From Pseudodesulfovibrio cashew (lineage in GTDB: Bacteria; Desulfobacterota; Desulfovibrionia; Desulfovibrionales; Desulfovibrionaceae), in assembly GCF_009762795.1 (NCBI RefSeq), contig NZ_CP046400.1:3555501-3619500 (forward strand): DNA of 64,000 nt, given 5' to 3'. Shown piece by piece: positions 1 through 64,000 of this stretch (positions are counted from its first letter, which is position 1; each line of letters opens with the position of its first letter). The notes beneath the pieces were generated by a model. It made no database searches, was not told where the DNA came from, and worked only from the letters and a program-made list of their open reading frames with translations. A program made the position numbers and the translations under genes.

Positions 1-375
1 GGCCCCCACCTTGGCTCCCAGGACGGAGCCGAGCGGAACGCTGCCGATCAACCCGGCGCTGGGCAATGCCGTGATCGAGTTGCTCACGGTATTGTCCTTG
101 TCCGCAGTGGTCTCGGACTTCAGCTTGGTGGTGGTGGAGTCCGCGACCTTGACGAGGACAATATCGCCGACGCGACTGGCGCGGTTATCGTCATAGAGGA
201 ACTCGGACCGATTGGAGTCGAACAGGGAGCCGGGGTTGGCCGCCGGGTCCTGGACCTCGTAGGCAGGAGGCGTCAGCACGGGCATGGGCTGTTCCTCATA
301 CTTGGGCGCACATCCGCCCATGGACAGTCCCGCCAGCAGAATGGCCGCAACGGCGATCAATACGTGATTTCTCAT
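1..375 (-). CDS. flgH: Flagellar L-ring protein FlgH (partial; C-terminus lies beyond the window)
   Basis: FlgH forms the outer-membrane L ring of the flagellar basal body. Only the N-terminal 125 codons are present. The protein opens MRNHVLIAVAAILLAG and has a lipoprotein signal ending in Gly-Gly-Cys near residue 22, as expected for an outer-membrane lipoprotein. The following stretch (GSLFDSNRSEFLYDDNRA, then VGDIVLVKV) matches the conserved FlgH pattern in which 'LF' and 'GDIV' segments follow the lipobox. It is the last visible gene of the flgF-flgG-flgA-flgH run, 15 bases after flgA. flgI and flgJ probably follow outside the window, which is inference from usual gene order. Confidence 0.93.
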   Translation of the reverse strand, partial: MRNHVLIAVAAILLAGLSMGGCAPKYEEQPMPVLTPPAYEVQDPAANPGSLFDSNRSEFLYDDNRASRVGDIVLVKVADSTTTKLKSETTADKDNTVSNSITALPSAGLIGSVPLGSVLGAKVGA

Positions 376-390
376 GACACTACTCCTTGG

Positions 391-1389
391 CTACCGGACC
401 ATAACCGTGTCGGTATCGATCACGGTCGCCAGCACTGTCTTCTTGCTTTGCAAATTACGAACCGACACCTGCTGTCCCCTGCCCGCTTCACCCAACGCCT
501 CGGCCTTGATGGAAAGCTGGACGCGCTTGTTGCGGTAGACCAGAGTGACCCGCTCGCCCTTCTCGATGAGCGGCACCGGCTCCAGATGACTTTTGGTGAA
601 AGGCTGGCCGCGTCCCAGAGTCCGGGTCATGCGCCAGGGGCCGCCGGTTCCGTCCCACAGCTCGGGCGTATAGGCCAAGTTGGCCCGCCGAAAGGATATC
701 TTGTCCTTGCTCAGGCGCTCGAATCGATTGAGCGGCCTGGCCGCCACAGGGACCGCCTTCCACACGTTGAGGAAGACGGAGCCGGCCTTGCTGGACAGGA
801 CCTTGCCGTCCGGAGAGACGGCCTTCATCCGAATCTGGTTCCGACCCGGTCGGATATCGTCACCCAGTTCAATGTTCAGCGTGTCGTAAGCATTGTCGAA
901 AAAATATTGGAGCGGCAGGCGGAGTTCCTTGAATTCGATGTCTCCACCCAGATCACGGGCCCGAGGTGTCAAAAAAGCGACGACGCGGGCACGAAGCTCT
1001 TCCCCCGTCAGAACGGCCCCACCGGTCTGAACGGTAAGCTGGCTCGGCAGAACCAGATTATTCACCTTATCGCCCAGATAGTATTTCAAGACTTTGTAGA
1101 GCTTGTCCCTGTCAGCCATGATCGGGCGCCCGGACTTGTCGGAGGCTTGCCAGAGCTTGATGCCTGCCAGAGTGCGCCAGGTGCGGGCGTCCACTCCAGG
1201 CGCGGGGTCGGCGATTTCTCCAAGCAGGACGACGGGCCCCTTCACGCATGCCGCGCTCCTGACCACAGCGCGCCAGTCGCCACCGGATCCGGCCGCACCG
1301 ATAAAGGTAGCGGAACCGAGCACCAACACGCAGGTCAAGGTCATAACGCACAATATGGGCCGCAGACGTATTCCGAGCTGTTTGGTCAT
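391..1389 (-). CDS. flgA: Flagellar basal body P-ring formation chaperone FlgA
   Basis: FlgA is a periplasmic chaperone for assembly of the P ring. The product is about 332 residues with an N-terminal signal peptide (hydrophobic run PILCVMTLTCVLVLGSA, then GAAG). The C-terminal SAF-like part is typical: a VPVAARPL segment, RANLAYTPELW, TRTLGRGQPFTKSHLEPVPL, the 'G-E-R-V-T-L-V' strand and a final Q-V-S-V-R-N. Two in-frame ATGs exist at 1395 and 1389. The second is preferred because the GAGGA motif lies about seven bases before it. The protein is longer than E. coli FlgA, as is common in Desulfovibrio relatives, because of an extra N-terminal region. It lies between flgG and flgH. Confidence 0.9.
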   Translation of the reverse strand: MTKQLGIRLRPILCVMTLTCVLVLGSATFIGAAGSGGDWRAVVRSAACVKGPVVLLGEIADPAPGVDARTWRTLAGIKLWQASDKSGRPIMADRDKLYKVLKYYLGDKVNNLVLPSQLTVQTGGAVLTGEELRARVVAFLTPRARDLGGDIEFKELRLPLQYFFDNAYDTLNIELGDDIRPGRNQIRMKAVSPDGKVLSSKAGSVFLNVWKAVPVAARPLNRFERLSKDKISFRRANLAYTPELWDGTGGPWRMTRTLGRGQPFTKSHLEPVPLIEKGERVTLVYRNKRVQLSIKAEALGEAGRGQQVSVRNLQSKKTVLATVIDTDTVMVR

Positions 1390-1432
1390 CGCCATATCCT
1401 CATCCCCTTTCCGGCATTATCCCGAATCATGC

Positions 1433-2215
1433 CTATCGCTTGATGTTGATGGCCGTCTGGAGCATGCCGTCCGAGGTGGTAATCGCCTTGGAGTTGATCT
1501 CGTAAGCGCGCTGGCCCACGATCAGGCCGACCATCTCGTCGACCATCTCCACGTTGGATCCCTCTAGGAAGCCCTGCGCCAGGGTGCCGAAGTTCTCATC
1601 GCCGGGGGTACCGGCCACTGCGTCACCGGAGGCCTCGCTTTCCCGGTAGAAATTGCGTCCGATGGCGGTCAGCCCGGACGGGTTCTGGAAGCGGTAAATA
1701 TCGATGTCGGCCTCGGCGAGGGTGGTGCCGTCCTTGTCCAGGGCGGCGATGTTACCGGTCTCGGTAACGACCACGGAGGACGTCTCCGCCGGAACGGTGA
1801 ATTCCGGCTGCAGCACGTGCCCGCCCGAGGTGACTACCCGCCCCTGGTCGTCCAGCTTGAAGGAACCGGCGCGGGTGTAGACCATCTCGCCGTTCATATC
1901 GACCTGGAAGAAGCCTTCGCCCTCAATGGCTATGTCCAGCGGGTTGCCGGTGTTCTTGAAGTCGCCCTGGGTGAAGAACTTGTGCACCGTCACGGGACGG
2001 ACGCCCATGCCGATCTGCATGCCCACGGGGAGCCTGCCACCGGCCTGGTTCTCGGTTCCCGCGATCTGGAGGGTCTGGTACATGAGATCCTCGAACTCGG
2101 CGCGGGATTTCTTGAAGCCGGTGGTGTTGACGTTCGCCAGGTTGTTCGACAGGGTGTCGATGTGTGTCTGCATGGCGACCATACCGGTCGCGGCAGTCCA
2201 AAGGGAGCGCATCAT
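1433..2215 (-). CDS. flgG: Flagellar distal rod protein FlgG
   Basis: FlgG builds the distal rod of the flagellum. At 260 residues it has normal family length. The N-terminus (MMRSLWTAATGMVAMQ, then the rod signature NNLANVNTTGFK) and C-terminus (GFLEGSNVEMVDEMVGLI and QRAYEINSKAI) are the classic rod/hook family ends. It contains the FlgG-type MYQTLQ motif near residue 45 and the G-M-G-V-R motif. It is 17 bases downstream of flgF and shares its sigma-54-type promoter. Confidence 0.97.
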   Translation of the reverse strand: MMRSLWTAATGMVAMQTHIDTLSNNLANVNTTGFKKSRAEFEDLMYQTLQIAGTENQAGGRLPVGMQIGMGVRPVTVHKFFTQGDFKNTGNPLDIAIEGEGFFQVDMNGEMVYTRAGSFKLDDQGRVVTSGGHVLQPEFTVPAETSSVVVTETGNIAALDKDGTTLAEADIDIYRFQNPSGLTAIGRNFYRESEASGDAVAGTPGDENFGTLAQGFLEGSNVEMVDEMVGLIVGQRAYEINSKAITTSDGMLQTAINIKR

Positions 2216-2232
2216 TTTCGATATCCTCCTGA

Positions 2233-3009
2233 TTATCCTGTTATCCTGGATAATTTCGTGATCATATTTCTATCCAACTGGTCCGTGGACTGAAGCATTT
2301 TCGCGTACATGGCGAAGGTTCGCTGGGTCTCGATCATGGAAACCATCTCGGTGACCACCTCCACGTTGCCTTTCTCCAGGAAGCCCTGGCTGACCACCAG
2401 ATCGTCCGGCGGCTGCTCCGCGGCACCCTCCGGGGCGCGGTACATGTTGCTGCCCACGCGCTCCAGCCCTCCCTGGTTGTCGAATTGCACGAGGTCAAAC
2501 GTGCCGGAGGCCACACCATTGATCGAGACGTTACCGCCATCGTCCACCGTGACCTGGGCTCCGGGCGGAACGTTCAACGCTCCTCCGCTGACCATGACGG
2601 GATAGCCCTGCTGATTGACCAGGGTACCGGCGGCGTCCACGAGAAAATTGCCCGCGCGGGTGTAGAGCATGCCCTCCGGGGCCTGGATCTTGAACAGCCC
2701 TTCCCCGCTCAGGGCAAGGTCAAGCTGGTTGCCGGTCTTCTGCATCGGCCCCTGGGTGAAATCGATGTTCTGCTCCGAAAGACGCGGTTTGGCCATGATG
2801 TCCGGACTGGGGAAAAGGTCCTTGTCCCGCAGGAAGGTCTTCGTGGTCACCACGTTGTCATGGGCGAACCGGGTGAAGACGTCATGGAAGGCCATGGAGT
2901 CCTTCTTGAACGCGGTCGTGTTCACGTTCGCCAAATTATTGGCGATGGATGACATCCTCATTTCATTGGATAAAGCGCCGAACAAGGCACTCAAACTACT
3001 GTCGCGCAT
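2233..3009 (-). CDS. flgF: Flagellar proximal rod protein FlgF
   Basis: FlgF is a proximal rod subunit. The 258-residue product has the rod N-terminal motif (NNLANVNTTAFKKD) and the C-terminal GFLEKGNVEVVTEMVSMI signature. Between them is the FlgF/FlgG D1 domain (MLYTRAGNFLVDAAG). It is first in its operon: the AGGAGG Shine-Dalgarno sequence stands just before the ATG at 3009, and a -24/-12 promoter begins 30 bases further upstream. FlgF and FlgG are paralogues. The shorter central domain and position ahead of flgG support FlgF. Confidence 0.93.
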   Translation of the reverse strand: MRDSSLSALFGALSNEMRMSSIANNLANVNTTAFKKDSMAFHDVFTRFAHDNVVTTKTFLRDKDLFPSPDIMAKPRLSEQNIDFTQGPMQKTGNQLDLALSGEGLFKIQAPEGMLYTRAGNFLVDAAGTLVNQQGYPVMVSGGALNVPPGAQVTVDDGGNVSINGVASGTFDLVQFDNQGGLERVGSNMYRAPEGAAEQPPDDLVVSQGFLEKGNVEVVTEMVSMIETQRTFAMYAKMLQSTDQLDRNMITKLSRITG

Positions 3010-3038
3010 AGTGCGATCCTCCTGTTCGCAGGGGGTTT

Positions 3039-3055
3039 TGCACTATGCATGCCAA
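3039..3055 (-). promoter_or_regulatory. Sigma-54 (-24/-12) promoter of the flgF operon
   Basis: Read on the minus strand the site is TTGGCATGCATAGTGCA. It matches the RpoN consensus YTGGCACGNNNNTTGCW at the invariant GG and GC dinucleotides, which are separated by the required ten bases. The predicted start of transcription is near 3027, leaving a short leader containing the AGGAGG site of flgF. Sigma-54 control of rod and ring genes is known from many polar flagellar systems. Confidence 0.82.
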
Positions 3056-3173
3056 GACTACCGGCCATTTATCCGCCGCCTCTGAGCACAGCATCCCGCT
3101 GGCGAAATACTTGATAAAATACCAGCCACGCATCTTTGATATACAAAGGGAAGCAACGGCGCCCTCCGCTCTT

Positions 3174-3208
3174 TTGACAGGTTGACATTCGCCTGCGTTA
3201 TGTATAAA
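3174..3208 (+). promoter_or_regulatory. Probable sigma-70 promoter of tRNA-Gly
   Basis: Two TTGACA hexamers lie in tandem at 3174-3179 and 3182-3187. A TATAAA sequence follows at 3203-3208, and the tRNA begins at 3224. The downstream -35 gives a 15-base spacer, shorter than ideal, so the exact pairing of boxes is uncertain. Confidence 0.55.
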
Positions 3209-3223
3209 TAGGCTCGTTTCCAA

Positions 3224-3299
3224 GCGGGTGTAGCTCAGCTGGTAGAGTACAAGCTTCCCAAGCTTGGTGTCGCGGGTTCGACCCCCGTCACCCGCTCCA
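3224..3299 (+). tRNA. tRNA-Gly (anticodon CCC)
   Basis: The 76-base sequence folds as a tRNA. The acceptor arm GCGGGTG pairs with CACCCGC. The D arm carries GCTCAGCTGGTAGAG. The anticodon stem CAAGC/GCTTG holds the loop TTCCCAA, giving anticodon CCC, and the T arm carries GGGTTCGACCCC. The CCA end is encoded. It is followed by an intrinsic terminator and precedes rimP. Confidence 0.97.
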
Positions 3300-3342
3300 T
3301 TGCCTTTCGCAGGAACATTTTCGTCCCTGCGGGGTTCGCGAA

Positions 3343-3366
3343 GGTGAGCTCGGGCTCACCTTTTTT
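3343..3366 (+). terminator. Rho-independent terminator after tRNA-Gly
   Basis: A perfect 7-bp stem GGTGAGC/GCTCACC with a TCGG loop is followed by TTTTTT. It sits between the tRNA and rimP, so rimP either uses read-through or has a promoter overlapping this site. Confidence 0.85.
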
Positions 3367-3391
3367 ATTTGTCGCAAAGAGCAGGAATGAT

Positions 3392-3850
3392 ATGCCCGGA
3401 ACCTTTGAAGAAACACTGGCCGAACTGATCCGCCCTGAGGTGGAGGCGCTCGGCTGCGGGCTGTGGGGCCTGACCGCGCCCACCAAGGGCAAGAAGCGTA
3501 TCATAAGGATATATATCGAGTGCGAAGACGGCGCGACCATCGACAAATGCGCCGAGGTCAGCCGCCAGGTGGGGATCATGCTCGAAGTGGAGGACATCAT
3601 CCCTGGGGCGTTTACCCTGGAGGTCTCCTCGCCCGGCCTGGACCGCCGCTTCTTTTCCACGGAGCAGATGAGCGATTACGTCGGCAAGCAGGTTACGGCC
3701 CAGACGTATGAACCGTTGGACGGCCGACGCAAGTTCACGGGCGCGCTCAAGGAAGCCGGGGACGGCAAGTTCACCCTGGACATCGACGGGGAAGACGTCA
3801 CCCTGCATTGGACCGACCTCAAGCGGGTCAACCTGGTTTACGAATTTTAA
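3392..3850 (+). CDS. rimP: Ribosome maturation factor RimP
   Basis: RimP binds the pre-30S subunit and aids its maturation. The ATG at 3392 follows GCAGGAA, while the longer in-frame GTG at 3344 lies inside the upstream terminator and is rejected. The 152-residue product has the RimP/YlxS layout: an N-terminal alpha-beta domain (PEVEALGCGLWGL), the conserved YTLEVSSPGLDR-type segment here written FTLEVSSPGLDRRFF, and a C-terminal Sm-like domain ending LKRVNLVYEF. It heads the rimP-nusA-infB operon, the conserved bacterial order. Confidence 0.96.
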   Translation: MPGTFEETLAELIRPEVEALGCGLWGLTAPTKGKKRIIRIYIECEDGATIDKCAEVSRQVGIMLEVEDIIPGAFTLEVSSPGLDRRFFSTEQMSDYVGKQVTAQTYEPLDGRRKFTGALKEAGDGKFTLDIDGEDVTLHWTDLKRVNLVYEF

Positions 3851-3885
3851 GCATTACCACCAGGTAACACACAGAGATACAAGCA

Positions 3886-3924
3886 CTTCTCACAAAGACA
3901 CCACGGGGTTGCCGGTGTGAGAAG
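3886..3924 (+). promoter_or_regulatory. Leader hairpin upstream of nusA
   Basis: CTTCTCACA (3886-3894) pairs with TGTGAGAAG (3916-3924), giving a 9-bp stem with a 21-base loop. The stem ends four bases before the GGAGG ribosome site of nusA. There is no T-run, so it is more likely an RNA-processing or translational element than a terminator. Confidence 0.45.
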
Positions 3925-3936
3925 CGGAGGTTCATC

Positions 3937-5301
3937 ATGTCGGAGCTGAAAAAAGCCATCGACCAGATTAGCAAGGACAGGGGCATCGACCGAGACCTGC
4001 TCATCGACACCCTGGAAGAAGCCGTGCGTTCTGCGGTCGCCCGCAAGTACGGCGACACCATGGACATCGAAGTCGCCTTCAACGAGGAAGGCGGAGAGAT
4101 CGAGGTGTTTGAGTTCAAGGTCGTCGTGGAGGAGGTCCACGACCCCATCAGCGAAATTTCCCTGGAGGACGCCCGGGAGCATGATCCCAATGCCCGCATC
4201 GACGATGAAATGGGCTTCCCGGTCAAGGTCGAGGACCTGGGCCGTATCGCCGCGCAGAGCGCCAAGCAGGTTATCATCCAGCGCATGCGCGATGCCGAAC
4301 AGGAAATCATTTACGAAGAATACAAGGATCGCGTGGGCGAAATTTCGTCCGGCATCATCCAGCGCCGCGACCGCACCGGCTGGATCATCAATCTGGGCCG
4401 CACCGAGGCGCTCCTTCCCAAGGACGAACAGATTCCCAGGGAACGCTACAAACGCGGCGACCGCGTTCAGGCCTACATCATCGACGTGCTCAAGGAGTCC
4501 CGCGGCCCGCAAGTCGTCGTCTCCCGCTCGCACCCCGATTACATGGTGGAGCTGTTCAAGCGCGAAGTGCCCGAAGTGGCCGACGGAACCGTCAAGATCA
4601 TGGGTGTGGCCCGCGATCCCGGACTGCGCGCCAAGGTGGCCGTCATGTCTCGCGACCGCGATGTGGACCCGGTCGGCGCCTGCGTCGGCATCCGGGGCTC
4701 CCGCATCCAGAACGTCGTCCAGGAACTCAAGGGCGAACGCATCGACATCGTGGTCTGGTCTCCGGACATCGCCATGTACGCCCAGCACGCCCTCTCCCCG
4801 GCCCTGATCTCCCGGATCACCGTGGACGAGGAGGAGGAAGCACTGGAAGTGGTCTGCCCCGACGATCAGCTCACCCTGGCCATTGGCCGCAAGGGACAGA
4901 ACGTCAAGCTGGCCGCAAAGCTGCTCGGCTGGAAGATAGACATCTTCACCGAGTCCCGCTACAGCGAGCTCAACGCCGAGCGCAAGGGCATGGACCAGAT
5001 CGCCGCCGTGGCCGAAGTTCCCATGGAGAGCTTCTTCGCCGCCGGATTCGAAACCATCGAGTCCGTCATCAAGGCGAGCGACGAGGAACTCCTGGCCGTC
5101 AACGGCCTGACCGAGTCCAAAATCGGCGATATTCGCGTGGCCATCAACATGCTTGCTCCCGGCATCGTCCCGGACGAACCGGAAGAGGAAGCATACGAGG
5201 AGAGCGAAGCCGAGCTCGAAGAAGAGTCGACTGAACTCGCTGAAGAGACTGAGGAAACGGAAGAATCTGAAACTCCCGCCGAAGGCGAGGAGACGAAATA
5301 G
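3937..5301 (+). CDS. nusA: Transcription termination/antitermination factor NusA
   Basis: NusA binds RNA polymerase and modulates pausing, termination and antitermination. The 454-residue protein shows in order the N-terminal polymerase-binding domain (IDRDLLIDTLEEAVRSA), an S1 domain (GIIQRRDRTGWIINLGRTEALL), and two KH domains (ACVGIRGSRIQNVVQEL and LAIGRKGQNVKLAAKLLGWK). A single helix-hairpin-helix region follows (residues about 360-400), then a very acidic Glu-rich tail of about 45 residues. E. coli NusA has two C-terminal acidic repeats; this shorter form resembles that of many other bacteria. A GGAGG site precedes the ATG. Confidence 0.98.
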   Translation: MSELKKAIDQISKDRGIDRDLLIDTLEEAVRSAVARKYGDTMDIEVAFNEEGGEIEVFEFKVVVEEVHDPISEISLEDAREHDPNARIDDEMGFPVKVEDLGRIAAQSAKQVIIQRMRDAEQEIIYEEYKDRVGEISSGIIQRRDRTGWIINLGRTEALLPKDEQIPRERYKRGDRVQAYIIDVLKESRGPQVVVSRSHPDYMVELFKREVPEVADGTVKIMGVARDPGLRAKVAVMSRDRDVDPVGACVGIRGSRIQNVVQELKGERIDIVVWSPDIAMYAQHALSPALISRITVDEEEEALEVVCPDDQLTLAIGRKGQNVKLAAKLLGWKIDIFTESRYSELNAERKGMDQIAAVAEVPMESFFAAGFETIESVIKASDEELLAVNGLTESKIGDIRVAINMLAPGIVPDEPEEEAYEESEAELEEESTELAEETEETEESETPAEGEETK

Positions 5302-5318
5302 GCACCGGGAAGACGGCC

Positions 5319-5567
5319 ATGGGCGGCACGGAAGCTGACAATGAACCTGTCCGCATGTGCGTCGTCTGCCGTAAGCGGTTCCCCAAGCGGGAGCTGACGC
5401 GGTACGTGTGCCCGGAATCACTGAGGGAGCTGACCGAAAACGGTCCGGTTCCCGACCCGGAACAAAAGCGACCGGGACGTGGATATTATGTATGCGTTCA
5501 GGCCGAATGCAGGGAACGCTTCCCGAAAATGATCATCGGCCTGATGAAGAAACGCAAGGGGGATTAA
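5319..5567 (+). CDS. ylxR: YlxR family (DUF448) nucleic-acid-binding protein
   Basis: The 82-residue product carries the YlxR signature: an RMCVVCRKRFPKREL motif near the N-terminus and GRGYYVC with a later Cys near the C-terminus. YlxR proteins are small basic proteins encoded between nusA and infB in most bacteria. They are thought to bind RNA or, in Bacillus, to act as regulators. The stop codon abuts the infB ATG, so translation is probably coupled. Confidence 0.93.
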   Translation: MGGTEADNEPVRMCVVCRKRFPKRELTRYVCPESLRELTENGPVPDPEQKRPGRGYYVCVQAECRERFPKMIIGLMKKRKGD

Positions 5568-8438
5568 ATGACGGCAAAGGTTCGGGTAGAAGACTTGGCT
5601 GCTGAGCTGGGGCTCAGCAACAAGGAAATAATTCAGCAACTCCGCGAGATCGGCGTTCAGGCCAAAAGCCAGAAGACCGTTGTCGAGGAGGAGGATGTCG
5701 ACCGCCTCAAGGCGGAGATGAAACGAGGCGGCGCCAGCAAGGAAGTCCGTCGTGTAACCAGCTCCGGAGTGGTGGTTCGCCGCCGCCGGAAAAAGGCTCC
5801 CGCAGCCGAAGAGGCAGCGCCTGAGAAGGCAGCCGAGGCTCCTGTGGAAGACGAGACGGAAGAGGTGCGCGAAGCCAAAATGCCGGAACCGGTGGAAACC
5901 CCCGAGGTTCCGGAACCGGTAGCGGAAGAGCCCGTCGAGGCCAAACCCGCCAAGCCGGTCCGCAAGAGCGAACCTCAGGTCAAGATCATCAGGCCCGCCG
6001 TGGAAGAGCCCCAGGAGGCCGAGGTCCCCGCCCCGGAGCCCGAGGCCGTTCAGGAACCCCCTGTCCAAGAGGAAGCCAAGGCAGAGGAGGCCGCCCCCGA
6101 ACCCGCCTCCGAACCTGAAGAGAAGGCACAGCCCGTCGAAGCGTCGGCCGAACCCGAGGCCCCGCAGAAAGAAGCTCCCGTGGAATCCGCCCCCGAGTCC
6201 ACGGAGGAACCTGCCACGGAGGAGGCTCCCAAGCAGGAAAAGAAAAAGAAGCGGAAGAAAAAGGAGCCCGAGGCTCCCAAGGTCAAGATTATTTCCATGC
6301 CCGACCCCAACGAGGTCCGGGCTCGCGAGGCTGCCAAGAGTATGTCCCAGCCCGCCCGTAGCGGACGCCCCGGAGGCGGACGTCCCGGCGCAGGACGTCC
6401 CGGCGCAGGTCGCCCAGGCGCAGGCCGCCCGGGTGGCGGACGCCCCGGCGGAGGACGCCCCGCGGACGGCATGCCCGCAACGCAGCCGCCCGTGCCCGAT
6501 GGTCGCAGCAAGAAAAAGAAAAAGGGCAAGGACCGCCGCGTGGTCGAGTTCTCCACTTCTGGAGGACGCGAACAGGGCCATTATGAAGAGGCTTTCGGCG
6601 GACAGGGACGCAAGGGACGCAAGCGGAAGGGACAGCGTCAGCAGCAGCCCATGCAGCAGCAGGCAGCGCCAATGAAGGCTGCCAAGCGCAAGATCAAATT
6701 CGACGAGGCCATCCGGCTTTCCGACATGGCCCACCAGATGGGCGTCAAGGCCCAGGACCTGATCAAGGCTCTGTTCGGCATGGGCGTCATGGCGACCATC
6801 AACCAGTCCCTGGACATCGACACCGCCTCCCTGCTCGCCGGAGAATTCGGCTATGAGGTGGAGAACGTGTCCTTTGACGAACAGGAATTCCTGGTTCCCA
6901 CCGAAGCGGACAAGCAAGAGGATCTCAAGCCCCGTCCTCCGGTGGTCACCATCATGGGCCACGTCGACCACGGCAAGACCTCACTGCTCGACGCCATCCG
7001 TCTCTCCAACGTCACCGACGGCGAAGCGGGCGGCATCACCCAGCACATCGGCGCCTACCACGTTCAGACGAACCGTGGCGAAATCGTGTTCCTGGATACT
7101 CCGGGCCACGAAGCCTTCACCACCATGCGCATGCGCGGCGCCCAGGTCACCGACATCGTCATCCTGGTGGTCGCCGCCGACGACGGCGTCATGGACCAGA
7201 CCCGTGAGGCCATCAGCCACTCCAAGGCTGCCGGCGTACCCATCGTGGTCGCAGTGAACAAAATCGACAAGGAAGGAGCCAACCCGGACAACGTCAAGCG
7301 CGAGCTTGCCGAACTGGAACTGGTTCCCGAGGAATGGGGCGGCGACACCATCTTCGCCCACGTCTCCGCCAAGCAGAAGATCGGCATCGACGAACTGCTT
7401 GAAATGGTCCTGCTCCAGGCCGAGGTCATGGAGCTCAAGGCCAATCCGGACAAGCCTGCGCGGGGTCACATCGTTGAAGCCCGCCTGGACAAGGGCCGGG
7501 GCCCGGTGGGCACAATGCTCATCGCCGAGGGCACCATCAAGCAGGGTGACTCGTTCGTCTCCGGCATCCACTTCGGCAAGGTCCGGGCCATGTTCGACGA
7601 CCAGGGCAAGAAGCTCAAGTCCGCCGGACCGGCCATCCCTGTGGAAATCCAGGGATTCGACGGTCTGCCCGAAGCGGGCGACGAACTCTTCGTGGTCGAA
7701 GAGGAAAAGATGGCCCGCCGCATCGCCCAGTCCCGCGCCATGAAACAGCGCGAGAAGGAGCTTTCCTCCAAGGCCAAGGTCACCCTGGAGTCCTTCCTGG
7801 CCTCCAAGCCCAACGATCAGGCCCAGTCGCTCAACCTGGTGCTCAAGGCCGATGTGCAGGGCTCCCTGGAAGCGGTCACCGAGGCCCTCAACAAGCTCTC
7901 CACGGACGAGGTCAAGATCAGCGTGGTCCACGGCGGTGCCGGGGCCATCACCGAGTCCGACATCCTGCTGGCCAACGCGTCGGAGGCGATCATCATCGGC
8001 TTCAACGTGCGCCCGAACCTCAAGGTCAAGGAGATCGCCGAGCAGGAAGGCGTGGAAGTCCGCTTCTACGACATCATCTACAAGCTGGTGCAGGAAGTGA
8101 AGGACGCCATGTCCGGCATGCTCACCCCGGATCTGGAGGAAGTCTACCTCGGCCAGGCCGAAGTCCGGCAGACCTTCTCCGTACCCAAGGTCGGCACTAT
8201 TGCCGGTTGTTTCGTCCCCGACGGCAAGATCGTGCGCGGCTCGTCCGTCCGCCTGCTCCGGGACGGCGTGGTCATCTACACCGGTGCCGTCTCCTCCCTG
8301 CGACGCGAGAAGGACGACGTCCGCGAAGTGGCCAAGGGCTACGAATGCGGTATCGGACTGGAGAAGTTCAACGACATCAAGTCCGGTGACATCATCGAGG
8401 CCTTCGAGGTCAAGGAAATCGCCCGCACCATCGACTAA
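5568..8438 (+). CDS. infB: Translation initiation factor IF-2
   Basis: IF-2 is the GTPase that places initiator tRNA on the ribosome. The 956-residue protein starts with an IF2_N domain ([21 protein letters not shown]). A long Ala/Glu/Pro-rich linker and a Gly-Arg-Pro repeat region follow, then a second IF2_N domain ([20 protein letters not shown]). The G domain has [28 protein letters not shown] and SAKQKIG. The C-terminal beta-barrel and fMet-tRNA-binding domain contains [15 protein letters not shown]. The long linker accounts for its size above E. coli IF-2. It starts one base after the ylxR stop. Confidence 0.98.
6363..6463 (+). repeat. 15-bp tandem repeat inside infB encoding Gly-Arg-Pro-Gly-(Ala/Gly)
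   Basis: About seven imperfect 15-base units, each encoding GRPGG or GRPGA, lie head to tail in the linker of IF-2 (residues about 264-300). The reading frame is preserved because the unit is a multiple of three. Such repeats often vary in number between strains. Confidence 0.8.
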
Positions 8439-8452
8439 CATACCGAAAATCA

Positions 8453-8492
8453 CGGGCGGCCCATTGCTTTAGTGGGCCGCCCGTCTTATTTT
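8453..8492 (+). terminator. Hairpin terminator after infB
   Basis: CGGGCGGCCCA (8453-8463) pairs perfectly with TGGGCCGCCCG (8473-8483) across a nine-base loop and is followed by TCTTATTTT. It lies between infB and the DUF503 gene on the same strand, so it probably reduces downstream transcription. Confidence 0.82.
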
Positions 8493-8507
8493 GAGGGGAA
8501 TGCGGAG

Positions 8508-8801
8508 ATGATCATCGGCGTCTTGACCCTGGAATTCCGGCTCCACGGCAACCACTCCCTGAAGGGGAAACGCAAGGTGGCCATGAGCCTGAAGCAGAAG
8601 CTCCGCAACAAGTTCAATGTGGCCGTGGCCGAGGTGGAGGCCATGGACGTGCACGACAAGCTGGTGCTGGGCGTGGTCACCACGGCGAACGAGACCCAAC
8701 GGGTTGAGAGCAGGCTGTCCAAGGCATTGGCCATGGTCGAGGCCATCTCCCCTGCCGAATTGACGAAGTGCAATACGGAAATTTTCAGCGACAGCGACTA
8801 A
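8508..8801 (+). CDS. ylxP: DUF503 (YlxP-like) family protein
   Basis: The 97-residue product starts at the ATG at 8508 behind GCGGAG. An upstream GTG at 8472 lies within the terminator stem and is rejected. The sequence (MIIGVLTLEFRLHGNHSLKGKR, then K-L-R-N-K-F-N-V-A-V-A-E) is the DUF503 signature. The family sits between infB and rbfA in many genomes and has been linked to ribosome assembly, but its activity is not firmly established. Confidence 0.93.
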   Translation: MIIGVLTLEFRLHGNHSLKGKRKVAMSLKQKLRNKFNVAVAEVEAMDVHDKLVLGVVTTANETQRVESRLSKALAMVEAISPAELTKCNTEIFSDSD

Positions 8802-8909
8802 CTTACTGCAACAAGGCCCACTCGGAGTCTACCGCCCTTTCGGCGGCTGATCCCTGCAGGGTCCGCGAAGACAGCCCGCGAGGCGGGCTCTTCCAAAGGT
8901 GATACAGCC

Positions 8910-9251
8910 ATGAAAGCATCCAGCTCCAGACGCGCCGTCCGCATGGGCGACCAGATCCTGCGCGAGGTGAGCACCCTCCTCGTGGAGGAGGCTCAGGACC
9001 CCCGCCTGCAATTGGTCACCCTCTCCGGCGTGCGCATGAACGCAAACCTGCGCATTGCGGAGATATTCTACACCGTCTCCGGAGACAGCGAACACCGCAA
9101 GGAAGTCCAGGCCGGACTTGAACGGGCTTCGGGTTTCCTGCGCTCCCGCATCAGCCGTATCCTGAAGCTTCAGTACGCACCGGAACTTCGCTTTGTTTTT
9201 GACGATTTTCTCGAGGACGTGGTCTATGGAAAGTCCCATCCGGCAGATTAG
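8910..9251 (+). CDS. rbfA: Ribosome-binding factor A
   Basis: RbfA binds the 30S subunit and is needed for 16S rRNA 5'-end maturation and cold adaptation. The 113-residue protein has the one-KH-domain pattern: R-R-A-V-R-M-G-D-Q-I at the start, the VTLSGVRMNANLRIAEIFY strand, and the ending RSRISRILKLQYAPELRF with FDDFLED. Its end overlaps the nrnA start by 26 bases. A small GC-rich hairpin (about 8873-8889) lies just upstream. Confidence 0.96.
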   Translation: MKASSSRRAVRMGDQILREVSTLLVEEAQDPRLQLVTLSGVRMNANLRIAEIFYTVSGDSEHRKEVQAGLERASGFLRSRISRILKLQYAPELRFVFDDFLEDVVYGKSHPAD

Positions 9252-10194
9252 CCAGCTCCTGCAGGCCGAAGACGACTTCCTGGTCGTCTCCCATTACAAC
9301 CCTGACGGCGACGCGATCGGGTCCACCTGCGCCATGGGGCATATTCTCAAGGCGTTGGACAAACAGTTCACTCTCTACAACACTACGGGCGTGCCCCAGC
9401 GGTACGACTTCGTGAACTGCCCGGCCCCGGTGGCCGAGGAACTGCCGGAGAAACTGCCCGCTTGGACCATCATCCTCGACTGCGGAGCGAAGGACCGCAT
9501 CGGCGATGACCTGCTCGAACGGATCGAAGAGACCCGGGTCATCAACATCGACCATCACCTGGGCAACGGCGATTACGGCGAGTTCAACTGGGTGGACGTC
9601 CGTCAGCCCGCCGTGGGCGCCATGGTCGCCGAACTGGCCGAGAATCTCGAGGTGCCGCTGGTCGGCGGCCTGGCCGAATGCCTCTATCTGGCCGTGGCCA
9701 CGGACACCGGCTTTTTCACCTACGGGTCCACCACGCCCGAATCCCTGGAACTGGCTGCGCGGATGCTCCGTCACGGCCTGGACATGCCGCGCATGAACCG
9801 GCTGATCACCAAGCAGTGGAGCGAGGAACGCCTGCGCCTCTGGACCGAAGTCATGAGCGGCGTGGAACTCTTCGCCGACAAACGCATCGCTCTGGGGACC
9901 ATCACCCGTGAAGTGTTCGAACGCACTGGGACCACCAGCGAGGACACCGAGAACATCATCAACCACATCCGCCGCCTGAAGTCCGTGCGGGTGGCCGCCA
10001 TCCTCCGCGAGGAAGGGCCGGACACCTACAAGTTCAGCCTGCGCTCCTACGGTGACGACAACGTCCAGGAGATCGCGGCCCGATTCGGCGGCGGCGGGCA
10101 CAAGAACGCGGCGGGCGGATCCATTCAAGCCCCCATCGACGAGGCTTCCGCCCTGCTGGTGGATACCATTGCCGATGCGCTGGAGCTCAAATAA
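9226..10194 (+). CDS. nrnA: Bifunctional oligoribonuclease / pAp phosphatase (DHH family)
   Basis: NrnA degrades very short RNAs and dephosphorylates 3'-phosphoadenosine 5'-phosphate, a by-product of PAPS-dependent sulfur chemistry. The 322-residue protein shows the DHH motifs SHYNPDGDAIGS, ILDCG and NIDHHLGN, and the DHHA1 glycine motif RFGGGGHKNAAG near the C-terminus. The ATG at 9226 lies inside the end of rbfA. The longer frame from 9193 adds residues from within rbfA and is unlikely. The stop abuts the truB ATG. Confidence 0.95.
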   Translation: MESPIRQISQLLQAEDDFLVVSHYNPDGDAIGSTCAMGHILKALDKQFTLYNTTGVPQRYDFVNCPAPVAEELPEKLPAWTIILDCGAKDRIGDDLLERIEETRVINIDHHLGNGDYGEFNWVDVRQPAVGAMVAELAENLEVPLVGGLAECLYLAVATDTGFFTYGSTTPESLELAARMLRHGLDMPRMNRLITKQWSEERLRLWTEVMSGVELFADKRIALGTITREVFERTGTTSEDTENIINHIRRLKSVRVAAILREEGPDTYKFSLRSYGDDNVQEIAARFGGGGHKNAAGGSIQAPIDEASALLVDTIADALELK

Positions 10195-11136
10195 ATGGGC
10201 CGACGCAGAAAAAAACGCAGCGCGGAACAGCTGGACGGCCTGCTTGTACTCAACAAGCCGTCAGGCCCGACCTCGGCGGACTGCCTCAACGACATCAAAC
10301 ACCAGCTCAAGCAGTTCAAGATAGGCCACGCCGGGACCTTGGACCCGATGGCTTCAGGTGTCCTTCTGGTCATGCTCGGCAACGCGACCAAGCTTGCTCC
10401 GTACCTCAGTGGCGCGACCAAAACCTACGCTGGCACGCTGAAGTTGGGGATGACGACAGACACACTTGATATTCAAGGAGAAGTCGTCTCCGAGGCCGAG
10501 GTAACGGCCACTGCCGAGGATGTCGAACGTGAAATTTTATTTTGGAAAGAGTTGACAGAGCAGGAAGTTCCTGCCTATTCGGCTGCCAAACACGAGGGTA
10601 AGCCGCTCTACGCCCTGGCCCGTGCGGGCGAGGAAGTACCGGTTAAGATCAAGCCCATTGTTATTTCTCATGTGGAAGTGCTGGACGTGAACATGCCCGA
10701 GGCATCGTTCAGGGTCAGTTGCTCCGCCGGTACCTACATACGTTCCCTGGTCCACAGCTTGGGGATACGAATGGGGTGCGGCGCGGTGCTGACCAGCCTG
10801 AACCGGGAGCAAAGCGAGCCCTTCGGACTCGACGGCGCTCACGATCTCGCGGACGTCCTGGAGCATCCGGCAACACTGCCGGACAAGGTGATCCCCATCA
10901 GGGACACCCTCCCCCACTGGCCCAGGTTCCAACTGACCGAACCACTCAGCGGACTCGTGAAGAACGGGGCCTGGCTGCCGGTCAACGATGAACCGGGAGA
11001 GCCCCTTGCGGGTCGCCTCGGCGATCAGGCCATGCTGCTTGATCAGGATGGCGAACCGATGGCGCTGGTGGAGGCGAAGCTTCAGGACGGAAAGCCCAAA
11101 TGGGCCATTCTGCGCGGTCTCTGGGGACAGGGCTGA
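10195..11136 (+). CDS. truB: tRNA pseudouridine(55) synthase TruB
   Basis: TruB converts U55 of the tRNA T loop to pseudouridine. The 313-residue protein starts with a basic RRRKKRS segment, then LDGLLVLNKPSGPTS and the catalytic motif KIGHAGTLDPMASGVL, where the Asp is the nucleophile. It also has the Y-A-G-T-L-K-L-G-M-T-T-D-T-L-D motif and SCSAGTYIRSLVHSLG. It begins directly after the nrnA stop codon. Confidence 0.97.
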   Translation: MGRRRKKRSAEQLDGLLVLNKPSGPTSADCLNDIKHQLKQFKIGHAGTLDPMASGVLLVMLGNATKLAPYLSGATKTYAGTLKLGMTTDTLDIQGEVVSEAEVTATAEDVEREILFWKELTEQEVPAYSAAKHEGKPLYALARAGEEVPVKIKPIVISHVEVLDVNMPEASFRVSCSAGTYIRSLVHSLGIRMGCGAVLTSLNREQSEPFGLDGAHDLADVLEHPATLPDKVIPIRDTLPHWPRFQLTEPLSGLVKNGAWLPVNDEPGEPLAGRLGDQAMLLDQDGEPMALVEAKLQDGKPKWAILRGLWGQG

Positions 11137-11196
11137 ACGCCGACGGAACACGTCCCGCAAAAACGATAACAACACTCTAGCCAGGAGGATATTGCT

Positions 11197-11466
11197 GTGG
11201 CCATGACTGCTGAAGACAAGCAAAAGATTATTGACGAGTACAAGACCTGCGAAGGCGACACCGGCTCCCCCGAGGTCCAGATCGCCCTGCTCACCGCACG
11301 CATCCAGTACCTGTCCGACCACTTCAAGACCCACAAGAAGGACCACCACTCCCGCACCGGTCTGCTGAAGCTCGTCGGCCAGCGCCGCAAGATGCTCAAG
11401 TACCTCGCCAACAAGGACATCCAGCGCTACCGCGACCTGATCGCCAGGCTCGGTCTGCGCAAGTAG
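11197..11466 (+). CDS. rpsO: 30S ribosomal protein S15
   Basis: S15 binds the central domain of 16S rRNA and seeds 30S platform assembly. The 89-residue product has the full family pattern: [48 protein letters not shown] and the ending [11 protein letters not shown]. The GTG at 11197 is chosen because AGGAGG stands eight bases before it; an ATG two codons later has worse spacing. It lies between truB and pnp, the conserved rpsO-pnp order. Confidence 0.97.
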
Positions 11467-11487
11467 TTCTTTCACAATTGAATTCAA

Positions 11488-11509
11488 GGGGGAGACTTCG
11501 GTCTCCCCC
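11488..11509 (+). terminator. UUCG-capped hairpin after rpsO
   Basis: GGGGGAGAC and GTCTCCCCC form a perfect 9-bp stem closed by a TTCG tetraloop. Only a weak T-rich stretch follows, so it may act as a stabilising 3' end or a leaky terminator between rpsO and pnp. Confidence 0.7.
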
Positions 11510-11672
11510 ACCCGTTTCGTCACTTTCTGCGGCAGTGCCGTCTTCAGGCAAGCCGTTTCCTCCTCTCGACGTTTAGTTGGCTGCGGAAGGCGCTTTTGGG
11601 ACCGTTTGGTTCCAATTGCCCAAAAGCTCCTCCCCAAGCCGGCTAACCCTACACCGAGGGAACTTACGCAGG

Positions 11673-11712
11673 AAGTGATTCACCTATTACCTTACAAGGT
11701 AGGAAATCACTT
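11673..11712 (+). promoter_or_regulatory. pnp leader hairpin enclosing the ribosome-binding site
   Basis: AAGTGATT (11673-11680) pairs with AATCACTT (11705-11712). An inner ACCTT/AAGGT stem (11689-11700) is stacked within it. The Shine-Dalgarno sequence AAGGTAGGA lies inside the structure and the outer stem ends directly at the ATG of pnp, so folding would hide the ribosome site. In E. coli, pnp is autoregulated through a processed leader stem. A comparable role here is inference. Confidence 0.62.
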
Positions 11713-13941
11713 ATGACAATGATTCCTTTCGACGCGACCAGCGTCACCGCCACCATCGGCGACATGGACATCACCATCGAATCCGGGAAATACGCCCGCC
11801 AGGCCAGCGGCGCCGTGACCATCTCGTCCGGCAAGACCACTGTTCTGGTGACCGCCGTGACCCAGCCGCTGGAAATCGACCGGGGCTTCTTCCCGCTCAC
11901 CTGCAACTACCAGGAAATGGCCTACGCCGCCGGCCGCGTGCCCGGTAACTACTTCCGCCGCGAAGGCCGTCCGTCCGAGCGTGAGACCCTGGTCTCCCGC
12001 CTTATCGACCGCCCCATTCGGCCCCTGTTCGCCGACGGTTTCGCCGACGAGGTTCAGATCATCGCCACGGTTCTGTCCGCTGACAAGCACGTCAACCCGG
12101 ACGTCCTGGCCCTGACCGGCGCCTCCGCGGCCTGCCACATCTCCAAGATGCCCTTCCTCGGCCCCATCGTGGGTGCCCGCGTGGGTTACGTGGACAATGA
12201 GTTCGTCCTCTACCCCTCCTACAAGGGCATCGAGGAACGCTCCTCCCTCAACCTGGTCTTCGCCGCTACCCGCGACGCCATGGTCATGGTTGAAGGCGGC
12301 GGCAACTTCGTCAGCGAAGACCTGGTAGCCGACGCCCTGGCCTGGGGCCACGAGCAGGTCAAGCCGCTCTTCGACGCGCAGGACGAACTGCGTGAAAAGG
12401 TCGGCGTGCCCAAGATCGAAGTGGAAGCCCCCGAGAAGGACCAGGAGCTGGTCGACTTCCTGGGCGACTTCATCTCCGAGGATCTGGAGAAGGCCCTGAC
12501 CACCCCCGAGAAGCTGGTCCGCTACGCCGCCAAGGATGCGGCCAAGGATAAGGCCAAGGAAGCCGTGGCCGAGAAGTTCCCCGAGGACGAAGCCAAGCTC
12601 AAGGGCGTCTCCGGCGTCATTGGCGACATGACCAAGAAGATCGTGCGTTCCCGCATCGTCAATGAGGGTCTTCGCATCGATGGCCGTGACACCACCACGG
12701 TCCGCCCGCTCTCCATCGAGACCGGCGTGCTGGCCCAGACCCACGGTTCCGTGCTCTTCCGCCGCGGCGAAACCAGCGCTCTGGCAGTGGCCACCCTGGG
12801 TTCCACCCGCGACGAGCAGCGCTACGACTCCCTGCTGGGCGACGCCACCAAGCGTTTCATGCTCCACTACAACTTCCCCCCGTACTGCGTGGGTGAAGCC
12901 CGCATGCTGCGCGGCACCTCCCGCCGCGAAGTGGGTCACGGAGCCCTGGCCGAACGCGCCATCACCCCGGTGCTGCCCGACCAGGACGAATTCCCGTTCA
13001 CCATCCGCGTGGTCTCCGAGATCATGGAGTCCAACGGTTCCTCTTCCATGGCTTCGGTCTGCGGCGCCACCCTGTCCCTGATGGACGCGGGCGTGCCCAT
13101 CGCCGAGCCTGTGGCCGGTATCGCCATGGGTCTGTGCAAGGAAGGCGACGAGTACTTCGTGCTGACCGACATCCTCGGTGACGAGGACGCCCTGGGCGAT
13201 ATGGACTTCAAAGTGGCCGGCACCCGTGACGGCATCACCGCCATCCAGATGGACATCAAGATCTCCGGCATTCCGCAGGACGTCCTGAAGAAGGCCCTGT
13301 ACCAGGCCAAGGAAGCCCGTACCCACATCCTCGACCACATGGGAGAGGTGCTGGCCGCGCCCCGCGCCGAGCTTTCCGAGCTGGCCCCGCAGATGGCCGT
13401 TGTCCACATCGATCCCGAGAAGATTCGCTCCGTCATCGGACCCGGCGGCAAGAACATCAAGGCCATCACCGCCGAGACCGAGGCAGACATCGACATCGAG
13501 GATTCCGGCAAGATCTCCATCTTCGCCCCGACCATGGCATCCATGGAAAAGGCCAAGGAGATGGTCCTCTACTACGACCAGAAGCCCGAACCCGGAAAGA
13601 ACTACAAGGGCATCGTGCGCAAGATCCTCGAGGTCGGCGCACTGGTCGAAATCCTGCCCGGCCAGGAAGGCATGCTGCACATCTCCCAGCTCGACTTCGA
13701 TCGGGTGGAACGCGTCGAAGACGTCGTTCAGCTCGGCCAGGAAGTCATGGTCAAGTGCATCGCCCTGGAGCCCGGCGGACGCATCCGTCTCTCCCGCAAG
13801 GCGTGGCTGATGGAAGAAGCCGGCCAGGAAGTGAACCTGGACGACTTCAAGCGCCCGGCCCCGCGCGGCGGTGACCGTGGTGACCGTGGCGGACGCCGTA
13901 ATGACCGTGGTCGTAACGATCGTGGCGGACGCCGGAGATAA
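11713..13941 (+). CDS. pnp: Polyribonucleotide nucleotidyltransferase (PNPase)
   Basis: PNPase degrades RNA 3' to 5' by phosphorolysis and is part of the degradosome. The 742-residue protein has two RNase PH domains separated by an all-helical domain. The first contains GRVPGNYFRREGRPSE and LIDRPIRPLF, the second FPPYCVGEARMLRGTSRREVGHG and LGDEDALGDMDFKVAGT. A KH domain (IRSVIGPGGKNIKAI) and an S1 domain (YKGIVRKILEVGALVEILPG) follow. The Arg/Gly/Asp-rich tail of about 25 residues may aid RNA binding. Confidence 0.98.
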   Translation: MTMIPFDATSVTATIGDMDITIESGKYARQASGAVTISSGKTTVLVTAVTQPLEIDRGFFPLTCNYQEMAYAAGRVPGNYFRREGRPSERETLVSRLIDRPIRPLFADGFADEVQIIATVLSADKHVNPDVLALTGASAACHISKMPFLGPIVGARVGYVDNEFVLYPSYKGIEERSSLNLVFAATRDAMVMVEGGGNFVSEDLVADALAWGHEQVKPLFDAQDELREKVGVPKIEVEAPEKDQELVDFLGDFISEDLEKALTTPEKLVRYAAKDAAKDKAKEAVAEKFPEDEAKLKGVSGVIGDMTKKIVRSRIVNEGLRIDGRDTTTVRPLSIETGVLAQTHGSVLFRRGETSALAVATLGSTRDEQRYDSLLGDATKRFMLHYNFPPYCVGEARMLRGTSRREVGHGALAERAITPVLPDQDEFPFTIRVVSEIMESNGSSSMASVCGATLSLMDAGVPIAEPVAGIAMGLCKEGDEYFVLTDILGDEDALGDMDFKVAGTRDGITAIQMDIKISGIPQDVLKKALYQAKEARTHILDHMGEVLAAPRAELSELAPQMAVVHIDPEKIRSVIGPGGKNIKAITAETEADIDIEDSGKISIFAPTMASMEKAKEMVLYYDQKPEPGKNYKGIVRKILEVGALVEILPGQEGMLHISQLDFDRVERVEDVVQLGQEVMVKCIALEPGGRIRLSRKAWLMEEAGQEVNLDDFKRPAPRGGDRGDRGGRRNDRGRNDRGGRRR

Positions 13942-13964
13942 CCTCCGATACCCCGAATAATTGG

Positions 13965-14006
13965 ACCGCCCGGTCCGGCTCATGCCGGACCGGGCGGTCT
14001 TTCTTT
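13965..14006 (+). terminator. Strong terminator after pnp
   Basis: A 15-bp perfect stem ACCGCCCGGTCCGGC/GCCGGACCGGGCGGT with a TCAT loop is followed by CTTTCTTTT. It ends the rimP-pnp operon and separates it from the convergent histidine kinase gene. The T-rich tail is on the plus strand only. Confidence 0.92.
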
Positions 14007-14025
14007 TGTTGATGTCTTTGCCGCT

Positions 14026-16824
14026 CTATTCGTTGCGGAGCAGCTTTTGATAGATCCTGCTGACCTTCTCGAAATCAACCGGCTTGGAAAGATAGGCGTC
14101 CATACCCGCCTCGAGGAAACGCTCTCTGTCGCCGACCATGGCGTGAGCCGTGACAGCGACGATGAGGGGATTTTCCTCACCCGGCTTTTCCACTTCCCGG
14201 ATCCGCCTGGCGGTTTCGGTCCCGTCCATGCCGGGTAGCTGAATATCCATGAACACCAGATCAAAGGCCTCTTTTTCCACGGCCCGCACGGCGTCCCCGC
14301 CGTTATCCAGCGCAGTAACCGTGGCGCCCATGTTCTCCAACAGACGGGTCAGGGCAAGTCGACTGACGTAGTCGTCGTCGACAACCAGAATCCTGGCTTC
14401 AGCCTGAACTTTTTCCTTGGCCGGGGCTTGAGGAGAATGAACTTCTTCCGGCTCGCCCTGAGCAAGCGGAAGCAACAGATGAATGGTGGTGCCCACGCCC
14501 AGCTCGCTCTCCACCGACAAGGAGCCGTCCATGAGCTTGACCAGCCGCTTGACGATGCTCAGACCGAGTCCGGCCCCCTGGAACTCACGGGTAATGGAAT
14601 AATCGCTCTGGGTGAACGGTTCGAAAACCGTTTCCAGCTTGTCCTCCGGAATGCCGATGCCCGTATCACTCACGACGAACAGCACCCTGCCTCCCGATAC
14701 CGGTTCCGCGCTGATGGAAACCATCCCTTCTTCGGTGAACTTGAGGGCGTTGCCCACTAAATTGAAGAGGATCTGGCGTAGACGTAGTTCATCGCCCACA
14801 AGATATTCCGGGAGTTCTTCGTCAAAGTCCGCCTTGAGGATTATGCCCTGCTTTCCCGCCTGGATATGGAATATATCCTCCAGGGACTTGAAAAGCTGAG
14901 CAAGAGAGAAAACGCCTTCCCTGATCACCAACTTGCCGGACTCGATCCTGGAAAGGTCCAAAATGTCGCTGAGCAACCCGGTCAGTCGATGGCAGGATTG
15001 GATGGCGATGTCAGTGTACTCGCGCTGAACGTCGTCCTGCCCGGTTTCGGCCAACAATTGCAGCATGCCCATAATTCCGTTCAGCGGGGTCCGGATTTCA
15101 TGGCTCATGTTGGCCAGAAACTCGGACTTCACCTGACTGGCGATCTCCGCCTGATTCTTGGCCGTGCGCAAGGCGGATTCCATCCGCATACGGTGAATGG
15201 CCATGGCAAAAAGGTTGGCCAGAGGCTGCAGGGCCTTGATGTCGCGCTCGGAGTAGTCGCGGCGACTGTTTGCCAGAGCGATCTGACCGTACAATTTTCC
15301 CTGGTACACCGCCGGGATTGAGAGGAATCGCTCAAGGGGCATATGTCCCCCGGGCACCCCCTTGGATGAAGAGTGATCGGACGGAGTGTTGGTAAAAAAC
15401 GGCTTCAGCGTATTAAGGCAATATCCGTGCAGCCCTTCATAGCCATTTTTACCCCGGGAGAAGACAATCTGTTGATTGTCCACGGTCTTTACCTCCCCGC
15501 CCATTTCATAGGACAGGGTATGGCAGACGTTGTCACCCGAAGCAGGATCGATGGAAGAAACATAGCCGAACCGGCTCTCGCTGATCCGCAGGATATGCTT
15601 GTGCACGCGACTGGAAATACTTTCGATGGTCGCTTCCGGCTGAGTGAGAGCGCTCGCTATGTCCGCCGAGGCCTCATTGATCTCGGACTGGAAGAGCAAC
15701 TCGTCCTCCGCCTTCTTGCGATCGATGAAATCCTCCAGGGTGGCAATGACCTCGGTGGGGGATTGACCGGGGTTGACCGGGTTGAAAACCACACGCAGAT
15801 AAGTGGTCACGCCCCCGTTGACCGAGGTGTAGTAATCCTCGTACACGGACCTCTCCCCACCAAGCGCCTTGTTGATGGCATCGACCATTTCGCCATAGGA
15901 CTGTTTGGCCGTGTTGAATCCGATTAGCTTATCGACAGGGCAGCCCATCATCTCGGCAAAACGGGCATTGCAGTCTAGGATCTCTCCATCGCTTGCGAAA
16001 TGGATCATGCCCAAAGGCGAGTTGTCCAGAATGATGCGGTGGCGCTGCTCGCTCTTTCGCAACTGTGATTCGATCTGCTTCTGCCTGGCCAGAATCCGGT
16101 TCCGGCGCCTGTCGTTCCAGATGGAAAGAGCGAGCATGAGGCAGAGGACGGATTCTCCCACCAAAAACATGGTACTGTATCTGCGGAACGCTCCCTCGCC
16201 TGCGAGTTCGACGGCCTGATCATATTTCGTCAGCGGCACGGTCACGCTAATGCCACCTCGGATATCTCCTACCTTGTATCCCTGTTTGCCATGGCAGTAG
16301 AGACACCCTTCCTCGGTGATCATCGGACGCATGTAGAGAAGGACCGGCTTTCCGTCCAATACCGTTTCTTCGTGAAATTCCTCATCTCCGGTACGGAAGG
16401 TCTTCAGAGCCCGGGCTTCCCACTCCTTGGGAGCGTTTTCCGGGCGAAGCGGTTCAAGACTCGTGATGTGCGCCCTGATGCCGTTGTCGCGTTTGGTCAT
16501 CCCATGAATCATACGCAGCATATAGGCCGGATTGACGAGCGTCAGTTTCAAGCCCGAGGTGGTGACGACATCCCTCTCAGGAACCTCCAGGTAGGGATTG
16601 GGCTGTAACACCTCAGAAATTCGGGCATAGAGCCCTCCGATTCTAGTGGCCCAACGGCGTGTCTCCAGATCGTTATCATGGGTAATCCGCGCTTCGACGA
16701 AGGCCTGCCGACGAAAATCCATGCGATGGTCCCGTTGCGAACTTTCATACAAATGAAACGCGAGCAGGCCCCACAACGTACTGACGACCAACCAGATTGC
16801 AATATGCTTCCAATAGGTACCCAC
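14026..16824 (-). CDS. Hybrid sensor histidine kinase with DUF3365/Tll0287-like CxxCH sensor domain
   Basis: Membrane-bound sensor kinase of about 932 residues. In order: a transmembrane helix (about 8-24), a periplasmic DUF3365-like domain with the c-type heme motif C-L-Y-C-H (residues 174-178), a second transmembrane helix, a PAS domain, a GAF-like domain, HisKA ([20 protein letters not shown]), HATPase ([11 protein letters not shown] and [13 protein letters not shown]) and a receiver domain ([21 protein letters not shown]). No HPt domain is present, so phosphate transfer probably needs a separate partner. The open frame extends to 16974, but the GTG at 16824 follows GGGGAG and places the first helix at the N-terminus, so it is preferred. 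It points away from the UXX-star gene. Confidence 0.88.
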
Positions 16825-17010
16825 GGCACTCCCCACAAAAGATTTTTCAAATATGACATAACGCGGAAAATATCTGCACGCGATGATTTTCGAAAAACTG
16901 GGAAACGTGACATGCGTCCGCCGCTCATCCAGACCTTTCACTCGTCCCCAGGCATTTCTGGACAGAAAGATCACCAGAATGATAACATGTTTCTAAACAG
17001 GAGAATACTC

Positions 17011-17214
17011 ATGAGCGAAACCACGATATACGGCAAGCCGAATTGCCCACACACCAGGCGGGCCCTCGACGCCCACCCCGGAGCCCGGTTCGTGGACGTG
17101 CTGCTCTCCAAAGAAAATCTGGACGCCATGCTCGAATATTCCGAAGGCAAAAGGCGCATCCCGGTTATCGTCAAGGATGGCGAAGTTTCGATCGGCTACC
17201 TGAAAGGCTCCTGA
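17011..17214 (+). CDS. UXX-star (seleno)protein family 1, cysteine form (glutaredoxin-like)
   Basis: A 67-residue thioredoxin-fold protein. The N-terminal strand TIYGKPN is followed by C-P-H-T (Cys12), where relatives have selenocysteine-Pro-x-Thr. The central part (VDVLLSKENLDAMLEYSEGKRRIPVIV) and the ending VSIGYLKGS match the family pattern in which a G-x-G-G tail closes the protein. Cys12 is encoded by TGC, so this copy needs no selenocysteine machinery. An ACAGGAGA site precedes the ATG. Function is unknown; a redox role is inferred from the fold. Confidence 0.78.
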   Translation: MSETTIYGKPNCPHTRRALDAHPGARFVDVLLSKENLDAMLEYSEGKRRIPVIVKDGEVSIGYLKGS

Positions 17215-17265
17215 AAGATCTGACCGTTCCGCAGGTTGCGGATCAACAAAGCCGGGACATGGTAT

Positions 17266-17305
17266 CAGAAAAAACGGCGCCGACGAGCTGAAACCCGTCG
17301 GCGCC
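17266..17305. terminator. Bidirectional terminator between the UXX-star and MEMO genes
   Basis: GGCGCCGACG (17276-17285) pairs with CGTCGGCGCC (17296-17305). On the minus strand the stem is followed by GTTTTTTCTG, a good U-tract for the MEMO gene. On the plus strand only ATATTCATTT follows, so termination there is weaker. Confidence 0.82.
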
Positions 17306-17346
17306 ATATTCATTTACGCTCTCCCGCTCTAGCGGGGAACAAGCCC

Positions 17347-18156
17347 CTAAGAAACGAGCACCCCGGCGTAGCCGACGACCTGGTCATAGTCGCCGTAGAT
17401 CTCGCCGGAGGTGGCATAGCTGACCACCTCGCCCGACGTGGCGCCCATCTCGAGGGCCGCGTACAATCCGGTAACCATGGGCAGGACCCCGCACATGGTA
17501 ATGTTGTTCCTGCGGACCACGTCAAAGAGGCCGCGCGGATCGAGAGCGACCGCTGCCTCAAGAGCCAACGCATCCCGGGCCTTGGCCTCGTCATGCTGGA
17601 TGTAATGGCTCATATCCGAACTGACCACGATGGACGCGGGACGCCCTAGTCCGGCCAAAACTTTCCCCAGAGCCTGCCCCACTCGCTTCAAATCCTCAAA
17701 GACATAGCCTGACACCGCTATGGGCACCACGACTGTTTCAGGATCGAGACGGCGCAGGAAAGGCAGAATCACCTCCAGGGAATGCTCTTCCAGGTGAGCC
17801 GCCGTGTCCGGGGTTAGCATGGGGTCGGCCTCAAGCAGGGTCTCGGCCAGGGCAGCATCCACGGAGACCGCACCGCCAGGAATGGCCCATCTACCCTTGG
17901 GCCAAAGCGCGAACCGGTCGCCCTTGCCAGTATGGTTGGGCCCGAGCATCACAATAGTCCGCGCCAGGTTTGCCGCGCCCAGCGTCCTTCCGCATACCGC
18001 GCCGGAAAAGACATACCCGGCATGGGGGACCATAGCCAGAAGCGTCTGCTCATCGCGCCTTGCTTCGGCAAGCCCGAGAAATCCGTCCACCATCCCGTTC
18101 AGGCGCTCCGGGTCGGCCTCGTAAAACCGTCCGGCAACTACCGGTTGTCTCTGCAT
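17347..18156 (-). CDS. amrB: AmmeMemoRadiSam system protein B (MEMO1 family)
   Basis: The 269-residue protein starts at the ATG at 18156 behind AGAGGTGAAG; the frame continues upstream without a plausible start. Family motifs are clear: PVVAGRFYEADPERL at the N-terminus, MVPHAGYVFSGAV, MLGPNH, EHSLEVILPFL, IVVSSDMSHY and the C-terminal GSYATSGEI-type segment, here VVSYATSGEIYGDYDQVVGY. MEMO proteins resemble class III extradiol dioxygenases, and the conserved His residues are present. In bacteria they usually accompany an AMMECR1 protein and a radical SAM enzyme, neither of which is adjacent. The biochemical role is unresolved. Confidence 0.92.
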   Translation of the reverse strand: MQRQPVVAGRFYEADPERLNGMVDGFLGLAEARRDEQTLLAMVPHAGYVFSGAVCGRTLGAANLARTIVMLGPNHTGKGDRFALWPKGRWAIPGGAVSVDAALAETLLEADPMLTPDTAAHLEEHSLEVILPFLRRLDPETVVVPIAVSGYVFEDLKRVGQALGKVLAGLGRPASIVVSSDMSHYIQHDEAKARDALALEAAVALDPRGLFDVVRRNNITMCGVLPMVTGLYAALEMGATSGEVVSYATSGEIYGDYDQVVGYAGVLVS

Positions 18157-18307
18157 AATCTTCACCTCTATGCGTGTGACAGAAAATTGATGTCCCGAAC
18201 ATACCACAACTTGCCGCTCTCCCCAACCCGCAGCGTACACATTCCGTGACGGCAAGCAGGTCTCCACAATAAGACATGGAAAACGCACAAGGCGAAAGAA
18301 GTGAAAG

Positions 18308-21300
18308 TTATTGGGGGGCCGGAGAATACTGCTGGACCTGCTGCTCCAGCGCATACGTGTCCAGGGCGGATTTGGCCAGTTGAGCCTGGAGTGAATCCGG
18401 CTTCTTCTCGATGATGTCGGTGAGCAATTGCTTCCATTCATCCATAGCCCCGGCCTTGCGGTAGATGCGGGCCAGCTTGAACCGGGTGGAAGCCCACTCC
18501 GGATTGTCCGGGGTGATGTACTTGTCGTACTCTCGAGCCCACTTGAGAGCTTCCTCGTATCGTCCTGAGCGTTCGGTGGCGTAGATAGACATCAGCACAG
18601 CGTCCTTGATCTTCTCGGGATCACCGTCCGTCTGGAGCAGGAGCGAAAGGGCCTCTTGGGAGTAGACGAAAACCTTGCGCAGATCCTGCCGCTCCATGGC
18701 AGCCTTGGCCATGTAGTACATGGCATAAGCGCGAAAAGCGGGCTCCACCGCCGTATCCTTGGCAAGTTCAGCCCACAGCACCTGGGCCTGATTATCCTCG
18801 CCGAGGTTTTGCAACGACATGGCCCGTGCGTAGTCCAACTGGCGGAGCTGAGCAGGCTTGAGCTTCCAGTTGTTCTTGGCCATGGCCACCAGGTCGGCGA
18901 TATCCTTCCACGCCAACTGGTCGAGGTAGATGTTCACCGCAAGCCCGAGGGCTTCGTCGGAGATGCCGGGCATCTGCCGTTTAGTCAGGTAGGGCTTGAT
19001 GATCTCCAGGGCTTTCTCGGGCTGGCCGACTTTCCAGTAGCTCAAGGCCACGTTGAGTCGGGTGCGCTCGTCCACCCGGGTGTCCTCCTGACCGATGAAG
19101 TCGTAGGTCTCCCAGTAGCGTACCACACGTCCGTAACGCTCCTCACCGACCATGCCGGGTACGGCCAGGGCAAAGACCGAATCTCCGAGCCGCCGTGCCC
19201 GATCGATGAGCGGGCTCTTGGGATATTTCTCGATGAAGTCCTGAGCTGCCGAGAGCGCTTCCGGGTACTTCTTGTTGTAGGCGTACCACATGGCCAGCTT
19301 GAGTTGGGCGATGGGAGCCAGCGGACTGTCCGGATGCCCCTCCACAATCTCTTTATAAATATTTTCCGGGCGCTTGTTATAGGGGCGGTTGAACACGGAC
19401 GCCATATCGTCCATGGCGGGCGCATCGTAAATCCCCTCCTCTGCGAGCCGCATTTTCGCCACCAGCCCGCCTTCCTTGTCAGGGTAATCGGCGATGGTCT
19501 TTTCATAAATCTGCCGTGCGGCATCCTTCTGCCCCTGCCTGACGTAGACGTCACCCAAGCGGGCGAGCACCACGTCCGCCCCGTCCGCCTCCGGGTTCAG
19601 GTTGTAGTAGGTGAAGAAATGGTTCTTGGCCTGGGGCCACTTGGACAGTTTCATCTCCACGTTGCCCGCCAGGCGCAGGAACTGGGGGTTTTCCATATAG
19701 TAGTCGGGCCAGCGCTTATCGATGTAGTCCACGATCTGAAACGCCTGATCGACAAAGCCTGTCCGGTTCAGCGAATCGGCCAGATAAAAGGCGGCCTGCT
19801 TGACCAGTTCATGCTCGGGATAGGTCTGGATCAGGTACTGGAACTGGTCGGCAGCCTTCTTGTAATCGCCCTTCCTGTAGTAATACTCACCCCAATAGTA
19901 GCTGATGGACGGGATGTTGTTGTCGTCGGGATACTTCTCCTGAAGTATCTTGAAGTACGCCTTGGCCTCCGGGAAGTTGCCCACCTGGAGGTTGATGAGA
20001 CCAAGGTTGAGCAGGGCGCGCGGCACCCGGTTGGAACGCAGGTTGGCGTTCATGGCCTCGAGGTAGGCCTGGGAAATTTCATCGAAGTAATCGGACAGCT
20101 CGTCCTTGTGGATCTCCTTCTTGATGTCCGCCACGGCGTAGAGGGTCTCCTCACGCACGTCGTCGGGCACGTCCGGCTGCTTGAGGATATCCTCGTACAT
20201 GGGCAGGGCCTTGTCCAACGCGCCATTGAACATCAGCGACTGCGCTTCGTAGAGCTGACTGCGGATGGCCTCCTCACGCGCCTTGGCCTGGGCTGTGGCG
20301 TTGTCCATGCCCGGCGCTTCTGCGGTCGCGCCCTCTCCGGGAGCGGCGGCCGACTCCTGCCCCGTTGCGGGCGTGGCTGCCTCTCCTGTTTCAGCGGGGG
20401 GTGCCGTCGCTCCCTCATGTTGCGCCATCTGTTCCTGGACCGAAAGCTGCTGTCCGGCCTCTTCCGGGGTGGGTTCGGGCGGCGGTGCGCCCTGCACGAC
20501 TGTGGGAGGGGTCGTCACGCCGCCACCGGCCTGCCCCTCTCCGCTGACAGCAACGGAAGACGACGGTGGCGTTACACCACCCCCAGCCTGCCCGTCGCCT
20601 GAAACTTCCGAAACCACCGCAGACGAAGGCGAGGCCACCGAGCCGCCGACCTGACCGGCTCCCTGCGTCGCCTGAGGCTCAATAGCGCTCGCGACACCTG
20701 CCGAGCCTGTGCCTGCCAGCTCTGCAAACTTCACTTCGTCGGCGGTCTTGTTCACCGCCTTGAAGCGCAGCTCACTTCCCTCAGGATACACGCCCTGATC
20801 CACTCCGGAGAGCTCCGGCTTGGAAATCGGTTGCACGGCCTGCGGCGCGGGCTGCACGGCTTGCGGCGAAGTAACAGGTCCACCGCTGGCGGAAGGCGTC
20901 TCCTGCGGAGTAGCCCCCGGAGGAGTCACCTGATTGCGAACGGAATAGGGAACGGCGAAGAAAGGCTTGTGCTGGCCGTCGTCGGCGGGCAGTTCGGTTT
21001 CTGCCGGCACGGCAGGCTGCTGCACCGCACCGGTGGACTCGGCCACCGCTGGCGGCTCGACGGCGGGAGCCGCCCCAGGCGCAGGAGCGGGAGCGGGCGT
21101 GAGTGCGGGCCCGGGTGTAGGTTTTGCCGGAGCGGCCTGTCTGGCGGGAGGAGCGTCCGGCGCCTTCCACCGAGCGCCGATGGGATCGCGAAAAATCTGG
21201 AGAACCAGTTGCGGTTTTCCCGGCACCGGGACCTTGATATAACCGAAAGCGTTGGTGCCCAGCGTCAATTCCAGGCCACCCGGAATCGTTTTCAGCCCCT

Positions 21301-21571
21301 TGACCAGCTTGCCCGGGTAATCCCTGCCGCTCGGCTTGGGCTCGGTGTCCCAGATGTCTGAGGGCAACCCCACGACCACGGATTCAGGACCGGTCCGGCG
21401 GACATCGACATCCGGCAACACACCTGAATCAAACGAAAAAGTTATCTTATCCGCATCGCCTTGCGACTGAAACGCAACCCGCAACGCAGCCGCCGGGGAA
21501 GGGATAAACCACCCGGCAAGCAAGGCCAGACAAAAGGCCCAGAGTGTCAATTTGGCGTTTTTTTCAGTCAC
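18308..21571 (-). CDS. Exported tetratricopeptide-repeat protein with AMIN-like N-terminal domain
   Basis: About 1087 residues. A signal peptide (LWAFCLALLAGWFIPSPAAA) leads into a beta-rich AMIN-like segment (LRVAFQSQGDADKITFSF to LVLQIFRDP). A 250-residue Pro/Ala/Gly-rich linker follows, with two repeats of a GQAGGGVT motif. From about residue 430 come many TPR units (ALLNLGLINLQVGNFPEAKAYF, YYYRKGDYKKAADQFQYLI, ADSLNRTGFVDQAF). It is probably a periplasmic or envelope scaffold; function is unknown. The start is GTG at 21571 or TTG at 21577, with no clear ribosome site at either. It follows the sigma-54 activator by about 40 bases on the same strand. Confidence 0.8.
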   Translation of the reverse strand: MTEKNAKLTLWAFCLALLAGWFIPSPAAALRVAFQSQGDADKITFSFDSGVLPDVDVRRTGPESVVVGLPSDIWDTEPKPSGRDYPGKLVKGLKTIPGGLELTLGTNAFGYIKVPVPGKPQLVLQIFRDPIGARWKAPDAPPARQAAPAKPTPGPALTPAPAPAPGAAPAVEPPAVAESTGAVQQPAVPAETELPADDGQHKPFFAVPYSVRNQVTPPGATPQETPSASGGPVTSPQAVQPAPQAVQPISKPELSGVDQGVYPEGSELRFKAVNKTADEVKFAELAGTGSAGVASAIEPQATQGAGQVGGSVASPSSAVVSEVSGDGQAGGGVTPPSSSVAVSGEGQAGGGVTTPPTVVQGAPPPEPTPEEAGQQLSVQEQMAQHEGATAPPAETGEAATPATGQESAAAPGEGATAEAPGMDNATAQAKAREEAIRSQLYEAQSLMFNGALDKALPMYEDILKQPDVPDDVREETLYAVADIKKEIHKDELSDYFDEISQAYLEAMNANLRSNRVPRALLNLGLINLQVGNFPEAKAYFKILQEKYPDDNNIPSISYYWGEYYYRKGDYKKAADQFQYLIQTYPEHELVKQAAFYLADSLNRTGFVDQAFQIVDYIDKRWPDYYMENPQFLRLAGNVEMKLSKWPQAKNHFFTYYNLNPEADGADVVLARLGDVYVRQGQKDAARQIYEKTIADYPDKEGGLVAKMRLAEEGIYDAPAMDDMASVFNRPYNKRPENIYKEIVEGHPDSPLAPIAQLKLAMWYAYNKKYPEALSAAQDFIEKYPKSPLIDRARRLGDSVFALAVPGMVGEERYGRVVRYWETYDFIGQEDTRVDERTRLNVALSYWKVGQPEKALEIIKPYLTKRQMPGISDEALGLAVNIYLDQLAWKDIADLVAMAKNNWKLKPAQLRQLDYARAMSLQNLGEDNQAQVLWAELAKDTAVEPAFRAYAMYYMAKAAMERQDLRKVFVYSQEALSLLLQTDGDPEKIKDAVLMSIYATERSGRYEEALKWAREYDKYITPDNPEWASTRFKLARIYRKAGAMDEWKQLLTDIIEKKPDSLQAQLAKSALDTYALEQQVQQYSPAPQ

Positions 21572-21617
21572 GGCCAACAGTTATGCAAACGGCGTGCTAA
21601 ACGAATTTTCCGGTTCC

Positions 21618-22634
21618 CTACAACAGCCCTCGTTTCTTCAACTTTTCTATCAGGGTCGTCCGCTTGATGCCCACCAGTTCGGCGGCCTTGTTCTTGACCC
21701 CTTCAGCGCCTTCCATGGCCTCGGCAAGCAATCGCCCTTCGATGGCTTCCAGGAATTCCTTGAGCTTGAATCCTTCGTCGTTCATGTCCTTGAGCGTAGG
21801 CCACTCGAACCCTGCGGGCCGCATGGGCACCGTTTCCTCCACCCTCTTCAACGGCTTTTCGCCTATATCGAGGAAGATCTTCTCCGGCAGATCCTCGGGA
21901 AGGATTTCATCCGTGTCGCACAGGATGGAAAGACGTTCCATGAAGTTTTCCAACTCGCGGACGTTGCCGGGCCAGGAATACGTCAGAAACATCTCCTTGG
22001 CCTTGTCGGACAGAACAAGCGGCTTGCGCCCTTTGCTGGAGCAGTGGCCCTTGAGAAAATGTTCGGCCAGCAACAGGACGTCGTTGCCGCGCTCCCGTAG
22101 GGGCGGCAGATGCAGAGGGATGACGTTGAGGCGATAGAACAGGTCTTCGCGGAACCGGCCCGCACGGACCTCGTCCTCCAGTTCGCGGTTGGTGGCCGCC
22201 ACCACGCGGACGTCCACCTTCTTGACCGACGTACCTCCGACGCGCTCGATCTCCTTCTCCTGGAGGGCACGCAGGATCTTGACCTGAAGGCTCAGGTCCA
22301 TCTCCCCGATCTCGTCCAGAAAGATGGTCCCGCCGTCGGCCAGCTCGAAACGCCCCTGCCGCGTGCGGATGGCATGGGTGAATGCGCCCTTTTCATGGCC
22401 GAAAAGTTCGGACTCCAGCAGTTCCTTGGGGATGGCGCCACAGTTGATGGGCACGAACGCCTTGCCCCGGCGGGAAGAGTTGGCGTGCAGGGCGCGGACC
22501 AGCAGCTCCTTGCCCGTCCCGGATTCACCGGTGACAAGGACAGTGGAATCCGTGGGGGCCACCTTGCCAAGGACCTTGAAAACTTGGGTCAGCGCCGGGC
22601 TATCCCCGATGATACCGTCCAGGTTGAGCGCCAT
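21618..22634 (-). CDS. Sigma-54-dependent transcriptional activator (AAA+ and Fis HTH, no receiver)
   Basis: The 338-residue protein starts at ATG 22634 behind GGAGG. It holds an AAA+ domain ([13 protein letters not shown], Walker A GESGTGKE, Walker [14 protein letters not shown] fingers in [22 protein letters not shown]) and a C-terminal Fis-type helix-turn-helix ([24 protein letters not shown]). There is no N-terminal receiver or other sensor domain. The sigma-54-contacting loop normally written GAFTGA reads G-A-F-T-H-A (residues 83-88). Its targets are not identifiable here; flagellar or envelope genes are possible. Confidence 0.93.
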
Positions 22635-22827
22635 CTGTCCTCCGAAATCGCAGGCTGTACCGTCTGGGAGACAGCCCCGGTTCGGGGCTGCTACATTAAT
22701 ATACATCATCCCTGTCAAGAAAATGACGCCATGTCAATGGCAGAGAAATGATTTTGATAAAAAATCCGCAAAAATACGGCGCAGCTCACCCATCGCCAAA
22801 CGCACTGTTTGCTCCCGCGCCACGCCG

Positions 22828-23619
22828 CTATTCCGACTTCTCCCCCACCACCCGGCCAATGGCCATGTTCACACGCTCAATGAGGGAATCCGGCACCCCC
22901 TTGCTGAACATCACATACCGTTTGTTGCCAGTAGGAATATCTCGCATGGCCTTGCTCATGAAACGCCCCTTCGGCAATCCGCTCGCCTCAATCAACCTGT
23001 CGACCTCTTCCGGCGCGACGATGATGTAAAAGAACCGTTCAGCGGCCAGCATACGAACCAGTTGGGGGAACTCCCCCACCACCACGCGCTTCCGCGTGGA
23101 ACTGCGCCGGATCATGGTATCCAAGGCGGTGTGATAGGAGTACCCGTCCAACAAACCGAGAGTGAGGGTTCCATCAGCGGTCAACTGCTCAAACGTTTCG
23201 TATTTCTCGAAGAGGGCCCTGTGCTTTTCCAGAAACAGGATGACCAAGGGACGATTTTGGTAGATGGGGCGGGAGAACCTGGCGAACCCCATCCTCTCCG
23301 GGGTCTTGAACCACCCAACCGATGCGAAGCGGTCGGAATCTCCTGCCTTGCGAAAATTCTCCAGCACCCTTTTGGCGGGCATGGATGCGTACCTCGTCCC
23401 GATCCCTGCCTCGCGAAAGATGTCCCGCGCCAGGTTCAACAGGATGCCGTCCGCCTGGCCATGGGGATTGGTGAAGTAATAAGGCGGAAACTCCAGGTAG
23501 AGAACAGACAGCACTCCCTGGTCCCGTTCCTCCGCATCCGACCCGACGGACGGCTGCGAAAGGAAAAGGACGCATGACAGGCAGACGAGGCCCACGATGC
23601 AGGGGAAATGCCACTTCAT
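22828..23619 (-). CDS. Periplasmic solute-binding protein, SBP_bac_3 (PBPb) family
   Basis: About 263 residues with a signal peptide (FPCIVGLVCLSCVLFLS). The mature part looks like an extracellular amino-acid-type binding protein: VLYLEFPPYYFTNPHGQADGILLNLARDIF, an R-V-L-E-N-F segment, and a C-terminal lobe. No ABC permease or ATPase gene is next to it, so it may be a stand-alone sensor or orphan binding protein. The ATG at 23619 gives the signal peptide directly; the frame extends further upstream. It lacks a strong Shine-Dalgarno sequence. Confidence 0.75.
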   Translation of the reverse strand: MKWHFPCIVGLVCLSCVLFLSQPSVGSDAEERDQGVLSVLYLEFPPYYFTNPHGQADGILLNLARDIFREAGIGTRYASMPAKRVLENFRKAGDSDRFASVGWFKTPERMGFARFSRPIYQNRPLVILFLEKHRALFEKYETFEQLTADGTLTLGLLDGYSYHTALDTMIRRSSTRKRVVVGEFPQLVRMLAAERFFYIIVAPEEVDRLIEASGLPKGRFMSKAMRDIPTGNKRYVMFSKGVPDSLIERVNMAIGRVVGEKSE

Positions 23620-23645
23620 GCCGGGACATATAGCCCAGGTACGAA

Positions 23646-23690
23646 TAAAATAAAAGCGGGCGGGACAAGCTGTTGCAACCAATCCCGCCC
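23646..23690 (-). terminator. Terminator after the FAD oxidoreductase gene
   Basis: On the minus strand GGGCGGGA (plus 23690-23683) pairs with TCCCGCCC (plus 23665-23658) and is followed by GCTTTTATTTTATT. It lies just beyond the stop of the oxidoreductase gene and before the solute-binding protein gene. Confidence 0.82.
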
Positions 23691-23695
23691 CATAC

Positions 23696-25084
23696 TCAAC
23701 TTCGCCGGAGAATTTCCTTCGCCGGAATCAGCGCCGTAGCCGCCGCACCCACGATATTGCCGGCCACGCCCGGGCCGTCACCGGCCACAAACAGCCCTTC
23801 CACCGCCGTTTCCAGATGCTTGCCCGTCTCCACCTGAGTGGCGAAGAACTTGATCTCCGGCGCATACAGCAGGGTCTCGTCGTTGGACACGCCCGGCACC
23901 ACATTATTCAACTGCTCAAGCCCGTCCATCAGGTTGGTAACGATGCGCTCGGGCAGGGCCATGGCGATGTCGCCCGGCACCACGTTCTTCATGGTCGGCT
24001 CGATGTACCCGTTGCCGATCCGGTCCCAGGTGGACCGCCGCCCGCGCCGCAGATCGCCGAACCGCTGGAGAATGGGCTTGCCGCCGCCGATCAGCGTTGC
24101 CAGCCGTCCGATGGACTCGCCATACGCCTGGTTGTCCTCCACAGGGTCGTTGAGCACAACCTTGGACAGAAACGCGAAGTTCGTGTTCTCGGACTTGGTG
24201 TTCATCAATGCGTGCCCGTTGACGCAGACGAAATCCTGGTAGTTCTCCAAGGCGACGAAACCGCCGTAGTTGGTGCAGAAAGTCCGGGTCTGGTCGTCGT
24301 ACTTGTTGGTGCGCACAAAAAACGTCGGGTCGTAAATGACCGAGCAGAGGTCCTGCATGATCTCATTATGGACCTCCACGCGCACGCCCACCTCAATGCC
24401 CCGCTGGGAAACCTCGATGCCGTGCTGGCGGACCACGCCAGCCACCCACTCCGCGCCCACGCGACCCGGAGCAAGGATCACGTTCTTGGCCGTGTACTCG
24501 CGCCGGTTGGTGGTCACGCCCGTGACCCTGCCCTTGCTCACCTGCACGTCCCTGACCTCTTCCGAGGTATGGAAAAACACGCCCTGCTCCCGAATATGGT
24601 CGGCCATGCCCGCGATGTGTCCGGGCAGATTGTCGCTGCCCAGGTGCTTCTGCTTGATGACCAGCAGGTCAATGCCGTGCTTGCGCGCCTGCTTGCGGAT
24701 GTCCTTGGCCTTGTCCATGTCCGTGGGGAAGACCTTGCCGTCCATGCCGAAGCGGTTGAAGATTTCCTCGGTCTCGTCGATGAGCGCATGGGCCTCGGAG
24801 GTCCCCACGAACTGGGTCAGGTCGGTCTTGCCCAGCTTGTGGATGAAATTGAGCTTGCCGTCCGAGAACAGCCCGGCCCCGCCCACGCCGCACAAGATGT
24901 TGCACGGGCGGCACTTGATGCACTCCTGGTCGCCCGAGAGCGGGCAGTTGCGCTTGAGCGAACGCCGCCCCTTGTCGATAAGCAGCACGTCCAGATCCGA
25001 ATGCTCGCCCAGATAATACGCGGCGAACAGTCCCGCCGGGCCGCCGCCCACGATAATAACGTCAAAATTGGTCTTTACGGTCAT
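23696..25084 (-). CDS. NAD(P)/FAD-dependent oxidoreductase (COG2509-type)
   Basis: The 462-residue protein starts at ATG 25084 behind AAAGGAGA. It has an N-terminal dinucleotide-binding motif (DVIIVGGGPAGLFAAYYL), a cluster of cysteines (CPLSGDQECIKCRPCNILCG) and the family's GGAGLFSDGKLNF motif. A C-terminal FAD motif (EGLFVAGDGPGVAGNIVGAAA) is present. Proteins of this type are annotated as FAD-dependent dehydrogenases; the substrate is unknown. The Cys cluster with spacing C-x2-C-x3-C may hold a metal or disulfides, which is inference. The upstream region to 25399 holds a large hairpin repeat. Confidence 0.85.
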   Translation of the reverse strand: MTVKTNFDVIIVGGGPAGLFAAYYLGEHSDLDVLLIDKGRRSLKRNCPLSGDQECIKCRPCNILCGVGGAGLFSDGKLNFIHKLGKTDLTQFVGTSEAHALIDETEEIFNRFGMDGKVFPTDMDKAKDIRKQARKHGIDLLVIKQKHLGSDNLPGHIAGMADHIREQGVFFHTSEEVRDVQVSKGRVTGVTTNRREYTAKNVILAPGRVGAEWVAGVVRQHGIEVSQRGIEVGVRVEVHNEIMQDLCSVIYDPTFFVRTNKYDDQTRTFCTNYGGFVALENYQDFVCVNGHALMNTKSENTNFAFLSKVVLNDPVEDNQAYGESIGRLATLIGGGKPILQRFGDLRRGRRSTWDRIGNGYIEPTMKNVVPGDIAMALPERIVTNLMDGLEQLNNVVPGVSNDETLLYAPEIKFFATQVETGKHLETAVEGLFVAGDGPGVAGNIVGAAATALIPAKEILRRS

Positions 25085-25130
25085 GATGCAGTCTCCTTTG
25101 CTCCCGCTACGCGGAAGATGCCTCCGGCGG

Positions 25131-25189
25131 CCGGGGGAAGGGGAGAGGGGAACCCTTTGTAAAGGGCTTCCCCTCTCCCCTTCCCCCGG
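25131..25189. repeat. Long GC-rich inverted repeat (22-bp arms plus inner 6-bp stem)
   Basis: A 22-base purine-rich arm at 25131-25152 is perfectly complementary to 25168-25189. Inside it CCCTTT (25153-25158) pairs with AAAGGG (25161-25166), and a single C is bulged. This makes one of the most stable hairpins in the window. It is part of a dispersed element that continues to 25250. Confidence 0.85.
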
Positions 25190-25250
25190 TCCCCCATCCC
25201 CTCTCCCCTCTCCCCTCCTAAACTTTTTGATGCGCCTTCGGCGGGGAGGG
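25187..25250 (-). repeat. Dispersed intergenic repeat, copy 1
   Basis: Read on the minus strand it runs CCGCCGAAGGCGCATC, AAAAAGTTTAGGAGGGG, then AGAGGGG repeats. Nearly the same sequence appears in the opposite orientation at 27089-27142. The remaining gene-free bases to 25399 show no further recognisable feature. Confidence 0.75.
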
Positions 25251-25399
25251 TATTCAGGAATCCGGGGAATGTTCCGGGGTCTTGGATTTTCTTTCAACGC
25301 AAGTATGGCCCGCACTGGGGCGCTCCATAATGTGGGGCGCGCGCAGACGGGCCATGATAGACCGTAAGACACGGATTCGATAGATGTCAAGCCGCCGGG

Positions 25400-25726
25400 T
25401 CAGGCGATCATGTTCAGCAGGTGGCCGGTCATCTCCTCGGAGGCGCGAATGAAGGCGGTATTGGCGGAGAAGGCACGGCTGGTGGTCATCATGTTCACCA
25501 TCTCCGTGCCGATGTCGGTGTTGGACTGCTCCACCCCGTCCACCACGGGGCCGGACGTGGTCGACTCATTGATGGAGGCCACGCGCACGCCCTCGCCCTC
25601 CGGCCCGGTTTCAAGGGACACGGAGGACGCCTTGAACTCCTCGGTGGAGACATTGGCGATATTATTGGCCGAGACCTGCTGGGTCGTGCCCAGCGCGTCC
25701 AGCGCCGAGAGATTGGTATCGATCAT
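25400..25726 (-). CDS. Short FlgC-like flagellar basal-body rod protein
   Basis: The 108-residue product has the rod-family N-terminal motif (ALGTTQQVSANNIANVSTEEFK) and C-terminal coiled segment (TEMVNMMTTSRAFSANTAFIRA, then HLLNMI). The middle is only about 35 residues, shorter than in FlgC of about 130-150 residues. It is far from the flagellar operon at the window start. An AGGGGTGAT site precedes the ATG at 25726. It could be a rod-related accessory protein or a diverged FlgC paralogue. Confidence 0.82.
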   Translation of the reverse strand: MIDTNLSALDALGTTQQVSANNIANVSTEEFKASSVSLETGPEGEGVRVASINESTTSGPVVDGVEQSNTDIGTEMVNMMTTSRAFSANTAFIRASEEMTGHLLNMIA

Positions 25727-25806
25727 GATGGATCACCCCTTCGCGAGCATCGAAGGAAGCAGCCTGAAATCAGGATACCCGGATCGGCCCAAAGACGCAA
25801 GGATGC

Positions 25807-26178
25807 CTAAAACAGCACTTTGCCCGGCCAGGACATGATGAATGCGCCGCCGTCCTTGAACAAGCGGTCCGTCAGGGCCTTGAGCTCCACGGAGATGTCC
25901 TTTTTCGCGCCGATAATGAAAGAGACGTTCTCCTCGCTCCGGACCACGTTGTCATGCAGGGAACCGCCCCGGGTGGGACCGAGCTCGGTGAATCCGCCGG
26001 CCAGCTTGAGGACCTCCAGCTTGAACTCGTCCATCAGGGGCGCGCTGTCCGAACCGTCGGGCAGCACTTTGCCGATGACCACGAAATGGACCACGAAGGG
26101 TTCCTGTTCCCCGGCTTGGGCCGCACCGGCGGCAAGGACCAGACAAAGGCAGAAGATGAAGGGAAGAAAACGTTTCAT
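25807..26178 (-). CDS. Hypothetical periplasmic protein
   Basis: The 123-residue protein has a clear signal peptide (MKRFLPFIFCLCLVLAAGAAQA) and a mature domain of about 100 residues with alternating strands (FVVHFVVIGKVLPDG, ENVSFIIGAKK, GGAFIMSWPGKVLF). I do not recognise the family. It lies between the FlgC-like gene and folE2 on the same strand, 80 and 40 bases from them. A role near the flagellum or envelope is possible but unsupported. Confidence 0.7.
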   Translation of the reverse strand: MKRFLPFIFCLCLVLAAGAAQAGEQEPFVVHFVVIGKVLPDGSDSAPLMDEFKLEVLKLAGGFTELGPTRGGSLHDNVVRSEENVSFIIGAKKDISVELKALTDRLFKDGGAFIMSWPGKVLF

Positions 26179-26218
26179 GACACCCTCCCGGTGCTGAAGA
26201 GAGAAGGCCGCGCCCTGA

Positions 26219-26989
26219 TCAGGAACCGCTCTCGATCACGGCAAAGGCCGAATGGTTATGGATGGACTCGAAGCTCTCCACCTCCACGGTGTACCAGTGA
26301 ACCTGAGGGTGCTCGTCCAATCCCTTGGCGGCCTCCCGGACCACATCCTCCACGAAGGTGGGGTTGGCAAAGGCCGCCTCGGTGACGAACTTCTCATCCT
26401 CACGCTTAAGCAGCGAATACAACTGGCAGGAACCGGCCCGCTCGCCGATCTCGATCAGGTCCTCAAGCCAGAGGAAACCGTTGAAGCGGGTGCGGATGCG
26501 GACCTCGGCCCGCTGGGAGTGCGCGCCCTCTTCGGAAATGGCCTTGGAGCATGGGCAGACCGTCATCACCGGCACGTCCGCGCCCAGGGTGAAGGTCAGT
26601 TTGCCGTCCTTGAGCTTGCCGTCCACACGGCAGGTGTAATCCATGAACCCGCTCGCCCCGCTGCCCGGGGACTGCTTGCGCAGAAAAAAGGGAAATACGA
26701 ACCGCACATGGGCGCTCCGGGCCTGAAGCCGCACCACCACATCATCAAGCAATGTCCGGAAGGAGTTGTAGTCAAGCTCGCCGGACCAGTGCTCCAACGC
26801 CTCCACGAATCGACTCATGTGCGTGCCCTTGAACTTGGCGGGCAGGTCCACCGAAAGCGATACCTGGGCCACGGTGTGCTGGATGCCGGACTGCCGGTCC
26901 CTAACAATGATCGGCAGGCGCAGTCCCTTCACACCCACCCTGTCGATGGGCATGGCGATGGCCGCCTGGTGCTTCTGTACGTCTTCCAT
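26219..26989 (-). CDS. folE2: GTP cyclohydrolase FolE2 (type IB)
   Basis: FolE2 converts GTP to 7,8-dihydroneopterin triphosphate, the first step of tetrahydrofolate (and queuosine) synthesis. The 256-residue protein carries the type IB motifs: [31 protein letters not shown] with the metal-ligand Cys, and [13 protein letters not shown] near the C-terminus. FolE2 can use metals other than zinc, which in some bacteria supports growth under zinc limitation. Folate supply links loosely to the glycine cleavage genes downstream, which is inference. Confidence 0.97.
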
Positions 26990-27088
26990 TTGTAATACCT
27001 AGATTAATTCCGTCTGAATCGGCTGTTGAAACTTACAATTTGCACTTCGCTTTTTGCAAAAGCGACTTTTTATCTCACCCCACCCAAA

Positions 27089-27142
27089 CCCGCCGAAGGC
27101 GCGCCAAAAGTTCAGGAGGGGAGAGGGGATGGGGCCTGGGGC
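27089..27142 (+). repeat. Dispersed intergenic repeat, copy 2
   Basis: CCCGCCGAAGGCG, CCAAAAGTTCAGGAGGGG and AGAGGGGATGGGG repeat the element at 25187-25250 in inverted orientation. It fills most of the gap between folE2 and nikR and overlaps the 3' side of nikR's transcript. Confidence 0.75.
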
Positions 27143-27145
27143 CGC

Positions 27146-27565
27146 CTAAATCAAATCCCTGCCGGTAGTGGTCAAAGCGAGGTTGCCGTGCTTGACGCCC
27201 TTGGTGGAGATGAGCTTCTGGCCCAGAGCCTTGATGACATCGGCATCGCCCTTGAGGATGATTACTTCGAGGCAGTTGTGGTGATCCAGATGCACGTGCA
27301 GGGACGACTGGATGACATCGTGGTGGTCGTGCTGGATTTCTGTCAGCCGCTGGGAGAGCCCGGACTTGTGATGGTCGTAGACCAGGGTCAGGGTCCCGGC
27401 CAGATCGCCTTCGGCCTGTTCCCATTCGCGCTGTACCAGGGTGTTGCGAATCAGATCGCGGATGGCCTCGGAGCGGGTCTGATAGCTGCGCTCCTCACAG
27501 TGCTCGTCGAACTTCTGCAGCAGGTCGGAATCCAGTGAAACGCCGAAACGAATTGTCTTGCCCAT
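27146..27565 (-). CDS. nikR: Nickel-responsive transcriptional regulator NikR
   Basis: NikR represses nickel uptake genes when nickel is bound. The 139-residue protein has an N-terminal ribbon-helix-helix domain ([19 protein letters not shown], then [11 protein letters not shown]-like [14 protein letters not shown]) and a C-terminal ACT-like domain. The square-planar nickel ligands His79, His90, His92 and Cys98 are present with the same spacing as His76, His87, His89 and Cys95 of E. coli NikR. No nickel transporter gene is adjacent. It follows the methyltransferase gene by 12 bases, so the two are probably co-transcribed. Confidence 0.96.
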
Positions 27566-27577
27566 ATGTCCTCCAAT

Positions 27578-28249
27578 CTAGGGGATGGTGATTTCCCACA
27601 GGTTTACCGTGGCGTTCTGGCCGCACAGGGCGACCTTTTCCACGGTCAGCTTTTCTGCCGCAAAGCCTTCGGCGCGCAACTCGTCCCACACCGGGCGGGA
27701 CACAGTGCGCACAGGCTCTCCGATCCAGATCTTGCCGCCCGGCGCGAGCGCATGGCGAAAAAGCCTGATCAGGGGGTCGAAAAACCGCTTTTCATAGAGC
27801 ACGTCTCCGCCCCAGATGAAGTCGAATACGCCTTCGGCCAAGGCGGGATACCGCCAGTCCATGACCAGCCAGAGAGGCTGCTCCACTTTGTTCAGTGCGG
27901 CATTGTGCCGGGCGAAGCTGACGGCGGGCCACTCGTAGTCGAAGGCCGCGACCTGCGCGCCTGCATCGGCGGCGATCATGCCGGTCAGTCCGAGCCCGCA
28001 GCCGATGTCCAGACAACGGCACCCCTTGAGGCGATCCGCGTTGCGCAGGATGTGCCGCCCCAGCAACACGCTGGCAGGCCAGACCTCGGCCCAGTACGGC
28101 AGCCGCTCATCCTCATCCAAATCGTCGTCGCCCATGGCGTCCCAGAGCGCCTCCATGTCGGCGGCTCGGTCCAACAGCCAGACGCGGCCGTCCACGGCCA
28201 CCTCCACGCGCGATCCGGGATCGGGAACGGTAAGACGTGTTGTGCTCAT
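27578..28249 (-). CDS. Class I SAM-dependent methyltransferase (METTL20/ETFB-lysine type likely)
   Basis: The 223-residue protein has the LPYWAEVWPASVLLGRHIL segment and SAM motif I CLDIGCGLGLTGMIAADAG, followed by AFDYEW, DWRYPAL and FDFIWGGDVLYEKR. This arrangement is typical of the METTL20/METTL21-like family, which methylates protein lysines such as those of electron-transfer flavoprotein beta. Substrate assignment is tentative. The ATG at 28249 is chosen because the upstream frame adds an unlikely basic leader. It precedes nikR in the same direction. Confidence 0.8.
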   Translation of the reverse strand: MSTTRLTVPDPGSRVEVAVDGRVWLLDRAADMEALWDAMGDDDLDEDERLPYWAEVWPASVLLGRHILRNADRLKGCRCLDIGCGLGLTGMIAADAGAQVAAFDYEWPAVSFARHNAALNKVEQPLWLVMDWRYPALAEGVFDFIWGGDVLYEKRFFDPLIRLFRHALAPGGKIWIGEPVRTVSRPVWDELRAEGFAAEKLTVEKVALCGQNATVNLWEITIP

Positions 28250-28424
28250 AACCGAACCGAAACTACACCCGCTTCGTGTTATCGTCAACGCGATTCGTAA
28301 TACTACTTCCATCATAAACCGCACACCGGCCAGGAGGCCGCTTTACTGTCTCAATTCCATTACCGCAGGCTGCCGATTTCTCGACCGAAAAAGCCACCCC
28401 GCGTCATCTTTTTGGCGGATTGGG

Positions 28425-28474
28425 CGCTTTATTCGCTCAAGTGGGAAAACAGAGCGGAAAGCGTCATTTTTTTT
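28425..28474 (+). promoter_or_regulatory. Terminator-like hairpin in the gcvH leader region
   Basis: CGCTTT-ATT-CGCT (28425-28437) can pair with AGCG-G-AAAGCG (28453-28463), followed by TCATTTTTTTT. No plus-strand gene lies upstream, so it may be an attenuator in a long gcvH leader or the end of an unrecognised small transcript. The 307-base gap 28250-28556 otherwise shows no gene. Glycine riboswitch cores were not found. Confidence 0.4.
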
Positions 28475-28556
28475 ACTGTTTTCAACATTTTTTTCCCGTG
28501 TTAAAAGGGCTTGATTGGCAACTTTGCAATATACCACTTTCAAGAGGAGAGAGAAT

Positions 28557-28937
28557 ATGATTCCCGAAGATCTGAAGTACACCAAATCCCACGAGTGGGT
28601 CATGATCGAAGGCGACGTGGCCACTGTCGGCATCACCGATTTCGCCCAGGAGCAGCTCGGCGATATGACCTTCGTGGAACTGCCTGAAGTCGGCGACACC
28701 TTCGAGGCCGGTTCCGAGATGGGCTCCGTCGAGTCGGTCAAGGCCGCCAGTGAAATTTACTCCCCGGTCTCGGGCGAGGTCATCGAGGTCAACGAAGAGC
28801 TGGAGGACGCCCCGGAAAAGGTCAACGAAGAACCGTACGGCGACGGCTGGATGGTCAAGTTCAAGATCAAGGGCGAGCCTGAAGGGCTCCTGGACGCCGA
28901 GGAATACACCTCTCTGGTAGAATCCGAGGCCCACTAA
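28557..28937 (+). CDS. gcvH: Glycine cleavage system H protein
   Basis: GcvH carries the lipoyl arm that shuttles the aminomethyl group between P, T and L proteins. The 126-residue product starts at the ATG at 28557 behind GAGGAGAG. It has the typical KSHEWV segment ([13 protein letters not shown]) and the lipoylation site [20 protein letters not shown], where the Lys is modified. The C-terminal half contains [18 protein letters not shown]. It is separated from gcvPA by a strong terminator. Confidence 0.97.
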
Positions 28938-28947
28938 GCGCTTTTCA

Positions 28948-28980
28948 GGGCCGGGACGAACCGTCCCGGCCCTTCTTTTA
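28948..28980 (+). terminator. Terminator between gcvH and gcvPA
   Basis: GGGCCGGGACG (28948-28958) pairs perfectly with CGTCCCGGCCC (28962-28972) around a three-base loop and is followed by TTCTTTTA. It would make H protein mRNA more abundant than P protein mRNA. Confidence 0.9.
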
Positions 28981-29091
28981 CGACATCATACAGGCTGCCC
29001 GCAGCGCCCGCCAGGCCGACACCCAGGCTCCGGCATCCCGATCGTTCGACCCGGGAAATACGCACCAAGGGCAGCCGTGAGGAAAAACCAC

Positions 29092-30426
29092 ATGCCTTAC
29101 GTACCGCATACGGACGATGAAGTCCGTGACATGCTCGCCACCATCGGGGTCGACTCCATCGAAGACCTCTTCGCCGAGATCTCCAGCGATATGCGGCCCG
29201 CGAGCTTCGACATGCCCGAGGGGCTGAGCGAAATGGACGTGCTCACCAAGCTGGAGGCCATGGCCGCCAGAAACGCCACGGACCGCGTCAGCTTCCTGGG
29301 AGCGGGTTTCTACGACCACTACATCCCGGCGGCAGTAGACGCGCTGACCATGCGCGGCGAATTTTACACCGCCTACACTCCCTATCAGCCCGAGGCTTCC
29401 CAGGGCACCCTCCAGGCCATTTTCGAATACCAGACCGCTATCACCCGACTCCTGGGCATGGAGTGCGCAAACGCATCGGTCTACGACGGCGGCACCGCCC
29501 TGTACGAGGCGCTGATGATGGCCGTGCGCAAGACCAAGCGACGCAAGATCGTCGTCTCCGAGGCATTGAACCCCATCTACAGGGTCATGCTCGCCTCCTA
29601 CACCTCCAACCTGGACATCGAATTCGTCACCGTGCCGCACAAGGACGGCCAGACCGACATCGAAGGGCTCAAGGCAGCCATTGACGGCGAGACCGCAGCC
29701 CTGCTGGTCCAGAACCCGAACTTCTTCGGCTCCATCAACGACTTCACCGAGCTGTTCAACGCATGCCGCGAGAACAAGGCCGTGTCGGTTATCTCCTCCT
29801 ACCCGGTGCTGCAGACCCTGCTGAAGACGCCCGGAGACATGGGCGCGGATATCGCCGTGGCCGAAGGGCAGTCCCTGGGCCTGCCACTCTCCTTCGGTGG
29901 TCCGTACCTGGGCATCATGACCTGCACCAAGAAGATGGTCCGCCAGATGCCGGGCCGTATCGTGGGCCGGACCGAGGACTCCGAGGGCCGCACCGGCTAC
30001 GTGCTCACCCTGCAGGCGCGCGAGCAGCACATCCGCCGCCAGAAGGCCACCTCCAACATCTGCTCCAACCAGTCGCTCTGCGCCCTGCGCGCCCTGGTGC
30101 ACATGTGCGCCCTGGGTGAGATGGGCTTGAAGCGGGCCGCCCGCGTGTCCGTGGAGCGCGCCCACGTCTGCGCCGAACGGCTCACGGCCATAGACGGCGT
30201 GGAAATGCTGACCAAGGGCCCCTTCGGCAACGAATTCGCCGTGACCCTGCCCATTAACGCCTACGAGGCCATCGCTCGGCTGACCGAGCGCGGCTATGTG
30301 CCAGGCTTCCCCCTGGGCCGCTACTACAAGGACCTGGAAAACGGGCTCCTCGTGGCATGCACCGAAAAGACCAGCGAAGAACAGATCGGCATCTTTGCCG
30401 AGATGCTCAAAGGAGCGCTCAAATGA
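29092..30426 (+). CDS. gcvPA: Glycine dehydrogenase (decarboxylating) subunit 1
   Basis: GcvPA is the N-terminal-type half of the P protein, which decarboxylates glycine with pyridoxal phosphate on its partner subunit. The 444-residue product starts at ATG 29092 behind GTGAGGA. It shows MPYVPHTDDEVRDML, FLGAGFYDHYIPAAVDAL, FYTAYTPYQPEASQGTLQ and NASVYDGGTALYEAL. The next gene begins at 30423, overlapping by four bases (ATGA). Split P proteins are common outside the Enterobacteria. Confidence 0.97.
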   Translation: MPYVPHTDDEVRDMLATIGVDSIEDLFAEISSDMRPASFDMPEGLSEMDVLTKLEAMAARNATDRVSFLGAGFYDHYIPAAVDALTMRGEFYTAYTPYQPEASQGTLQAIFEYQTAITRLLGMECANASVYDGGTALYEALMMAVRKTKRRKIVVSEALNPIYRVMLASYTSNLDIEFVTVPHKDGQTDIEGLKAAIDGETAALLVQNPNFFGSINDFTELFNACRENKAVSVISSYPVLQTLLKTPGDMGADIAVAEGQSLGLPLSFGGPYLGIMTCTKKMVRQMPGRIVGRTEDSEGRTGYVLTLQAREQHIRRQKATSNICSNQSLCALRALVHMCALGEMGLKRAARVSVERAHVCAERLTAIDGVEMLTKGPFGNEFAVTLPINAYEAIARLTERGYVPGFPLGRYYKDLENGLLVACTEKTSEEQIGIFAEMLKGALK

Positions 30427-31865
30427 AGACCATCTTTGATAAATCCGTAGCCGGGCGCGAAGGCTGCTGGCCCTGCGAAGGCATGGCCGAAGAGGCCTAC
30501 ATCCCCGCCGAACTGCTCCGCCAGGGCGAGATAGGCCTGCCCTCGGCCAGCGAACTGGACGTGGTCCGCCACTTCACCAAGCTCTCCCAGCGCAACTTCG
30601 GCGTGGACGGCAACTTCTATCCCCTGGGGTCTTGTACCATGAAGTACAACCCCAAGTTCACCGAAAACGTGGCTGCCCTGCCCGGCTTCACCCGGCTCCA
30701 CCCGGTGCTGCCGCAGCTCCAGGGTGCCGGCGGACTCTGCCAGGGCGCGCTGGAGGTCATGTTCGAGACCGAGCGGCTCCTGTCCGAACTCACCGGCATG
30801 GCCGCCTACACCCTGCACCCCATGGCCGGAGCGCACGGCGAACTGACCGGCGTCATGCTCATGGCCGCCTATCACAAGGACAAGGGCAACAAGAAGACCA
30901 AGGTCATCGTGCCCGACTCGGCCCACGGCACCAACCCGGCTTCCGCCGCCATCGCGGGCTACGAGGTCATCTCCATCGAATCGGTGGACGGCATCGTCAG
31001 CCCCGAGGCCCTGGCCGAAGTCCTGGACGACGAAGTGGCGGGCATGATGATGACCTGCCCCAACACTCTGGGGCTGTTCGAGAAAAACCTGCCCAAGATC
31101 GTGGAGATGCTCCGCGAGGTGGACGCCCTGCTCTACTATGACGGAGCCAACCTCAACGCCATCATGGGCAAGATGCGCGTGGGCGACGTGGGCTTCGACA
31201 TCGTCCACCTGAACCTGCACAAGACCTTTGCCACGCCCCACGGCGGCGGCGGTCCCGGCTCCGGCCCGGTGGGCGTCAGCGAAAAGCTCGTGCCCTACCT
31301 GCCTATCTCCCGCGTTGAAAAGCAGGAGGACGGCCAGTTCCGCCTCAACTACAAGCACCCGAAATCCATCGGCTACGTGGCCCCGTTCTACGGCAACTTC
31401 GGCGTAGTGCTCAAGGCCTACGCCTACATGCTGCGACTGGGTGGCCCCGGCCTTACCCGGGCCACCGAGAACGCGGTCCTGGCCGCCAACTATATGCGCA
31501 AGCGGCTGGCCGACCACTTCGAGGTGCCCTACAACCGCATCTGCATGCATGAATTCGTGGCCTCCGCCGCGGGACAGGCCAAGGCGGGCGTGCACGCCAT
31601 CGACATCGCCAAGGCGCTGCTGGACAAGGGCCACCATGCCCCCACGGTCTACTTCCCGCTCATCGTGCCCGAAGCGATCATGATCGAACCCACCGAGACC
31701 GAGAACAAGGAGACCCTTGACCGGTTCATCGACGACCTGATCGAAATCGCTGAGCTGGTCGACACCACCCCCGAGGCCATAACCACCGCTCCGGTCACCC
31801 TGCCGGTCACCCGGCTGGACGAAACCCGTGCGGCGCGCTCCATGGAGCTGACCGATGACTTATGA
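30423..31865 (+). CDS. gcvPB: Glycine dehydrogenase (decarboxylating) subunit 2
   Basis: GcvPB is the pyridoxal-phosphate-binding half of P protein, 480 residues. It has LPSASELDVVRHFTKLSQ, FYPLGSCTMKYNPK, HPMAGAHGELTG, HGTNPASAAIAGY and the PLP-lysine segment HLNLHKTFATPHGGGGPGSG. Upstream in-frame codons to 30357 lie inside gcvPA and are excluded. It overlaps gcvPA by four bases and lpd by eleven, showing tight translational coupling. Confidence 0.97.
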   Translation: MKTIFDKSVAGREGCWPCEGMAEEAYIPAELLRQGEIGLPSASELDVVRHFTKLSQRNFGVDGNFYPLGSCTMKYNPKFTENVAALPGFTRLHPVLPQLQGAGGLCQGALEVMFETERLLSELTGMAAYTLHPMAGAHGELTGVMLMAAYHKDKGNKKTKVIVPDSAHGTNPASAAIAGYEVISIESVDGIVSPEALAEVLDDEVAGMMMTCPNTLGLFEKNLPKIVEMLREVDALLYYDGANLNAIMGKMRVGDVGFDIVHLNLHKTFATPHGGGGPGSGPVGVSEKLVPYLPISRVEKQEDGQFRLNYKHPKSIGYVAPFYGNFGVVLKAYAYMLRLGGPGLTRATENAVLAANYMRKRLADHFEVPYNRICMHEFVASAAGQAKAGVHAIDIAKALLDKGHHAPTVYFPLIVPEAIMIEPTETENKETLDRFIDDLIEIAELVDTTPEAITTAPVTLPVTRLDETRAARSMELTDDL

Positions 31866-33219
31866 TCTCGTGGTGATCGGCGCAGGCCCCGGCGGGTTTG
31901 ACGCTGCCGTGGCCGCCGCCGGATATGGACTGAAGACCGCGCTGGTGGAGAAGGACTTCCTCGGGGGCACCTGCCTCAACCGGGGCTGCATCCCCACCAA
32001 GCTCTGGCTGGGTGCTACCTCGGCCATCGACGAGCTGCGCAATCAGGCCAAGATGAAGGTCGCCTCCGGCGAGGTCGTGGTGGACTTCCCGGCCCTCCAG
32101 GCGCGGGTGCAGAAGCACTTGTCCGGAACCCGCAAGGCCATGGCCATGCAGCTCAAGAAGCTGGGCGTGGACCTGGTCGAGGGCTTCGGCAAGCTGACCG
32201 GCGAGGGCAAGGTGACCGTGGACACGGCTGACGGCGAACAGGTGCTGGAATACAAGAACCTGATCCTGGCCTCCGGGTCCAAGCCCATCTTCTTCCCCGG
32301 CCTGGAACCGGACGGCGAGTGCGTGCTCGACTCCGACATGTTCCTGGCACAGGAAACCATGCCCTCCTCGCTGATCGTGGTCGGCGCGGGTTTCATCGGC
32401 CTGGAAATGGCCCAGGTGGCCCACCGCTTCGGCGCGAAGATCACGGTCATCGACGCCATGGACCGAGTGGCCCCGCTGGAGGACCCCGAAGTCTCCTCGG
32501 CCCTGCACTCGGTATTCAAGCGCTGGAAATGGGATGTGCTCCTGGAGCAGCGCGTGGCGGGCGTCACTACCGTGGACGGCCAGGGCGTTCTGACCCTGGA
32601 CAACCGCGAAAAGATCACGGCGGACAAGATTCTGGTCACCGTGGGACGCGGTCCGGTTACCGACGGCATGGGACTCGCTGAAGCGGGCGTGGAGCTGCTC
32701 TTCAACAAGGTCAAGGTGGATGAACACCTCCAGGCCGCACCGAACATCTACGCCATCGGCGACGTCAACGGCGAGATCCAGCTGGCCCACGCGGCCGCGC
32801 ACCAGGCCCACTACGTGGCCGCGCGCATCGCTGGCAAGGCGGACACCCCCTACGCTCCCGGCCCGGTGCCCAGCGTGCTCTACGGCTCGCCCGAAGTCAT
32901 GCGCGTGGGGCTGATGCCCAACGAGGCCTTCCTCATGGACTTCGACACCGCCGAGGTCTCCAAGGCTCCCCTGGCGGCCAACCCCATGGCCCAGGCCCAC
33001 GCGGCCACCCAGGGATTCGTCAAGGTGGTCTGGTCCGGTGGCAAGGTCGTCGGCGTCACCGCCGTGGGCCACGATGTCTCCCGGCTGACCCTCGGGGCAA
33101 CGCTCATAGTGGAACAAGGCTGGACCGAAGAGGACGTCCACAAGACGATCTTCTCCCATCCGTCCCTGGACGAATCACTGCTGATGGCCCTCAAGGCCGA
33201 AAGGACCAAGGTACAATGA
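31855..33219 (+). CDS. lpdA: Dihydrolipoyl dehydrogenase (L protein)
   Basis: This FAD enzyme reoxidises the lipoyl arm of H protein and passes electrons to NAD+. The 454-residue protein shows the N-terminal FAD motif (YDLVVIGAGPGGFDAAVAAA) and the redox disulfide GGTCLNRGCIPTKL with the normal C-x4-C spacing. It also has an NAD-binding motif (LIVVGAGFIGLEMAQV), the second FAD motif (NIYAIGDVNG) and the C-terminal catalytic H-P segment (FSHPSLDESL). Its position in the gcv operon suggests it serves glycine cleavage rather than a 2-oxoacid dehydrogenase. Confidence 0.96.
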   Translation: MTYDLVVIGAGPGGFDAAVAAAGYGLKTALVEKDFLGGTCLNRGCIPTKLWLGATSAIDELRNQAKMKVASGEVVVDFPALQARVQKHLSGTRKAMAMQLKKLGVDLVEGFGKLTGEGKVTVDTADGEQVLEYKNLILASGSKPIFFPGLEPDGECVLDSDMFLAQETMPSSLIVVGAGFIGLEMAQVAHRFGAKITVIDAMDRVAPLEDPEVSSALHSVFKRWKWDVLLEQRVAGVTTVDGQGVLTLDNREKITADKILVTVGRGPVTDGMGLAEAGVELLFNKVKVDEHLQAAPNIYAIGDVNGEIQLAHAAAHQAHYVAARIAGKADTPYAPGPVPSVLYGSPEVMRVGLMPNEAFLMDFDTAEVSKAPLAANPMAQAHAATQGFVKVVWSGGKVVGVTAVGHDVSRLTLGATLIVEQGWTEEDVHKTIFSHPSLDESLLMALKAERTKVQ

Positions 33220-33662
33220 TCCTCGACGTCCTGGAAAACGCGGACGCCTATGTGGCCATGAATCCGCACTTCACCAAGGCCTTCGCCTTTCTGCGGCAGC
33301 CCGGTCTGGACCGGCTCGCCGAGGGCAGGCACGAAGTGGACGGCGAGAACGTCTACGCCGTGGTGGCCATGGGACCGGGACGCAAGCCCGAGAATGCGCT
33401 CATTGAGACGCACGACCGCTATATCGACATCCAGTTCGTCCTGAAAGGCATGGACACCATCGGCTGGAAGGCGAGAAAGGATCTCGGCCCTGCCACGGAG
33501 GCCTCCGACCCGCGAAGCGACGTGGCGTTCTACCCCGACGCGCCGTCCGTGTGGACGCCGGTGGGACCGGGCATGTTCGGCATCTACTTCCCCGAGGACG
33601 GGCACTTGCCCATGATCTCGGAAGGCGAGCTGCACAAGGTGATCATGAAAGTGGCGGTCTGA
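33216..33662 (+). CDS. YhcH/YjgK/YiaL family protein
   Basis: The 148-residue protein belongs to the YhcH/YjgK/YiaL cupin-like family, judged by HDRYIDIQFVLKGMDTIGW, the early R-H-E-V-D-G segment, SDVAFYPDAPS and GIYFPEDGHLPMI. E. coli relatives sit in sialic-acid or sugar operons and some act as anomerases. Its place as last gene of the glycine cleavage operon, with a four-base start/stop overlap, is unusual, and its role there is not known. Confidence 0.88.
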   Translation: MILDVLENADAYVAMNPHFTKAFAFLRQPGLDRLAEGRHEVDGENVYAVVAMGPGRKPENALIETHDRYIDIQFVLKGMDTIGWKARKDLGPATEASDPRSDVAFYPDAPSVWTPVGPGMFGIYFPEDGHLPMISEGELHKVIMKVAV

Positions 33663-33690
33663 AGACCATAAAACAGAATCAACAATACCG

Positions 33691-33729
33691 GGGGCCGACG
33701 CATGTTCTAGCGTCGGCCCCCTTTTTTTC
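33691..33729 (+). terminator. Terminator of the gcvPA-gcvPB-lpd-yhcH operon
   Basis: GGGGGCCGACGC and GCGTCGGCCCCC form a 12-bp stem with an eight-base loop, followed by TTTTTTT. Confidence 0.95.
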
Positions 33730-33770
33730 AGAAATCATATCGTTATCCCCGAGACTGAAATCAGCGGTTG

Positions 33771-33870
33771 AAGCCGCCTCCCGGCGGCGATTGTCAGGTG
33801 ATTTCGCCTCCGGCGGGCAAGGACTGGCGCCCTTGCATCCCCTTCTCGCTCCTCCGGAGCGGATGTGAGG
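33771..33870 (+). repeat. GC-rich palindromic intergenic repeat (REP-like)
   Basis: GAAGCCGCCTCCCGGCGGCGAT holds a GCCGCC/GGCGGC hairpin, followed by CGCCTCCGGCGGGCAAGG and GCTCCTCCGGAGC palindromes. The same opening is found at 44778-44800. The surrounding gap 33730-34030 contains no recognisable gene. Confidence 0.65.
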
Positions 33871-34030
33871 CATTCCGATCTGTTTAATCGACAATAAATT
33901 TAAATAATTCAATCCTTGACAGACAGAACAAGGGTAAAACAGAGGTATTGGCATTTCCGAAGCCCCGGCTCCGGTCTTTCAATTGGGCAGCCCGTCCGCC
34001 ATCGCCTATGGTGAGAAAAAGGAGGCTGTC

Positions 34031-34420
34031 ATGCACGAACAAATCCGCCACTATGAAGACAAGCTGCGTTACGAAATCGATTCCTGGGACCTGAACGAAT
34101 CCGTAAAACGGGAAGAGAACGTGGTCGTCATCGACGCCCGCTCACCTGAAGCCTACGAAGCGGAACACATCCCCGATGCCATCAACGTCCCCCACCGGAC
34201 CATGAATGAAAAGGCCACGGCCGCCTTTGACAGGGAAGCGCTCTACGTCACGTACTGCGACGGCATAGGCTGCAACGCCTCCACCAAGGGCGCGCTGAAC
34301 ATGGCCCGGCTGGGCTTTCGAACAAAGGAGCTGATGGGCGGACTGGACTGGTGGAAGCGGGATGGGTACCCCACGGAAACCGATGGTGCTAAGCAGCCAA
34401 TTTCCTGCGGCTGTGGCTAG
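34031..34420 (+). CDS. Rhodanese-like domain protein
   Basis: The 129-residue protein is a single rhodanese domain: NVVVIDARSPEAYEAEHIPDAINVPH, then an active-site loop YCDGIGCNASTKGA with Cys as the likely persulfide carrier, and LGFRTKELMGGLDWWKRDGYP. It ends in ISCGCG, giving two further cysteines at the C-terminus. AAAGGAGG precedes the ATG at 34031. Single-domain rhodaneses carry sulfur to various acceptors; the partner is not evident here. Confidence 0.93.
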   Translation: MHEQIRHYEDKLRYEIDSWDLNESVKREENVVVIDARSPEAYEAEHIPDAINVPHRTMNEKATAAFDREALYVTYCDGIGCNASTKGALNMARLGFRTKELMGGLDWWKRDGYPTETDGAKQPISCGCG

Positions 34421-34440
34421 ACGAGAAAAGACAAAAAATA

Positions 34441-34478
34441 AACCGGAAAGCCCACAGAACGAGGACTTTCCGGTTTTT
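34441..34478. terminator. Bidirectional terminator
   Basis: AACCGGAAAG (34441-34450) pairs with CTTTCCGGTT (34466-34475). TTT follows on the plus strand, and on the minus strand the stem is followed by TATTTTTTGT. It lies between the rhodanese gene and the convergent membrane-protein gene. Confidence 0.85.
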
Positions 34479-34486
34479 AATATCAA

Positions 34487-35035
34487 TCACCCGGCCACAG
34501 TGGCAGCTCTGGGATCGTACCCTTCGACCCCGTCCATTCGGACCGCTGCCTCGCGCCTGTTCTCCAACATACGGATAACCGGATCGAGTTCAGCCCCGAG
34601 CATGTAGCCCTGGATGGACACCGAGTTGGCGAAGTTCAGCCATGTCAGCGCATACAAGGCCCGGGATACCCGCGACCGGAACCGAGGCTCAGCCGCCTGG
34701 TTGATCTCCACCCGCAGGGTACGCAGGCCGGGCACTCCTCCCTTTCGAAAGGAAAGCACCTCCCCAAACCGGACCATGGCGTAACCGAACGGCGTGTAAA
34801 TCGAAAAGCGGTCGTCCAACACCTTGAGCATGGGCTGCCGCCGCATGGCCGCCAGCACGCTGATAGCGTTGATGCAGAAGAAGACCATGGTCACCAGCAC
34901 CACGGCCAGCCGGGTGTCGGCATGTTGAATGTTGATGAACCCGGCCACAGCCAGGCCCAGGAAAACGGCCGCAAGAATCACGCAGCCCCTGACACTCCTC
35001 TCATTGGGATGAATCTTTATTGGTACGTACAGCAT
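34487..35035 (-). CDS. Two-transmembrane-helix protein with PH-like domain (STM3941-like)
   Basis: The 182-residue product starts at ATG 35035 behind AAGGTG. Two hydrophobic helices (VILAAVFLGLAVAGFI and LAVVLVTMVFFCINAISVLA) precede a soluble part with MLKVLDDRFSIYTPFGYAMVRFGEVLSF, resembling bacterial PH-like domains of the STM3941 family. The C-terminal 50 residues contain the helix ALTWLNFANSVSIQGYML. Function is unknown. The longer open frame up to 35326 lacks coding character. Confidence 0.72.
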   Translation of the reverse strand: MLYVPIKIHPNERSVRGCVILAAVFLGLAVAGFINIQHADTRLAVVLVTMVFFCINAISVLAAMRRQPMLKVLDDRFSIYTPFGYAMVRFGEVLSFRKGGVPGLRTLRVEINQAAEPRFRSRVSRALYALTWLNFANSVSIQGYMLGAELDPVIRMLENRREAAVRMDGVEGYDPRAATVAG

Positions 35036-35440
35036 AGGTGCACCTTGTTTTCGGCTATGATTGCGGCTGACCGGCGGCCAGCCCCCGAAACCAGGCACTC
35101 CTCCCGCGGGCCGAATCGGCCCGAGCCCTGAACACGGTCGATGGATGAAGCGGCAACGGCTTCTCCACGATAAAACGGCGGCGCGCGAAGCAGTCGCGCA
35201 CGGCAGAGACGGGTGTGATGGAAATTGGATACGGACATGCCTGCTCCTCCTGCCGGTATGTCTCCGGCGGGGAAGCAGCCTTGAGCAAGGTGTATTTACC
35301 TTATCCGAAAGATACGGGGCATGCAACCAATCCGTTTAAAACGCTCCCAAGACTCCGAGGCAGTCATGCAAAACAGCAGAACGCCGGATTAAAAAGGGAT
35401 GGGATGAAAGCGGAAGACAGAGCGGGAATCCGCCCCAAAA
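35036..35440. other. Gene-free interval
   Basis: Short overlapping frames occur on both strands, but none has a ribosome site, a recognisable domain or a normal amino-acid composition. I see no hairpin with a T-run. It should contain the promoter of the minus-strand gene starting at 35035. Confidence 0.6.
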
Positions 35441-35959
35441 CTAATGAACGGAGCGCGATTCCGGCTCGGAGGCGAAGAAGCCTCCCTGCTTCGGTATATC
35501 CAGAGCAAGCAACCCTTCTAGGGATAGGTCGGGGCCGACCCACAGCTTGCCGGAGGTGCGGTAGCCTCGCGCCAGCCGCTTGGCGTGGTCCAGTGCCGTA
35601 CCGATCTGCTGAAGATATTCGTCCTTGGGGAAACGGAACTCGGCTTCATGGGCCCAATCCGGCTTTGGCTCTTCGGGAGGCCAGGAGATGGGATTGTGCA
35701 GCCGCCAGATGACCGTATCCGGGGTATGGGAGACCATGACCCCGTCGTCGATCCCCTGGCAGGCAGGATTGCCGCAGTCGCAGGTATAGATGAAAAACTC
35801 ACCGGAGAGGGAAGCCGAATTCACCAGGGCCACGGGGTCCACATAGACATTGACCTCATGCAGGTACTGCCCGTCCACGGACAGGTTGAGGTCGATATAG
35901 GCGTCCTCCGGATACTTCTCGTCCAGAGACAGGGTGGCGGTTATGCGGATCTCGTTCAT
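35441..35959 (-). CDS. Hypothetical protein with CDCGNPAC motif
   Basis: The 172-residue protein starts at ATG 35959 behind AAGGAA. The N-terminal half is beta-rich (TATLSLDEKYPEDAYIDL, then VDGQYLHEVNVYVDP). It is followed by IYTCDCGNPACQGIDDGV, a cluster of three cysteines in a C-x-C-x4-C pattern that could bind a metal. I do not recognise the family. It lies 97 bases after the ClC channel gene on the same strand. Confidence 0.75.
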   Translation of the reverse strand: MNEIRITATLSLDEKYPEDAYIDLNLSVDGQYLHEVNVYVDPVALVNSASLSGEFFIYTCDCGNPACQGIDDGVMVSHTPDTVIWRLHNPISWPPEEPKPDWAHEAEFRFPKDEYLQQIGTALDHAKRLARGYRTSGKLWVGPDLSLEGLLALDIPKQGGFFASEPESRSVH

Positions 35960-36056
35960 GGGTATTCCTTGCTCAACGGGCTGGCTTTCGACCGAAGCAA
36001 GGGCTGTAGCACACAACCTGGTTCAGGACAACGGCTCCCCAATTGCCCGTCCCGCG

Positions 36057-37802
36057 CTACTCGCCGCTGATCTCATCCTTGACCGCCGCCGAGTTGTAAG
36101 CCGCGTTGATGGCGGACTCCGTCAGGGTGCCTGCCAGTTTGCCGTCTGTCGTGGACAGGACCGGCAGTTGGGACACGCCGCGCTCGGTGAGCAGATCCAG
36201 GGCGTGTTGCAACGTGTCGTCCGTGGTCACGGTGGCCAAGTTGTGGCTGGCTATGTCATGGGCGATGATCAGCCCCGGGAATCCCCGCTCTCCCAGCAGG
36301 GTACGGATGTCGCGGAAGGAGATGATGCCCGTGAGCCGCCCCTCCTCATTGCGCACGTACAGGTAGGGCGCATTCTCGGTCTTGAAGGTCCAGATGATCT
36401 GCTCCAGGGGCAGGGATTCAGGAACGGTCACCATCTCTTCGGTCATGACCTCCTTGACCAGGAGATTCTCAAGCAACAGCCTATCCCGCCCGGCCTGGAT
36501 ATCGATACCCCGCCGAAGGAGCTTGGTGGTGTAGATGGACGCACGATCTATGGTCGAATTCATGACCGTGGCCGTGATGCAAGTGAGCATGAGCGGCAGG
36601 ATGATGGAGTAGGTGCCGGACATCTCGAACATGATCAGGATGGCGGTGATGGGGGCATAGGTGGTGCCTGCCACCACGCCGCCCATGGCCACCAGGGCAT
36701 AGGCGCCCGGCAGGGCTGTCTGGCCCGGCAGCAGCATGTGCAGCACGCCGCCGAAGGCGCCGCCGGTCATGCAGCCGATGAACAGGGACGGCGCGAAGAT
36801 GCCGCCGGACCCGCCAGATCCCAGGGTGAGGGACGAGGCCAGGATCTTGACGAAGACGAGCACGAACAGAAGCTTCACGTCCATGGAGTGGGTCAGGGCC
36901 TGATTCATGGCGCCGTAGCCCACGCCGAAGACCTGGGGAAAGACCGCAAAGACACATCCGAGCAGCGCACCACCGATGGCGGGCTTGATCCACTCCGGTA
37001 TGGGCATGGCGTCGAACCAGTCCTCGAACTTGTAGAGCGTCCTGGTGAAGGCCAGCCCCACAAGGCCGGAGAGGATGCCGAGAATGGGATAAAAGCAGAA
37101 CTCCCACAAGGAGACGATGGAGTGCTCCGGTATCTGAAAATGTGGAAAATCGCCGAAATAGTAGCGGGAAATTGTCGTGGCCGTGACCGAGGACAGGACT
37201 ACCGGAGAGAACTGCATCAGCCCGAAATCGCCGATGATGATCTCCAGGGCAAAGAGTACCCCGGCAATGGGAGCATTGAAGGTGGCGGCAATGCCCGCCG
37301 CCGCGCCGCAGCCGACCATGGTCCGCATGCTCCCGCTGGGAACGTGAAACAACTGGCCGATGGATGAACCGATGGACGAACCGATCTGGACCATGGGGCC
37401 TTCCCGGCCCACGGAACCGCCCGAGCCGATGGTCACGGCAGAGGCGAAGATCTTTGCTGCGGCCACACGCTTCCTGATCCGCCCGCCCCGGAGGGCGATG
37501 GCCTGGATGACCTCGGGTACGCCGTGTCCCTTGGCCTCGCTGGCGAAGAAGCTGACGATTAATCCGACCACCAGTCCGCCGGCGGCAGGCATGAGCAGCT
37601 TCATCCATAGCGGTATGGTGTCCGCCACATGCAGCATGTCACCGGTGTCCTGGTAGAACACCCACTGCATGTATTTCATGATGAACTTGAACAGGACCGC
37701 GCCATAACCGGCCAGCACGCCGATGATGATGGCGAGAAAAAGATATTGAACATTGGGCCGTCTGAGCCGCTTCATCAGCGGTTCAACCCGTTTTTCGGGC
37801 AT
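36057..37802 (-). CDS. ClC-family chloride channel/transporter with C-terminal CBS pair
   Basis: The 581-residue membrane protein has the ClC signature segments: GSGGSVGREGPMVQIGSSI (with the GREGP motif holding the gating Glu), GIAATFNAPIAGVLFALE and GSGGSGGIFAPSLFIG. A conserved Tyr is expected near residue 390-400. Two CBS domains follow (LLVKEVMTEEMVTVPES and IASHNLATVTTDDTLQHAL), which may bind nucleotides. Whether it is a channel or a Cl-/H+ exchanger cannot be decided by eye. Confidence 0.95.
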   Translation of the reverse strand: MPEKRVEPLMKRLRRPNVQYLFLAIIIGVLAGYGAVLFKFIMKYMQWVFYQDTGDMLHVADTIPLWMKLLMPAAGGLVVGLIVSFFASEAKGHGVPEVIQAIALRGGRIRKRVAAAKIFASAVTIGSGGSVGREGPMVQIGSSIGSSIGQLFHVPSGSMRTMVGCGAAAGIAATFNAPIAGVLFALEIIIGDFGLMQFSPVVLSSVTATTISRYYFGDFPHFQIPEHSIVSLWEFCFYPILGILSGLVGLAFTRTLYKFEDWFDAMPIPEWIKPAIGGALLGCVFAVFPQVFGVGYGAMNQALTHSMDVKLLFVLVFVKILASSLTLGSGGSGGIFAPSLFIGCMTGGAFGGVLHMLLPGQTALPGAYALVAMGGVVAGTTYAPITAILIMFEMSGTYSIILPLMLTCITATVMNSTIDRASIYTTKLLRRGIDIQAGRDRLLLENLLVKEVMTEEMVTVPESLPLEQIIWTFKTENAPYLYVRNEEGRLTGIISFRDIRTLLGERGFPGLIIAHDIASHNLATVTTDDTLQHALDLLTERGVSQLPVLSTTDGKLAGTLTESAINAAYNSAAVKDEISGE

Positions 37803-37983
37803 GAAGACTCCGTCGGTTCTCGGTTTGCTGCGGTTGACAATGGATGCGCCCGATATAATTCACCGTAATTCCATCCTACCCCGTCTGCCCGCGCAACGCA
37901 ACGCCCTCTTGGCTTGAGTGAACCCGGGAAAAAAGGTACGGGGAGTCGTTCCGCGAAACAGAACACCCAACCGGAGAACACGC

Positions 37984-38508
37984 ATGCCCAAATACGAGAT
38001 CAATCCCCTGCAGCCCAAACCCGAATTCGACATCATGTATTTCATGGAGATCGCTGGAGAAAGCCGTATCGACCAGGAGATCATGGATGAGTTCGAGCCC
38101 TACTGGGACAAGTGGGCCGCTGAGAACATCAAGGCCTATGAACTGAAGAACACCGAGGGCGAAGGCAAATTTCTGCTTATTTACCTCGACGAGGAAGTGG
38201 ACAACACCATCGAAGGCATCTGGCAGGACTCGCCCACCCACGGCCTGCTCTTCCACGCCATGGCAATCACCATGGTCATGAGCTCCGCCCAGGGCTTCGT
38301 GCCGGAACTGTCCGACGGCAAATGCGCCCCGCTGCCCCGTCCGGGCGAAGGCATCCTTGGAGCCTTCGACGAACTCGGCCTGACCTGGAACGACGAGGGC
38401 ACGGTCAACCGCAAATACGCGGTCCTCACCCCCTACCCCTACACCGGCGGGTGCGAGGTCTGCTACCTGAGCGCAACCTGCCCCAAAAGCACGGTGGCCA
38501 AGCAGTAA
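37984..38508 (+). CDS. Hypothetical protein with Cys-rich C-terminus
   Basis: The 174-residue protein starts at ATG 37984 (GGAGAACACGC upstream). It is acidic, with FDIMYFMEIAGESRIDQEIM, LLIYLDEEVDNTIEGIW and a hydrophobic HAMAITMVMSSAQG. The C-terminus carries GGCEVCYLSATCPKS, three cysteines with spacing C-x2-C-x5-C. I do not recognise the family. A C-x2-C-x5-C cluster suggests a small metal site or disulfides. Confidence 0.75.
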   Translation: MPKYEINPLQPKPEFDIMYFMEIAGESRIDQEIMDEFEPYWDKWAAENIKAYELKNTEGEGKFLLIYLDEEVDNTIEGIWQDSPTHGLLFHAMAITMVMSSAQGFVPELSDGKCAPLPRPGEGILGAFDELGLTWNDEGTVNRKYAVLTPYPYTGGCEVCYLSATCPKSTVAKQ

Positions 38509-38520
38509 CACGACATTTAC

Positions 38521-38555
38521 GATCGGGGGCCTCTTTGTCAGGCTCCCGATCTTTT
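38521..38555 (+). terminator. Terminator after the 37984-38508 gene
   Basis: GATCGGGGGCCT (38521-38532) pairs with AGGCTCCCGATC (38540-38551) with one G-U pair, followed by TTTT. Confidence 0.85.
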
Positions 38556-38608
38556 CCCCTCCAGGGCTGTATACGGCCCAACAAGCCGCCAAACAATCGG
38601 AATAGGGC

Positions 38609-39076
38609 CTAGAAATAGGCCAACTTCTGGGGCGGCGTCTTGCCCTCGAAGAATTCCTCCACCCGGACCTTGTCCGCAGAACTGATCTTGAGATCCGAGA
38701 CGGTCGGAATCATTCCCATGCCGCCGTAGGTCTTCACGGCGCGATCGATGAAATCCGCGTCCACGAAAGCCGCCCTGAGGGTGACGGGGCTTCCGCCCCA
38801 GCTTACGGTGAGCGGCAGGACCGGATCGCGGTCCGGCAACCTGGTGATGAGATTACCGGTCCGAATCAACACCTCGCTTACCTTGTCGGGAAACGTCCCG
38901 CCCAGCCTGGCCAATTGCTCCACAAAGGCGGGCATGACCGCCAGGTAGTAGTATTGGTCAATCTTGCAGGCCATGGACCTGCCCGGCATGTTGAGCATCC
39001 AGGGCTGGTCGGCAAATGCCCGTCCCAGGGCCTGCTGTAGTCGTTCCAGGGTCTCGGTGTAGTCGCTCAGCGGCAT
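38609..39076 (-). CDS. Hypothetical protein (155 aa)
   Basis: A 155-residue soluble protein, MPLSDYTETLERLQQAL, then PWMLNMPGRSMACKIDQYYY and VSEVLIRTGNLITRLPDRD. No signal peptide or transmembrane helix. I do not recognise the family. It is separated from the upstream lipoprotein gene by a terminator, so it is probably transcribed alone. Confidence 0.68.
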   Translation of the reverse strand: MPLSDYTETLERLQQALGRAFADQPWMLNMPGRSMACKIDQYYYLAVMPAFVEQLARLGGTFPDKVSEVLIRTGNLITRLPDRDPVLPLTVSWGGSPVTLRAAFVDADFIDRAVKTYGGMGMIPTVSDLKISSADKVRVEEFFEGKTPPQKLAYF

Positions 39077-39140
39077 GATGGCGCTCCTTGGTGCGTGCTT
39101 CTCCTTCAGTCGATCCTCTTCAATGCGATCCGGGCAGCCG

Positions 39141-39174
39141 GATCAAAGAAAAACGCCCCGACGAGCGGGGCGTT
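39141..39174 (-). terminator. Terminator of the aroC-lipoprotein end
   Basis: AACGCCCCG (39152-39160) pairs with CGGGGCGTT (39166-39174). On the minus strand the stem is followed by TTTCTTTGATC. It lies just beyond the stop of the lipoprotein gene. Confidence 0.85.
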
Positions 39175-39186
39175 CAAAATGACCTG

Positions 39187-39648
39187 TTATTTTTGGGTCG
39201 CGAAGCGTTCCAGGTACCGGGCGTGCAGTTTCCCGTCCACCTTGGCCTTGATGGCGCCGACATCCCCGGCTCGGGGAGCCAGTTCCTCCAGTTTCGCCGG
39301 GATGATCCGCTCGCAGAATTCGCTGCGCCCGTAGGTATTCAGATTGACGTGCGTATCGTGAGCCACGACGTAGCAGGCCACGACCTTGGCGGCATAATAA
39401 TTTTCGTAAGCATCCGGAATATCGCCGGACTTTTCCGCGCACTTAGCCTTGATGAAATAGGCGTAGCCCAAATCCATCAGGCTGTCGGGCGAGGCGATGG
39501 TGCTGTCGAGATACGGCAAGGCCGAAGCGCAATCGCCCTGCTTGTAGAAGCCCTGTCCGATATCCAAATCATTCTTCTGCGCACCGCAGGCGGCCAGCAG
39601 CAGGGCCATGCCCAATACGGCGGCCATCAGCGTGAACCTGTTCATCAT
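39187..39648 (-). CDS. Putative lipoprotein with TPR-like repeat
   Basis: The 153-residue product has a signal and lipobox (LMAAVLGMALLLAACG) with Cys at residue 21 or 22. A helical repeat follows (FYKQGDCASALPYLDSTIA, then LGYAYFIKAKCAEKSGDIPDAYENY), resembling tetratricopeptide units. It is likely anchored in a membrane facing the periplasm. The first of two adjacent ATGs (39648) is chosen by spacing to AGAGGAC. It follows aroC by 77 bases. Confidence 0.78.
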   Translation of the reverse strand: MMNRFTLMAAVLGMALLLAACGAQKNDLDIGQGFYKQGDCASALPYLDSTIASPDSLMDLGYAYFIKAKCAEKSGDIPDAYENYYAAKVVACYVVAHDTHVNLNTYGRSEFCERIIPAKLEELAPRAGDVGAIKAKVDGKLHARYLERFATQK

Positions 39649-39725
39649 CCTGTCCTCTCTGAAAAAGATTGGTATTACGTATGTATTGGAGTAGCCCAAG
39701 TGGCAAATGATGTCCATAACCTCTA

Positions 39726-40790
39726 TCAATCCCGCACGCCAAGCCGTCGATCCAGCAGCAGCAGATCGGCCACGGTCAGTGCCAGCATGGCCTTGAGCAC
39801 CGGGTTGATGCGCGGGATGGCCGAAATATCATGCCGGCCGCCGACCATTATGAAGGTCTCCTCGCCCCTGGTGGTCACGGTCTGCTGCTCCTGCAGGATG
39901 GACGGGATGGGCTTGATATACGCCCGAGCAACCACGTCCTGCCCCGATGAGATGCCGCCGAGGATGCCGCCCGCGTTGTTGGACAGAAAGCCGTCCTTGC
40001 CGATGGGATCGTTGTTCTGGCTTCCCCGGGACCTGGCTGCGGCCATGCCGGAGCCTATTTCCACGCCTTTGACCGCGCCCACGCTCATCAGGGCGTGCGC
40101 CAGCCTGGCGTCGAACTTGCCGAAGACCGGCTCGCCGAGCCCTGCGGGTAGACAGGTGGCACGAACCTCGACCACGCCGCCCAAGGTGTCCTCTTCACTC
40201 TTCACCTCTTCCACGTGCGCCATCCACTTGTCGATCACGTCCGGGTCGGGGCTGAAAAACGGCCTGTCCTGAGCCCCCTCGAAATCCGTGACCTTGGCCG
40301 GGATGCCGCCCAGCTCCACGGTGTAGGCATAGATTGAAATGCCTTCGGTGCGCAGTAGCTCCTGGGCAATGGCCCCACCCGCCACGCGGGACACGGTCTC
40401 ACGCCCGGAGGCACGCCCGCCGCCACGGTAGTCGCGGAATCCGTACTTTGCGTTGTAGGTGAAGTCGGCGTGGCCGGGCCGGAACACATCCTTGATCTTG
40501 GAATAATCGTGGGAACGCTGGTTGGTGTTCTCCACGTAAAACCCGATAGGCGTGCCTGTGGTCTTGCCCTCGAATACGCCGGATAGCAGCCGAACCTGGT
40601 CCGGCTCATTGCGAGAGGTGGCCGAAGGGCCGCCCTGCCCTGGTCTGCGCCGGTCCAGCTCCCGCTGAATGATGCTCTCGTCCAGGGAAATGCCCGCGGG
40701 ACACCCGTCGACCACGCCGCCCAGGCCGGCCCCGTGCGACTCGCCGAAGGTCGTCAGTTTGAAAAGTTCGCCGAACGTGTTGCCGCTCAT
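39726..40790 (-). CDS. aroC: Chorismate synthase
   Basis: AroC makes chorismate from 5-enolpyruvylshikimate 3-phosphate, the last common step to aromatic amino acids. The 354-residue protein has TFGESHGAGLGGVVDGCPAG, LDRRRPGQGG, FRPGHADFTYNAKYGFRD, GGGRASGRETVSRVAGGAIA and RSRGSQNNDPI. All are standard FMN and substrate segments. It follows trkA by nine bases on the same strand, and shikimate kinase lies three genes upstream. Confidence 0.97.
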   Translation of the reverse strand: MSGNTFGELFKLTTFGESHGAGLGGVVDGCPAGISLDESIIQRELDRRRPGQGGPSATSRNEPDQVRLLSGVFEGKTTGTPIGFYVENTNQRSHDYSKIKDVFRPGHADFTYNAKYGFRDYRGGGRASGRETVSRVAGGAIAQELLRTEGISIYAYTVELGGIPAKVTDFEGAQDRPFFSPDPDVIDKWMAHVEEVKSEEDTLGGVVEVRATCLPAGLGEPVFGKFDARLAHALMSVGAVKGVEIGSGMAAARSRGSQNNDPIGKDGFLSNNAGGILGGISSGQDVVARAYIKPIPSILQEQQTVTTRGEETFIMVGGRHDISAIPRINPVLKAMLALTVADLLLLDRRLGVRD

Positions 40791-40799
40791 GTCTTCCCC

Positions 40800-41459
40800 C
40801 TAATATTTGTCTATGCGCGAGATGTCGTCCATCTTGCCGATGATGACGATGACGTCACCCTCCTCGAACACGAGGTCCGCCCTGGGAACGAAGGAAAACT
40901 CGGCCTCGTCCTTCTTGCGGAAGGCCACCACCTGGACGTGGTATTTGTTGGTCAGGTCCAGATCGCGCAAGGTCTTGCCGGCCCAACGATCCACGCGAAT
41001 CTCCCGCGTTGCCACGTCGGACCCGAGCCCGAAATAATCGTGGATGCCCAGGCTGGTCATGCGCTGGGCCAGCTGGAAGGCCACAAAGGCCTCCGGGAAA
41101 ACCACATGGGGCACCCCGAGCTTGTAGAGCACCCGCTCGTGCTCCTCGCTGATGGCCTTGACCCAGATGTCTTCCACGCCGAGGGACTGGAGGTTGAGCA
41201 CCACCAGGATGGAGGCCTCCATGGAGTCGCCGGTGGAAACCACCACCTTCTCCAGGTCCTTGAACCCGACCTGCTCCAGGGCTTTCTCATCCGTGGCGTC
41301 GGCCTTGTAGACGTGGGCCAGCCGGTCCTGTGCCCGACGGACGTGGTCGCCGTCGTTGTCCACTCCGACCACCTCGTGACCCAGGCTGGTCAAAGCCTCG
41401 GCCAGCGAATAGCCGAACTTGCCCAGCCCGATGACACCGATTTCATTTTTCTCCGGCAT
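40800..41459 (-). CDS. trkA: Potassium uptake regulatory subunit TrkA/KtrA family
   Basis: The 219-residue protein has an RCK_N domain with the dinucleotide motif (IGVIGLGKFGYSLAEAL and VGVDNDGDHV), then an RCK_C domain (VVAFRKKDEAEFSFVPRADLVFEEGDVIVIIG). Its single-RCK length matches KtrA rather than the double-length TrkA of E. coli. The ATG at 41459 follows GGGAG. A TTG at 41477 overlapping the trkH stop is less likely. It pairs with the adjacent membrane subunit. Confidence 0.94.
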   Translation of the reverse strand: MPEKNEIGVIGLGKFGYSLAEALTSLGHEVVGVDNDGDHVRRAQDRLAHVYKADATDEKALEQVGFKDLEKVVVSTGDSMEASILVVLNLQSLGVEDIWVKAISEEHERVLYKLGVPHVVFPEAFVAFQLAQRMTSLGIHDYFGLGSDVATREIRVDRWAGKTLRDLDLTNKYHVQVVAFRKKDEAEFSFVPRADLVFEEGDVIVIIGKMDDISRIDKY

Positions 41460-41473
41460 ATGCTTCTCCCGGC

Positions 41474-42838
41474 TCAACCGAGGGGCAGGTCTGCCCTGGG
41501 CAGCTCAAAACGCCGCTCGGTCTGCCAACTGTGCAGGGCGGACAACAGCCACATGGGGCCGAGTCTGCCAACAAACATCAATATGATAATCATGGTCTTC
41601 TCCGCGCCGTTGAGCGAGCTGGTCAGCCCGGTGGAGAGTCCCACCGTGCCGAACGCGGACACAACCTCGAACATGTTGTTCATGAATTTGCCGCGCCCCA
41701 TGAGGTAATGATCCCCGGCGCTCTCCAGGGTAGTCAGGACCATGGTCCCGACGGCCACCAAAAGCATGGCGACGGTGAACAGGGTGATGACCTTGTTCAC
41801 GGCCCTGTGGCTCAGGGCGTAGCGCCCTATCTGAATCTGGTCGTGCCCCCTGAACTGGGCCGCGACGAAACTGCACAGGGCGCGAAAGGTAGTGGTTTTG
41901 ATACCGCCAGCACAGGAGCCCGGCGAACCGCCGATGAACATCAGCCCGAGCATGACCACGAGGGAGACGTTGGTCAGCGCGCCGATGTCCACGGTGTTGA
42001 ACCCGGCGGTGCGACAGGTGACCGACTGGAAGAGCGCGGTCAGCACCCACTCGGAGAGGCTCTCCGGAGCATTGCCCGCCGCACCCTCGGCCAGGAAGAT
42101 GGCCACGGCCCCGATGACGACCAGGAGGAGGGACGTCTTGAGCACGATGGAGGAATGCCAACTGAGCAGCGGCGTCCCCCTGCGCAGAGCCTTGGGATCG
42201 AACACTGCGGTCTTGGCCACCTCGTAACACTCGTTGATGACGTAGAATCCGAGTCCGCCCGCAGTGATAAGCAGGATGAAGACCGAATTGATCCCGGCGT
42301 TACCGCTCCACTGGGACAGGGAATCGGGATACAGGGAAAAACCCGCGTTGCAGAAGGCGGAAACGGAGTGAAATACGGCTGAATACGGATAAAATCCAAC
42401 GGGGTCCATTATCCAGAGCAACAATGCGCCTACGGCTTCGAGCAGGAACGTCACTCCGACGACACGGCCCAGGAACTTGGCCAGGCTGAAAGAGGGATCG
42501 TGCAGCAGAGTCTGGCCTACGGCCATGCGGTCACCCAGGGAAACGCGCTTGCCCAACAGATGGATGAACAGTGTCGTGTAGGTCATGATGCCCAGTCCGC
42601 CGAGCTGGATGAGCAGGAGGATGACATCCTGGCCCAGGCGCGAGAAATGGGAGCCGGTGTCCACAACGATCAGCCCGGTGACGCACATGGCCGATGTGGC
42701 CGTGAACAATGCGTCCACAAAAGAGAGTGTGCCGCCGGGATGGCTCACGTCCAGGTACAGGGCGGTGGCTCCCGCGAAAATGGCTCCGGCGAATACCCAG
42801 ACGGGCAGCCAGTATGGTGAAAAGATTTTTATGCGCAT
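41474..42838 (-). CDS. trkH: Potassium transporter membrane subunit TrkH/KtrB family
   Basis: The 454-residue protein has the four-repeat P-loop structure of SKT-type transporters, with filter segments ATSAMCVTGLIVVDTG, SAFCNAGFSLYPDS, TCRTAGFNTVDIGAL and SAFGTVGLSTGLTSSL. Each has the filter Gly. Length and sequence (LGGLGIMTYTTLFIHLLGKRV, GGSPGSCAGGIKTTT) fit the KtrB branch, which often uses sodium coupling. The ATG at 42838 is preferred; the ribosome site is weak. It is followed by trkA. Confidence 0.94.
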   Translation of the reverse strand: MRIKIFSPYWLPVWVFAGAIFAGATALYLDVSHPGGTLSFVDALFTATSAMCVTGLIVVDTGSHFSRLGQDVILLLIQLGGLGIMTYTTLFIHLLGKRVSLGDRMAVGQTLLHDPSFSLAKFLGRVVGVTFLLEAVGALLLWIMDPVGFYPYSAVFHSVSAFCNAGFSLYPDSLSQWSGNAGINSVFILLITAGGLGFYVINECYEVAKTAVFDPKALRRGTPLLSWHSSIVLKTSLLLVVIGAVAIFLAEGAAGNAPESLSEWVLTALFQSVTCRTAGFNTVDIGALTNVSLVVMLGLMFIGGSPGSCAGGIKTTTFRALCSFVAAQFRGHDQIQIGRYALSHRAVNKVITLFTVAMLLVAVGTMVLTTLESAGDHYLMGRGKFMNNMFEVVSAFGTVGLSTGLTSSLNGAEKTMIIILMFVGRLGPMWLLSALHSWQTERRFELPRADLPLG

Positions 42839-42929
42839 GAGTTCGTCCGTGTGGCGGCCCCCCGAAAGCTTCGGCCCGGCCACGTCTCCCACAGTCTATA
42901 TGCCTGTCGGGACAACGTGTCAAAAAGAC

Positions 42930-43451
42930 TCAGGAAAGGCGCTCCACCTCGACCAGGGCCCGATCAACGACCGTCTCCAGGGTGTCGCCTGAAACTATGG
43001 CGTCCGCGCACCCCTCGTACAGCGGGGCACGTTCGGCCAAAACCTCGCGCACCTCTTCCACTATGGGCTTGCCCGTAAGCGAAGGCCGCTGCGCCTCGTT
43101 GGGGTCGCGCGCCAGCCTGGCGGCCAACTCTTCGGGCTCGGCCTTCAGGTAGAGAACGATTCCGGATTTGAGGATATCGCGATTGGCGGTGCGCAGGACG
43201 ATGCCGCCGCCACACCCTATCACGCGGGGCTCTTCTTCGGCCACACGGGCCAGCACCCCGCTCTCTGCGTCGCGGAAGACGTCCCAGCCCTCGGCCTCGA
43301 TGTAATCGGCGATCTCCATGCCCACTGATGCGACCAGTTCATGGTCCGTATCAATGAAGGCCGCACCAAGCCGCCCTGCCAGCAACTGGCCCACACTCGT
43401 CTTGCCGCAGGCCCGGGGCCCGATTAGAAACACGTTTCGTTTCAGCTTCAT
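42930..43451 (-). CDS. aroL: Shikimate kinase
   Basis: The 173-residue kinase phosphorylates shikimate with ATP. It shows the Walker A motif LIGPRACGKTSVGQLL, the DTDHELV shikimate-binding Asp segment, FRDAES and the GCGGGIVLR motif. It also has a lid region with R-P-S-L-T-G-K. It precedes trkH by 91 bases in the same direction, so it is probably the first gene of a run ending in aroC. Whether it is AroK or AroL cannot be settled by eye. Confidence 0.93.
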   Translation of the reverse strand: MKLKRNVFLIGPRACGKTSVGQLLAGRLGAAFIDTDHELVASVGMEIADYIEAEGWDVFRDAESGVLARVAEEEPRVIGCGGGIVLRTANRDILKSGIVLYLKAEPEELAARLARDPNEAQRPSLTGKPIVEEVREVLAERAPLYEGCADAIVSGDTLETVVDRALVEVERLS

Positions 43452-43837
43452 AACCAGGAACCCTAGTGCAAAACGGTTCGGGATTCAATGTGTTGCTTTG
43501 CTCTCGACCGGCGATAAAAAATCTGCAAACGGCGGCTTTCTTCCATCGCTTTCCCGGCATGAACTTTTTGTAAATAATCCCTGCGAGCTCACCGAGACAC
43601 CCCGAAAATTTAGCTGTTCCTGGCTTCGACGGGGAGTCCTAAAAGGATTTCTGATTCGACAGGAGGATTGGAGAACCCCAGAGGAACAGGTTAACCAACT
43701 GAAAAATAGAGTAATATTGGATAATCGCCCTGTTGATTTCAATCTGAAAAAGAAAGGGATTTCCGGATCACTGAAAAATTTTCCATCAATTTGATTTATT
43801 GCTTGCCTTTAATAAGAATAGTTACTATTAATTAGTC
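43452..43837. other. Low-GC gene-free interval before the ferredoxin gene
   Basis: This stretch is visibly more AT-rich than its surroundings, with runs such as AAAAATTTTCC and AATAATT-like segments. A plus-strand frame ending at 43794 crosses it, but most of it lies antisense to shikimate kinase and no ribosome site or domain is seen. It should contain promoters for the divergent shikimate kinase and ferredoxin genes. Confidence 0.55.
43817..43829. promoter_or_regulatory. Inverted repeat overlapping a -10-like box before the ferredoxin gene
   Basis: AATAGT-T-ACTATT is a perfect 6-1-6 palindrome. TTGCTT (43799-43804) and TACTAT (43823-43828) make a plausible promoter with an 18-base spacer, so a protein bound at the palindrome would cover the -10 region. 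The regulator is unknown. Confidence 0.45.
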
Positions 43838-44056
43838 ATGAAGAACGAACAAACCTGTACCAAGACACGTGAAGTCGCCATTGAGCTGGGCGATTGCCGC
43901 TCATGCCAGGGCTGTATCGATCTCAACCCCGACGTATTCCAATGGGATGAAGCACTGGACATGCCCTATGTGTGCCGTTCCAAGGTTACCGAGGAAGAAG
44001 TCCGGGACATCATGAACACCTGTCCCGAAGGATGCATAGTTTTCGTAGATTGCTGA
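43838..44056 (+). CDS. Small 4Fe-4S ferredoxin-like protein
   Basis: The 72-residue protein has the GDCRSCQGCIDLNPDVF segment (C-x2-C-x2-C pattern) and a distal C-P-E-G-C motif, giving the four ligands of a single [4Fe-4S] cluster as in Desulfovibrio ferredoxins. The overall pattern matches the monocluster ferredoxin fold. No Shine-Dalgarno sequence precedes the ATG at 43838. It might supply electrons to a redox enzyme in the cell, but no partner is adjacent. Confidence 0.88.
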   Translation: MKNEQTCTKTREVAIELGDCRSCQGCIDLNPDVFQWDEALDMPYVCRSKVTEEEVRDIMNTCPEGCIVFVDC

Positions 44057-44140
44057 TTACCCATTGCCATTCCAACTCCTCTGCAACGCAGTCGGCGGTT
44101 TCTCCTCAACCGTCGGCTGTCGTTGTTTTCGGCCGCCGCT

Positions 44141-44713
44141 TTAGCCCTTCTTCGGCATGGGCGGCAGGGAGCATGATTCGCTGCAGCACGTCCCGTAAAT
44201 GAAACCGCAATAGGTGTGAAAGACACGGGTCTGCTTTTCCCGCTGCTCATCGGTGAGGGGCTTTATCTCGGCCGAAGCGACCATCTCGGCCAGTCTGGCA
44301 TAGTCCGGCACCGCGTTCATGGACCGGGCGACAACTTCGCCGGTGCGGACGTCCAGCAGGGAGGCGTCCATGGTGTCGGTGACCAGGGCATAGGCCACAG
44401 GCCCGCCCTCAATGAGCCTGCCCGCGCAGACAGTCTCCCGCTCGAAGGAGCCCACATCGCCTGCGCAGAAGACGACCACCAGCATGGGCCTGCCATCCTC
44501 ATCGTAGACCACGAGGTCAAGCGGCCGCTCGAACTCCTCCCCTTCCACGCAATACGTGAGGGGCACCTTGGCCTTGAGTTGGGCTTTTGGGTAGCCCTTT
44601 TCCTCCACCAGCAGGCGCGCCAGGGCCTGGCGAAATTCCTCGAAGGTAGTCTCGTCTATTTCCTCACCGGTCAGGTAGTCGCGGAGTGTTCCGCCCAGAC
44701 TCGCCTCATGCAT
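44141..44713 (-). CDS. Orphan HsdR-N-like (type I restriction enzyme N-terminal domain) protein
   Basis: The 190-residue product starts behind AGGAGACC. It has the HSDR_N-like nuclease fold elements: RQALARLLVEEKGYPKAQLKAKV, then RPLDLVVYDEDGRPMLVVVFCAG, matching the D-x(n)-E/V-x-K core except that the usual final Lys position reads Phe-Cys. No helicase, specificity or methylase gene is near, so this is not a working restriction system on its own. The C-terminus adds a cysteine-rich tail (YCGFIYGTCCSESC). Confidence 0.8.
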   Translation of the reverse strand: MHEASLGGTLRDYLTGEEIDETTFEEFRQALARLLVEEKGYPKAQLKAKVPLTYCVEGEEFERPLDLVVYDEDGRPMLVVVFCAGDVGSFERETVCAGRLIEGGPVAYALVTDTMDASLLDVRTGEVVARSMNAVPDYARLAEMVASAEIKPLTDEQREKQTRVFHTYCGFIYGTCCSESCSLPPMPKKG

Positions 44714-45462
44714 GGTTAGGTCTCCTTTTTTTCAGAGTAATTACTGAGAGAGGTTGAAGCAAGAAGGAAGAGAAAAGGAAGCCGCCTTTCTGGCGGCGAT
44801 GACCAGGCGAAGGGTTTCGGCCCTGCGGGCAGGCGCGCTTCGGGCTGCGCTTTCGCCGTGCAAAAGCGGCTCTAAGCCCCGAGCTCGATGACCGGTCGCT
44901 GCCGGGTCAACTTGGTAATTAGCAATTCATGGAACTGTCTTTTGCACATCAAATCAAGCTAGCACCTGCCTGCCAACAATAAGAAACAATTCGGCGTTTC
45001 GACTTTATTATCGGAGGTCCACGGTAAGCCCCTTGCTCGCGGGCCTAGAAGCTCACCAACGTGGGCGGCGGCTCTTGTCTCGGAACCCGCACGACGTTGG
45101 ACGGCCTCCGAATGGTAAGGTTGGCAGTGCGCTCCACTCAACGAAGTCCGGAGCCGACCGGGTTGGATGAGATTCTCGCCAGCGAGCACCGGGGCGGGGA
45201 TGATGCTCCAAGCGCCTTTTCTTTCGTCTATTTCTTTCGGCGCAGCAAAAGAAATGGACCCCGCCGGGAAGGCATGGAGGGCTTTTGGGGGCAAAGCCCC
45301 CAAACCCGGCTCTCGCTTCGCAAAGCGAAGCTTGGAGGTGCGGAGCGGCACGCTCCAAAACCGGCTCTCCGCAGTGCCAGCGCGATTTCCAGGAGGTGGA
45401 GGAGCGGAACGCTCCACCACCGACTCTCCGCCGCGCGGCAGACGCCCCCTCCCCTTCCCCCC
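44714..45462. repeat. Gene-free block of palindromic and tandem repeats
   Basis: The block opens with a GAAGCCGCC/GGCGGCGAT hairpin related to 33771-33800. Further on, GGGGGCAAAGCCCCC, CGCTTCGCAAAGCG, GGAGCGGCACGCTCC and GGTGGAG/CTCCACC form successive hairpins. Three imperfect units starting CCGGCTCTC or CCGACTCTC lie about 55-59 bases apart at 45306, 45361 and 45420. No credible gene is visible on either strand. Confidence 0.7.
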
Positions 45463-45504
45463 AAAAAGAAACCGCCCGGTTCGGCAAAAGCCGAACCGGG
45501 CGGT
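45463..45504 (-). terminator. Terminator of the nuo operon
   Basis: ACCGCCCGGTTCGGC (45471-45485) pairs perfectly with GCCGAACCGGGCGGT (45490-45504) around AAAA. On the minus strand the stem is followed by TTCTTTTTGG, the correct tail for transcription leaving nuoN. Confidence 0.92.
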
Positions 45505-45526
45505 CTGTTATCAGTATGTCCCTATT

Positions 45527-46981
45527 CTAGTGGTGCGCTCCACCGGAGATGGCCAGACCGAAAAGGTCCTTACCCGCAGTGATAGCGAAGTTGAACAGGG
45601 GGGCCGGGATGATGCCGATGATCAGCACGGCGGCGGCGAGCATTCCCGCTCCAGCCGAAGCGAACCAGCCATTATCAGGAGCAATTGCGGCATTGGGTGA
45701 CGTCTCCTCAGTGAAGGCGTGCCGGAACAAGCTCAGATAATAGTAGATGGCAATGGCGGAGTTCACGACCAGGGTGATGACCAGCCAGTTGTAGCCATGG
45801 TCCCAGGCCGAGGTGATCAGGAAGAACTTGCCCATGAAGCCCATGGTCGGCGGCAGGCCAACCAGGGCGAAGGCTCCGGCAGCCAGCGAGAACGCGAGCA
45901 CCGGGGCTTTCTTGTACAGACCGTTCAGATCGCTGAGTTCCAGGTTGCGTCCGTCGGAAGCGACCCGGGAAACGATCCAGAAGACCAGCAGGTTCATGAC
46001 CAAGTAGGCCAGAGCATAGAAGGCGGCGGCTGCCAATCCTTCCACGGTGCCGCTGACCAGACCGACCATGATGTACCCGGCGTGGGCCACGGAAGAGAAC
46101 CCGAGCAAGCGCTTGATGTCCTTCTGGGCCAGGGCCGAGAGGTTGCCGAAGGTCATGGAACAGGCTCCGAGCACGGCCAGCAGTGTAGTGATCTCCAGGC
46201 CGGGCTTGAGGAACATGGCCATACGGACGAGAACCACGATTGCGCCCATCTTGGGCATGGTGGCCACGTACGCGGCTGTTTCGTTGGAAGCGCCCTGATA
46301 GACATCCGGGCACCAGAAGTGGAACGGGAACAGGGCCAGCTTGAAGAACATGCCGCCCAGGAACAGACAGAGACCAACGACGGCCATGGGGCTGTCGGCA
46401 AAGGTCCAGTTCTTGGTGGCAAGTTCCGCGATGTAGGTCGTGTGCTGGCTGGCCATGATGTAGGACAAGCCGTACAGGGCCAGGGCCGTGGCGACCGCGC
46501 CGAACAGGATGTACTTGACGCCCGCCTCGGCTGCCCCCTTGGACTTGGCCCGGAGCGGGATGGTCGCGTACATGGCGTAGGAAGCCAGTTCCAGTGCCAG
46601 GTAGATGGTGATCAGTTCCACGCTGGATGCGAGCATCATCAGGCCCAGAGTGGAGAATCCAAGGAGCATGTAGTAGTCCGCGCGCTTCTCGTCGGCAAGG
46701 GTCGGCTGGCGTGACGCGTTGAGCACGGTCACGAAGAAGCCGAAGGCGATGGCGATCTTGAAGAACTGGGACATCATGTCCACTTTGTATACGTCGTAGA
46801 ACATGGAACCATGCACACTGTAGTGGGCAATGGTCACGAACAGGCCGAGACCGGCTCCGAAGGGAAGCCATTTTTCGACCTCGGGCTTCCACTCCCGGGT
46901 GCCGAGGCTCTGGATCATCAGAACCAGCACAAGGAAGAAGAAGTAGAGTTCCGGGACGATGAGACTGAGATTGAAGTTCAC
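45527..46981 (-). CDS. nuoN: NADH-quinone oxidoreductase subunit N (antiporter-like)
   Basis: NuoN is one of the proton-pumping membrane subunits of complex I. The 484-residue protein has about 14 hydrophobic helices and the ion-path residues: Glu in TM5 (ELASYAMYATI), Lys in TM7 (FFKLALFPFHFWCPDVYQGA), Lys in TM8 (PKMGAIVVLVR) and Lys in TM12 (PPTMGFMGKFFLI). The start is GTG at 46981 behind GGGGGA. It is the last gene of the operon. Confidence 0.96.
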   Translation of the reverse strand: MNFNLSLIVPELYFFFLVLVLMIQSLGTREWKPEVEKWLPFGAGLGLFVTIAHYSVHGSMFYDVYKVDMMSQFFKIAIAFGFFVTVLNASRQPTLADEKRADYYMLLGFSTLGLMMLASSVELITIYLALELASYAMYATIPLRAKSKGAAEAGVKYILFGAVATALALYGLSYIMASQHTTYIAELATKNWTFADSPMAVVGLCLFLGGMFFKLALFPFHFWCPDVYQGASNETAAYVATMPKMGAIVVLVRMAMFLKPGLEITTLLAVLGACSMTFGNLSALAQKDIKRLLGFSSVAHAGYIMVGLVSGTVEGLAAAAFYALAYLVMNLLVFWIVSRVASDGRNLELSDLNGLYKKAPVLAFSLAAGAFALVGLPPTMGFMGKFFLITSAWDHGYNWLVITLVVNSAIAIYYYLSLFRHAFTEETSPNAAIAPDNGWFASAGAGMLAAAVLIIGIIPAPLFNFAITAGKDLFGLAISGGAHH

Positions 46982-46993
46982 GTCTTGTCCCCC

Positions 46994-48526
46994 TTACTTA
47001 TTGGCAGCGAACACGGACAGGATGTCGTTCGCGGCGGTTTGAACCGGCTGTTCGGTTTCGACATGAGCGACCTTGCGCTGGCCGAAATCGGTAAGCAGCT
47101 TGTCGACGGACGGGTCAATGATCTTGAAGAACGGCGTGGGAGCCAGGCCGATCCAGAGGACAAACACGGCGGGAATGGTCAGGTAGATCCATTCACGGGC
47201 GTTGAGGTCCTTCCAGTTCTTGGCCGTGGAGGGCTTGCCCCAGGCCATCTTCAGCGACACGCGGAACATGTAGGCGGCCGCCAGCAGCGCGCCGGGCACG
47301 CAGAGGAAGCCGATCCAGGTGCTCTGCTGGAACGCACCGACGAAGACGAGCATTTCACCCACGAACCCGTTGGTTCCGGGGAAACCGAAGGAGGCCAGCG
47401 CCATGAAGCCCCAGAAGAACATGAAACCGGGCAGGTACTTGCCAAGGCCCATGTTCTTGGAGATCTCGCGACTGTGGCTCCGCTCGTAGACCGCGCCGAT
47501 CATCATGAAGAGCGCGCCGGTGACGATGCCGTGGTTGAGCATCTGGAAGAGCGCGCCTTCCACGCCGCGCTGATTGAACAGGAAGATGCCCAGCGTGACG
47601 AAGCCCATGTGGCCCACGGATGAGTAGGCGACCAGCTTCTTGATGTCCGTCTGCCCAAGGGCGATGGCTCCACCGTAGATGATTGACGCCAGGGATATGA
47701 CGATCATCATCGGGGCGAAGTACTCGCTGGCCGCCGGAGTCAGCGGCAGGCAGAAGCGCAGGAAGCCGTAGGTTCCCATCTTCAGCAGCACGGCCGCCAG
47801 GATGACGGAACCGGCCGAAGGCGCCTGGACGTGCGCAGCGGGCAGCCAGGTGTGGAACGGGAACATGGGCACCTTGATGGCGAACGCCAGGGCCATGGCC
47901 AGGAATGCCCAGAACTGGAAGCGGAAGCTGAAGTTCTGCTGCATGAGATCGGGAATTGAGAAGGTGCCGCCCGTGATCCGGAAGGCCACGATGGCCGCCA
48001 GGAGCAGGGTCGAACCCGCCAGGGTGTACAGGAAGAACTTGAGCGACGCATACTTGCGGTCGTCGCCACCCCAAACTGCGATAAGCAGATACATGGGGAT
48101 AAGCATGGCTTCCCAGAACACATAGAACAGGACCAGGTCCAGAGCGCAGAACACGCCGAGGACAGCACTGGTCATGAACAGCAGGCAGAAGTGGAATTCC
48201 TTCTCGCGTTTGCCGATGTAGGTCCACGAACACAGGACGCACAGCGGAAGGACCGCTACGGTCAACAGGACCATGAGTATGCTGATGCCGTCCACGCCGA
48301 GGTAGTACTGAAGTCCCCATTGGTGGACCCAGTCGATTTTCTCGACGAACTGGAAGGCGGCGTTGAGTTTGAAGTTAGCGAGGGGCACGGCGAGGAGGCA
48401 CTCGATGAGTGACACCGCAAGGGTGTAATACCTCACCACCGGCGCGGCCTTGATGAAGAAGAGACCACACGCCGCGACAAGCGGGAATGCGATCAACAGG
48501 GTGAGTACCGGATATCCGAAGTCCAA
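46994..48526 (-). CDS. nuoM: NADH-quinone oxidoreductase subunit M (antiporter-like)
   Basis: The 510-residue subunit has the typical NuoM features: DGISILMVLLTVAVLPL, FYVFWEAMLIPMYLLI with the TM5 Glu, AIKVPMFPFHTWLPAAHVQAP with the TM7 Lys, LLKMGTYGFLRF with the TM8 Lys and, in TM12, TNGFVGEMLVF with a Glu as in E. coli NuoM. It is followed by nuoN after 12 bases. Confidence 0.97.
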   Translation of the reverse strand: MDFGYPVLTLLIAFPLVAACGLFFIKAAPVVRYYTLAVSLIECLLAVPLANFKLNAAFQFVEKIDWVHQWGLQYYLGVDGISILMVLLTVAVLPLCVLCSWTYIGKREKEFHFCLLFMTSAVLGVFCALDLVLFYVFWEAMLIPMYLLIAVWGGDDRKYASLKFFLYTLAGSTLLLAAIVAFRITGGTFSIPDLMQQNFSFRFQFWAFLAMALAFAIKVPMFPFHTWLPAAHVQAPSAGSVILAAVLLKMGTYGFLRFCLPLTPAASEYFAPMMIVISLASIIYGGAIALGQTDIKKLVAYSSVGHMGFVTLGIFLFNQRGVEGALFQMLNHGIVTGALFMMIGAVYERSHSREISKNMGLGKYLPGFMFFWGFMALASFGFPGTNGFVGEMLVFVGAFQQSTWIGFLCVPGALLAAAYMFRVSLKMAWGKPSTAKNWKDLNAREWIYLTIPAVFVLWIGLAPTPFFKIIDPSVDKLLTDFGQRKVAHVETEQPVQTAANDILSVFAANK

Positions 48527-48552
48527 AACTTGCTCTCCTTAGATTGTCCGGC

Positions 48553-50349
48553 TTAGCCGAAGTACCATACCAGGGCGAAGATGCCCAAACCAAGAACGGT
48601 GGCATAGGCCAGGTAATCCTGCAGGTTCGCATTCTGGACCTTAGCCCCGAACCTGCCGATGTTCCTGACGCTGTAGGCGCTTCCGTCCACCACTGTATCG
48701 ATGCCCTTCTTATCGAAGACGCTTGTGCCTCTACCGGCGTCGATAAGAGCCTTGAGGCCCACGGTCCGGTATACCTCGGTCCAGACGTCATCGACCTTGG
48801 AGCTGGGCCAGCAGATCCCGCGCATGGTGACGCGTCCGATCAGGCGGTAGAACCAGTCGAAGTCCAGATTGAGGAAGGCGTGCGGCTTGATGACCTTACG
48901 AGTCAGGTAGAAGGCCAGGCCGGAGAAACCGAGCAGCAGGCTCGAGTTGATGACCTTGTCGATAGTCCAGGGGACGAACGCGTGATGCTCGACCTCGAAC
49001 GGAAGGTACTTGTAGAGCATGTGCGGGTAAACGCCCTGCGCGATACACAGGAGGCCCGCAATGGCCATGCCCACGTACATGTTGACCGGGATGGGCTTGA
49101 CCTCACCGGTGTATTCCTTCTTTCCGCCCCAGAACGCGAAGTACGGGAGCTTGACGCCCACCGAGATGAACGTACCCACTGCGGCGATCTCCATACCCAA
49201 GGCCAGCCAGGTGTGGTGCGCCTCGGCGGCGCCCGCAATGGTCATGGTCTTGGAGATGAAGCCGTTGAACAGCGGCATTCCGGAGATGGACAGCGCCGCG
49301 ACCATGTACCAAACCATGACCCACGGCAATTTGTAGGCCAGGCCGCCCAGCTCGTCGAGCTTGGCGGTGCCCACGGAGTACAGGACCGCGCCGGTTCCCA
49401 TGAACAGCAGGCCCTTATAGAGGATATGCGCATAGGCGTGAGCCACGGCGCCGTTGAGCGTCATGGCGGTGCCGATGCCGATGCCGGCGACCATGTATCC
49501 CACCTGCGAAACGATGTGGTAGGAGAGGATGCGCCGTGCGTTGTTTTCAATACACGCGTAAAGCACGCCGTAGACAGCCATGCAGGTACCGGCGATGGCC
49601 AGGACCTCCCAACCGGCGAATCCGCGGCAGAGCACGTAGACAGCGGTCTTGGTGGTGAAGGCGCACATGTACACCGCGCCACCCACGGAGGCCCGGGGGT
49701 AGGCGTCGGGCAGCCATGCGTGCAGCGGCACCACGGCGGCGTTCACGCAGAAGCCGATCAGGATCAGCCAGTCATAGAACTGGGCATGGCTCGCCTCCAC
49801 GCCGACGAAGGCGAAGGAGCCGGTGGCCTTGTACTTGAGCAGCAGCCCCGCCAGCAGGAACAACCCGCCCACGGTGTGGTACAGGAAGTACCGGAAACCC
49901 GCGTTCACGCACTCCTTGGTCCGGGCCTGCCAGATCAGGAAGGTGGAGCCGATGGACATGAGTTCCCAGAACAGGAACACAGTCAGCAGGTCGGCCGCGA
50001 ACACGCAGCCGAAGCCGCCCGCCACGTACAGGGACGAGGCCACGTAGTGTCCCTTGTCCTCCACGTGCATGCCGTAGATTGCGCCCGCAAAGGCGATGAT
50101 GGCGAAGACCTGGCCGAAGACGATGGACAGCTTGTCCACCCGGCCCAGGATCAGCGTCTGATCAAGGTAGCGCAGGGCACCGTACATGCCCGGTTCCACG
50201 GACATGATGCCGTAGAGCGCGATAAGCGGCGCGAGGATGGCAAGAGCCCCCCTGAACGCCTTGTTGAGCCACAGCCCCTTGGGGACCAGCGGCACGATGG
50301 CCGCCAGCGCCAGGAACGCCATGGAGGGATGGATGAAGCTAGTCTCCAT
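48553..50349 (-). CDS. MrpD/NuoL-type antiporter-like subunit (Na+/H+ antiporter subunit D family)
   Basis: The 598-residue membrane protein has about 14 helices of the NuoL/M/N and MrpD superfamily, plus a C-terminal soluble extension (about residues 480-580) ending in another helix. TM5 Glu129 (VFLFWELMS), TM8 Lys234 (FTTKTAVYVL) and TM12 Lys (FNGFISKTMTI) are present. The TM7 position, normally Lys before PLHxWLP, is Asn203 (CVNAAVVPLHAWLPDAY). It is the third antiporter-like subunit gene of the operon and may take part of the role of NuoL. Confidence 0.88.
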   Translation of the reverse strand: METSFIHPSMAFLALAAIVPLVPKGLWLNKAFRGALAILAPLIALYGIMSVEPGMYGALRYLDQTLILGRVDKLSIVFGQVFAIIAFAGAIYGMHVEDKGHYVASSLYVAGGFGCVFAADLLTVFLFWELMSIGSTFLIWQARTKECVNAGFRYFLYHTVGGLFLLAGLLLKYKATGSFAFVGVEASHAQFYDWLILIGFCVNAAVVPLHAWLPDAYPRASVGGAVYMCAFTTKTAVYVLCRGFAGWEVLAIAGTCMAVYGVLYACIENNARRILSYHIVSQVGYMVAGIGIGTAMTLNGAVAHAYAHILYKGLLFMGTGAVLYSVGTAKLDELGGLAYKLPWVMVWYMVAALSISGMPLFNGFISKTMTIAGAAEAHHTWLALGMEIAAVGTFISVGVKLPYFAFWGGKKEYTGEVKPIPVNMYVGMAIAGLLCIAQGVYPHMLYKYLPFEVEHHAFVPWTIDKVINSSLLLGFSGLAFYLTRKVIKPHAFLNLDFDWFYRLIGRVTMRGICWPSSKVDDVWTEVYRTVGLKALIDAGRGTSVFDKKGIDTVVDGSAYSVRNIGRFGAKVQNANLQDYLAYATVLGLGIFALVWYFG

Positions 50350-50602
50350 AATAATCCTCCTCGCGTTTGATAAAGGGCTGGACGATTTTCTTCATGATAA
50401 TGACCATCGCGAGACCGACGACGAGACCGAAGGCTCCGAAGAAGCCGGGATACTTGTCCACGCCGAAGTGCGGATGGTGCGTCACAAACGGGACGTTCAG
50501 AAGCAGCAGTATGCCGAGCACACCGAAGAAGATGTATTTGAACGTCTTCTTCTTCTCGCTCCACTGCTTCAGGAGCCCGCCTAATCCTTGTTGTTCACTC
50601 AT
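50339..50602 (-). CDS. Small two-helix membrane protein of the nuo operon
   Basis: The 87-residue protein has a basic N-terminus (LLKQWSEKKKTFKY), a hydrophobic helix (IFFGVLGILLLLNVPFV), a loop HHPHFGVDKYPG and a second helix (FFGAFGLVVGLAMVIIM). The C-terminus is charged (KREEDYYGD). I recognise no named family. It overlaps the following antiporter-like gene by eleven bases and sits between the two MrpD-like subunits, so it is probably a small accessory or coupling subunit of the complex. Confidence 0.85.
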   Translation of the reverse strand: MSEQQGLGGLLKQWSEKKKTFKYIFFGVLGILLLLNVPFVTHHPHFGVDKYPGFFGAFGLVVGLAMVIIMKKIVQPFIKREEDYYGD

Positions 50603-50612
50603 ATCTTCCTCC

Positions 50613-52160
50613 CTAGAACTTGCCGAGCATGTTGACGAAGTTCAGGAACGTCTGCGGATACAGACCCAGGAACACGGAGATGGTGGCTGTGATGCACAGC
50701 GGCACGACCATGGTCTTGGATGCCTCGTTGTACTGGCCGATGTTGGCCTCCTCGGACGGCGTCTTGAAAAAGGCGCGGTAGAGGATGGGCACAAAGTAGC
50801 CGGCGTTCAGGGCCGTACTGAGCAGCAGCATGACCAGCAGCGGCCACTGATTCGAATCCAGGGTACCGTTGATCAGGTACCATTTGGACACGAAGCCGCA
50901 GACCGGCGGCATACCGATCATGGACAGAGACGCGATGCCGAAGGCACCGAAGGTCCACGGCATCCTGCGGCCCAGTCCGTCCATCAGCGAGATCTTCTTC
51001 AGGTGCGTGGCGACATAGATTGCGCCAGCGGCCATAAAGAGTGTGATCTTGGAGAAGGCGTGGTGGGCGATGTGCATGACGCCGCCCTGCACGGCCGAAT
51101 CCACAAGCATGGTCACGCCGACCACGACGTAGGAGAGCTGGGCCACTGTCGAGTAGGCCAGCCGCGCCTTGATGTCGTCCTTGGTCAGGGCGATGAACGA
51201 GGCCACCACCAGGGTGAAGCCCGCGATATACGCCGTGCCGTGCGCGATGCAGGTGTCGCCAAGTATTGTGCCGGGCGAACCGATGTAGATCTGGCTCATG
51301 GTCAGCGCTCCGGCGACCTTGGTGCCGAAACCGGACAGAATGATGCGGCAGACGCAGAAGACACCGGCCTTAACAACGGCCACAGCGTGCAGCAAGGCCG
51401 AGACCGGAGTCGGTGCGACCATGGCGGACGGGAGCCAGTTGTGGAACGGCATGAGAGCCGCCTTGCCGATGCCGAAGATGTACAGCCAGTAGGTCAGCGC
51501 CACCAGCCTGGGGTGGGCGGCGACCACGTCCGGGGTGAACATGCCGTTGACGATGTCCGCCAGGTGGAAGTCCAGGTTGCCGACCAGCACGTAGGTCAGG
51601 ACCATGGCCGGCAGCAGGAAGAGCTTGGAAGTACCCATCAGGTAGACGATGTACTTGCGCGCTCCGATTTTCGCGTCCGCGTCCTCGTGGTGGTAGACCA
51701 GAGGATAGGTGAACACGGTGATGATCTCGTAGAAGAGATACAGGGTGAACACGTTGGCCGACAGGGCCACGCCCACGGCGCCGAAGATGGCTACCGCGAA
51801 GCAGACATAGTAACGGGTCTGCGCGTGCTCGTTAAGGCCGCGCATGTAGCCGATGTTGTAGCTGGTCACGAAGAACCAGAGGAACGGCGCGATCAGGCCG
51901 AAGACCATGGACAGGCCGTCGGCGGCAAAGGCAATGGTTATTCCGGGCAACAGTGTGGTGACTTCGTAGTACCAGACATGCCCGTTGAGAACGGCGGGTG
52001 CCATGGACACCACGCTGCCGAACGTAAGTGCGGCGGCGATGAAGCTGACGGCCTCACGCCGGTTTTCATCTTTACGACAGAGCCAGACAAAGAGCGGCGC
52101 AAGCAGTGTAATCACCACCGGCAGCAAAATCCTGGCAGAGACTATGGTAACCCCTTCCAT
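50613..52160 (-). CDS. Monovalent cation/H+ antiporter subunit D-like (NuoL/MrpD family)
   Basis: The 515-residue subunit carries DGLSMVFGLIAPFLWFFVTS, a TM5 Glu (YLFYEIITVFTYPLV), TM7 Lys (GIGKAALMPFHNWLPSAMVAPTPVSALLHA), TM8 Lys (VVKAGVF) and TM12 Lys (PPVCGFVSKWYLI). The APTPVSALLHA motif is typical of NuoL and MrpD. It lacks the long C-terminal lateral helix of E. coli NuoL, which has about 610 residues. It lies directly downstream of nuoK, the normal place for nuoL. Confidence 0.9.
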   Translation of the reverse strand: MEGVTIVSARILLPVVITLLAPLFVWLCRKDENRREAVSFIAAALTFGSVVSMAPAVLNGHVWYYEVTTLLPGITIAFAADGLSMVFGLIAPFLWFFVTSYNIGYMRGLNEHAQTRYYVCFAVAIFGAVGVALSANVFTLYLFYEIITVFTYPLVYHHEDADAKIGARKYIVYLMGTSKLFLLPAMVLTYVLVGNLDFHLADIVNGMFTPDVVAAHPRLVALTYWLYIFGIGKAALMPFHNWLPSAMVAPTPVSALLHAVAVVKAGVFCVCRIILSGFGTKVAGALTMSQIYIGSPGTILGDTCIAHGTAYIAGFTLVVASFIALTKDDIKARLAYSTVAQLSYVVVGVTMLVDSAVQGGVMHIAHHAFSKITLFMAAGAIYVATHLKKISLMDGLGRRMPWTFGAFGIASLSMIGMPPVCGFVSKWYLINGTLDSNQWPLLVMLLLSTALNAGYFVPILYRAFFKTPSEEANIGQYNEASKTMVVPLCITATISVFLGLYPQTFLNFVNMLGKF

Positions 52161-52166
52161 AACAAG

Positions 52167-52475
52167 CTACTCCTTCAAGGTGGTGATATCGCTGGACCGG
52201 GCGGATTTGAAACGCCTGGCCACAACTACTACAATGGCCAGCACAATGGTCGCTTCGGCCGCGGCGAGACCCATGACGAACAGGGTGCCGAGCTGGCCGA
52301 GGGTTGCGCTGAAATCGGTCAGTTGCGCGGCCGCCACCATGGACAGGCCGGCTCCGTTGAGCATCAGCTCGACGCAGATCAGCATACCGACGAGACTCCG
52401 ACGCTGGGTCAGACCGAACAGGCCCGCGCATAACAGGATCAGAGCCACCAATTGATACAGAGTCAGGGCACTCAT
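52167..52475 (-). CDS. nuoK: NADH-quinone oxidoreductase subunit K
   Basis: The 102-residue three-helix subunit has RRSLVGMLICVELMLNGAGL with the TM2 Glu and FVMGLAAAEATIVLAIVV with the second buried Glu, both needed for proton movement in complex I. It is followed six bases later by the antiporter-like gene and preceded directly by nuoJ. Confidence 0.97.
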   Translation of the reverse strand: MSALTLYQLVALILLCAGLFGLTQRRSLVGMLICVELMLNGAGLSMVAAAQLTDFSATLGQLGTLFVMGLAAAEATIVLAIVVVVARRFKSARSSDITTLKE

Positions 52476-52985
52476 CTATTTCTTCCCCCTTTTCTCCCAG
52501 GTCAGCAGCACGGCGCCGGACATGGCGACCATGAGGATGACCGAGATCAGCTCAAAGGGCAGGAAGTACGAGCCCATCAGCTCGCCGCCCAGTTGCTTGA
52601 TGGAGACCTCGACAGGGGTGGCGATGGACGCCACGGGTCGGGTCAGCACCAGCCAGCCGAGCACCGCCGCAGGGGCGATGGTCGCGGCCAGTCCGAGGAC
52701 ATATGTCTTCATGGGGGCCTTTTCTCCCTCGTCGCCACCCTGCTCCGCGCGCGTCAGCATGACCGCGAAGAAGATGAGGACCGAGACGGCGCCCACGTAG
52801 ATGAGCAGTTGCATGAAGGCCATGAACGGGGTGGCCAGCAGCATGTACATCCCGGCCACGCCGATGAGGGTCGTGATGAGCCCCACCAAGGCGCGGACCA
52901 GGCTGGAGCTGGTTACCGCGAATATGGACCCGCCCAGTATGACGAGCGTGTAGACGCAGAATGCGACTTTTGCCATTATTTCCAT
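52476..52985 (-). CDS. nuoJ: NADH-quinone oxidoreductase subunit J
   Basis: The 169-residue subunit has five hydrophobic segments, with the conserved VALVGLITTLIGVAGMYMLL-type TM region (here ALVGLITTLIGVAGMYMLL), MQLLIYVGAVSVLIFFAVML and a C-terminal LISVILMVAMSGAVLL. Its stop adjoins the nuoK start. NuoJ links the Q-site subunits to the antiporter row. Confidence 0.95.
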   Translation of the reverse strand: MEIMAKVAFCVYTLVILGGSIFAVTSSSLVRALVGLITTLIGVAGMYMLLATPFMAFMQLLIYVGAVSVLIFFAVMLTRAEQGGDEGEKAPMKTYVLGLAATIAPAAVLGWLVLTRPVASIATPVEVSIKQLGGELMGSYFLPFELISVILMVAMSGAVLLTWEKRGKK

Positions 52986-52987
52986 AG

Positions 52988-53578
52988 TTAAGCCTCCTTC
53001 TCCGCCGAGGGCTTGGCCTCGGCCTTGGGAGCGGGAGCCGGAGCGGACACTTCCGTGGCCTGTTCCTTCAAGCGAGCGAGGAGATCAATGTTCATCTCTT
53101 CCCTGCTCGTTGCCACCCAATACATATTATTTGAATACCGAAGCGACTTCACCGGGCAGTTGTCTATGCAGGTGCCGCACAGGCTGCACAGGGTGTAATC
53201 GTAGGTGAACTTGAGAGGATTCTTGGGAGCCTTGGGCTTGACGACCTTTTCTCCCGCCTCCTTGGCGGCCTTCATGGCGGCCTCCTGCTCGGGCGTGGGC
53301 TTGGGGGCCTTCTGCTTGACCAGTTTCAGGCAGTTGCTCGGGCAGTTGGTCACGCACATCATGCACGAGATGCATTTGGGCATGGCCGGATCCTTGGGCT
53401 TGCCGATGAGTTCGACATGCCCGCCGTATGTGGACAGATTCTCGTCGTCAATGACCTGGCGCGGATAGTGGACCGTGATCAGGGGCTTGCAAAAGTACTT
53501 GCCCGTGATCTTCAGACCCACAATCAGCGACCAGCAGTCGAGAATCGGCTGTATGACGTGTTCCTTGAATTTTCCCAT
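52988..53578 (-). CDS. nuoI: NADH-quinone oxidoreductase subunit I with charged insert between Fe-S motifs
   Basis: NuoI carries clusters N6a and N6b. The 196-residue protein has Cys69-x2-Cys72-x2-Cys75-x3-Cys79-Pro (CISCMMCVTNCP) and Cys131-x2-Cys134-x2-Cys137-x3-Cys141-Pro (CSLCGTCIDNCP). Between them is an Ala/Lys/Glu/Pro-rich segment of roughly 30 residues (about 89-118, containing KPTPEQEAAMKAAKEAGEK) that is absent from most NuoI. A Pro/Ala-rich tail (APAPAPKAEAKP) follows the second motif. It sits between nuoH and nuoJ. Confidence 0.96.
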   Translation of the reverse strand: MGKFKEHVIQPILDCWSLIVGLKITGKYFCKPLITVHYPRQVIDDENLSTYGGHVELIGKPKDPAMPKCISCMMCVTNCPSNCLKLVKQKAPKPTPEQEAAMKAAKEAGEKVVKPKAPKNPLKFTYDYTLCSLCGTCIDNCPVKSLRYSNNMYWVATSREEMNIDLLARLKEQATEVSAPAPAPKAEAKPSAEKEA

Positions 53579-53588
53579 AGCTACACCC

Positions 53589-54572
53589 CTACAGCTTGAT
53601 GAGCAGCGCGGTGACCAGCAGGTTCGCTGTGGCCAACGGCAAGAGCCATTTCCAGTTGATGTTCAGGAGCTGGTCGAACCGCACGCGGGGGTAGGTCCAG
53701 CGGGCCCAGATCATGACGAAGAGCAGCGCGTAGGTCTTGATCAGCATCCACCACCATCCTTCGATGCCCGGGATGGGGCCATTGAAGCCGCCCAGGAAAA
53801 GGACGGAGCAGATGGAACAGATCACGACCATGTAGCCGTATTCCGCCATGAAGAAGAGGCCGAAGCCCATGGACGAATACTCGGTGTGAAAACCGGCGGT
53901 CAGCTCGGACTCGGCCTCGGCCAGGTCAAACGGAGCGCGGTTGGTTTCGCCGAACATCGCCACGATGAATATCAGGAAGGCCAGAGGCTGTTTCCAGATG
54001 AGCCAGTTGCCGATGTGGCCGCTCTGCTGCGCAGTGATCTCGGTCAGGTCCAGGGAACCGGTCATGAACGAGATGGTCAGCACGACCAGCAGCAGCGGGA
54101 TTTCGTATGCCACGGTCTGGGCAACGGCACGGGCCGCGCCGAGCACGCCCCATTTGTTGTTGGAGGCCCAGCCCGCGAGGATCACGGCCAGTCCGTTGAA
54201 GCTGGAGAAAGCCAGGATCAGGAGCAGGCCGAGGTTGACGTGCATCCCCGTCAGCACGGGGCCGTAGGGAATGGGCATGAAGAGCACCAGCACCGGAATC
54301 ATGGACAGGATCGGGGCCAACCAGAAGAGGAAGCCATCCGCATTGTCCGGAGTCAGGAGCTGCTTGCTCATGAGTTTCAAACCGTCGATGAGCGGCTGAA
54401 GCGCACCGTGGGGACCAACCTCGTACGGGCCGGGGCGACGCTGGATGTGGCCCGCGAACTTACGCTCGCAGTAGACCAGGACCAACGCATTGAGCCCCAA
54501 CCAGACCATGGCTGCGACAACGGCGATGATCAGCGGCAATATGTATTGCATGAATATTTCCATAATTATCAC
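53589..54572 (-). CDS. nuoH: NADH-quinone oxidoreductase subunit H
   Basis: NuoH anchors the peripheral arm and forms the quinone-access chamber. The 327-residue protein has ERKFAGHIQRRPGPYEVGPHG, LIDGLKLMSKQ, a WASNNKWGVLGAARAVAQTVAYEIPL segment and the long EAESELTAGFHTEYSSMGFG loop. Several conserved Glu and Asp residues known to line the quinone route are there. It follows nuoD by one base. Confidence 0.97.
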   Translation of the reverse strand: MIIMEIFMQYILPLIIAVVAAMVWLGLNALVLVYCERKFAGHIQRRPGPYEVGPHGALQPLIDGLKLMSKQLLTPDNADGFLFWLAPILSMIPVLVLFMPIPYGPVLTGMHVNLGLLLILAFSSFNGLAVILAGWASNNKWGVLGAARAVAQTVAYEIPLLLVVLTISFMTGSLDLTEITAQQSGHIGNWLIWKQPLAFLIFIVAMFGETNRAPFDLAEAESELTAGFHTEYSSMGFGLFFMAEYGYMVVICSICSVLFLGGFNGPIPGIEGWWWMLIKTYALLFVMIWARWTYPRVRFDQLLNINWKWLLPLATANLLVTALLIKL

Positions 54573-54573
54573 C

Positions 54574-55746
54574 CTACCTGTCGAGTTCCGGAATGATCAG
54601 GTCCAGGCTGCCGAGGATGGCAACCGCGTCCGCGAGGATGGTTCCCTGAGCGGACTCGGCAAAGGCATTCATGTTGGAGAAGCCCGGTGCGCGCAGCTTG
54701 ACGCGATACGGCACCTTGGACCCGTCGGAGACGACATAGACGCCGATCTTTCCGCGTCCGCCCTCCACGTTGAAGTAGGCCTCGCCCGCCGGCGGCTTCA
54801 TGGCAGGCTTGGGAGCCTTGTCCACGATGTGCTTGCCCTCGGCTCCGTCCAGCTGCTCCAGCGCCTGTTCGATGATGCGCATGGACTGCTCCATCTCTTC
54901 CAGCCGGACGTGATAGCGTCCAGCGGAACAGGCGGAGGTCTGAACCGGGATGTCGAAGTCGAAACGGTCGTACACGGAGAACGGTTCGTCCTTGCGCACG
55001 TCGTAGGGCACACCCGCGCCCCGGAGGACCGGACCGGTACAGCCGTAGCGCTGACACATGTCCTGATCGATGATGCCCACGCCTTCGATGCGCCGCCTGA
55101 GAATCAGGTTCTCGGTGACCAGGTCGTGGTACATGGGCAGTCTCTCGCGGAAGTGCGGGATGAAGGCCTTCATCAGTTCGATACACTTGTCGTCGAAGTC
55201 CGACTGCACGCCGCCAATGCGGAAATTGGAGTAGGTCAGCCTGGAGGCGGAAGGCCTCTGCAGGATGTCCAGGATCATTTCACGATCGTCGAACGCGTAC
55301 ATGATCGGAGTAAACGCGCCAAGGTCGAGTATGTAGGCGCCCCACCACAGCAGATGCGAGGTGAGGCGGTTGAACTCATTCATTATCACGCGCAGGTATT
55401 CCGCGCGTTCGGGCACCTCGATGCCCATCAGTTTTTCCACTGCGCCACAGTAGGCCCAGTTCCACGCCATTGCGTGGCCGTAGTCGACCCTTCCCATGTT
55501 GGGGATGAATCCCCCCCAGGTCTGGGTCTCGCCCATTTTTTCGTGCATGCGGTGCAGGTAGCCAAGTACTGGCTCGGCGCGGACGATGTATTCGCCGTCG
55601 ACCTCGATCACGATCCTGAGCACGCCGTGTGTAGACGGATGCTGCGGACCCATGTTGATGATCAAGGTTCCGTCCTGCTTCCCGGCCTCAAACTTACGGG
55701 TGTAGAAATCACCCGTCATTTGGTCCATATTCTGGTAAGCCGACAT
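54574..55746 (-). CDS. nuoD: NADH-quinone oxidoreductase subunit D
   Basis: NuoD (49-kDa subunit homologue) forms the quinone site together with NuoB. The 390-residue protein has MGPQHPSTHGVLRIVIEVDGE, with the quinone-side His, and YGHAMAWNWAYCGAVEKLMGI, NEFNRLTSHLLWWGAY, LRGAGVPYDVRKDEPFSVYD and the C-terminal segment containing DAVAILGSLDLIIPELDR. It is a separate protein from NuoC here. It precedes nuoH directly. Confidence 0.97.
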   Translation of the reverse strand: MSAYQNMDQMTGDFYTRKFEAGKQDGTLIINMGPQHPSTHGVLRIVIEVDGEYIVRAEPVLGYLHRMHEKMGETQTWGGFIPNMGRVDYGHAMAWNWAYCGAVEKLMGIEVPERAEYLRVIMNEFNRLTSHLLWWGAYILDLGAFTPIMYAFDDREMILDILQRPSASRLTYSNFRIGGVQSDFDDKCIELMKAFIPHFRERLPMYHDLVTENLILRRRIEGVGIIDQDMCQRYGCTGPVLRGAGVPYDVRKDEPFSVYDRFDFDIPVQTSACSAGRYHVRLEEMEQSMRIIEQALEQLDGAEGKHIVDKAPKPAMKPPAGEAYFNVEGGRGKIGVYVVSDGSKVPYRVKLRAPGFSNMNAFAESAQGTILADAVAILGSLDLIIPELDR

Positions 55747-55789
55747 AAACTTTCAATCCGGTGTTGTGGTGACCGGCCGGTTTCCCGAC

Positions 55790-56317
55790 CTACGCTTCGG
55801 AGGCCTCCTCGGCCTCCTCTTCCGCAAACAGCGCTTCTATGTCCTTATTACAGGAGACGACCTCTCCGAGGCTCAGGACGTCCTTGATGGATTTCCTGAC
55901 CTTGGCGGTCTTAAGCAGCGGGTGGACGTCCACGTCCTCGGCCGGCATGAGCAGCGGCACGAGGTTGGGATTTCCCTCGAAGTTGACGCCATGGAAGTCG
56001 CGGGTTTCCCGCTCATGCCACTCGGCGCCGTGGAAAATCCCGGCAATGGACGGCACCGTGGGGTTGTCCTTGGAGACAAGCACCCGCAGTGTGACCCGCT
56101 CATCGATGGTCCACCGGTTGAAATGATACAGCACTAAAAATCCCTCTTCGAAGTCCAATGCGAGGACGTCTTCAAGGGAGTAGCCGGTCTCGTAGAGCCG
56201 TTTGGCGGCTTTGACGAGTTGGCCCGGCGCCAGAAAGACGGACCAGACATGACCCGTCGAACCTTTGTCCTGTTTCGCCACGCATTGGGTGGCGATGCCT
56301 TCAAGCGCTTTCAGCAT
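55790..56317 (-). CDS. nuoC: NADH-quinone oxidoreductase subunit C
   Basis: The 175-residue protein shows the NuoC/30-kDa subunit segment FLVLYHFNRWTIDERVTLRVLV, then VPSIAGIFHGAEWHERETRDFHGVNFEGNP. The conserved ERETRDFxGxxFxGHP motif is nearly complete, with Asn-Pro in place of His-Pro. The C-terminal region is short and acidic (EEAEEASEA). It lies between nuoB and nuoD. Confidence 0.95.
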   Translation of the reverse strand: MLKALEGIATQCVAKQDKGSTGHVWSVFLAPGQLVKAAKRLYETGYSLEDVLALDFEEGFLVLYHFNRWTIDERVTLRVLVSKDNPTVPSIAGIFHGAEWHERETRDFHGVNFEGNPNLVPLLMPAEDVDVHPLLKTAKVRKSIKDVLSLGEVVSCNKDIEALFAEEEAEEASEA

Positions 56318-56320
56318 GGA

Positions 56321-56866
56321 TTAACCCTCCACCTCGGCGGCCACAGGCCACCAGCGCTTACCGGTTATCAGCCGCTGGAGCTGGAAGAAGCCCTCAAGGA
56401 GCCCTTCCGGCCTGGGCGGACAGCCCGGCACGTAGACGTCGACGGGAATGAGCGTATCAACACCCTCGACCACGTTGTAGTTGTCCTTAATCTTGAAAGG
56501 CCCGCCGGAGATGGCGCAGTTGCCCATGGCGATGACCCACTTGGGTCCGGGCATCTGTTCGTAGAGCCTGACGACCGCCGGAGCCATCTTCTTGGTCACG
56601 GTCCCGGCGACGATCATCACGTCCGCCTGGCGCGGCGAAGGCCGGAAGACTTCCGCGCCGAAACGGGCCATGTCGAATCGTGCCATACCCGTGGCCATCA
56701 TCTCGATGGCGCAGCAGGCCAGACCGAACGTCATGGGCCAAAGGGACATTGACCGACAGACGTCGAAGAGATCCTGTGCCAACTGGATGTTGACCAGCGG
56801 GGCATCCATGTGATGGTTGCCCGTGGTCAGGAAATCCTTTTGCATTACTGAATCCTGCGCGGCCAT
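56321..56866 (-). CDS. nuoB: NADH-quinone oxidoreductase subunit B
   Basis: NuoB holds the terminal [4Fe-4S] cluster N2. The 181-residue protein has the tandem-Cys motif [30 protein letters not shown] and [11 protein letters not shown], giving the four N2 ligands. The start at 56866 overlaps the end of nuoA by 22 bases. Confidence 0.97.
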
Positions 56867-57222
56867 GTGAACACCCCTTTCGCCCAGAAGTAGACGACGG
56901 AAAGAATAAGGAATAACAGGAAGATGAAGACCTTTACAAAAGGTACCCAGCCATCAGCGTCAACGTACGCCGTAGAAACGGGGAAGAGGTAAAGGACATC
57001 CACGTCGAAGGCGAGGAAGATCAGGGCGTAAACGTAGTAGTTCACCCCCCAACGCGTCCATGAGCTGCCGTAGGGGACCATGCCGCACTCATACGGCATC
57101 CCGACGTCCCCACCCCGAGCTTTCGGGGCGAACAGCATCGCCAAAATCAACGGCCCGCAGGCAAATAGAAAGCCCGCGAGCAAAAACAAAACAATCGCAA
57201 AATGCAGCCAATCGAAAACCAT
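56845..57222 (-). CDS. nuoA: NADH-quinone oxidoreductase subunit A
   Basis: The 125-residue three-helix subunit starts at ATG 57222 behind AAAGGAT. It has the family's [38 protein letters not shown] segment, in which the conserved Cys, Glu and Asp line the quinone path, and a C-terminal YFWAKGVF. It is the first gene of the 13-gene operon. An in-frame ORF extends slightly upstream, but lacks a better ribosome site. Confidence 0.96.
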
Positions 57223-57466
57223 ACCTATATCCTTTGGCAGTAACATTGCAAACGACCTGTGGGAAACACAGCTTTCCCAAGGTTACCGAACTCCATGCAC
57301 CGAAAAAAGGGCTAAGTCAAGCACATTGCTATTTTTTTCTCAAAGTCTGGGCCCTGTAACCAACTATATTCATTGAATCTACGCAAAGTGCAGAATGCTC
57401 TGAGGCCCTGTCCGAGCAGGGCTCAGCCGCCCTTCGCCCACCTGTCGGCAGAACTAAATTCTGCAA
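57223..57466. other. Upstream region of the nuo operon, no gene
   Basis: It should hold the nuoA promoter on the minus strand. A TTGACT box is visible there near 57313-57318, but no clear -10 matches it. The stretch near 57400-57430 has a short GC-rich arm (AGGCCCTGTCCGAGCAGGGCT). No coding sequence is supported. Confidence 0.45.
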
Positions 57467-57507
57467 AAAAAAATTAAAAAAAAAGCGCCCCGCTATCTGC
57501 GAGACGC
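57467..57507 (-). terminator. Terminator of the REC-PAS-GGDEF gene
   Basis: On the minus strand GCGTCTCGC pairs with GCGGGGCGC (two G-U pairs, loop AGATA) and is followed by a nine-base T run, AA and further Ts. It lies 35 bases past the stop of the regulator gene. Confidence 0.85.
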
Positions 57508-57541
57508 CTTGAAAACCGAATAAACTCTTACGAACTGCGAA

Positions 57542-58876
57542 TCATTTGGGCATTCCGCACTCCCGAAAAGACCCGAAGCGCTTGCCGCAACGACGCTTCA
57601 CACCGTACATGGCCGCGTCGGCCCGACTCACCAGAGTCATGCAATCCTTGCCATCATCGGGATAATAGCTGATGCCCACGGTGGCCCCCACCCGAATTTT
57701 CTCGCCCTGAATGTCAAAGGGCCTGTCGAGCACGGCGAGCAGATCCTTGGCCACGGTGACCGCCGCCTCCTCATGCTCCACATGATTCAGCAGCACCCCG
57801 AACTCATCGCCGCCCAGACGGGCCAGCGTGTCGGATTCCCGCACACGTTCAGAGAGTCGCTCAGCGACCATGCACAGCAGTTCATCGCCGGTTTGATGCC
57901 CGTAGGTGTCGTTGACCTTCTTGAAATCGTCCAGATCAATGAACAGGATGGCCGCTTTCTGGTCATAGCGCTTGGCATTGGCCAAGGCCTGCTCGGCACG
58001 GTCAAAGAAGAGATGCCTATTGGGAACGCCTGTCAGGGAGTCCACAGTTGCCAAGTGCTTGAGCCTCATCTCCATCTCTTTCTGCCCGGTGACATCCTCC
58101 ACCACGCCTTCGATGTGGTCCGCACCGTCCAAACTGACGAGCCGGGAACTCTCGGAACACCAGATGGTGCTCCCATCCCTCTTTCTGCCGCGAAATTCAA
58201 AATGGGTGACGAAACCGTCGCGCCTGAGCAGTTCCAGATACTGACGCCGCTCTTCGGCGTCGACCATTACCTTCTCCCGAAAATCCTTCATGCAGGTCAG
58301 TTCGTCCAGGCTGCCGTACCCGAAAAGTCGAATCAAAGCGGGGTTGGCCTCCTTGATCTTCCCGTCGACAGTGGAGCGGAACAACCCTTCCACGGCCCGT
58401 TCAAAGATGGATCGGTAACTATCCTCGGCCCGGTTCAACTCCCGCAGGCTCTCGCCGCGTTCGTCTAGTTCCTCCATCAGGGTCAGCTTCTGCCGGTTCA
58501 TGTCCAGGAAAACCTGCACCTTGCGCTTGAGCATCTCCACGTCCACAGGACGGAAAAGATAGTCAACGGCACCGGTCTCGTACCCCTGCCTGACATTCTC
58601 CTCGTCCTGAAATATGGCGGTGATGAAAATGATCGGCACGTGCTTGCCGCGTTCCAGCTTCTTGATGCGCGACGCGGTCTCGTAACCGTTCATGCCGGGC
58701 ATCTGGATATCAAGCAGGATCAGGGCAAAATCGTTGGCCGCTACCAGAGCGACGGCCTCGGCTCCAGTGTCAGCCGCAACAACTTCGCAATCCTGGTCGC
58801 CGAGCATGTGCTCCAGCAGGGCCAGGTTGGTCTGGGAATCATCCACTATAAGGAGTTTCTGGGGAGCGTTCGTCAT
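57542..58876 (-). CDS. Response regulator with PAS and diguanylate cyclase (GGDEF) domains
   Basis: The 444-residue protein has a receiver domain (LLIVDDSQTNLALLEHML, phospho-Asp in LILLDIQMPGMNG), a PAS domain (RSIFERAVEGLFRSTVDGKI, with the later PAC-like segment) and a GGDEF domain (SLTGVPNRHLFFDR, FIDLDDFKKVNDTYGH, ARLGGDEFGVLL). The intact GGDEF motif indicates cyclic-di-GMP synthesis controlled by phosphorylation. There is no EAL domain. The start codon overlaps the comB stop by the sequence ATGA, so translation is coupled. Confidence 0.94.
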   Translation of the reverse strand: MTNAPQKLLIVDDSQTNLALLEHMLGDQDCEVVAADTGAEAVALVAANDFALILLDIQMPGMNGYETASRIKKLERGKHVPIIFITAIFQDEENVRQGYETGAVDYLFRPVDVEMLKRKVQVFLDMNRQKLTLMEELDERGESLRELNRAEDSYRSIFERAVEGLFRSTVDGKIKEANPALIRLFGYGSLDELTCMKDFREKVMVDAEERRQYLELLRRDGFVTHFEFRGRKRDGSTIWCSESSRLVSLDGADHIEGVVEDVTGQKEMEMRLKHLATVDSLTGVPNRHLFFDRAEQALANAKRYDQKAAILFIDLDDFKKVNDTYGHQTGDELLCMVAERLSERVRESDTLARLGGDEFGVLLNHVEHEEAAVTVAKDLLAVLDRPFDIQGEKIRVGATVGISYYPDDGKDCMTLVSRADAAMYGVKRRCGKRFGSFRECGMPK

Positions 58877-59592
58877 TGCGCGGCCTCGCTCTTCCAACCG
58901 GTGGCCGAAGCCACCTTCACCAGGCGCACACTGCCGTCATCCCTTGGCAGGGCCTTGAGCACAAAGTCGAAACGATCCAGATCCATGCACAGGTTGAAAT
59001 CCCGTTCCGGCGCGTAATCCTTGTCCGGATCGAAAAACTTCTCAGCGCTGTCCACTCCAGCCAGGAACTTCTTCAGCACTTCGAAATTGTTGGGATAACC
59101 GTCAAGCTCGTTTTTAAGATACATGGCGCACATCATGTCCTCCTGGGCACGCATCTTCCCGGCCGTGCCCATGGCCACAATGGTAACCAACTCGGGATCG
59201 CGGGCTCGGATATACTCAACGATGGCCGCGGCGTTGACAAAGGCTCCGGTAATGATTTCATCGGCCTCGGCTGCCCCGGTCAATCCCTGGGTTCCAGCGC
59301 TGGTGGTGTGCACAACCGTCCTGCCGGAAAAATCTGCGGACTCTATCTCGGTGGGTGAATTGCCGTAATCGAACCCGTCCAGCTTGATGCAGTCCCGCTC
59401 CCCGATCAACACGCCGTTCCGGTCGGCCGCGAGCTTCCGGGCCAGGTCCACCTCGCCCACGGCGAGATAATCATCGGCACCCCGATCCACAGCGTAACAC
59501 GCCACGGAAAAGGCCCGAAAAACGTCTATGACCACGACCAACCCCTTGGCCCGGCCTGCCCCACTTAAGCATTCAAGAATATTGACGACCAT
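58873..59592 (-). CDS. comB: 2-phosphosulfolactate phosphatase (ComB family)
   Basis: ComB hydrolyses 2-phosphosulfolactate to sulfolactate, known from coenzyme M synthesis in methanogens and found in many bacteria with unclear roles. The 239-residue protein has VVVIDVFRAFSVACYAV, GERDCIKLDGFDYGNSP and RTVVHTTSAGTQGL, which are the ComB motifs with metal-binding Asp and Glu residues. No sulfolactate synthase or transporter is adjacent. It is cotranscribed with the GGDEF regulator. Confidence 0.9.
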   Translation of the reverse strand: MVVNILECLSGAGRAKGLVVVIDVFRAFSVACYAVDRGADDYLAVGEVDLARKLAADRNGVLIGERDCIKLDGFDYGNSPTEIESADFSGRTVVHTTSAGTQGLTGAAEADEIITGAFVNAAAIVEYIRARDPELVTIVAMGTAGKMRAQEDMMCAMYLKNELDGYPNNFEVLKKFLAGVDSAEKFFDPDKDYAPERDFNLCMDLDRFDFVLKALPRDDGSVRLVKVASATGWKSEAAQ

Positions 59593-59725
59593 TTACATAA
59601 ACCCACATGAACGGAATTATCAGTCTAGTCTCACTTCCCGGTGACAGAGTCAACCATTTGAAGAATTTTGTTTTCAACACAAGCCGGGCGGATAGAAAAA
59701 TTCACCACTCATCACGGCTCATCGG

Positions 59726-59743
59726 GGATATCCAGCGATATCC
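59726..59743. promoter_or_regulatory. Inverted repeat upstream of the SDR gene
   Basis: GGATAT-CCAGCG-ATATCC is a perfect 6-6-6 palindrome 46 bases before the ATG at 59789. It may be an operator, but no known regulator site is recognised. Confidence 0.3.
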
Positions 59744-59788
59744 TCCAACATATTGACAACGGGAGGTTTTTCTCGCAACTTGGCCACC

Positions 59789-60739
59789 ATGAAGAAAAAA
59801 CGAGTTCTTGTCACCGGCGGTTCGGGATTCCTCGGCTCCCACATCTGCGAGCGGCTGCTCGACATGGGAAGGGAAGTGATCTGTGTCGACAACTTTTTCA
59901 CGGGACGCAAGGAGAATATCCTGCACCTCATGGACAATCCCTTTTTCGAGATCATCCGGCATGACATAACATTCCCGCTCTATGTGGAAGTGGATGAAAT
60001 ATACAACCTGGCCTGTCCGGCCTCCCCCATCCACTACCAGTTCGATCCGGTCCAGACCACCAAAACCAGCGTTCACGGCGCCATCAACATGCTCGGCCTG
60101 GCGAAACGGATCAAGGCCAAGATATTTCAGGCCTCAACCAGCGAGGTTTACGGCGATCCGGAAATCCACCCGCAGACCGAAGGCTATTGGGGCAACGTCA
60201 ACCCCATCGGCATTCGCTCCTGCTACGACGAGGGCAAGCGTTGCGCCGAGACCCTGTTCTTCGACTACAATCGCCAGCACAAGCTGCGAATCAAAGTTGG
60301 CAGGATATTCAACACCTACGGCCCGCGAATGGCCATGGACGATGGACGGGTAGTCTCCAATTTCGTGGTCCAGGCCCTTAGGAACGAGGACATCACCGTG
60401 TACGGCAAGGGAGAGCAGACCCGGAGCTTCTGCTACGTGGATGATCTGGTTACCGGCATCATAACCCTGATGGAAGAGACCCCGGACGAATTCACCGGCC
60501 CTGTCAACCTGGGCAACCCCGGCGAATTCACCATTCTCGAGCTGGCCCAGACCGTCATAGAGATGGTCGGCTCCTCCTCGCGAATCGTATTCAAGGACTT
60601 GCCTTCGGACGACCCGATGCAACGCAAGCCGGACATATCCCTGGCCAGAAAGGCAATGGGCTGGGAGCCCACGATCCCCCTCCGGGAAGGGCTGGTCAAC
60701 ACGGTGGAATACTTCGAGAACTATCTCGAAACGCTATAG
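59789..60739 (+). CDS. UDP-glucuronate decarboxylase (extended SDR family)
   Basis: The enzyme makes UDP-xylose from UDP-glucuronate for polysaccharide synthesis. The 316-residue protein has the NAD motif [18 protein letters not shown], the [13 protein letters not shown] segment, [16 protein letters not shown], the active-site Y-D-E-G-K-R ([13 protein letters not shown]) and [14 protein letters not shown]. These match UDP-glucuronic acid decarboxylase (UXS) rather than a 4-epimerase. The longer frame from 59753 lacks a ribosome site; the ATG at 59789 is not strongly marked either. Confidence 0.92.
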
Positions 60740-60770
60740 CCCTCAGACGGCTGGAGAAAAAGAATAGACT

Positions 60771-60803
60771 GGGCCGGAGCGCGGGATTCCCGCTGCCCGG
60801 CCC
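60771..60803. terminator. Bidirectional terminator
   Basis: GGGCCGG (60771-60777) pairs with CCGGCCC (60797-60803), with an inner GCGGG/CCCGC stem. On the minus strand the structure is followed by AGTCTATTCTTTTTC, and TTTA follows on the plus strand. Confidence 0.82.
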
Positions 60804-60826
60804 TTTACTATGAGGCTGCTACGGCC

Positions 60827-61819
60827 TCAAGCTCCCAGAGCATCCCAGAGTCTCGGCGAGATCTTCTCCAGGCTGTGACCGTCAACCACCTTCCGCCGGG
60901 CAGTCTCGGTCATGTTCCGGCGCAATTCCGGATCGCGGGCAAGACGCACCACATACCGTTCCCAGTCTCCGCCTTCCCTGACAAGAAAACCATCAATGCC
61001 GTGATCGATGACGGCGGCGTTGCTTCCCGTGTCCGAAGCCACCACGGCCACGCCTGCGGCCATGTAGCGAAGCACCTCCACATTGCTGCCCGCACGCGAA
61101 TACTCGTCGTCCCCGTGGATCACCAGTCCGATATCCATGGCCTGGATACGGGAGGGCTCGTCCTCTTTTTTCCAGTTGGACCACATGGCGTACTCATGCC
61201 CCGGCCCTGCATACGGCTTCGCCGATAAAAACGAAAATTGGATGCCGCCGCCATGAGCGGCCAGAGAATCCATAGTCCCCTCCAGCAGCTTCTCCTCCCC
61301 CGGAAGACCGATCCAGCCCACCAGCGGCACGCCGCCCTGCTTTCCTCCGGTTCCGGGCCGATAGCACTCCACGTCGATGGGCGTATGGATAGTACGGACC
61401 ATATCCTGATAATTCAGGATCTTTTTGGCGATTAAACGATTGTCGGCGAGGCAGAGGTCCACCCCTCGGCACATCTGCCCGAACCGCCGCTCAAGCAATG
61501 CCTGATCCATAGAGCCACGGCCCGTCCGGAACTCCCCTGCCGGGAGGGTCCAGGCCGCATCGGCCACGTCGTAAACCAGAGTCGAACATAGCCGCCGGAG
61601 CATGCCCAGTTCGAAACACGACAGCGTCTGACGATGAACGACCAGCACATCGACGCGAGGCAGCCGGCTGAAAAAACAGTACCGGGCATACCATCTCCGC
61701 GGAATTTCCCGGCAGGTTATATCCAATCCGGCGCGCAAGCCCGCCTGTGCAAAGGGCTGGATGCGAAGCCGGGCCTGGGAACGCCGGGATTCGGGAGGGA
61801 CAAGAAACAGTATCTTCAT
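60827..61819 (-). CDS. Glycosyltransferase (GT4-like)
   Basis: The 330-residue protein has an N-terminal Rossmann-like part (MKILFLVPPESRRSQARLRI, then VDVLVVHRQTL) and a C-terminal sugar-nucleotide part: LVGWIGLPGEEKLLEG, AMDIGLVIHGDDEYSRAGSNVEVLRYMAAGVAVVASDTGS and DGFLVREG. The conserved E-x7-E segment characteristic of GT4 enzymes is partly seen in VEVLRYMAAG. Its start overlaps the second glycosyltransferase by four bases. The sugar transferred is unknown. Confidence 0.88.
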   Translation of the reverse strand: MKILFLVPPESRRSQARLRIQPFAQAGLRAGLDITCREIPRRWYARYCFFSRLPRVDVLVVHRQTLSCFELGMLRRLCSTLVYDVADAAWTLPAGEFRTGRGSMDQALLERRFGQMCRGVDLCLADNRLIAKKILNYQDMVRTIHTPIDVECYRPGTGGKQGGVPLVGWIGLPGEEKLLEGTMDSLAAHGGGIQFSFLSAKPYAGPGHEYAMWSNWKKEDEPSRIQAMDIGLVIHGDDEYSRAGSNVEVLRYMAAGVAVVASDTGSNAAVIDHGIDGFLVREGGDWERYVVRLARDPELRRNMTETARRKVVDGHSLEKISPRLWDALGA

Positions 61820-62952
61820 GATGCGACGCCGACCGCCTGCTCTATCATTTGGACATACGGTTCGATCCCGGTTTCCATGCCCTCGGGCCAGACAAAGGGG
61901 CCGGGTTGTGGCTCACGAGCCATCCGAGCCAGCACTCCGGCCATGCGGCCCACATCGTCCGGGGTCGGGAACACGTTTTCTTCAGGCAGGAAATAGGCGC
62001 TGCCGTTACGCGCGCTCGACGCCACCCGACAGCCGCAGGCCAGAGCCTCGAGCACGGCATTGGAACAGGCGTCATAAAATGAGGCCAGCACAAAAATATC
62101 CAACGTACGGTAAAAGGAAGGCATGTCCTCCACCCGGCCAAGAAATCGGACGCGGTCTTCCACTCCCAACTGGCGCGCCAGTCGCAGATACCTGTCCGGG
62201 TTGCGCCCCCCGGCCACATGCAGCACGTGGCTGTCGGGCAACAGCGGCAACCCCTCTATGAGCTGGCGGATGCCCTTGAGGGCGAAATTTGTAGCCGCGG
62301 TGCCGATGACCACCTCATGCTCCCCGATGTCCGCCGCCCTCCGCAGGGCCTGTCGTTCCTCCTCCGACGGGGGAGAAAAACGGCTCAGGTCAGGCCGGTT
62401 GTAAATGACTTCGATGGATTCGGGAGCTCGATACGGATGCGCCTTGACAATGAGGTCCCGGACAAAATGGGACACGGCCACTATGCGTGGGGTCCGCCGC
62501 ATGCGCCTGGCATCAATCCAATGGATAAGCCAGTTGACCGGAGCCAGGCGCCGCCGGAACATCTTGAAGCGACGCGAAAAGCCCTCTGGCCACGCGTCCT
62601 TGGAGAGCTGCCAGAAAATCGATATGGGGCCACCCCCGATACGCAGGATGTCCTGATTGATGGTGTTGGCCATGCCGAAGACGAGATCGTACCCTCCAAC
62701 GCGAGTGAGGCGTTCGGCGCGGATCAAAAACCACAGGACCTTGATCAGCCGAAGCCCGCCGAAACGGCCTGTGACCACCGGGTTAACCCCTTCGGGCGGC
62801 TCGGTCTCGCAACGGGAGCAGATGAAATCCACCGCGTGACCACGCCGGGCCAACGCCTCGGACAAACGCCAGGCAAAGGACTCTGCGCCGCCGTACCGAC
62901 TGAGTCGGGGCATGGTCAGCGCGATTCGCGCTTTGGTAACGGGGATGGACAT
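61816..62952 (-). CDS. Glycosyltransferase family 4 protein (WaaG-like)
   Basis: The 378-residue protein resembles GT4 enzymes such as WaaG of lipopolysaccharide core synthesis: MPRLSRYGGAESFAWRLSEALARRG, VAVSHFVRDLIVKAH, NRPDLSRFSP, then the C-terminal domain VIGTAATNFALKGIRQLIEGL, RVRFLGRVEDMPSFYRTLDIFVLAS, and the E-x7-E motif in SNAVLEALACGCRV. It overlaps the next gene by four bases on the same strand. Lipopolysaccharide or exopolysaccharide synthesis is likely. Confidence 0.9.
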   Translation of the reverse strand: MSIPVTKARIALTMPRLSRYGGAESFAWRLSEALARRGHAVDFICSRCETEPPEGVNPVVTGRFGGLRLIKVLWFLIRAERLTRVGGYDLVFGMANTINQDILRIGGGPISIFWQLSKDAWPEGFSRRFKMFRRRLAPVNWLIHWIDARRMRRTPRIVAVSHFVRDLIVKAHPYRAPESIEVIYNRPDLSRFSPPSEEERQALRRAADIGEHEVVIGTAATNFALKGIRQLIEGLPLLPDSHVLHVAGGRNPDRYLRLARQLGVEDRVRFLGRVEDMPSFYRTLDIFVLASFYDACSNAVLEALACGCRVASSARNGSAYFLPEENVFPTPDDVGRMAGVLARMAREPQPGPFVWPEGMETGIEPYVQMIEQAVGVAS

Positions 62953-63069
62953 AGGGGACTCTTGTGTCCCAATTTGCGGCGTTTGACAAGGATGTGTTAA
63001 GGCGCAACGCTCTTGCCGTCAGACGCAGGGAACGGTATGCTTTATTTCCTAAATCCCCGGAGGAGTCCC

Positions 63070-63669
63070 ATGTTTTTCCAGAACCTGCCCCTAGACCTCG
63101 ACACCTTCCTGTTCATCAACCAGTACCTGCGATGTCAATTGCTCGACGCGGCCATGCCCCTGTTTTCCTCCATGGGAGCCCTGCTGGTGCTCCTGGCAGC
63201 GGCCCTGGCCCTGGCCCTGCTGTTCGGCGGCAAGCGGCAGATAGTCTTCTTTCTCGTCCTCCTGGCAGGCATGGGCGTGACCGACTTTACCAGCAATCTC
63301 GTCAAGAAACAGGTCAACCGCATCCGCCCGCTCAACGCCGTTGCCGAGACCTACTACCAGGACAATGGCGACTGGAAACAACGCCCTAGCGACTTCAAAC
63401 GCACAAAAGAAGTGGGCCGCTCCTATCCGTCGGCCCATAGCGCCAACTCAATGTGCCTGGCCGTACTGGCCATGCTCATCTGGCCCGCCCTGAAACGATG
63501 GCCCCTGGTTCTGCCGTTACTGGTGGGCTATTCTCGGATCTATCTCGGCAAGCACTACCCCACCGACGTCCTGGCGGGATGGCTCTACGGCGTGGTCACA
63601 GCACTGGCCGTATGGGTGATCTGGCAATACGGAGTCCGCCGATTCCTACCCGGAATGCGACGCTCGTAA
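63070..63669 (+). CDS. PAP2-family phosphatase, probably undecaprenyl-diphosphatase
   Basis: The 199-residue membrane protein starts at ATG 63070 behind GGAGGAG. It has the three PAP2 motifs: K-K-Q-V-N-R-I-R-P (LVKKQVNRIRPL), SYPSAHSANS, and SRIYLGKHYPTDV with the catalytic His. Four or five transmembrane helices are visible. Likely substrate is undecaprenyl pyrophosphate or lipid phosphates, which links it to the neighbouring glycosyltransferases. Confidence 0.93.
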   Translation: MFFQNLPLDLDTFLFINQYLRCQLLDAAMPLFSSMGALLVLLAAALALALLFGGKRQIVFFLVLLAGMGVTDFTSNLVKKQVNRIRPLNAVAETYYQDNGDWKQRPSDFKRTKEVGRSYPSAHSANSMCLAVLAMLIWPALKRWPLVLPLLVGYSRIYLGKHYPTDVLAGWLYGVVTALAVWVIWQYGVRRFLPGMRRS

Positions 63670-63735
63670 CATTTCACGATTCTAAACACAGCAGGGAAAG
63701 GCGGAGCGAACGCGGATTCAGTCCGCGGGCTACCG

Positions 63736-64000
63736 TTATTCTCCGTCGTCGGGAGTCAGGCCGGCCTCGCGGGCTTCCTTGCGGTAGCTGCGGTACACGG
63801 CCATGCCGATCCAGATGGAGACCACGAACAGCACCACGGCCATGGCCACGGTCAGGGCCACTCCTGTGGAGGATTCCCGGTTCATGCCCGCTCCGAAGAG
63901 CGCGAAGATGAAGCTCTGCGGCACGTAGCCGAGGGTCGAGCCGACGATGAACGGCACCAGAGGGATGGAGCTGATACCGGCGGCGAGGTTGGTCAGGACG
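63736..64000 (-). CDS. TVP38/TMEM64 (VTT domain) membrane protein (partial; N-terminus beyond the window)
   Basis: Only the C-terminal 88 codons are present. The visible sequence contains GISSIPLVPFIVGSTLGYVPQSFIFALFGAG, which is the typical end of a VTT domain, followed by a transmembrane helix (VALTVAMAVVLFVVSIWIGMAV) and a charged tail. VTT proteins (DedA-like) are thought to move or sense lipids in the inner membrane. Confidence 0.85.
   Translation of the reverse strand, partial: VLTNLAAGISSIPLVPFIVGSTLGYVPQSFIFALFGAGMNRESSTGVALTVAMAVVLFVVSIWIGMAVYRSYRKEAREAGLTPDDGE

Follow-up and report, generated by a model that had tools for sequence, protein, structure and literature searches.

The operon described here, from a window of 64,000 nucleotides of Pseudodesulfovibrio cashew DNA (the whole stretch that was analysed), probably encodes a green-type complex I without the NADH module, with a Q-module fed by ferredoxin, one MrpD-like subunit (MrpD1) at the tip of the membrane arm, a second (MrpD2) that is not a canonical pump, and a stoichiometry of about 4 H+/2e-. 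In this operon the position of the TM7 lysine of MrpD2 is occupied by Asn203.

Gene content of the operon and the genome

Thirteen ORFs lie head to tail on the minus strand, with overlaps of at most 22 bases and gaps of at most 43 bases in the ORF list. The gene order, nuoA-B-C-D-H-I-J-K, MrpD1, a small two-helix gene, MrpD2, nuoM and nuoN, is confirmed by the ORF list and the Pfam/NCBIfam families, the four antiporter-type subunits of the first-pass annotation are borne out by homology (protein families, PF00361), and its two-helix protein by two hydrophobic stretches of helix length. The features are as follows:

56845..57246, minus strand: nuoA, first gene of the operon (Pfam PF00507)
56321..56866, minus strand: nuoB (PF01058)
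55790..56317, minus strand: nuoC (PF00329)
54574..55746, minus strand: nuoD (PF00346; NF004739 over cut-off)
53589..54572, minus strand: nuoH (PF00146; NF004741 over cut-off)
52988..53578, minus strand: nuoI (Fer4 families; best NCBIfam match NuoI, below cut-off)
52476..52985, minus strand: nuoJ (PF00499)
52167..52475, minus strand: nuoK (PF00420; NF004320 over cut-off)
50613..52160, minus strand: MrpD1-like antiporter subunit (NF006236, 743.8 bits against a cut-off of 663)
50339..50602, minus strand: small protein of 87 aa with two hydrophobic helix-length stretches, unnamed family
48553..50349, minus strand: MrpD2-like antiporter subunit with C-terminal NuoL-type lateral-helix region (NF009310, 706.5 bits against a cut-off of 564)
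46994..48526, minus strand: nuoM (TIGR01972, 575.9 bits against a cut-off of 263.8)
45527..46981, minus strand: nuoN (TIGR01770, 337.8 bits against a cut-off of 332.6)

The nuoA ORF begins at 57246, and the end of 57222 reported earlier is a later start within it. In the NuoI translation, a Lys-rich linker separates the two 4Fe-4S motifs. NuoA, B, C, D, H, I, J, K, M and N of the N-module-less (11-subunit type) complex I are all present, while canonical NuoL is absent (best TIGR01974 match in the genome 226 bits against a cut-off of 407.5) and is replaced by MrpD1 plus MrpD2. Genome-wide, PF00361 matches the four antiporter-type proteins of the operon and one elsewhere, which adjoins a NuoH-family gene. 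The ORFs of the operon include no MrpB/C/E/F/G genes of an Mrp antiporter by Pfam/NCBIfam, and NuoD, by its families and by eye in translation, has no CxxC pairs of [NiFe] ligands as in energy-converting [NiFe] hydrogenases.

The absence of nuoE, nuoF and nuoG, first noted for the operon, holds for the whole genome (one contig, 3.91 Mb, completeness 100), in which no nuoEFG cluster was found elsewhere. NuoE (PF01257) gave 0 matches and NuoF (PF01512) two, the first a 447-aa protein with SLBB and RnfC_N domains among microcompartment shell genes, which appears to be a PduS-like protein of a microcompartment-like cluster, and the second, weak one apparently the RnfC of an Rnf cluster; a NuoF encoded elsewhere is rejected, since the FMN domain is found only in these two proteins. 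For NuoG, TIGR01973 gave 12 partial matches, which are probably molybdopterin enzymes, the best scoring 58.7 bits against a cut-off of 470.

The MrpD1-small-MrpD2 cassette

MrpD1, the small gene and MrpD2 form one conserved cassette, common to Nuo and Mrp-type antiporter clusters. The small gene stands between the other two in 114 of 120 loci, the remaining six being cut by contig ends, and the two gaps within the cassette are at most 223 and 60 bases. Among the best 80 MrpD2 loci of one scan, 78 are Nuo clusters, 72 of these with the whole cassette visible, and the two-MrpD arrangement is not rare in Nuo clusters; three loci with a split MrpD1 that were automatically labelled 'Mrp' (L127, L128, L096) were reassigned to Nuo by their gene lists, and NuoF-like matches of 86 aa (L180) and 235 aa (L097) were not counted as NuoF. 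Clusters for Mrp-type cation/proton antiporters (L178, L193 and further anonymous loci) carry the cassette as well. In a haloarchaeal Mrp cluster (L115), MrpD1 and MrpD2 occur but the small gene does not, so such pairs can at least sometimes do without the small protein.

The tree of the MrpD-like subunits, an analysis suggested in the first-pass annotation, separates MrpD1 and MrpD2 into distinct clades with support of 100 each, both outside NuoM, by which a recent tandem duplication and a 2M-type duplication of NuoM are ruled out. In alignment, MrpD1 keeps TM5 Glu, TM7 Lys, TM8 His/Lys, TM10 His/His/Lys and TM12 Lys. The label 'NuoL/MrpD-like' originally given to this gene suits its core, which groups with NuoL/MrpA (SH-aLRT 89), but not the NuoL-type lateral-helix region, which sits on MrpD2.

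By hydropathy, the gap between TM15 and TM16 is 96 residues in MrpD2 of this operon, 93 in S. meliloti and 96 at the median (n = 107, including one L127 row and four values of 123, apparently the same automatic error as the 122 computed for E. coli NuoL, which was judged wrong and taken as 83), against a median of 89 in NuoL (n = 15). The lateral-helix region of MrpD2 is thus about 7 residues longer than that of NuoL by hydropathy only, direct hhalign alignment to E. coli NuoL having ended before the C-terminal region, and a 26-residue insert of the 2M type is ruled out. It has been reported that lateral-helix length varies with the count of subunits spanned (PMC9474812), and the near-standard length in MrpD2 suggests that MrpD1 lies at the distal tip of the membrane arm. 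From the quinone end, the arm would then be arranged as N-M-MrpD2-small-MrpD1, in which MrpD2 would provide the strap-like lateral helix, as NuoL does in ordinary complex I, MrpD1 would be a complete NuoL/MrpA-like proton module, and the small protein may link MrpD2 and MrpD1 where they meet.

The small-protein family shares the motif HxHF..E..PGF.A.FG...K...REDYYD and is under purifying selection, with a median dN/dS of 0.10 over 166 pairs (19 of 20 genus relatives with a match; G111 left out), which rules out a spurious ORF. The protein of this operon matches no Pfam or NCBIfam family at E 0.001, and over 41 family members these profiles gave scattered weak matches (E up to 1), the best being PF13239 '2TM' at E 1.7e-4, with no family matching more than 5 of the 41. 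Comparison with the PDB gave one match at E 1.2, the search for relatives in viral contigs gave nothing useful, and none of the 120 loci has the small gene fused to MrpD1 or MrpD2, which would be a clue to contact. A literature search for MrpD1/MrpD2 by name had no match; the conserved three-gene cassette and its small member without a family name are new here, and the small protein would add a new subunit to the membrane arm of an enzyme that is widespread among sulfate reducers.

MrpD2 and the number of pumps

Asparagine occupies the TM7 lysine position in 108/109 MrpD2 rows from Nuo and 12/13 from Mrp contexts (120/122 in total); the exceptions are Arg in a frameshifted, badly aligning ORF (L127) and Lys in a 666-residue row (677 aa untrimmed) of L193, which is read as another protein. 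Elsewhere this position is Lys in MrpD1 (106/106), NuoM (101/101), MrpX (13/13), NuoL (15/15) and NuoN (92/93, the remaining row being Arg). Two further conserved residues are new in MrpD2, His158 and Tyr108, each in 120 of 122 rows, their putative helix numbers (TM6 for His158) being drawn from the alignment. All three residues are found in 121/121 rows of an adjusted set, in which both L127 rows and one 666-residue L193 row were dropped and this operon and S. meliloti were added, and haloarchaeal MrpD2 has their equivalents. At the His158 position, His occurs in 0/93 NuoN, 0/101 NuoM, 0/13 MrpX and 0/15 NuoL rows and is not among the residues listed for MrpD1, which cover 104 of 106 rows. 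Meanwhile, TM5 Glu, TM8 Lys, TM10 His/Lys and TM12 Lys are retained in nearly all MrpD2 rows.

The TMH7 lysine has been called 'absolutely conserved, essential' (PMC7419157), and the Glu-Lys pair of Nqo13 is reported to be essential (PMC9802314). Because MrpD2 is without the TM7 lysine of this pair, it would not be a canonical fourth pump, which makes such a pump in this complex, and the earlier suggestion that ion translocation may be extended, doubtful. The other axis residues are kept, so MrpD2 may yet translocate protons along a different path; changing the TM7 lysine of E. coli NuoL to alanine left complementation of a B. subtilis mrpA mutant unharmed (PMC4938563), and the lysine is therefore not needed in every assay. 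The literature searched reports no Asn at TM7 of an antiporter-type subunit, HycC having Leu. The N-terminal half channel of MrpD2 may be rewired, with Glu129, Asn203 and the new His158/Tyr108 in place of the Glu-Lys pair, and this would make MrpD2 likelier to act as a relay, to have a structural part or to be a module of different selectivity than to be a fourth canonical proton pump, the stoichiometry staying near 4 H+/2e-.

It is rather unlikely that all four antiporter-type subunits pump, with His158 standing in for the TM7 lysine and 5 H+/2e- translocated from ferredoxin, although MrpD2 is strongly conserved, keeps its other axis residues and is set apart from NuoN, NuoM, MrpX and NuoL by His158. 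With ferredoxin at -0.42 to -0.50 V and menaquinone at -0.07 V, 5 H+ would require a proton-motive force below about 0.14-0.17 V. Published work on green and 2M complex I has assumed a stoichiometry of the 5 H+/2e- type, and both MrpD-like subunits of green complex I have been counted as ion-pumping (PMC9040806); however, no case was found in the literature of an antiporter-type subunit shown to pump with a residue other than Lys at TM7, and in the precedent, HycC with Leu208, no clear route for protons to the P side was evident (PMC9474812). An MrpD2 that conducts Na+ (or K+), in an enzyme translocating both H+ and Na+, is still less probable: the same Asn occurs in MrpD2 of the Mrp-type cation/proton antiporter clusters, and loss of the TM7 lysine was tolerated in a Na+-resistance assay (PMC4938563), but in the solved Mrp complex the N-terminal part of MrpA and MrpD are described as the H+-translocating domain, and the cation path is located elsewhere (PMC7419157).

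'Four antiporter subunits' is true by homology, but four working pumps may not follow. For complex I variants with four or five pumps, subunit counts have served as the basis for proposing higher pumping stoichiometries (PMC9040806); such counts may be too high if one counted subunit is without a residue thought essential. The MrpD2 change, kept across phyla, offers a direct test between one-proton-per-subunit models and models of axis transfer with ejection at the tip. It is proposed tentatively, at somewhat less than even confidence, that an ancient exchangeable MrpD1-small-MrpD2 cassette, shared with bacterial Mrp antiporters (and without the small gene in a haloarchaeon), entered complex I in place of NuoL, MrpD2 being a natural complex I subunit whose TM5-Glu/TM7-Lys switch is replaced by fixed Glu/Asn and His/Tyr. 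If so, nature would have supplied a test of whether every antiporter subunit pumps by itself or some merely pass charge on to the tip.

Electron donor and comparison with known systems

Because no NuoEFG was found in the genome, NADH through NuoF is very unlikely as electron input, as the first-pass annotation had supposed. Its ferredoxin-type donor, which is not encoded within the operon, is plausible: two full-length pyruvate:ferredoxin oxidoreductases are encoded in the genome, and the same proposal has been published for Desulfovibrio (PMC4287179, PMC3608642). Reduced ferredoxin is the likeliest putative donor; a low-potential carrier of the cytoplasm, most likely this one, would donate electrons to the Q-module (NuoB, C, D, H, I), which would pass them through the NuoI/NuoB clusters to menaquinone. 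Docking of an unlinked NADH- or formate-oxidising module on the Q-module is improbable, even though NuoEFG-less enzymes have been proposed as docking platforms for several donors (PMC11238625) and the genome encodes several proteins with NuoG-type domains, as NuoE and NuoF proper are missing and the PduS-like protein sits in the microcompartment-like cluster.

Complexes of this kind are already known: Desulfovibrio has a Nuo without NuoEFG, and rhizobia have a green complex I with two MrpD subunits. Nuo of the related bacteria Desulfovibrio gigas and oral Desulfovibrio Dsv1 lacks the same genes and has ferredoxin as proposed donor, and the passages describing it make no mention of two MrpD-like genes, a small gene or a TM7 change (PMC4287179, PMC3608642). 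Similar complexes have been named in D. desulfuricans ATCC 27774 and D. propionicus, as abbreviated in that paper (PMC3608642), and Solidesulfovibrio alcoholivorans (L122) carries the cassette. The NuoEFG-less complex described as nuoABCDHIJKLMN shares the ferredoxin model but has a single nuoL, unlike here. Three-antiporter-subunit Mrp systems (L178, L193 and haloarchaeal L115) have MrpD1 and MrpD2 in common with this operon, the small gene being found only in the bacterial ones, but they carry MrpB/C/E/F/G-type genes and a third MrpD-like subunit, with no Q-module in the run.

The 2M complex I of Nitrospira is reportedly the subject of Chadwick et al. (2018). It likewise has four antiporter-type subunits, the extra copy there being NuoM, and its NuoL carries a lateral-helix insert about as long as the 26-residue one of Manganitrophaceae MrpD2 (PMC9040806), whereas this operon has a single NuoM and, by hydropathy, no such insert. 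In green complex I of rhizobia, two MrpD-like subunits likewise replace NuoL (PMC9040806, PMC7415380, PMC4967309). Its NADH module includes a NuoG with an extra cluster (PMC4967309), unlike this genome, in which NuoE is missing and nothing exceeds the NuoG cut-off; the rhizobial clusters carry nuoE and nuoF, and nuoG appears only in the list for Ensifer, the table of Sinorhizobium genes being incomplete. They also differ in layout, A-B-C-D following N, and H and I lying on the opposite strand. However, Sinorhizobium pSymA and Ensifer have the same run J-K-MrpD1-small-MrpD2-M-N as this operon, and rhizobial MrpD2, about 44-45% identical to MrpD2 here, likewise carries Asn at TM7.

Composition of the operon and its electron input

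The operon described at 45527–57222 in the first-pass annotation is present on the minus strand as 13 consecutive ORFs, with overlaps of at most 22 bases and gaps of at most 43 bases, in the order nuoA, B, C, D, H, I, J, K, a 515-aa antiporter-type gene, an 87-aa gene, a 598-aa antiporter-type gene, nuoM and nuoN. Ten of the proteins are Nuo subunits by Pfam and NCBIfam, where NuoI is assigned solely by its 4Fe-4S domains and a NuoI match below cut-off; MrpD1, as the 515-aa protein is called here, scores above the threshold for NF006236 (putative monovalent cation/H+ antiporter subunit D), and MrpD2, the 598-aa protein, scores above the one for NF009310 (Na(+)/H(+) antiporter subunit D). The relevant features are as follows:

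43838–44056, strand opposite to the operon, 72-aa single-cluster 4Fe-4S ferredoxin (PF13370), ~1.5 kb beyond nuoN
48553–50349, minus strand, MrpD2
50339–50602, minus strand, small protein (87 aa)
50613–52160, minus strand, MrpD1
52988–53578, minus strand, NuoI
L009 (another locus of the same genome) 6948–10158, PduS-like protein with microcompartment-shell-like neighbours, named by reading

The genome (single contig, 3.91 Mb, completeness 100) was searched for the NADH module. No protein of the whole genome matches the NuoE family PF01257. The NuoF domain PF01512 is hit twice: in a 447-aa protein that also has SLBB, RnfC_N and 4Fe-4S domains, lies beside proteins read as microcompartment shell and is itself read as PduS-like, and, weakly, in a protein interpreted as the RnfC subunit of an Rnf cluster. 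NuoG (TIGR01973) gives 12 partial matches genome-wide, the best at 58.7 bits against a cut-off of 470. The reported absence of nuoEFG is thus borne out at genome scale, and NADH entry via such a module is very unlikely in this genome. Two full-length copies of pyruvate:ferredoxin oxidoreductase are present, so reduced ferredoxin should be available and would be the probable donor, as inferred earlier for other Desulfovibrio (PMC4287179, PMC3608642, both in excerpt); the 72-aa ferredoxin is a possible candidate. As read from the translation, the two 4Fe-4S motifs of NuoI are separated by a Lys-rich linker, and the protein has a tail rich in Ala, Pro, Lys and Glu; an acidic carrier might dock there. 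NuoI ORFs in more distant loci are often ~145–155 aa. An Ech/Coo-like membrane hydrogenase-type cluster, so named by reading, lies at 8585–11334 of L011, another locus of this genome, and holds the genome's only other antiporter-type subunit.

Distribution and history of the MrpD1–small–MrpD2 cassette

The cassette was read in 40 loci chosen from anonymous genomes and in the best 80 of at least 583 confirmed matches in named genomes, the latter from one scan with the MrpD2 alignment; since all 120 were found via MrpD2 or the small protein, they say nothing on genomes without the cassette. The three genes are consecutive in 114/120 loci (MrpD1–small gap at most 223 bases, small–MrpD2 at most 60), while L121, L134, L154, L167, L171 and L191 are cut by contig ends. 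Among the best 80 of at least 583, 78 loci lie in Nuo clusters and two are Mrp-type (L178, Desulfurivibrio; L193, a Spirochaetia MAG), these having MrpE/F/G/DUF4040/B/C-like genes and a third MrpD-like protein. In 43 of these 80, the script found nuoA, nuoH and nuoN together within the stretch; the remaining 37 are incomplete, most of them at a contig end. Genes resembling NuoE/NuoF are present in the flanks of four (L138, L177, L179, L181), whereas clusters that are short or truncated, such as L188, are not assessable. The anonymous loci comprise 30 Nuo and 10 Mrp contexts (L096 reassigned). The small protein is matched in 92/149 genomes of the class, some matches being weak and possibly of Mrp type, and NF009310 is exceeded in 129/297 genomes of the phylum, in either context.

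In other genomes of the phylum, nine loci (L079, L083, L091, L094, L095, L101, L106, L109, L111) hold the cassette in an Mrp-type cluster that also encodes a third MrpD-like protein; no such second cluster was seen in the window's own genome. L149 reads nuoK-nuoM-MrpD1-small-MrpD2-nuoN, placing the cassette between M and N. In L125, from the alphaproteobacterium Telmatospirillum siberiense, a Nuo cluster holds the cassette with no NuoE/F seen in the stretch and an MrpD2 59% identical to the window's; this cluster was perhaps acquired by horizontal transfer.

In a joined MrpD1+MrpD2 tree of 108 loci (95 Nuo, 13 Mrp; fast model), the early branches are Mrp-type loci and at least three context changes are required, with several low inner supports; the tree is rooted on the haloarchaeal pair, which is of Mrp type, and this choice favours the Mrp-early order. 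In a 107-sequence antiporter-subunit tree, Mrp rows, the haloarchaeal ones among them, likewise take early positions in both clades, support being weak in places. Exchange of the cassette between Mrp antiporters and complex I seems to have occurred more than once, the direction being less certain.

The small protein has hydrophobic stretches at residues 24–40 and 54–70 and the signature HxHF..E..PGF.A.FG...K...REDYYD; no family was found in Pfam or NCBIfam at E 0.001, and no convincing match in Pfam, NCBIfam or PDB. Its median dN/dS is 0.10 (maximum 0.41; 166 pairs with 0<dS<2, 20 sequences of the genus), and it is therefore real and constrained. It is missing from a haloarchaeal Mrp cluster that has both MrpD1 and MrpD2.

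MrpD2 and the TM7 lysine

It has been reported that each antiporter-type subunit has a TM5 Glu/TM7 Lys pair, the Lys being "absolutely conserved" and essential (PMC7419157, excerpt), and that in Nqo13 the pair is required for catalysis (PMC9802314, excerpt). In one alignment of 449 sequences, TM7 is Lys in MrpD1 (106/106), NuoM (101/101), NuoN (92/93, one Arg) and the third Mrp subunit (13/13), and Asn in MrpD2 (108/109 Nuo-context and 12/13 Mrp-context rows). The two exceptions are one L127 row, whose gene is split into two ORFs, and the 677-aa protein of L193, which has Lys and is read as not MrpD2. Leaving out both L127 rows and this protein, and including the window and S. meliloti, brings Asn203 to 121/121. 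A second alignment gave Lys in NuoL (15/15), MrpA (2/2), canonical MrpD (2/2), Hyf (3/3) and the own-genome hydrogenase-type subunit.

Two further residues, by reading in TM6 and TM4, mark MrpD2, each in 120/122 rows: His158 (aligned to E. coli NuoL 174), where all NuoM rows have Thr, all NuoN rows Gly and NuoL Thr or Asn, and Tyr108 (NuoL 123), which is Phe in NuoL (15/15) and Tyr in no MrpD1, NuoM or NuoN row. Asn269, Tyr311, Tyr446 and Asp496 pass the same filter (119 or 120/121 each). Haloarchaeal MrpD2 has equivalents of Asn203, His158 and Tyr108. The TM5 Glu, TM8 Lys, TM10 His/Lys and TM12 Lys are retained in nearly all MrpD2 rows, and the TM7 change is therefore fixed in an otherwise intact protein, not decay. 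However, NuoL K229A was wild-type-like in B. subtilis mrpA complementation (PMC4938563, excerpt), so the loss should not be over-read.

No protein of the genome attains the cut-off of NuoL model TIGR01974. In the 107-sequence tree (quick search, SH-aLRT without bootstrap), MrpD1 and MrpD2 each form one clade (100), and MrpD1 groups with NuoL, MrpA, HyfD and the own-genome hydrogenase subunit (89); the tree does not place MrpD2 with confidence. The NuoL-type C-terminus with the last TM helix is on MrpD2. Its TM15–TM16 hydropathy gap is 96 residues in the window protein (medians 96, n=107 Nuo-context, and 97, n=12 Mrp-context; S. meliloti 93), against a NuoL median of 89 (n=15), and an insert of ~26 residues is reported for a lateral helix spanning one more subunit (PMC9040806, excerpt). 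This near-standard length fits a lateral helix that would extend across N, M and MrpD2 without reaching MrpD1, which would lie distal to it.

Proposed mechanism and comparison with known systems

The complex would act as a ferredoxin:menaquinone oxidoreductase in which N, M and MrpD1 are the canonical antiporter modules, three in all, alongside the E-channel; MrpD2, its chemistry altered, may be a relay or strap. Electron transfer from ferredoxin to menaquinone yields ~0.7–0.85 eV per two electrons, which suffices for 4 H+ at 0.17–0.2 V and for 5 H+ only at lower force; NADH would give ~0.5 eV, insufficient for 4 H+. These potentials support a low-potential donor and mildly disfavour a fourth pump. 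Four antiporter-type subunits stand by homology; the extended ion translocation first suggested is doubtful.

In the portions of the literature surveyed, no description of the MrpD2 TM7 change or the small protein was found, and priority is not claimed. The one precedent found for a non-Lys TM7 is HycC of E. coli formate hydrogenlyase, which has Leu208 there, as against Asn203 in MrpD2, and is described as lacking a clear route for protons to the P side (PMC9474812, excerpt). Nuo without NuoEFG in Desulfovibrio and the replacement of NuoL by two MrpD subunits are both already known. Rhizobial green complex I shares the J-K-MrpD1-small-MrpD2-M-N run with the present operon but, unlike it, has NuoE and NuoF.
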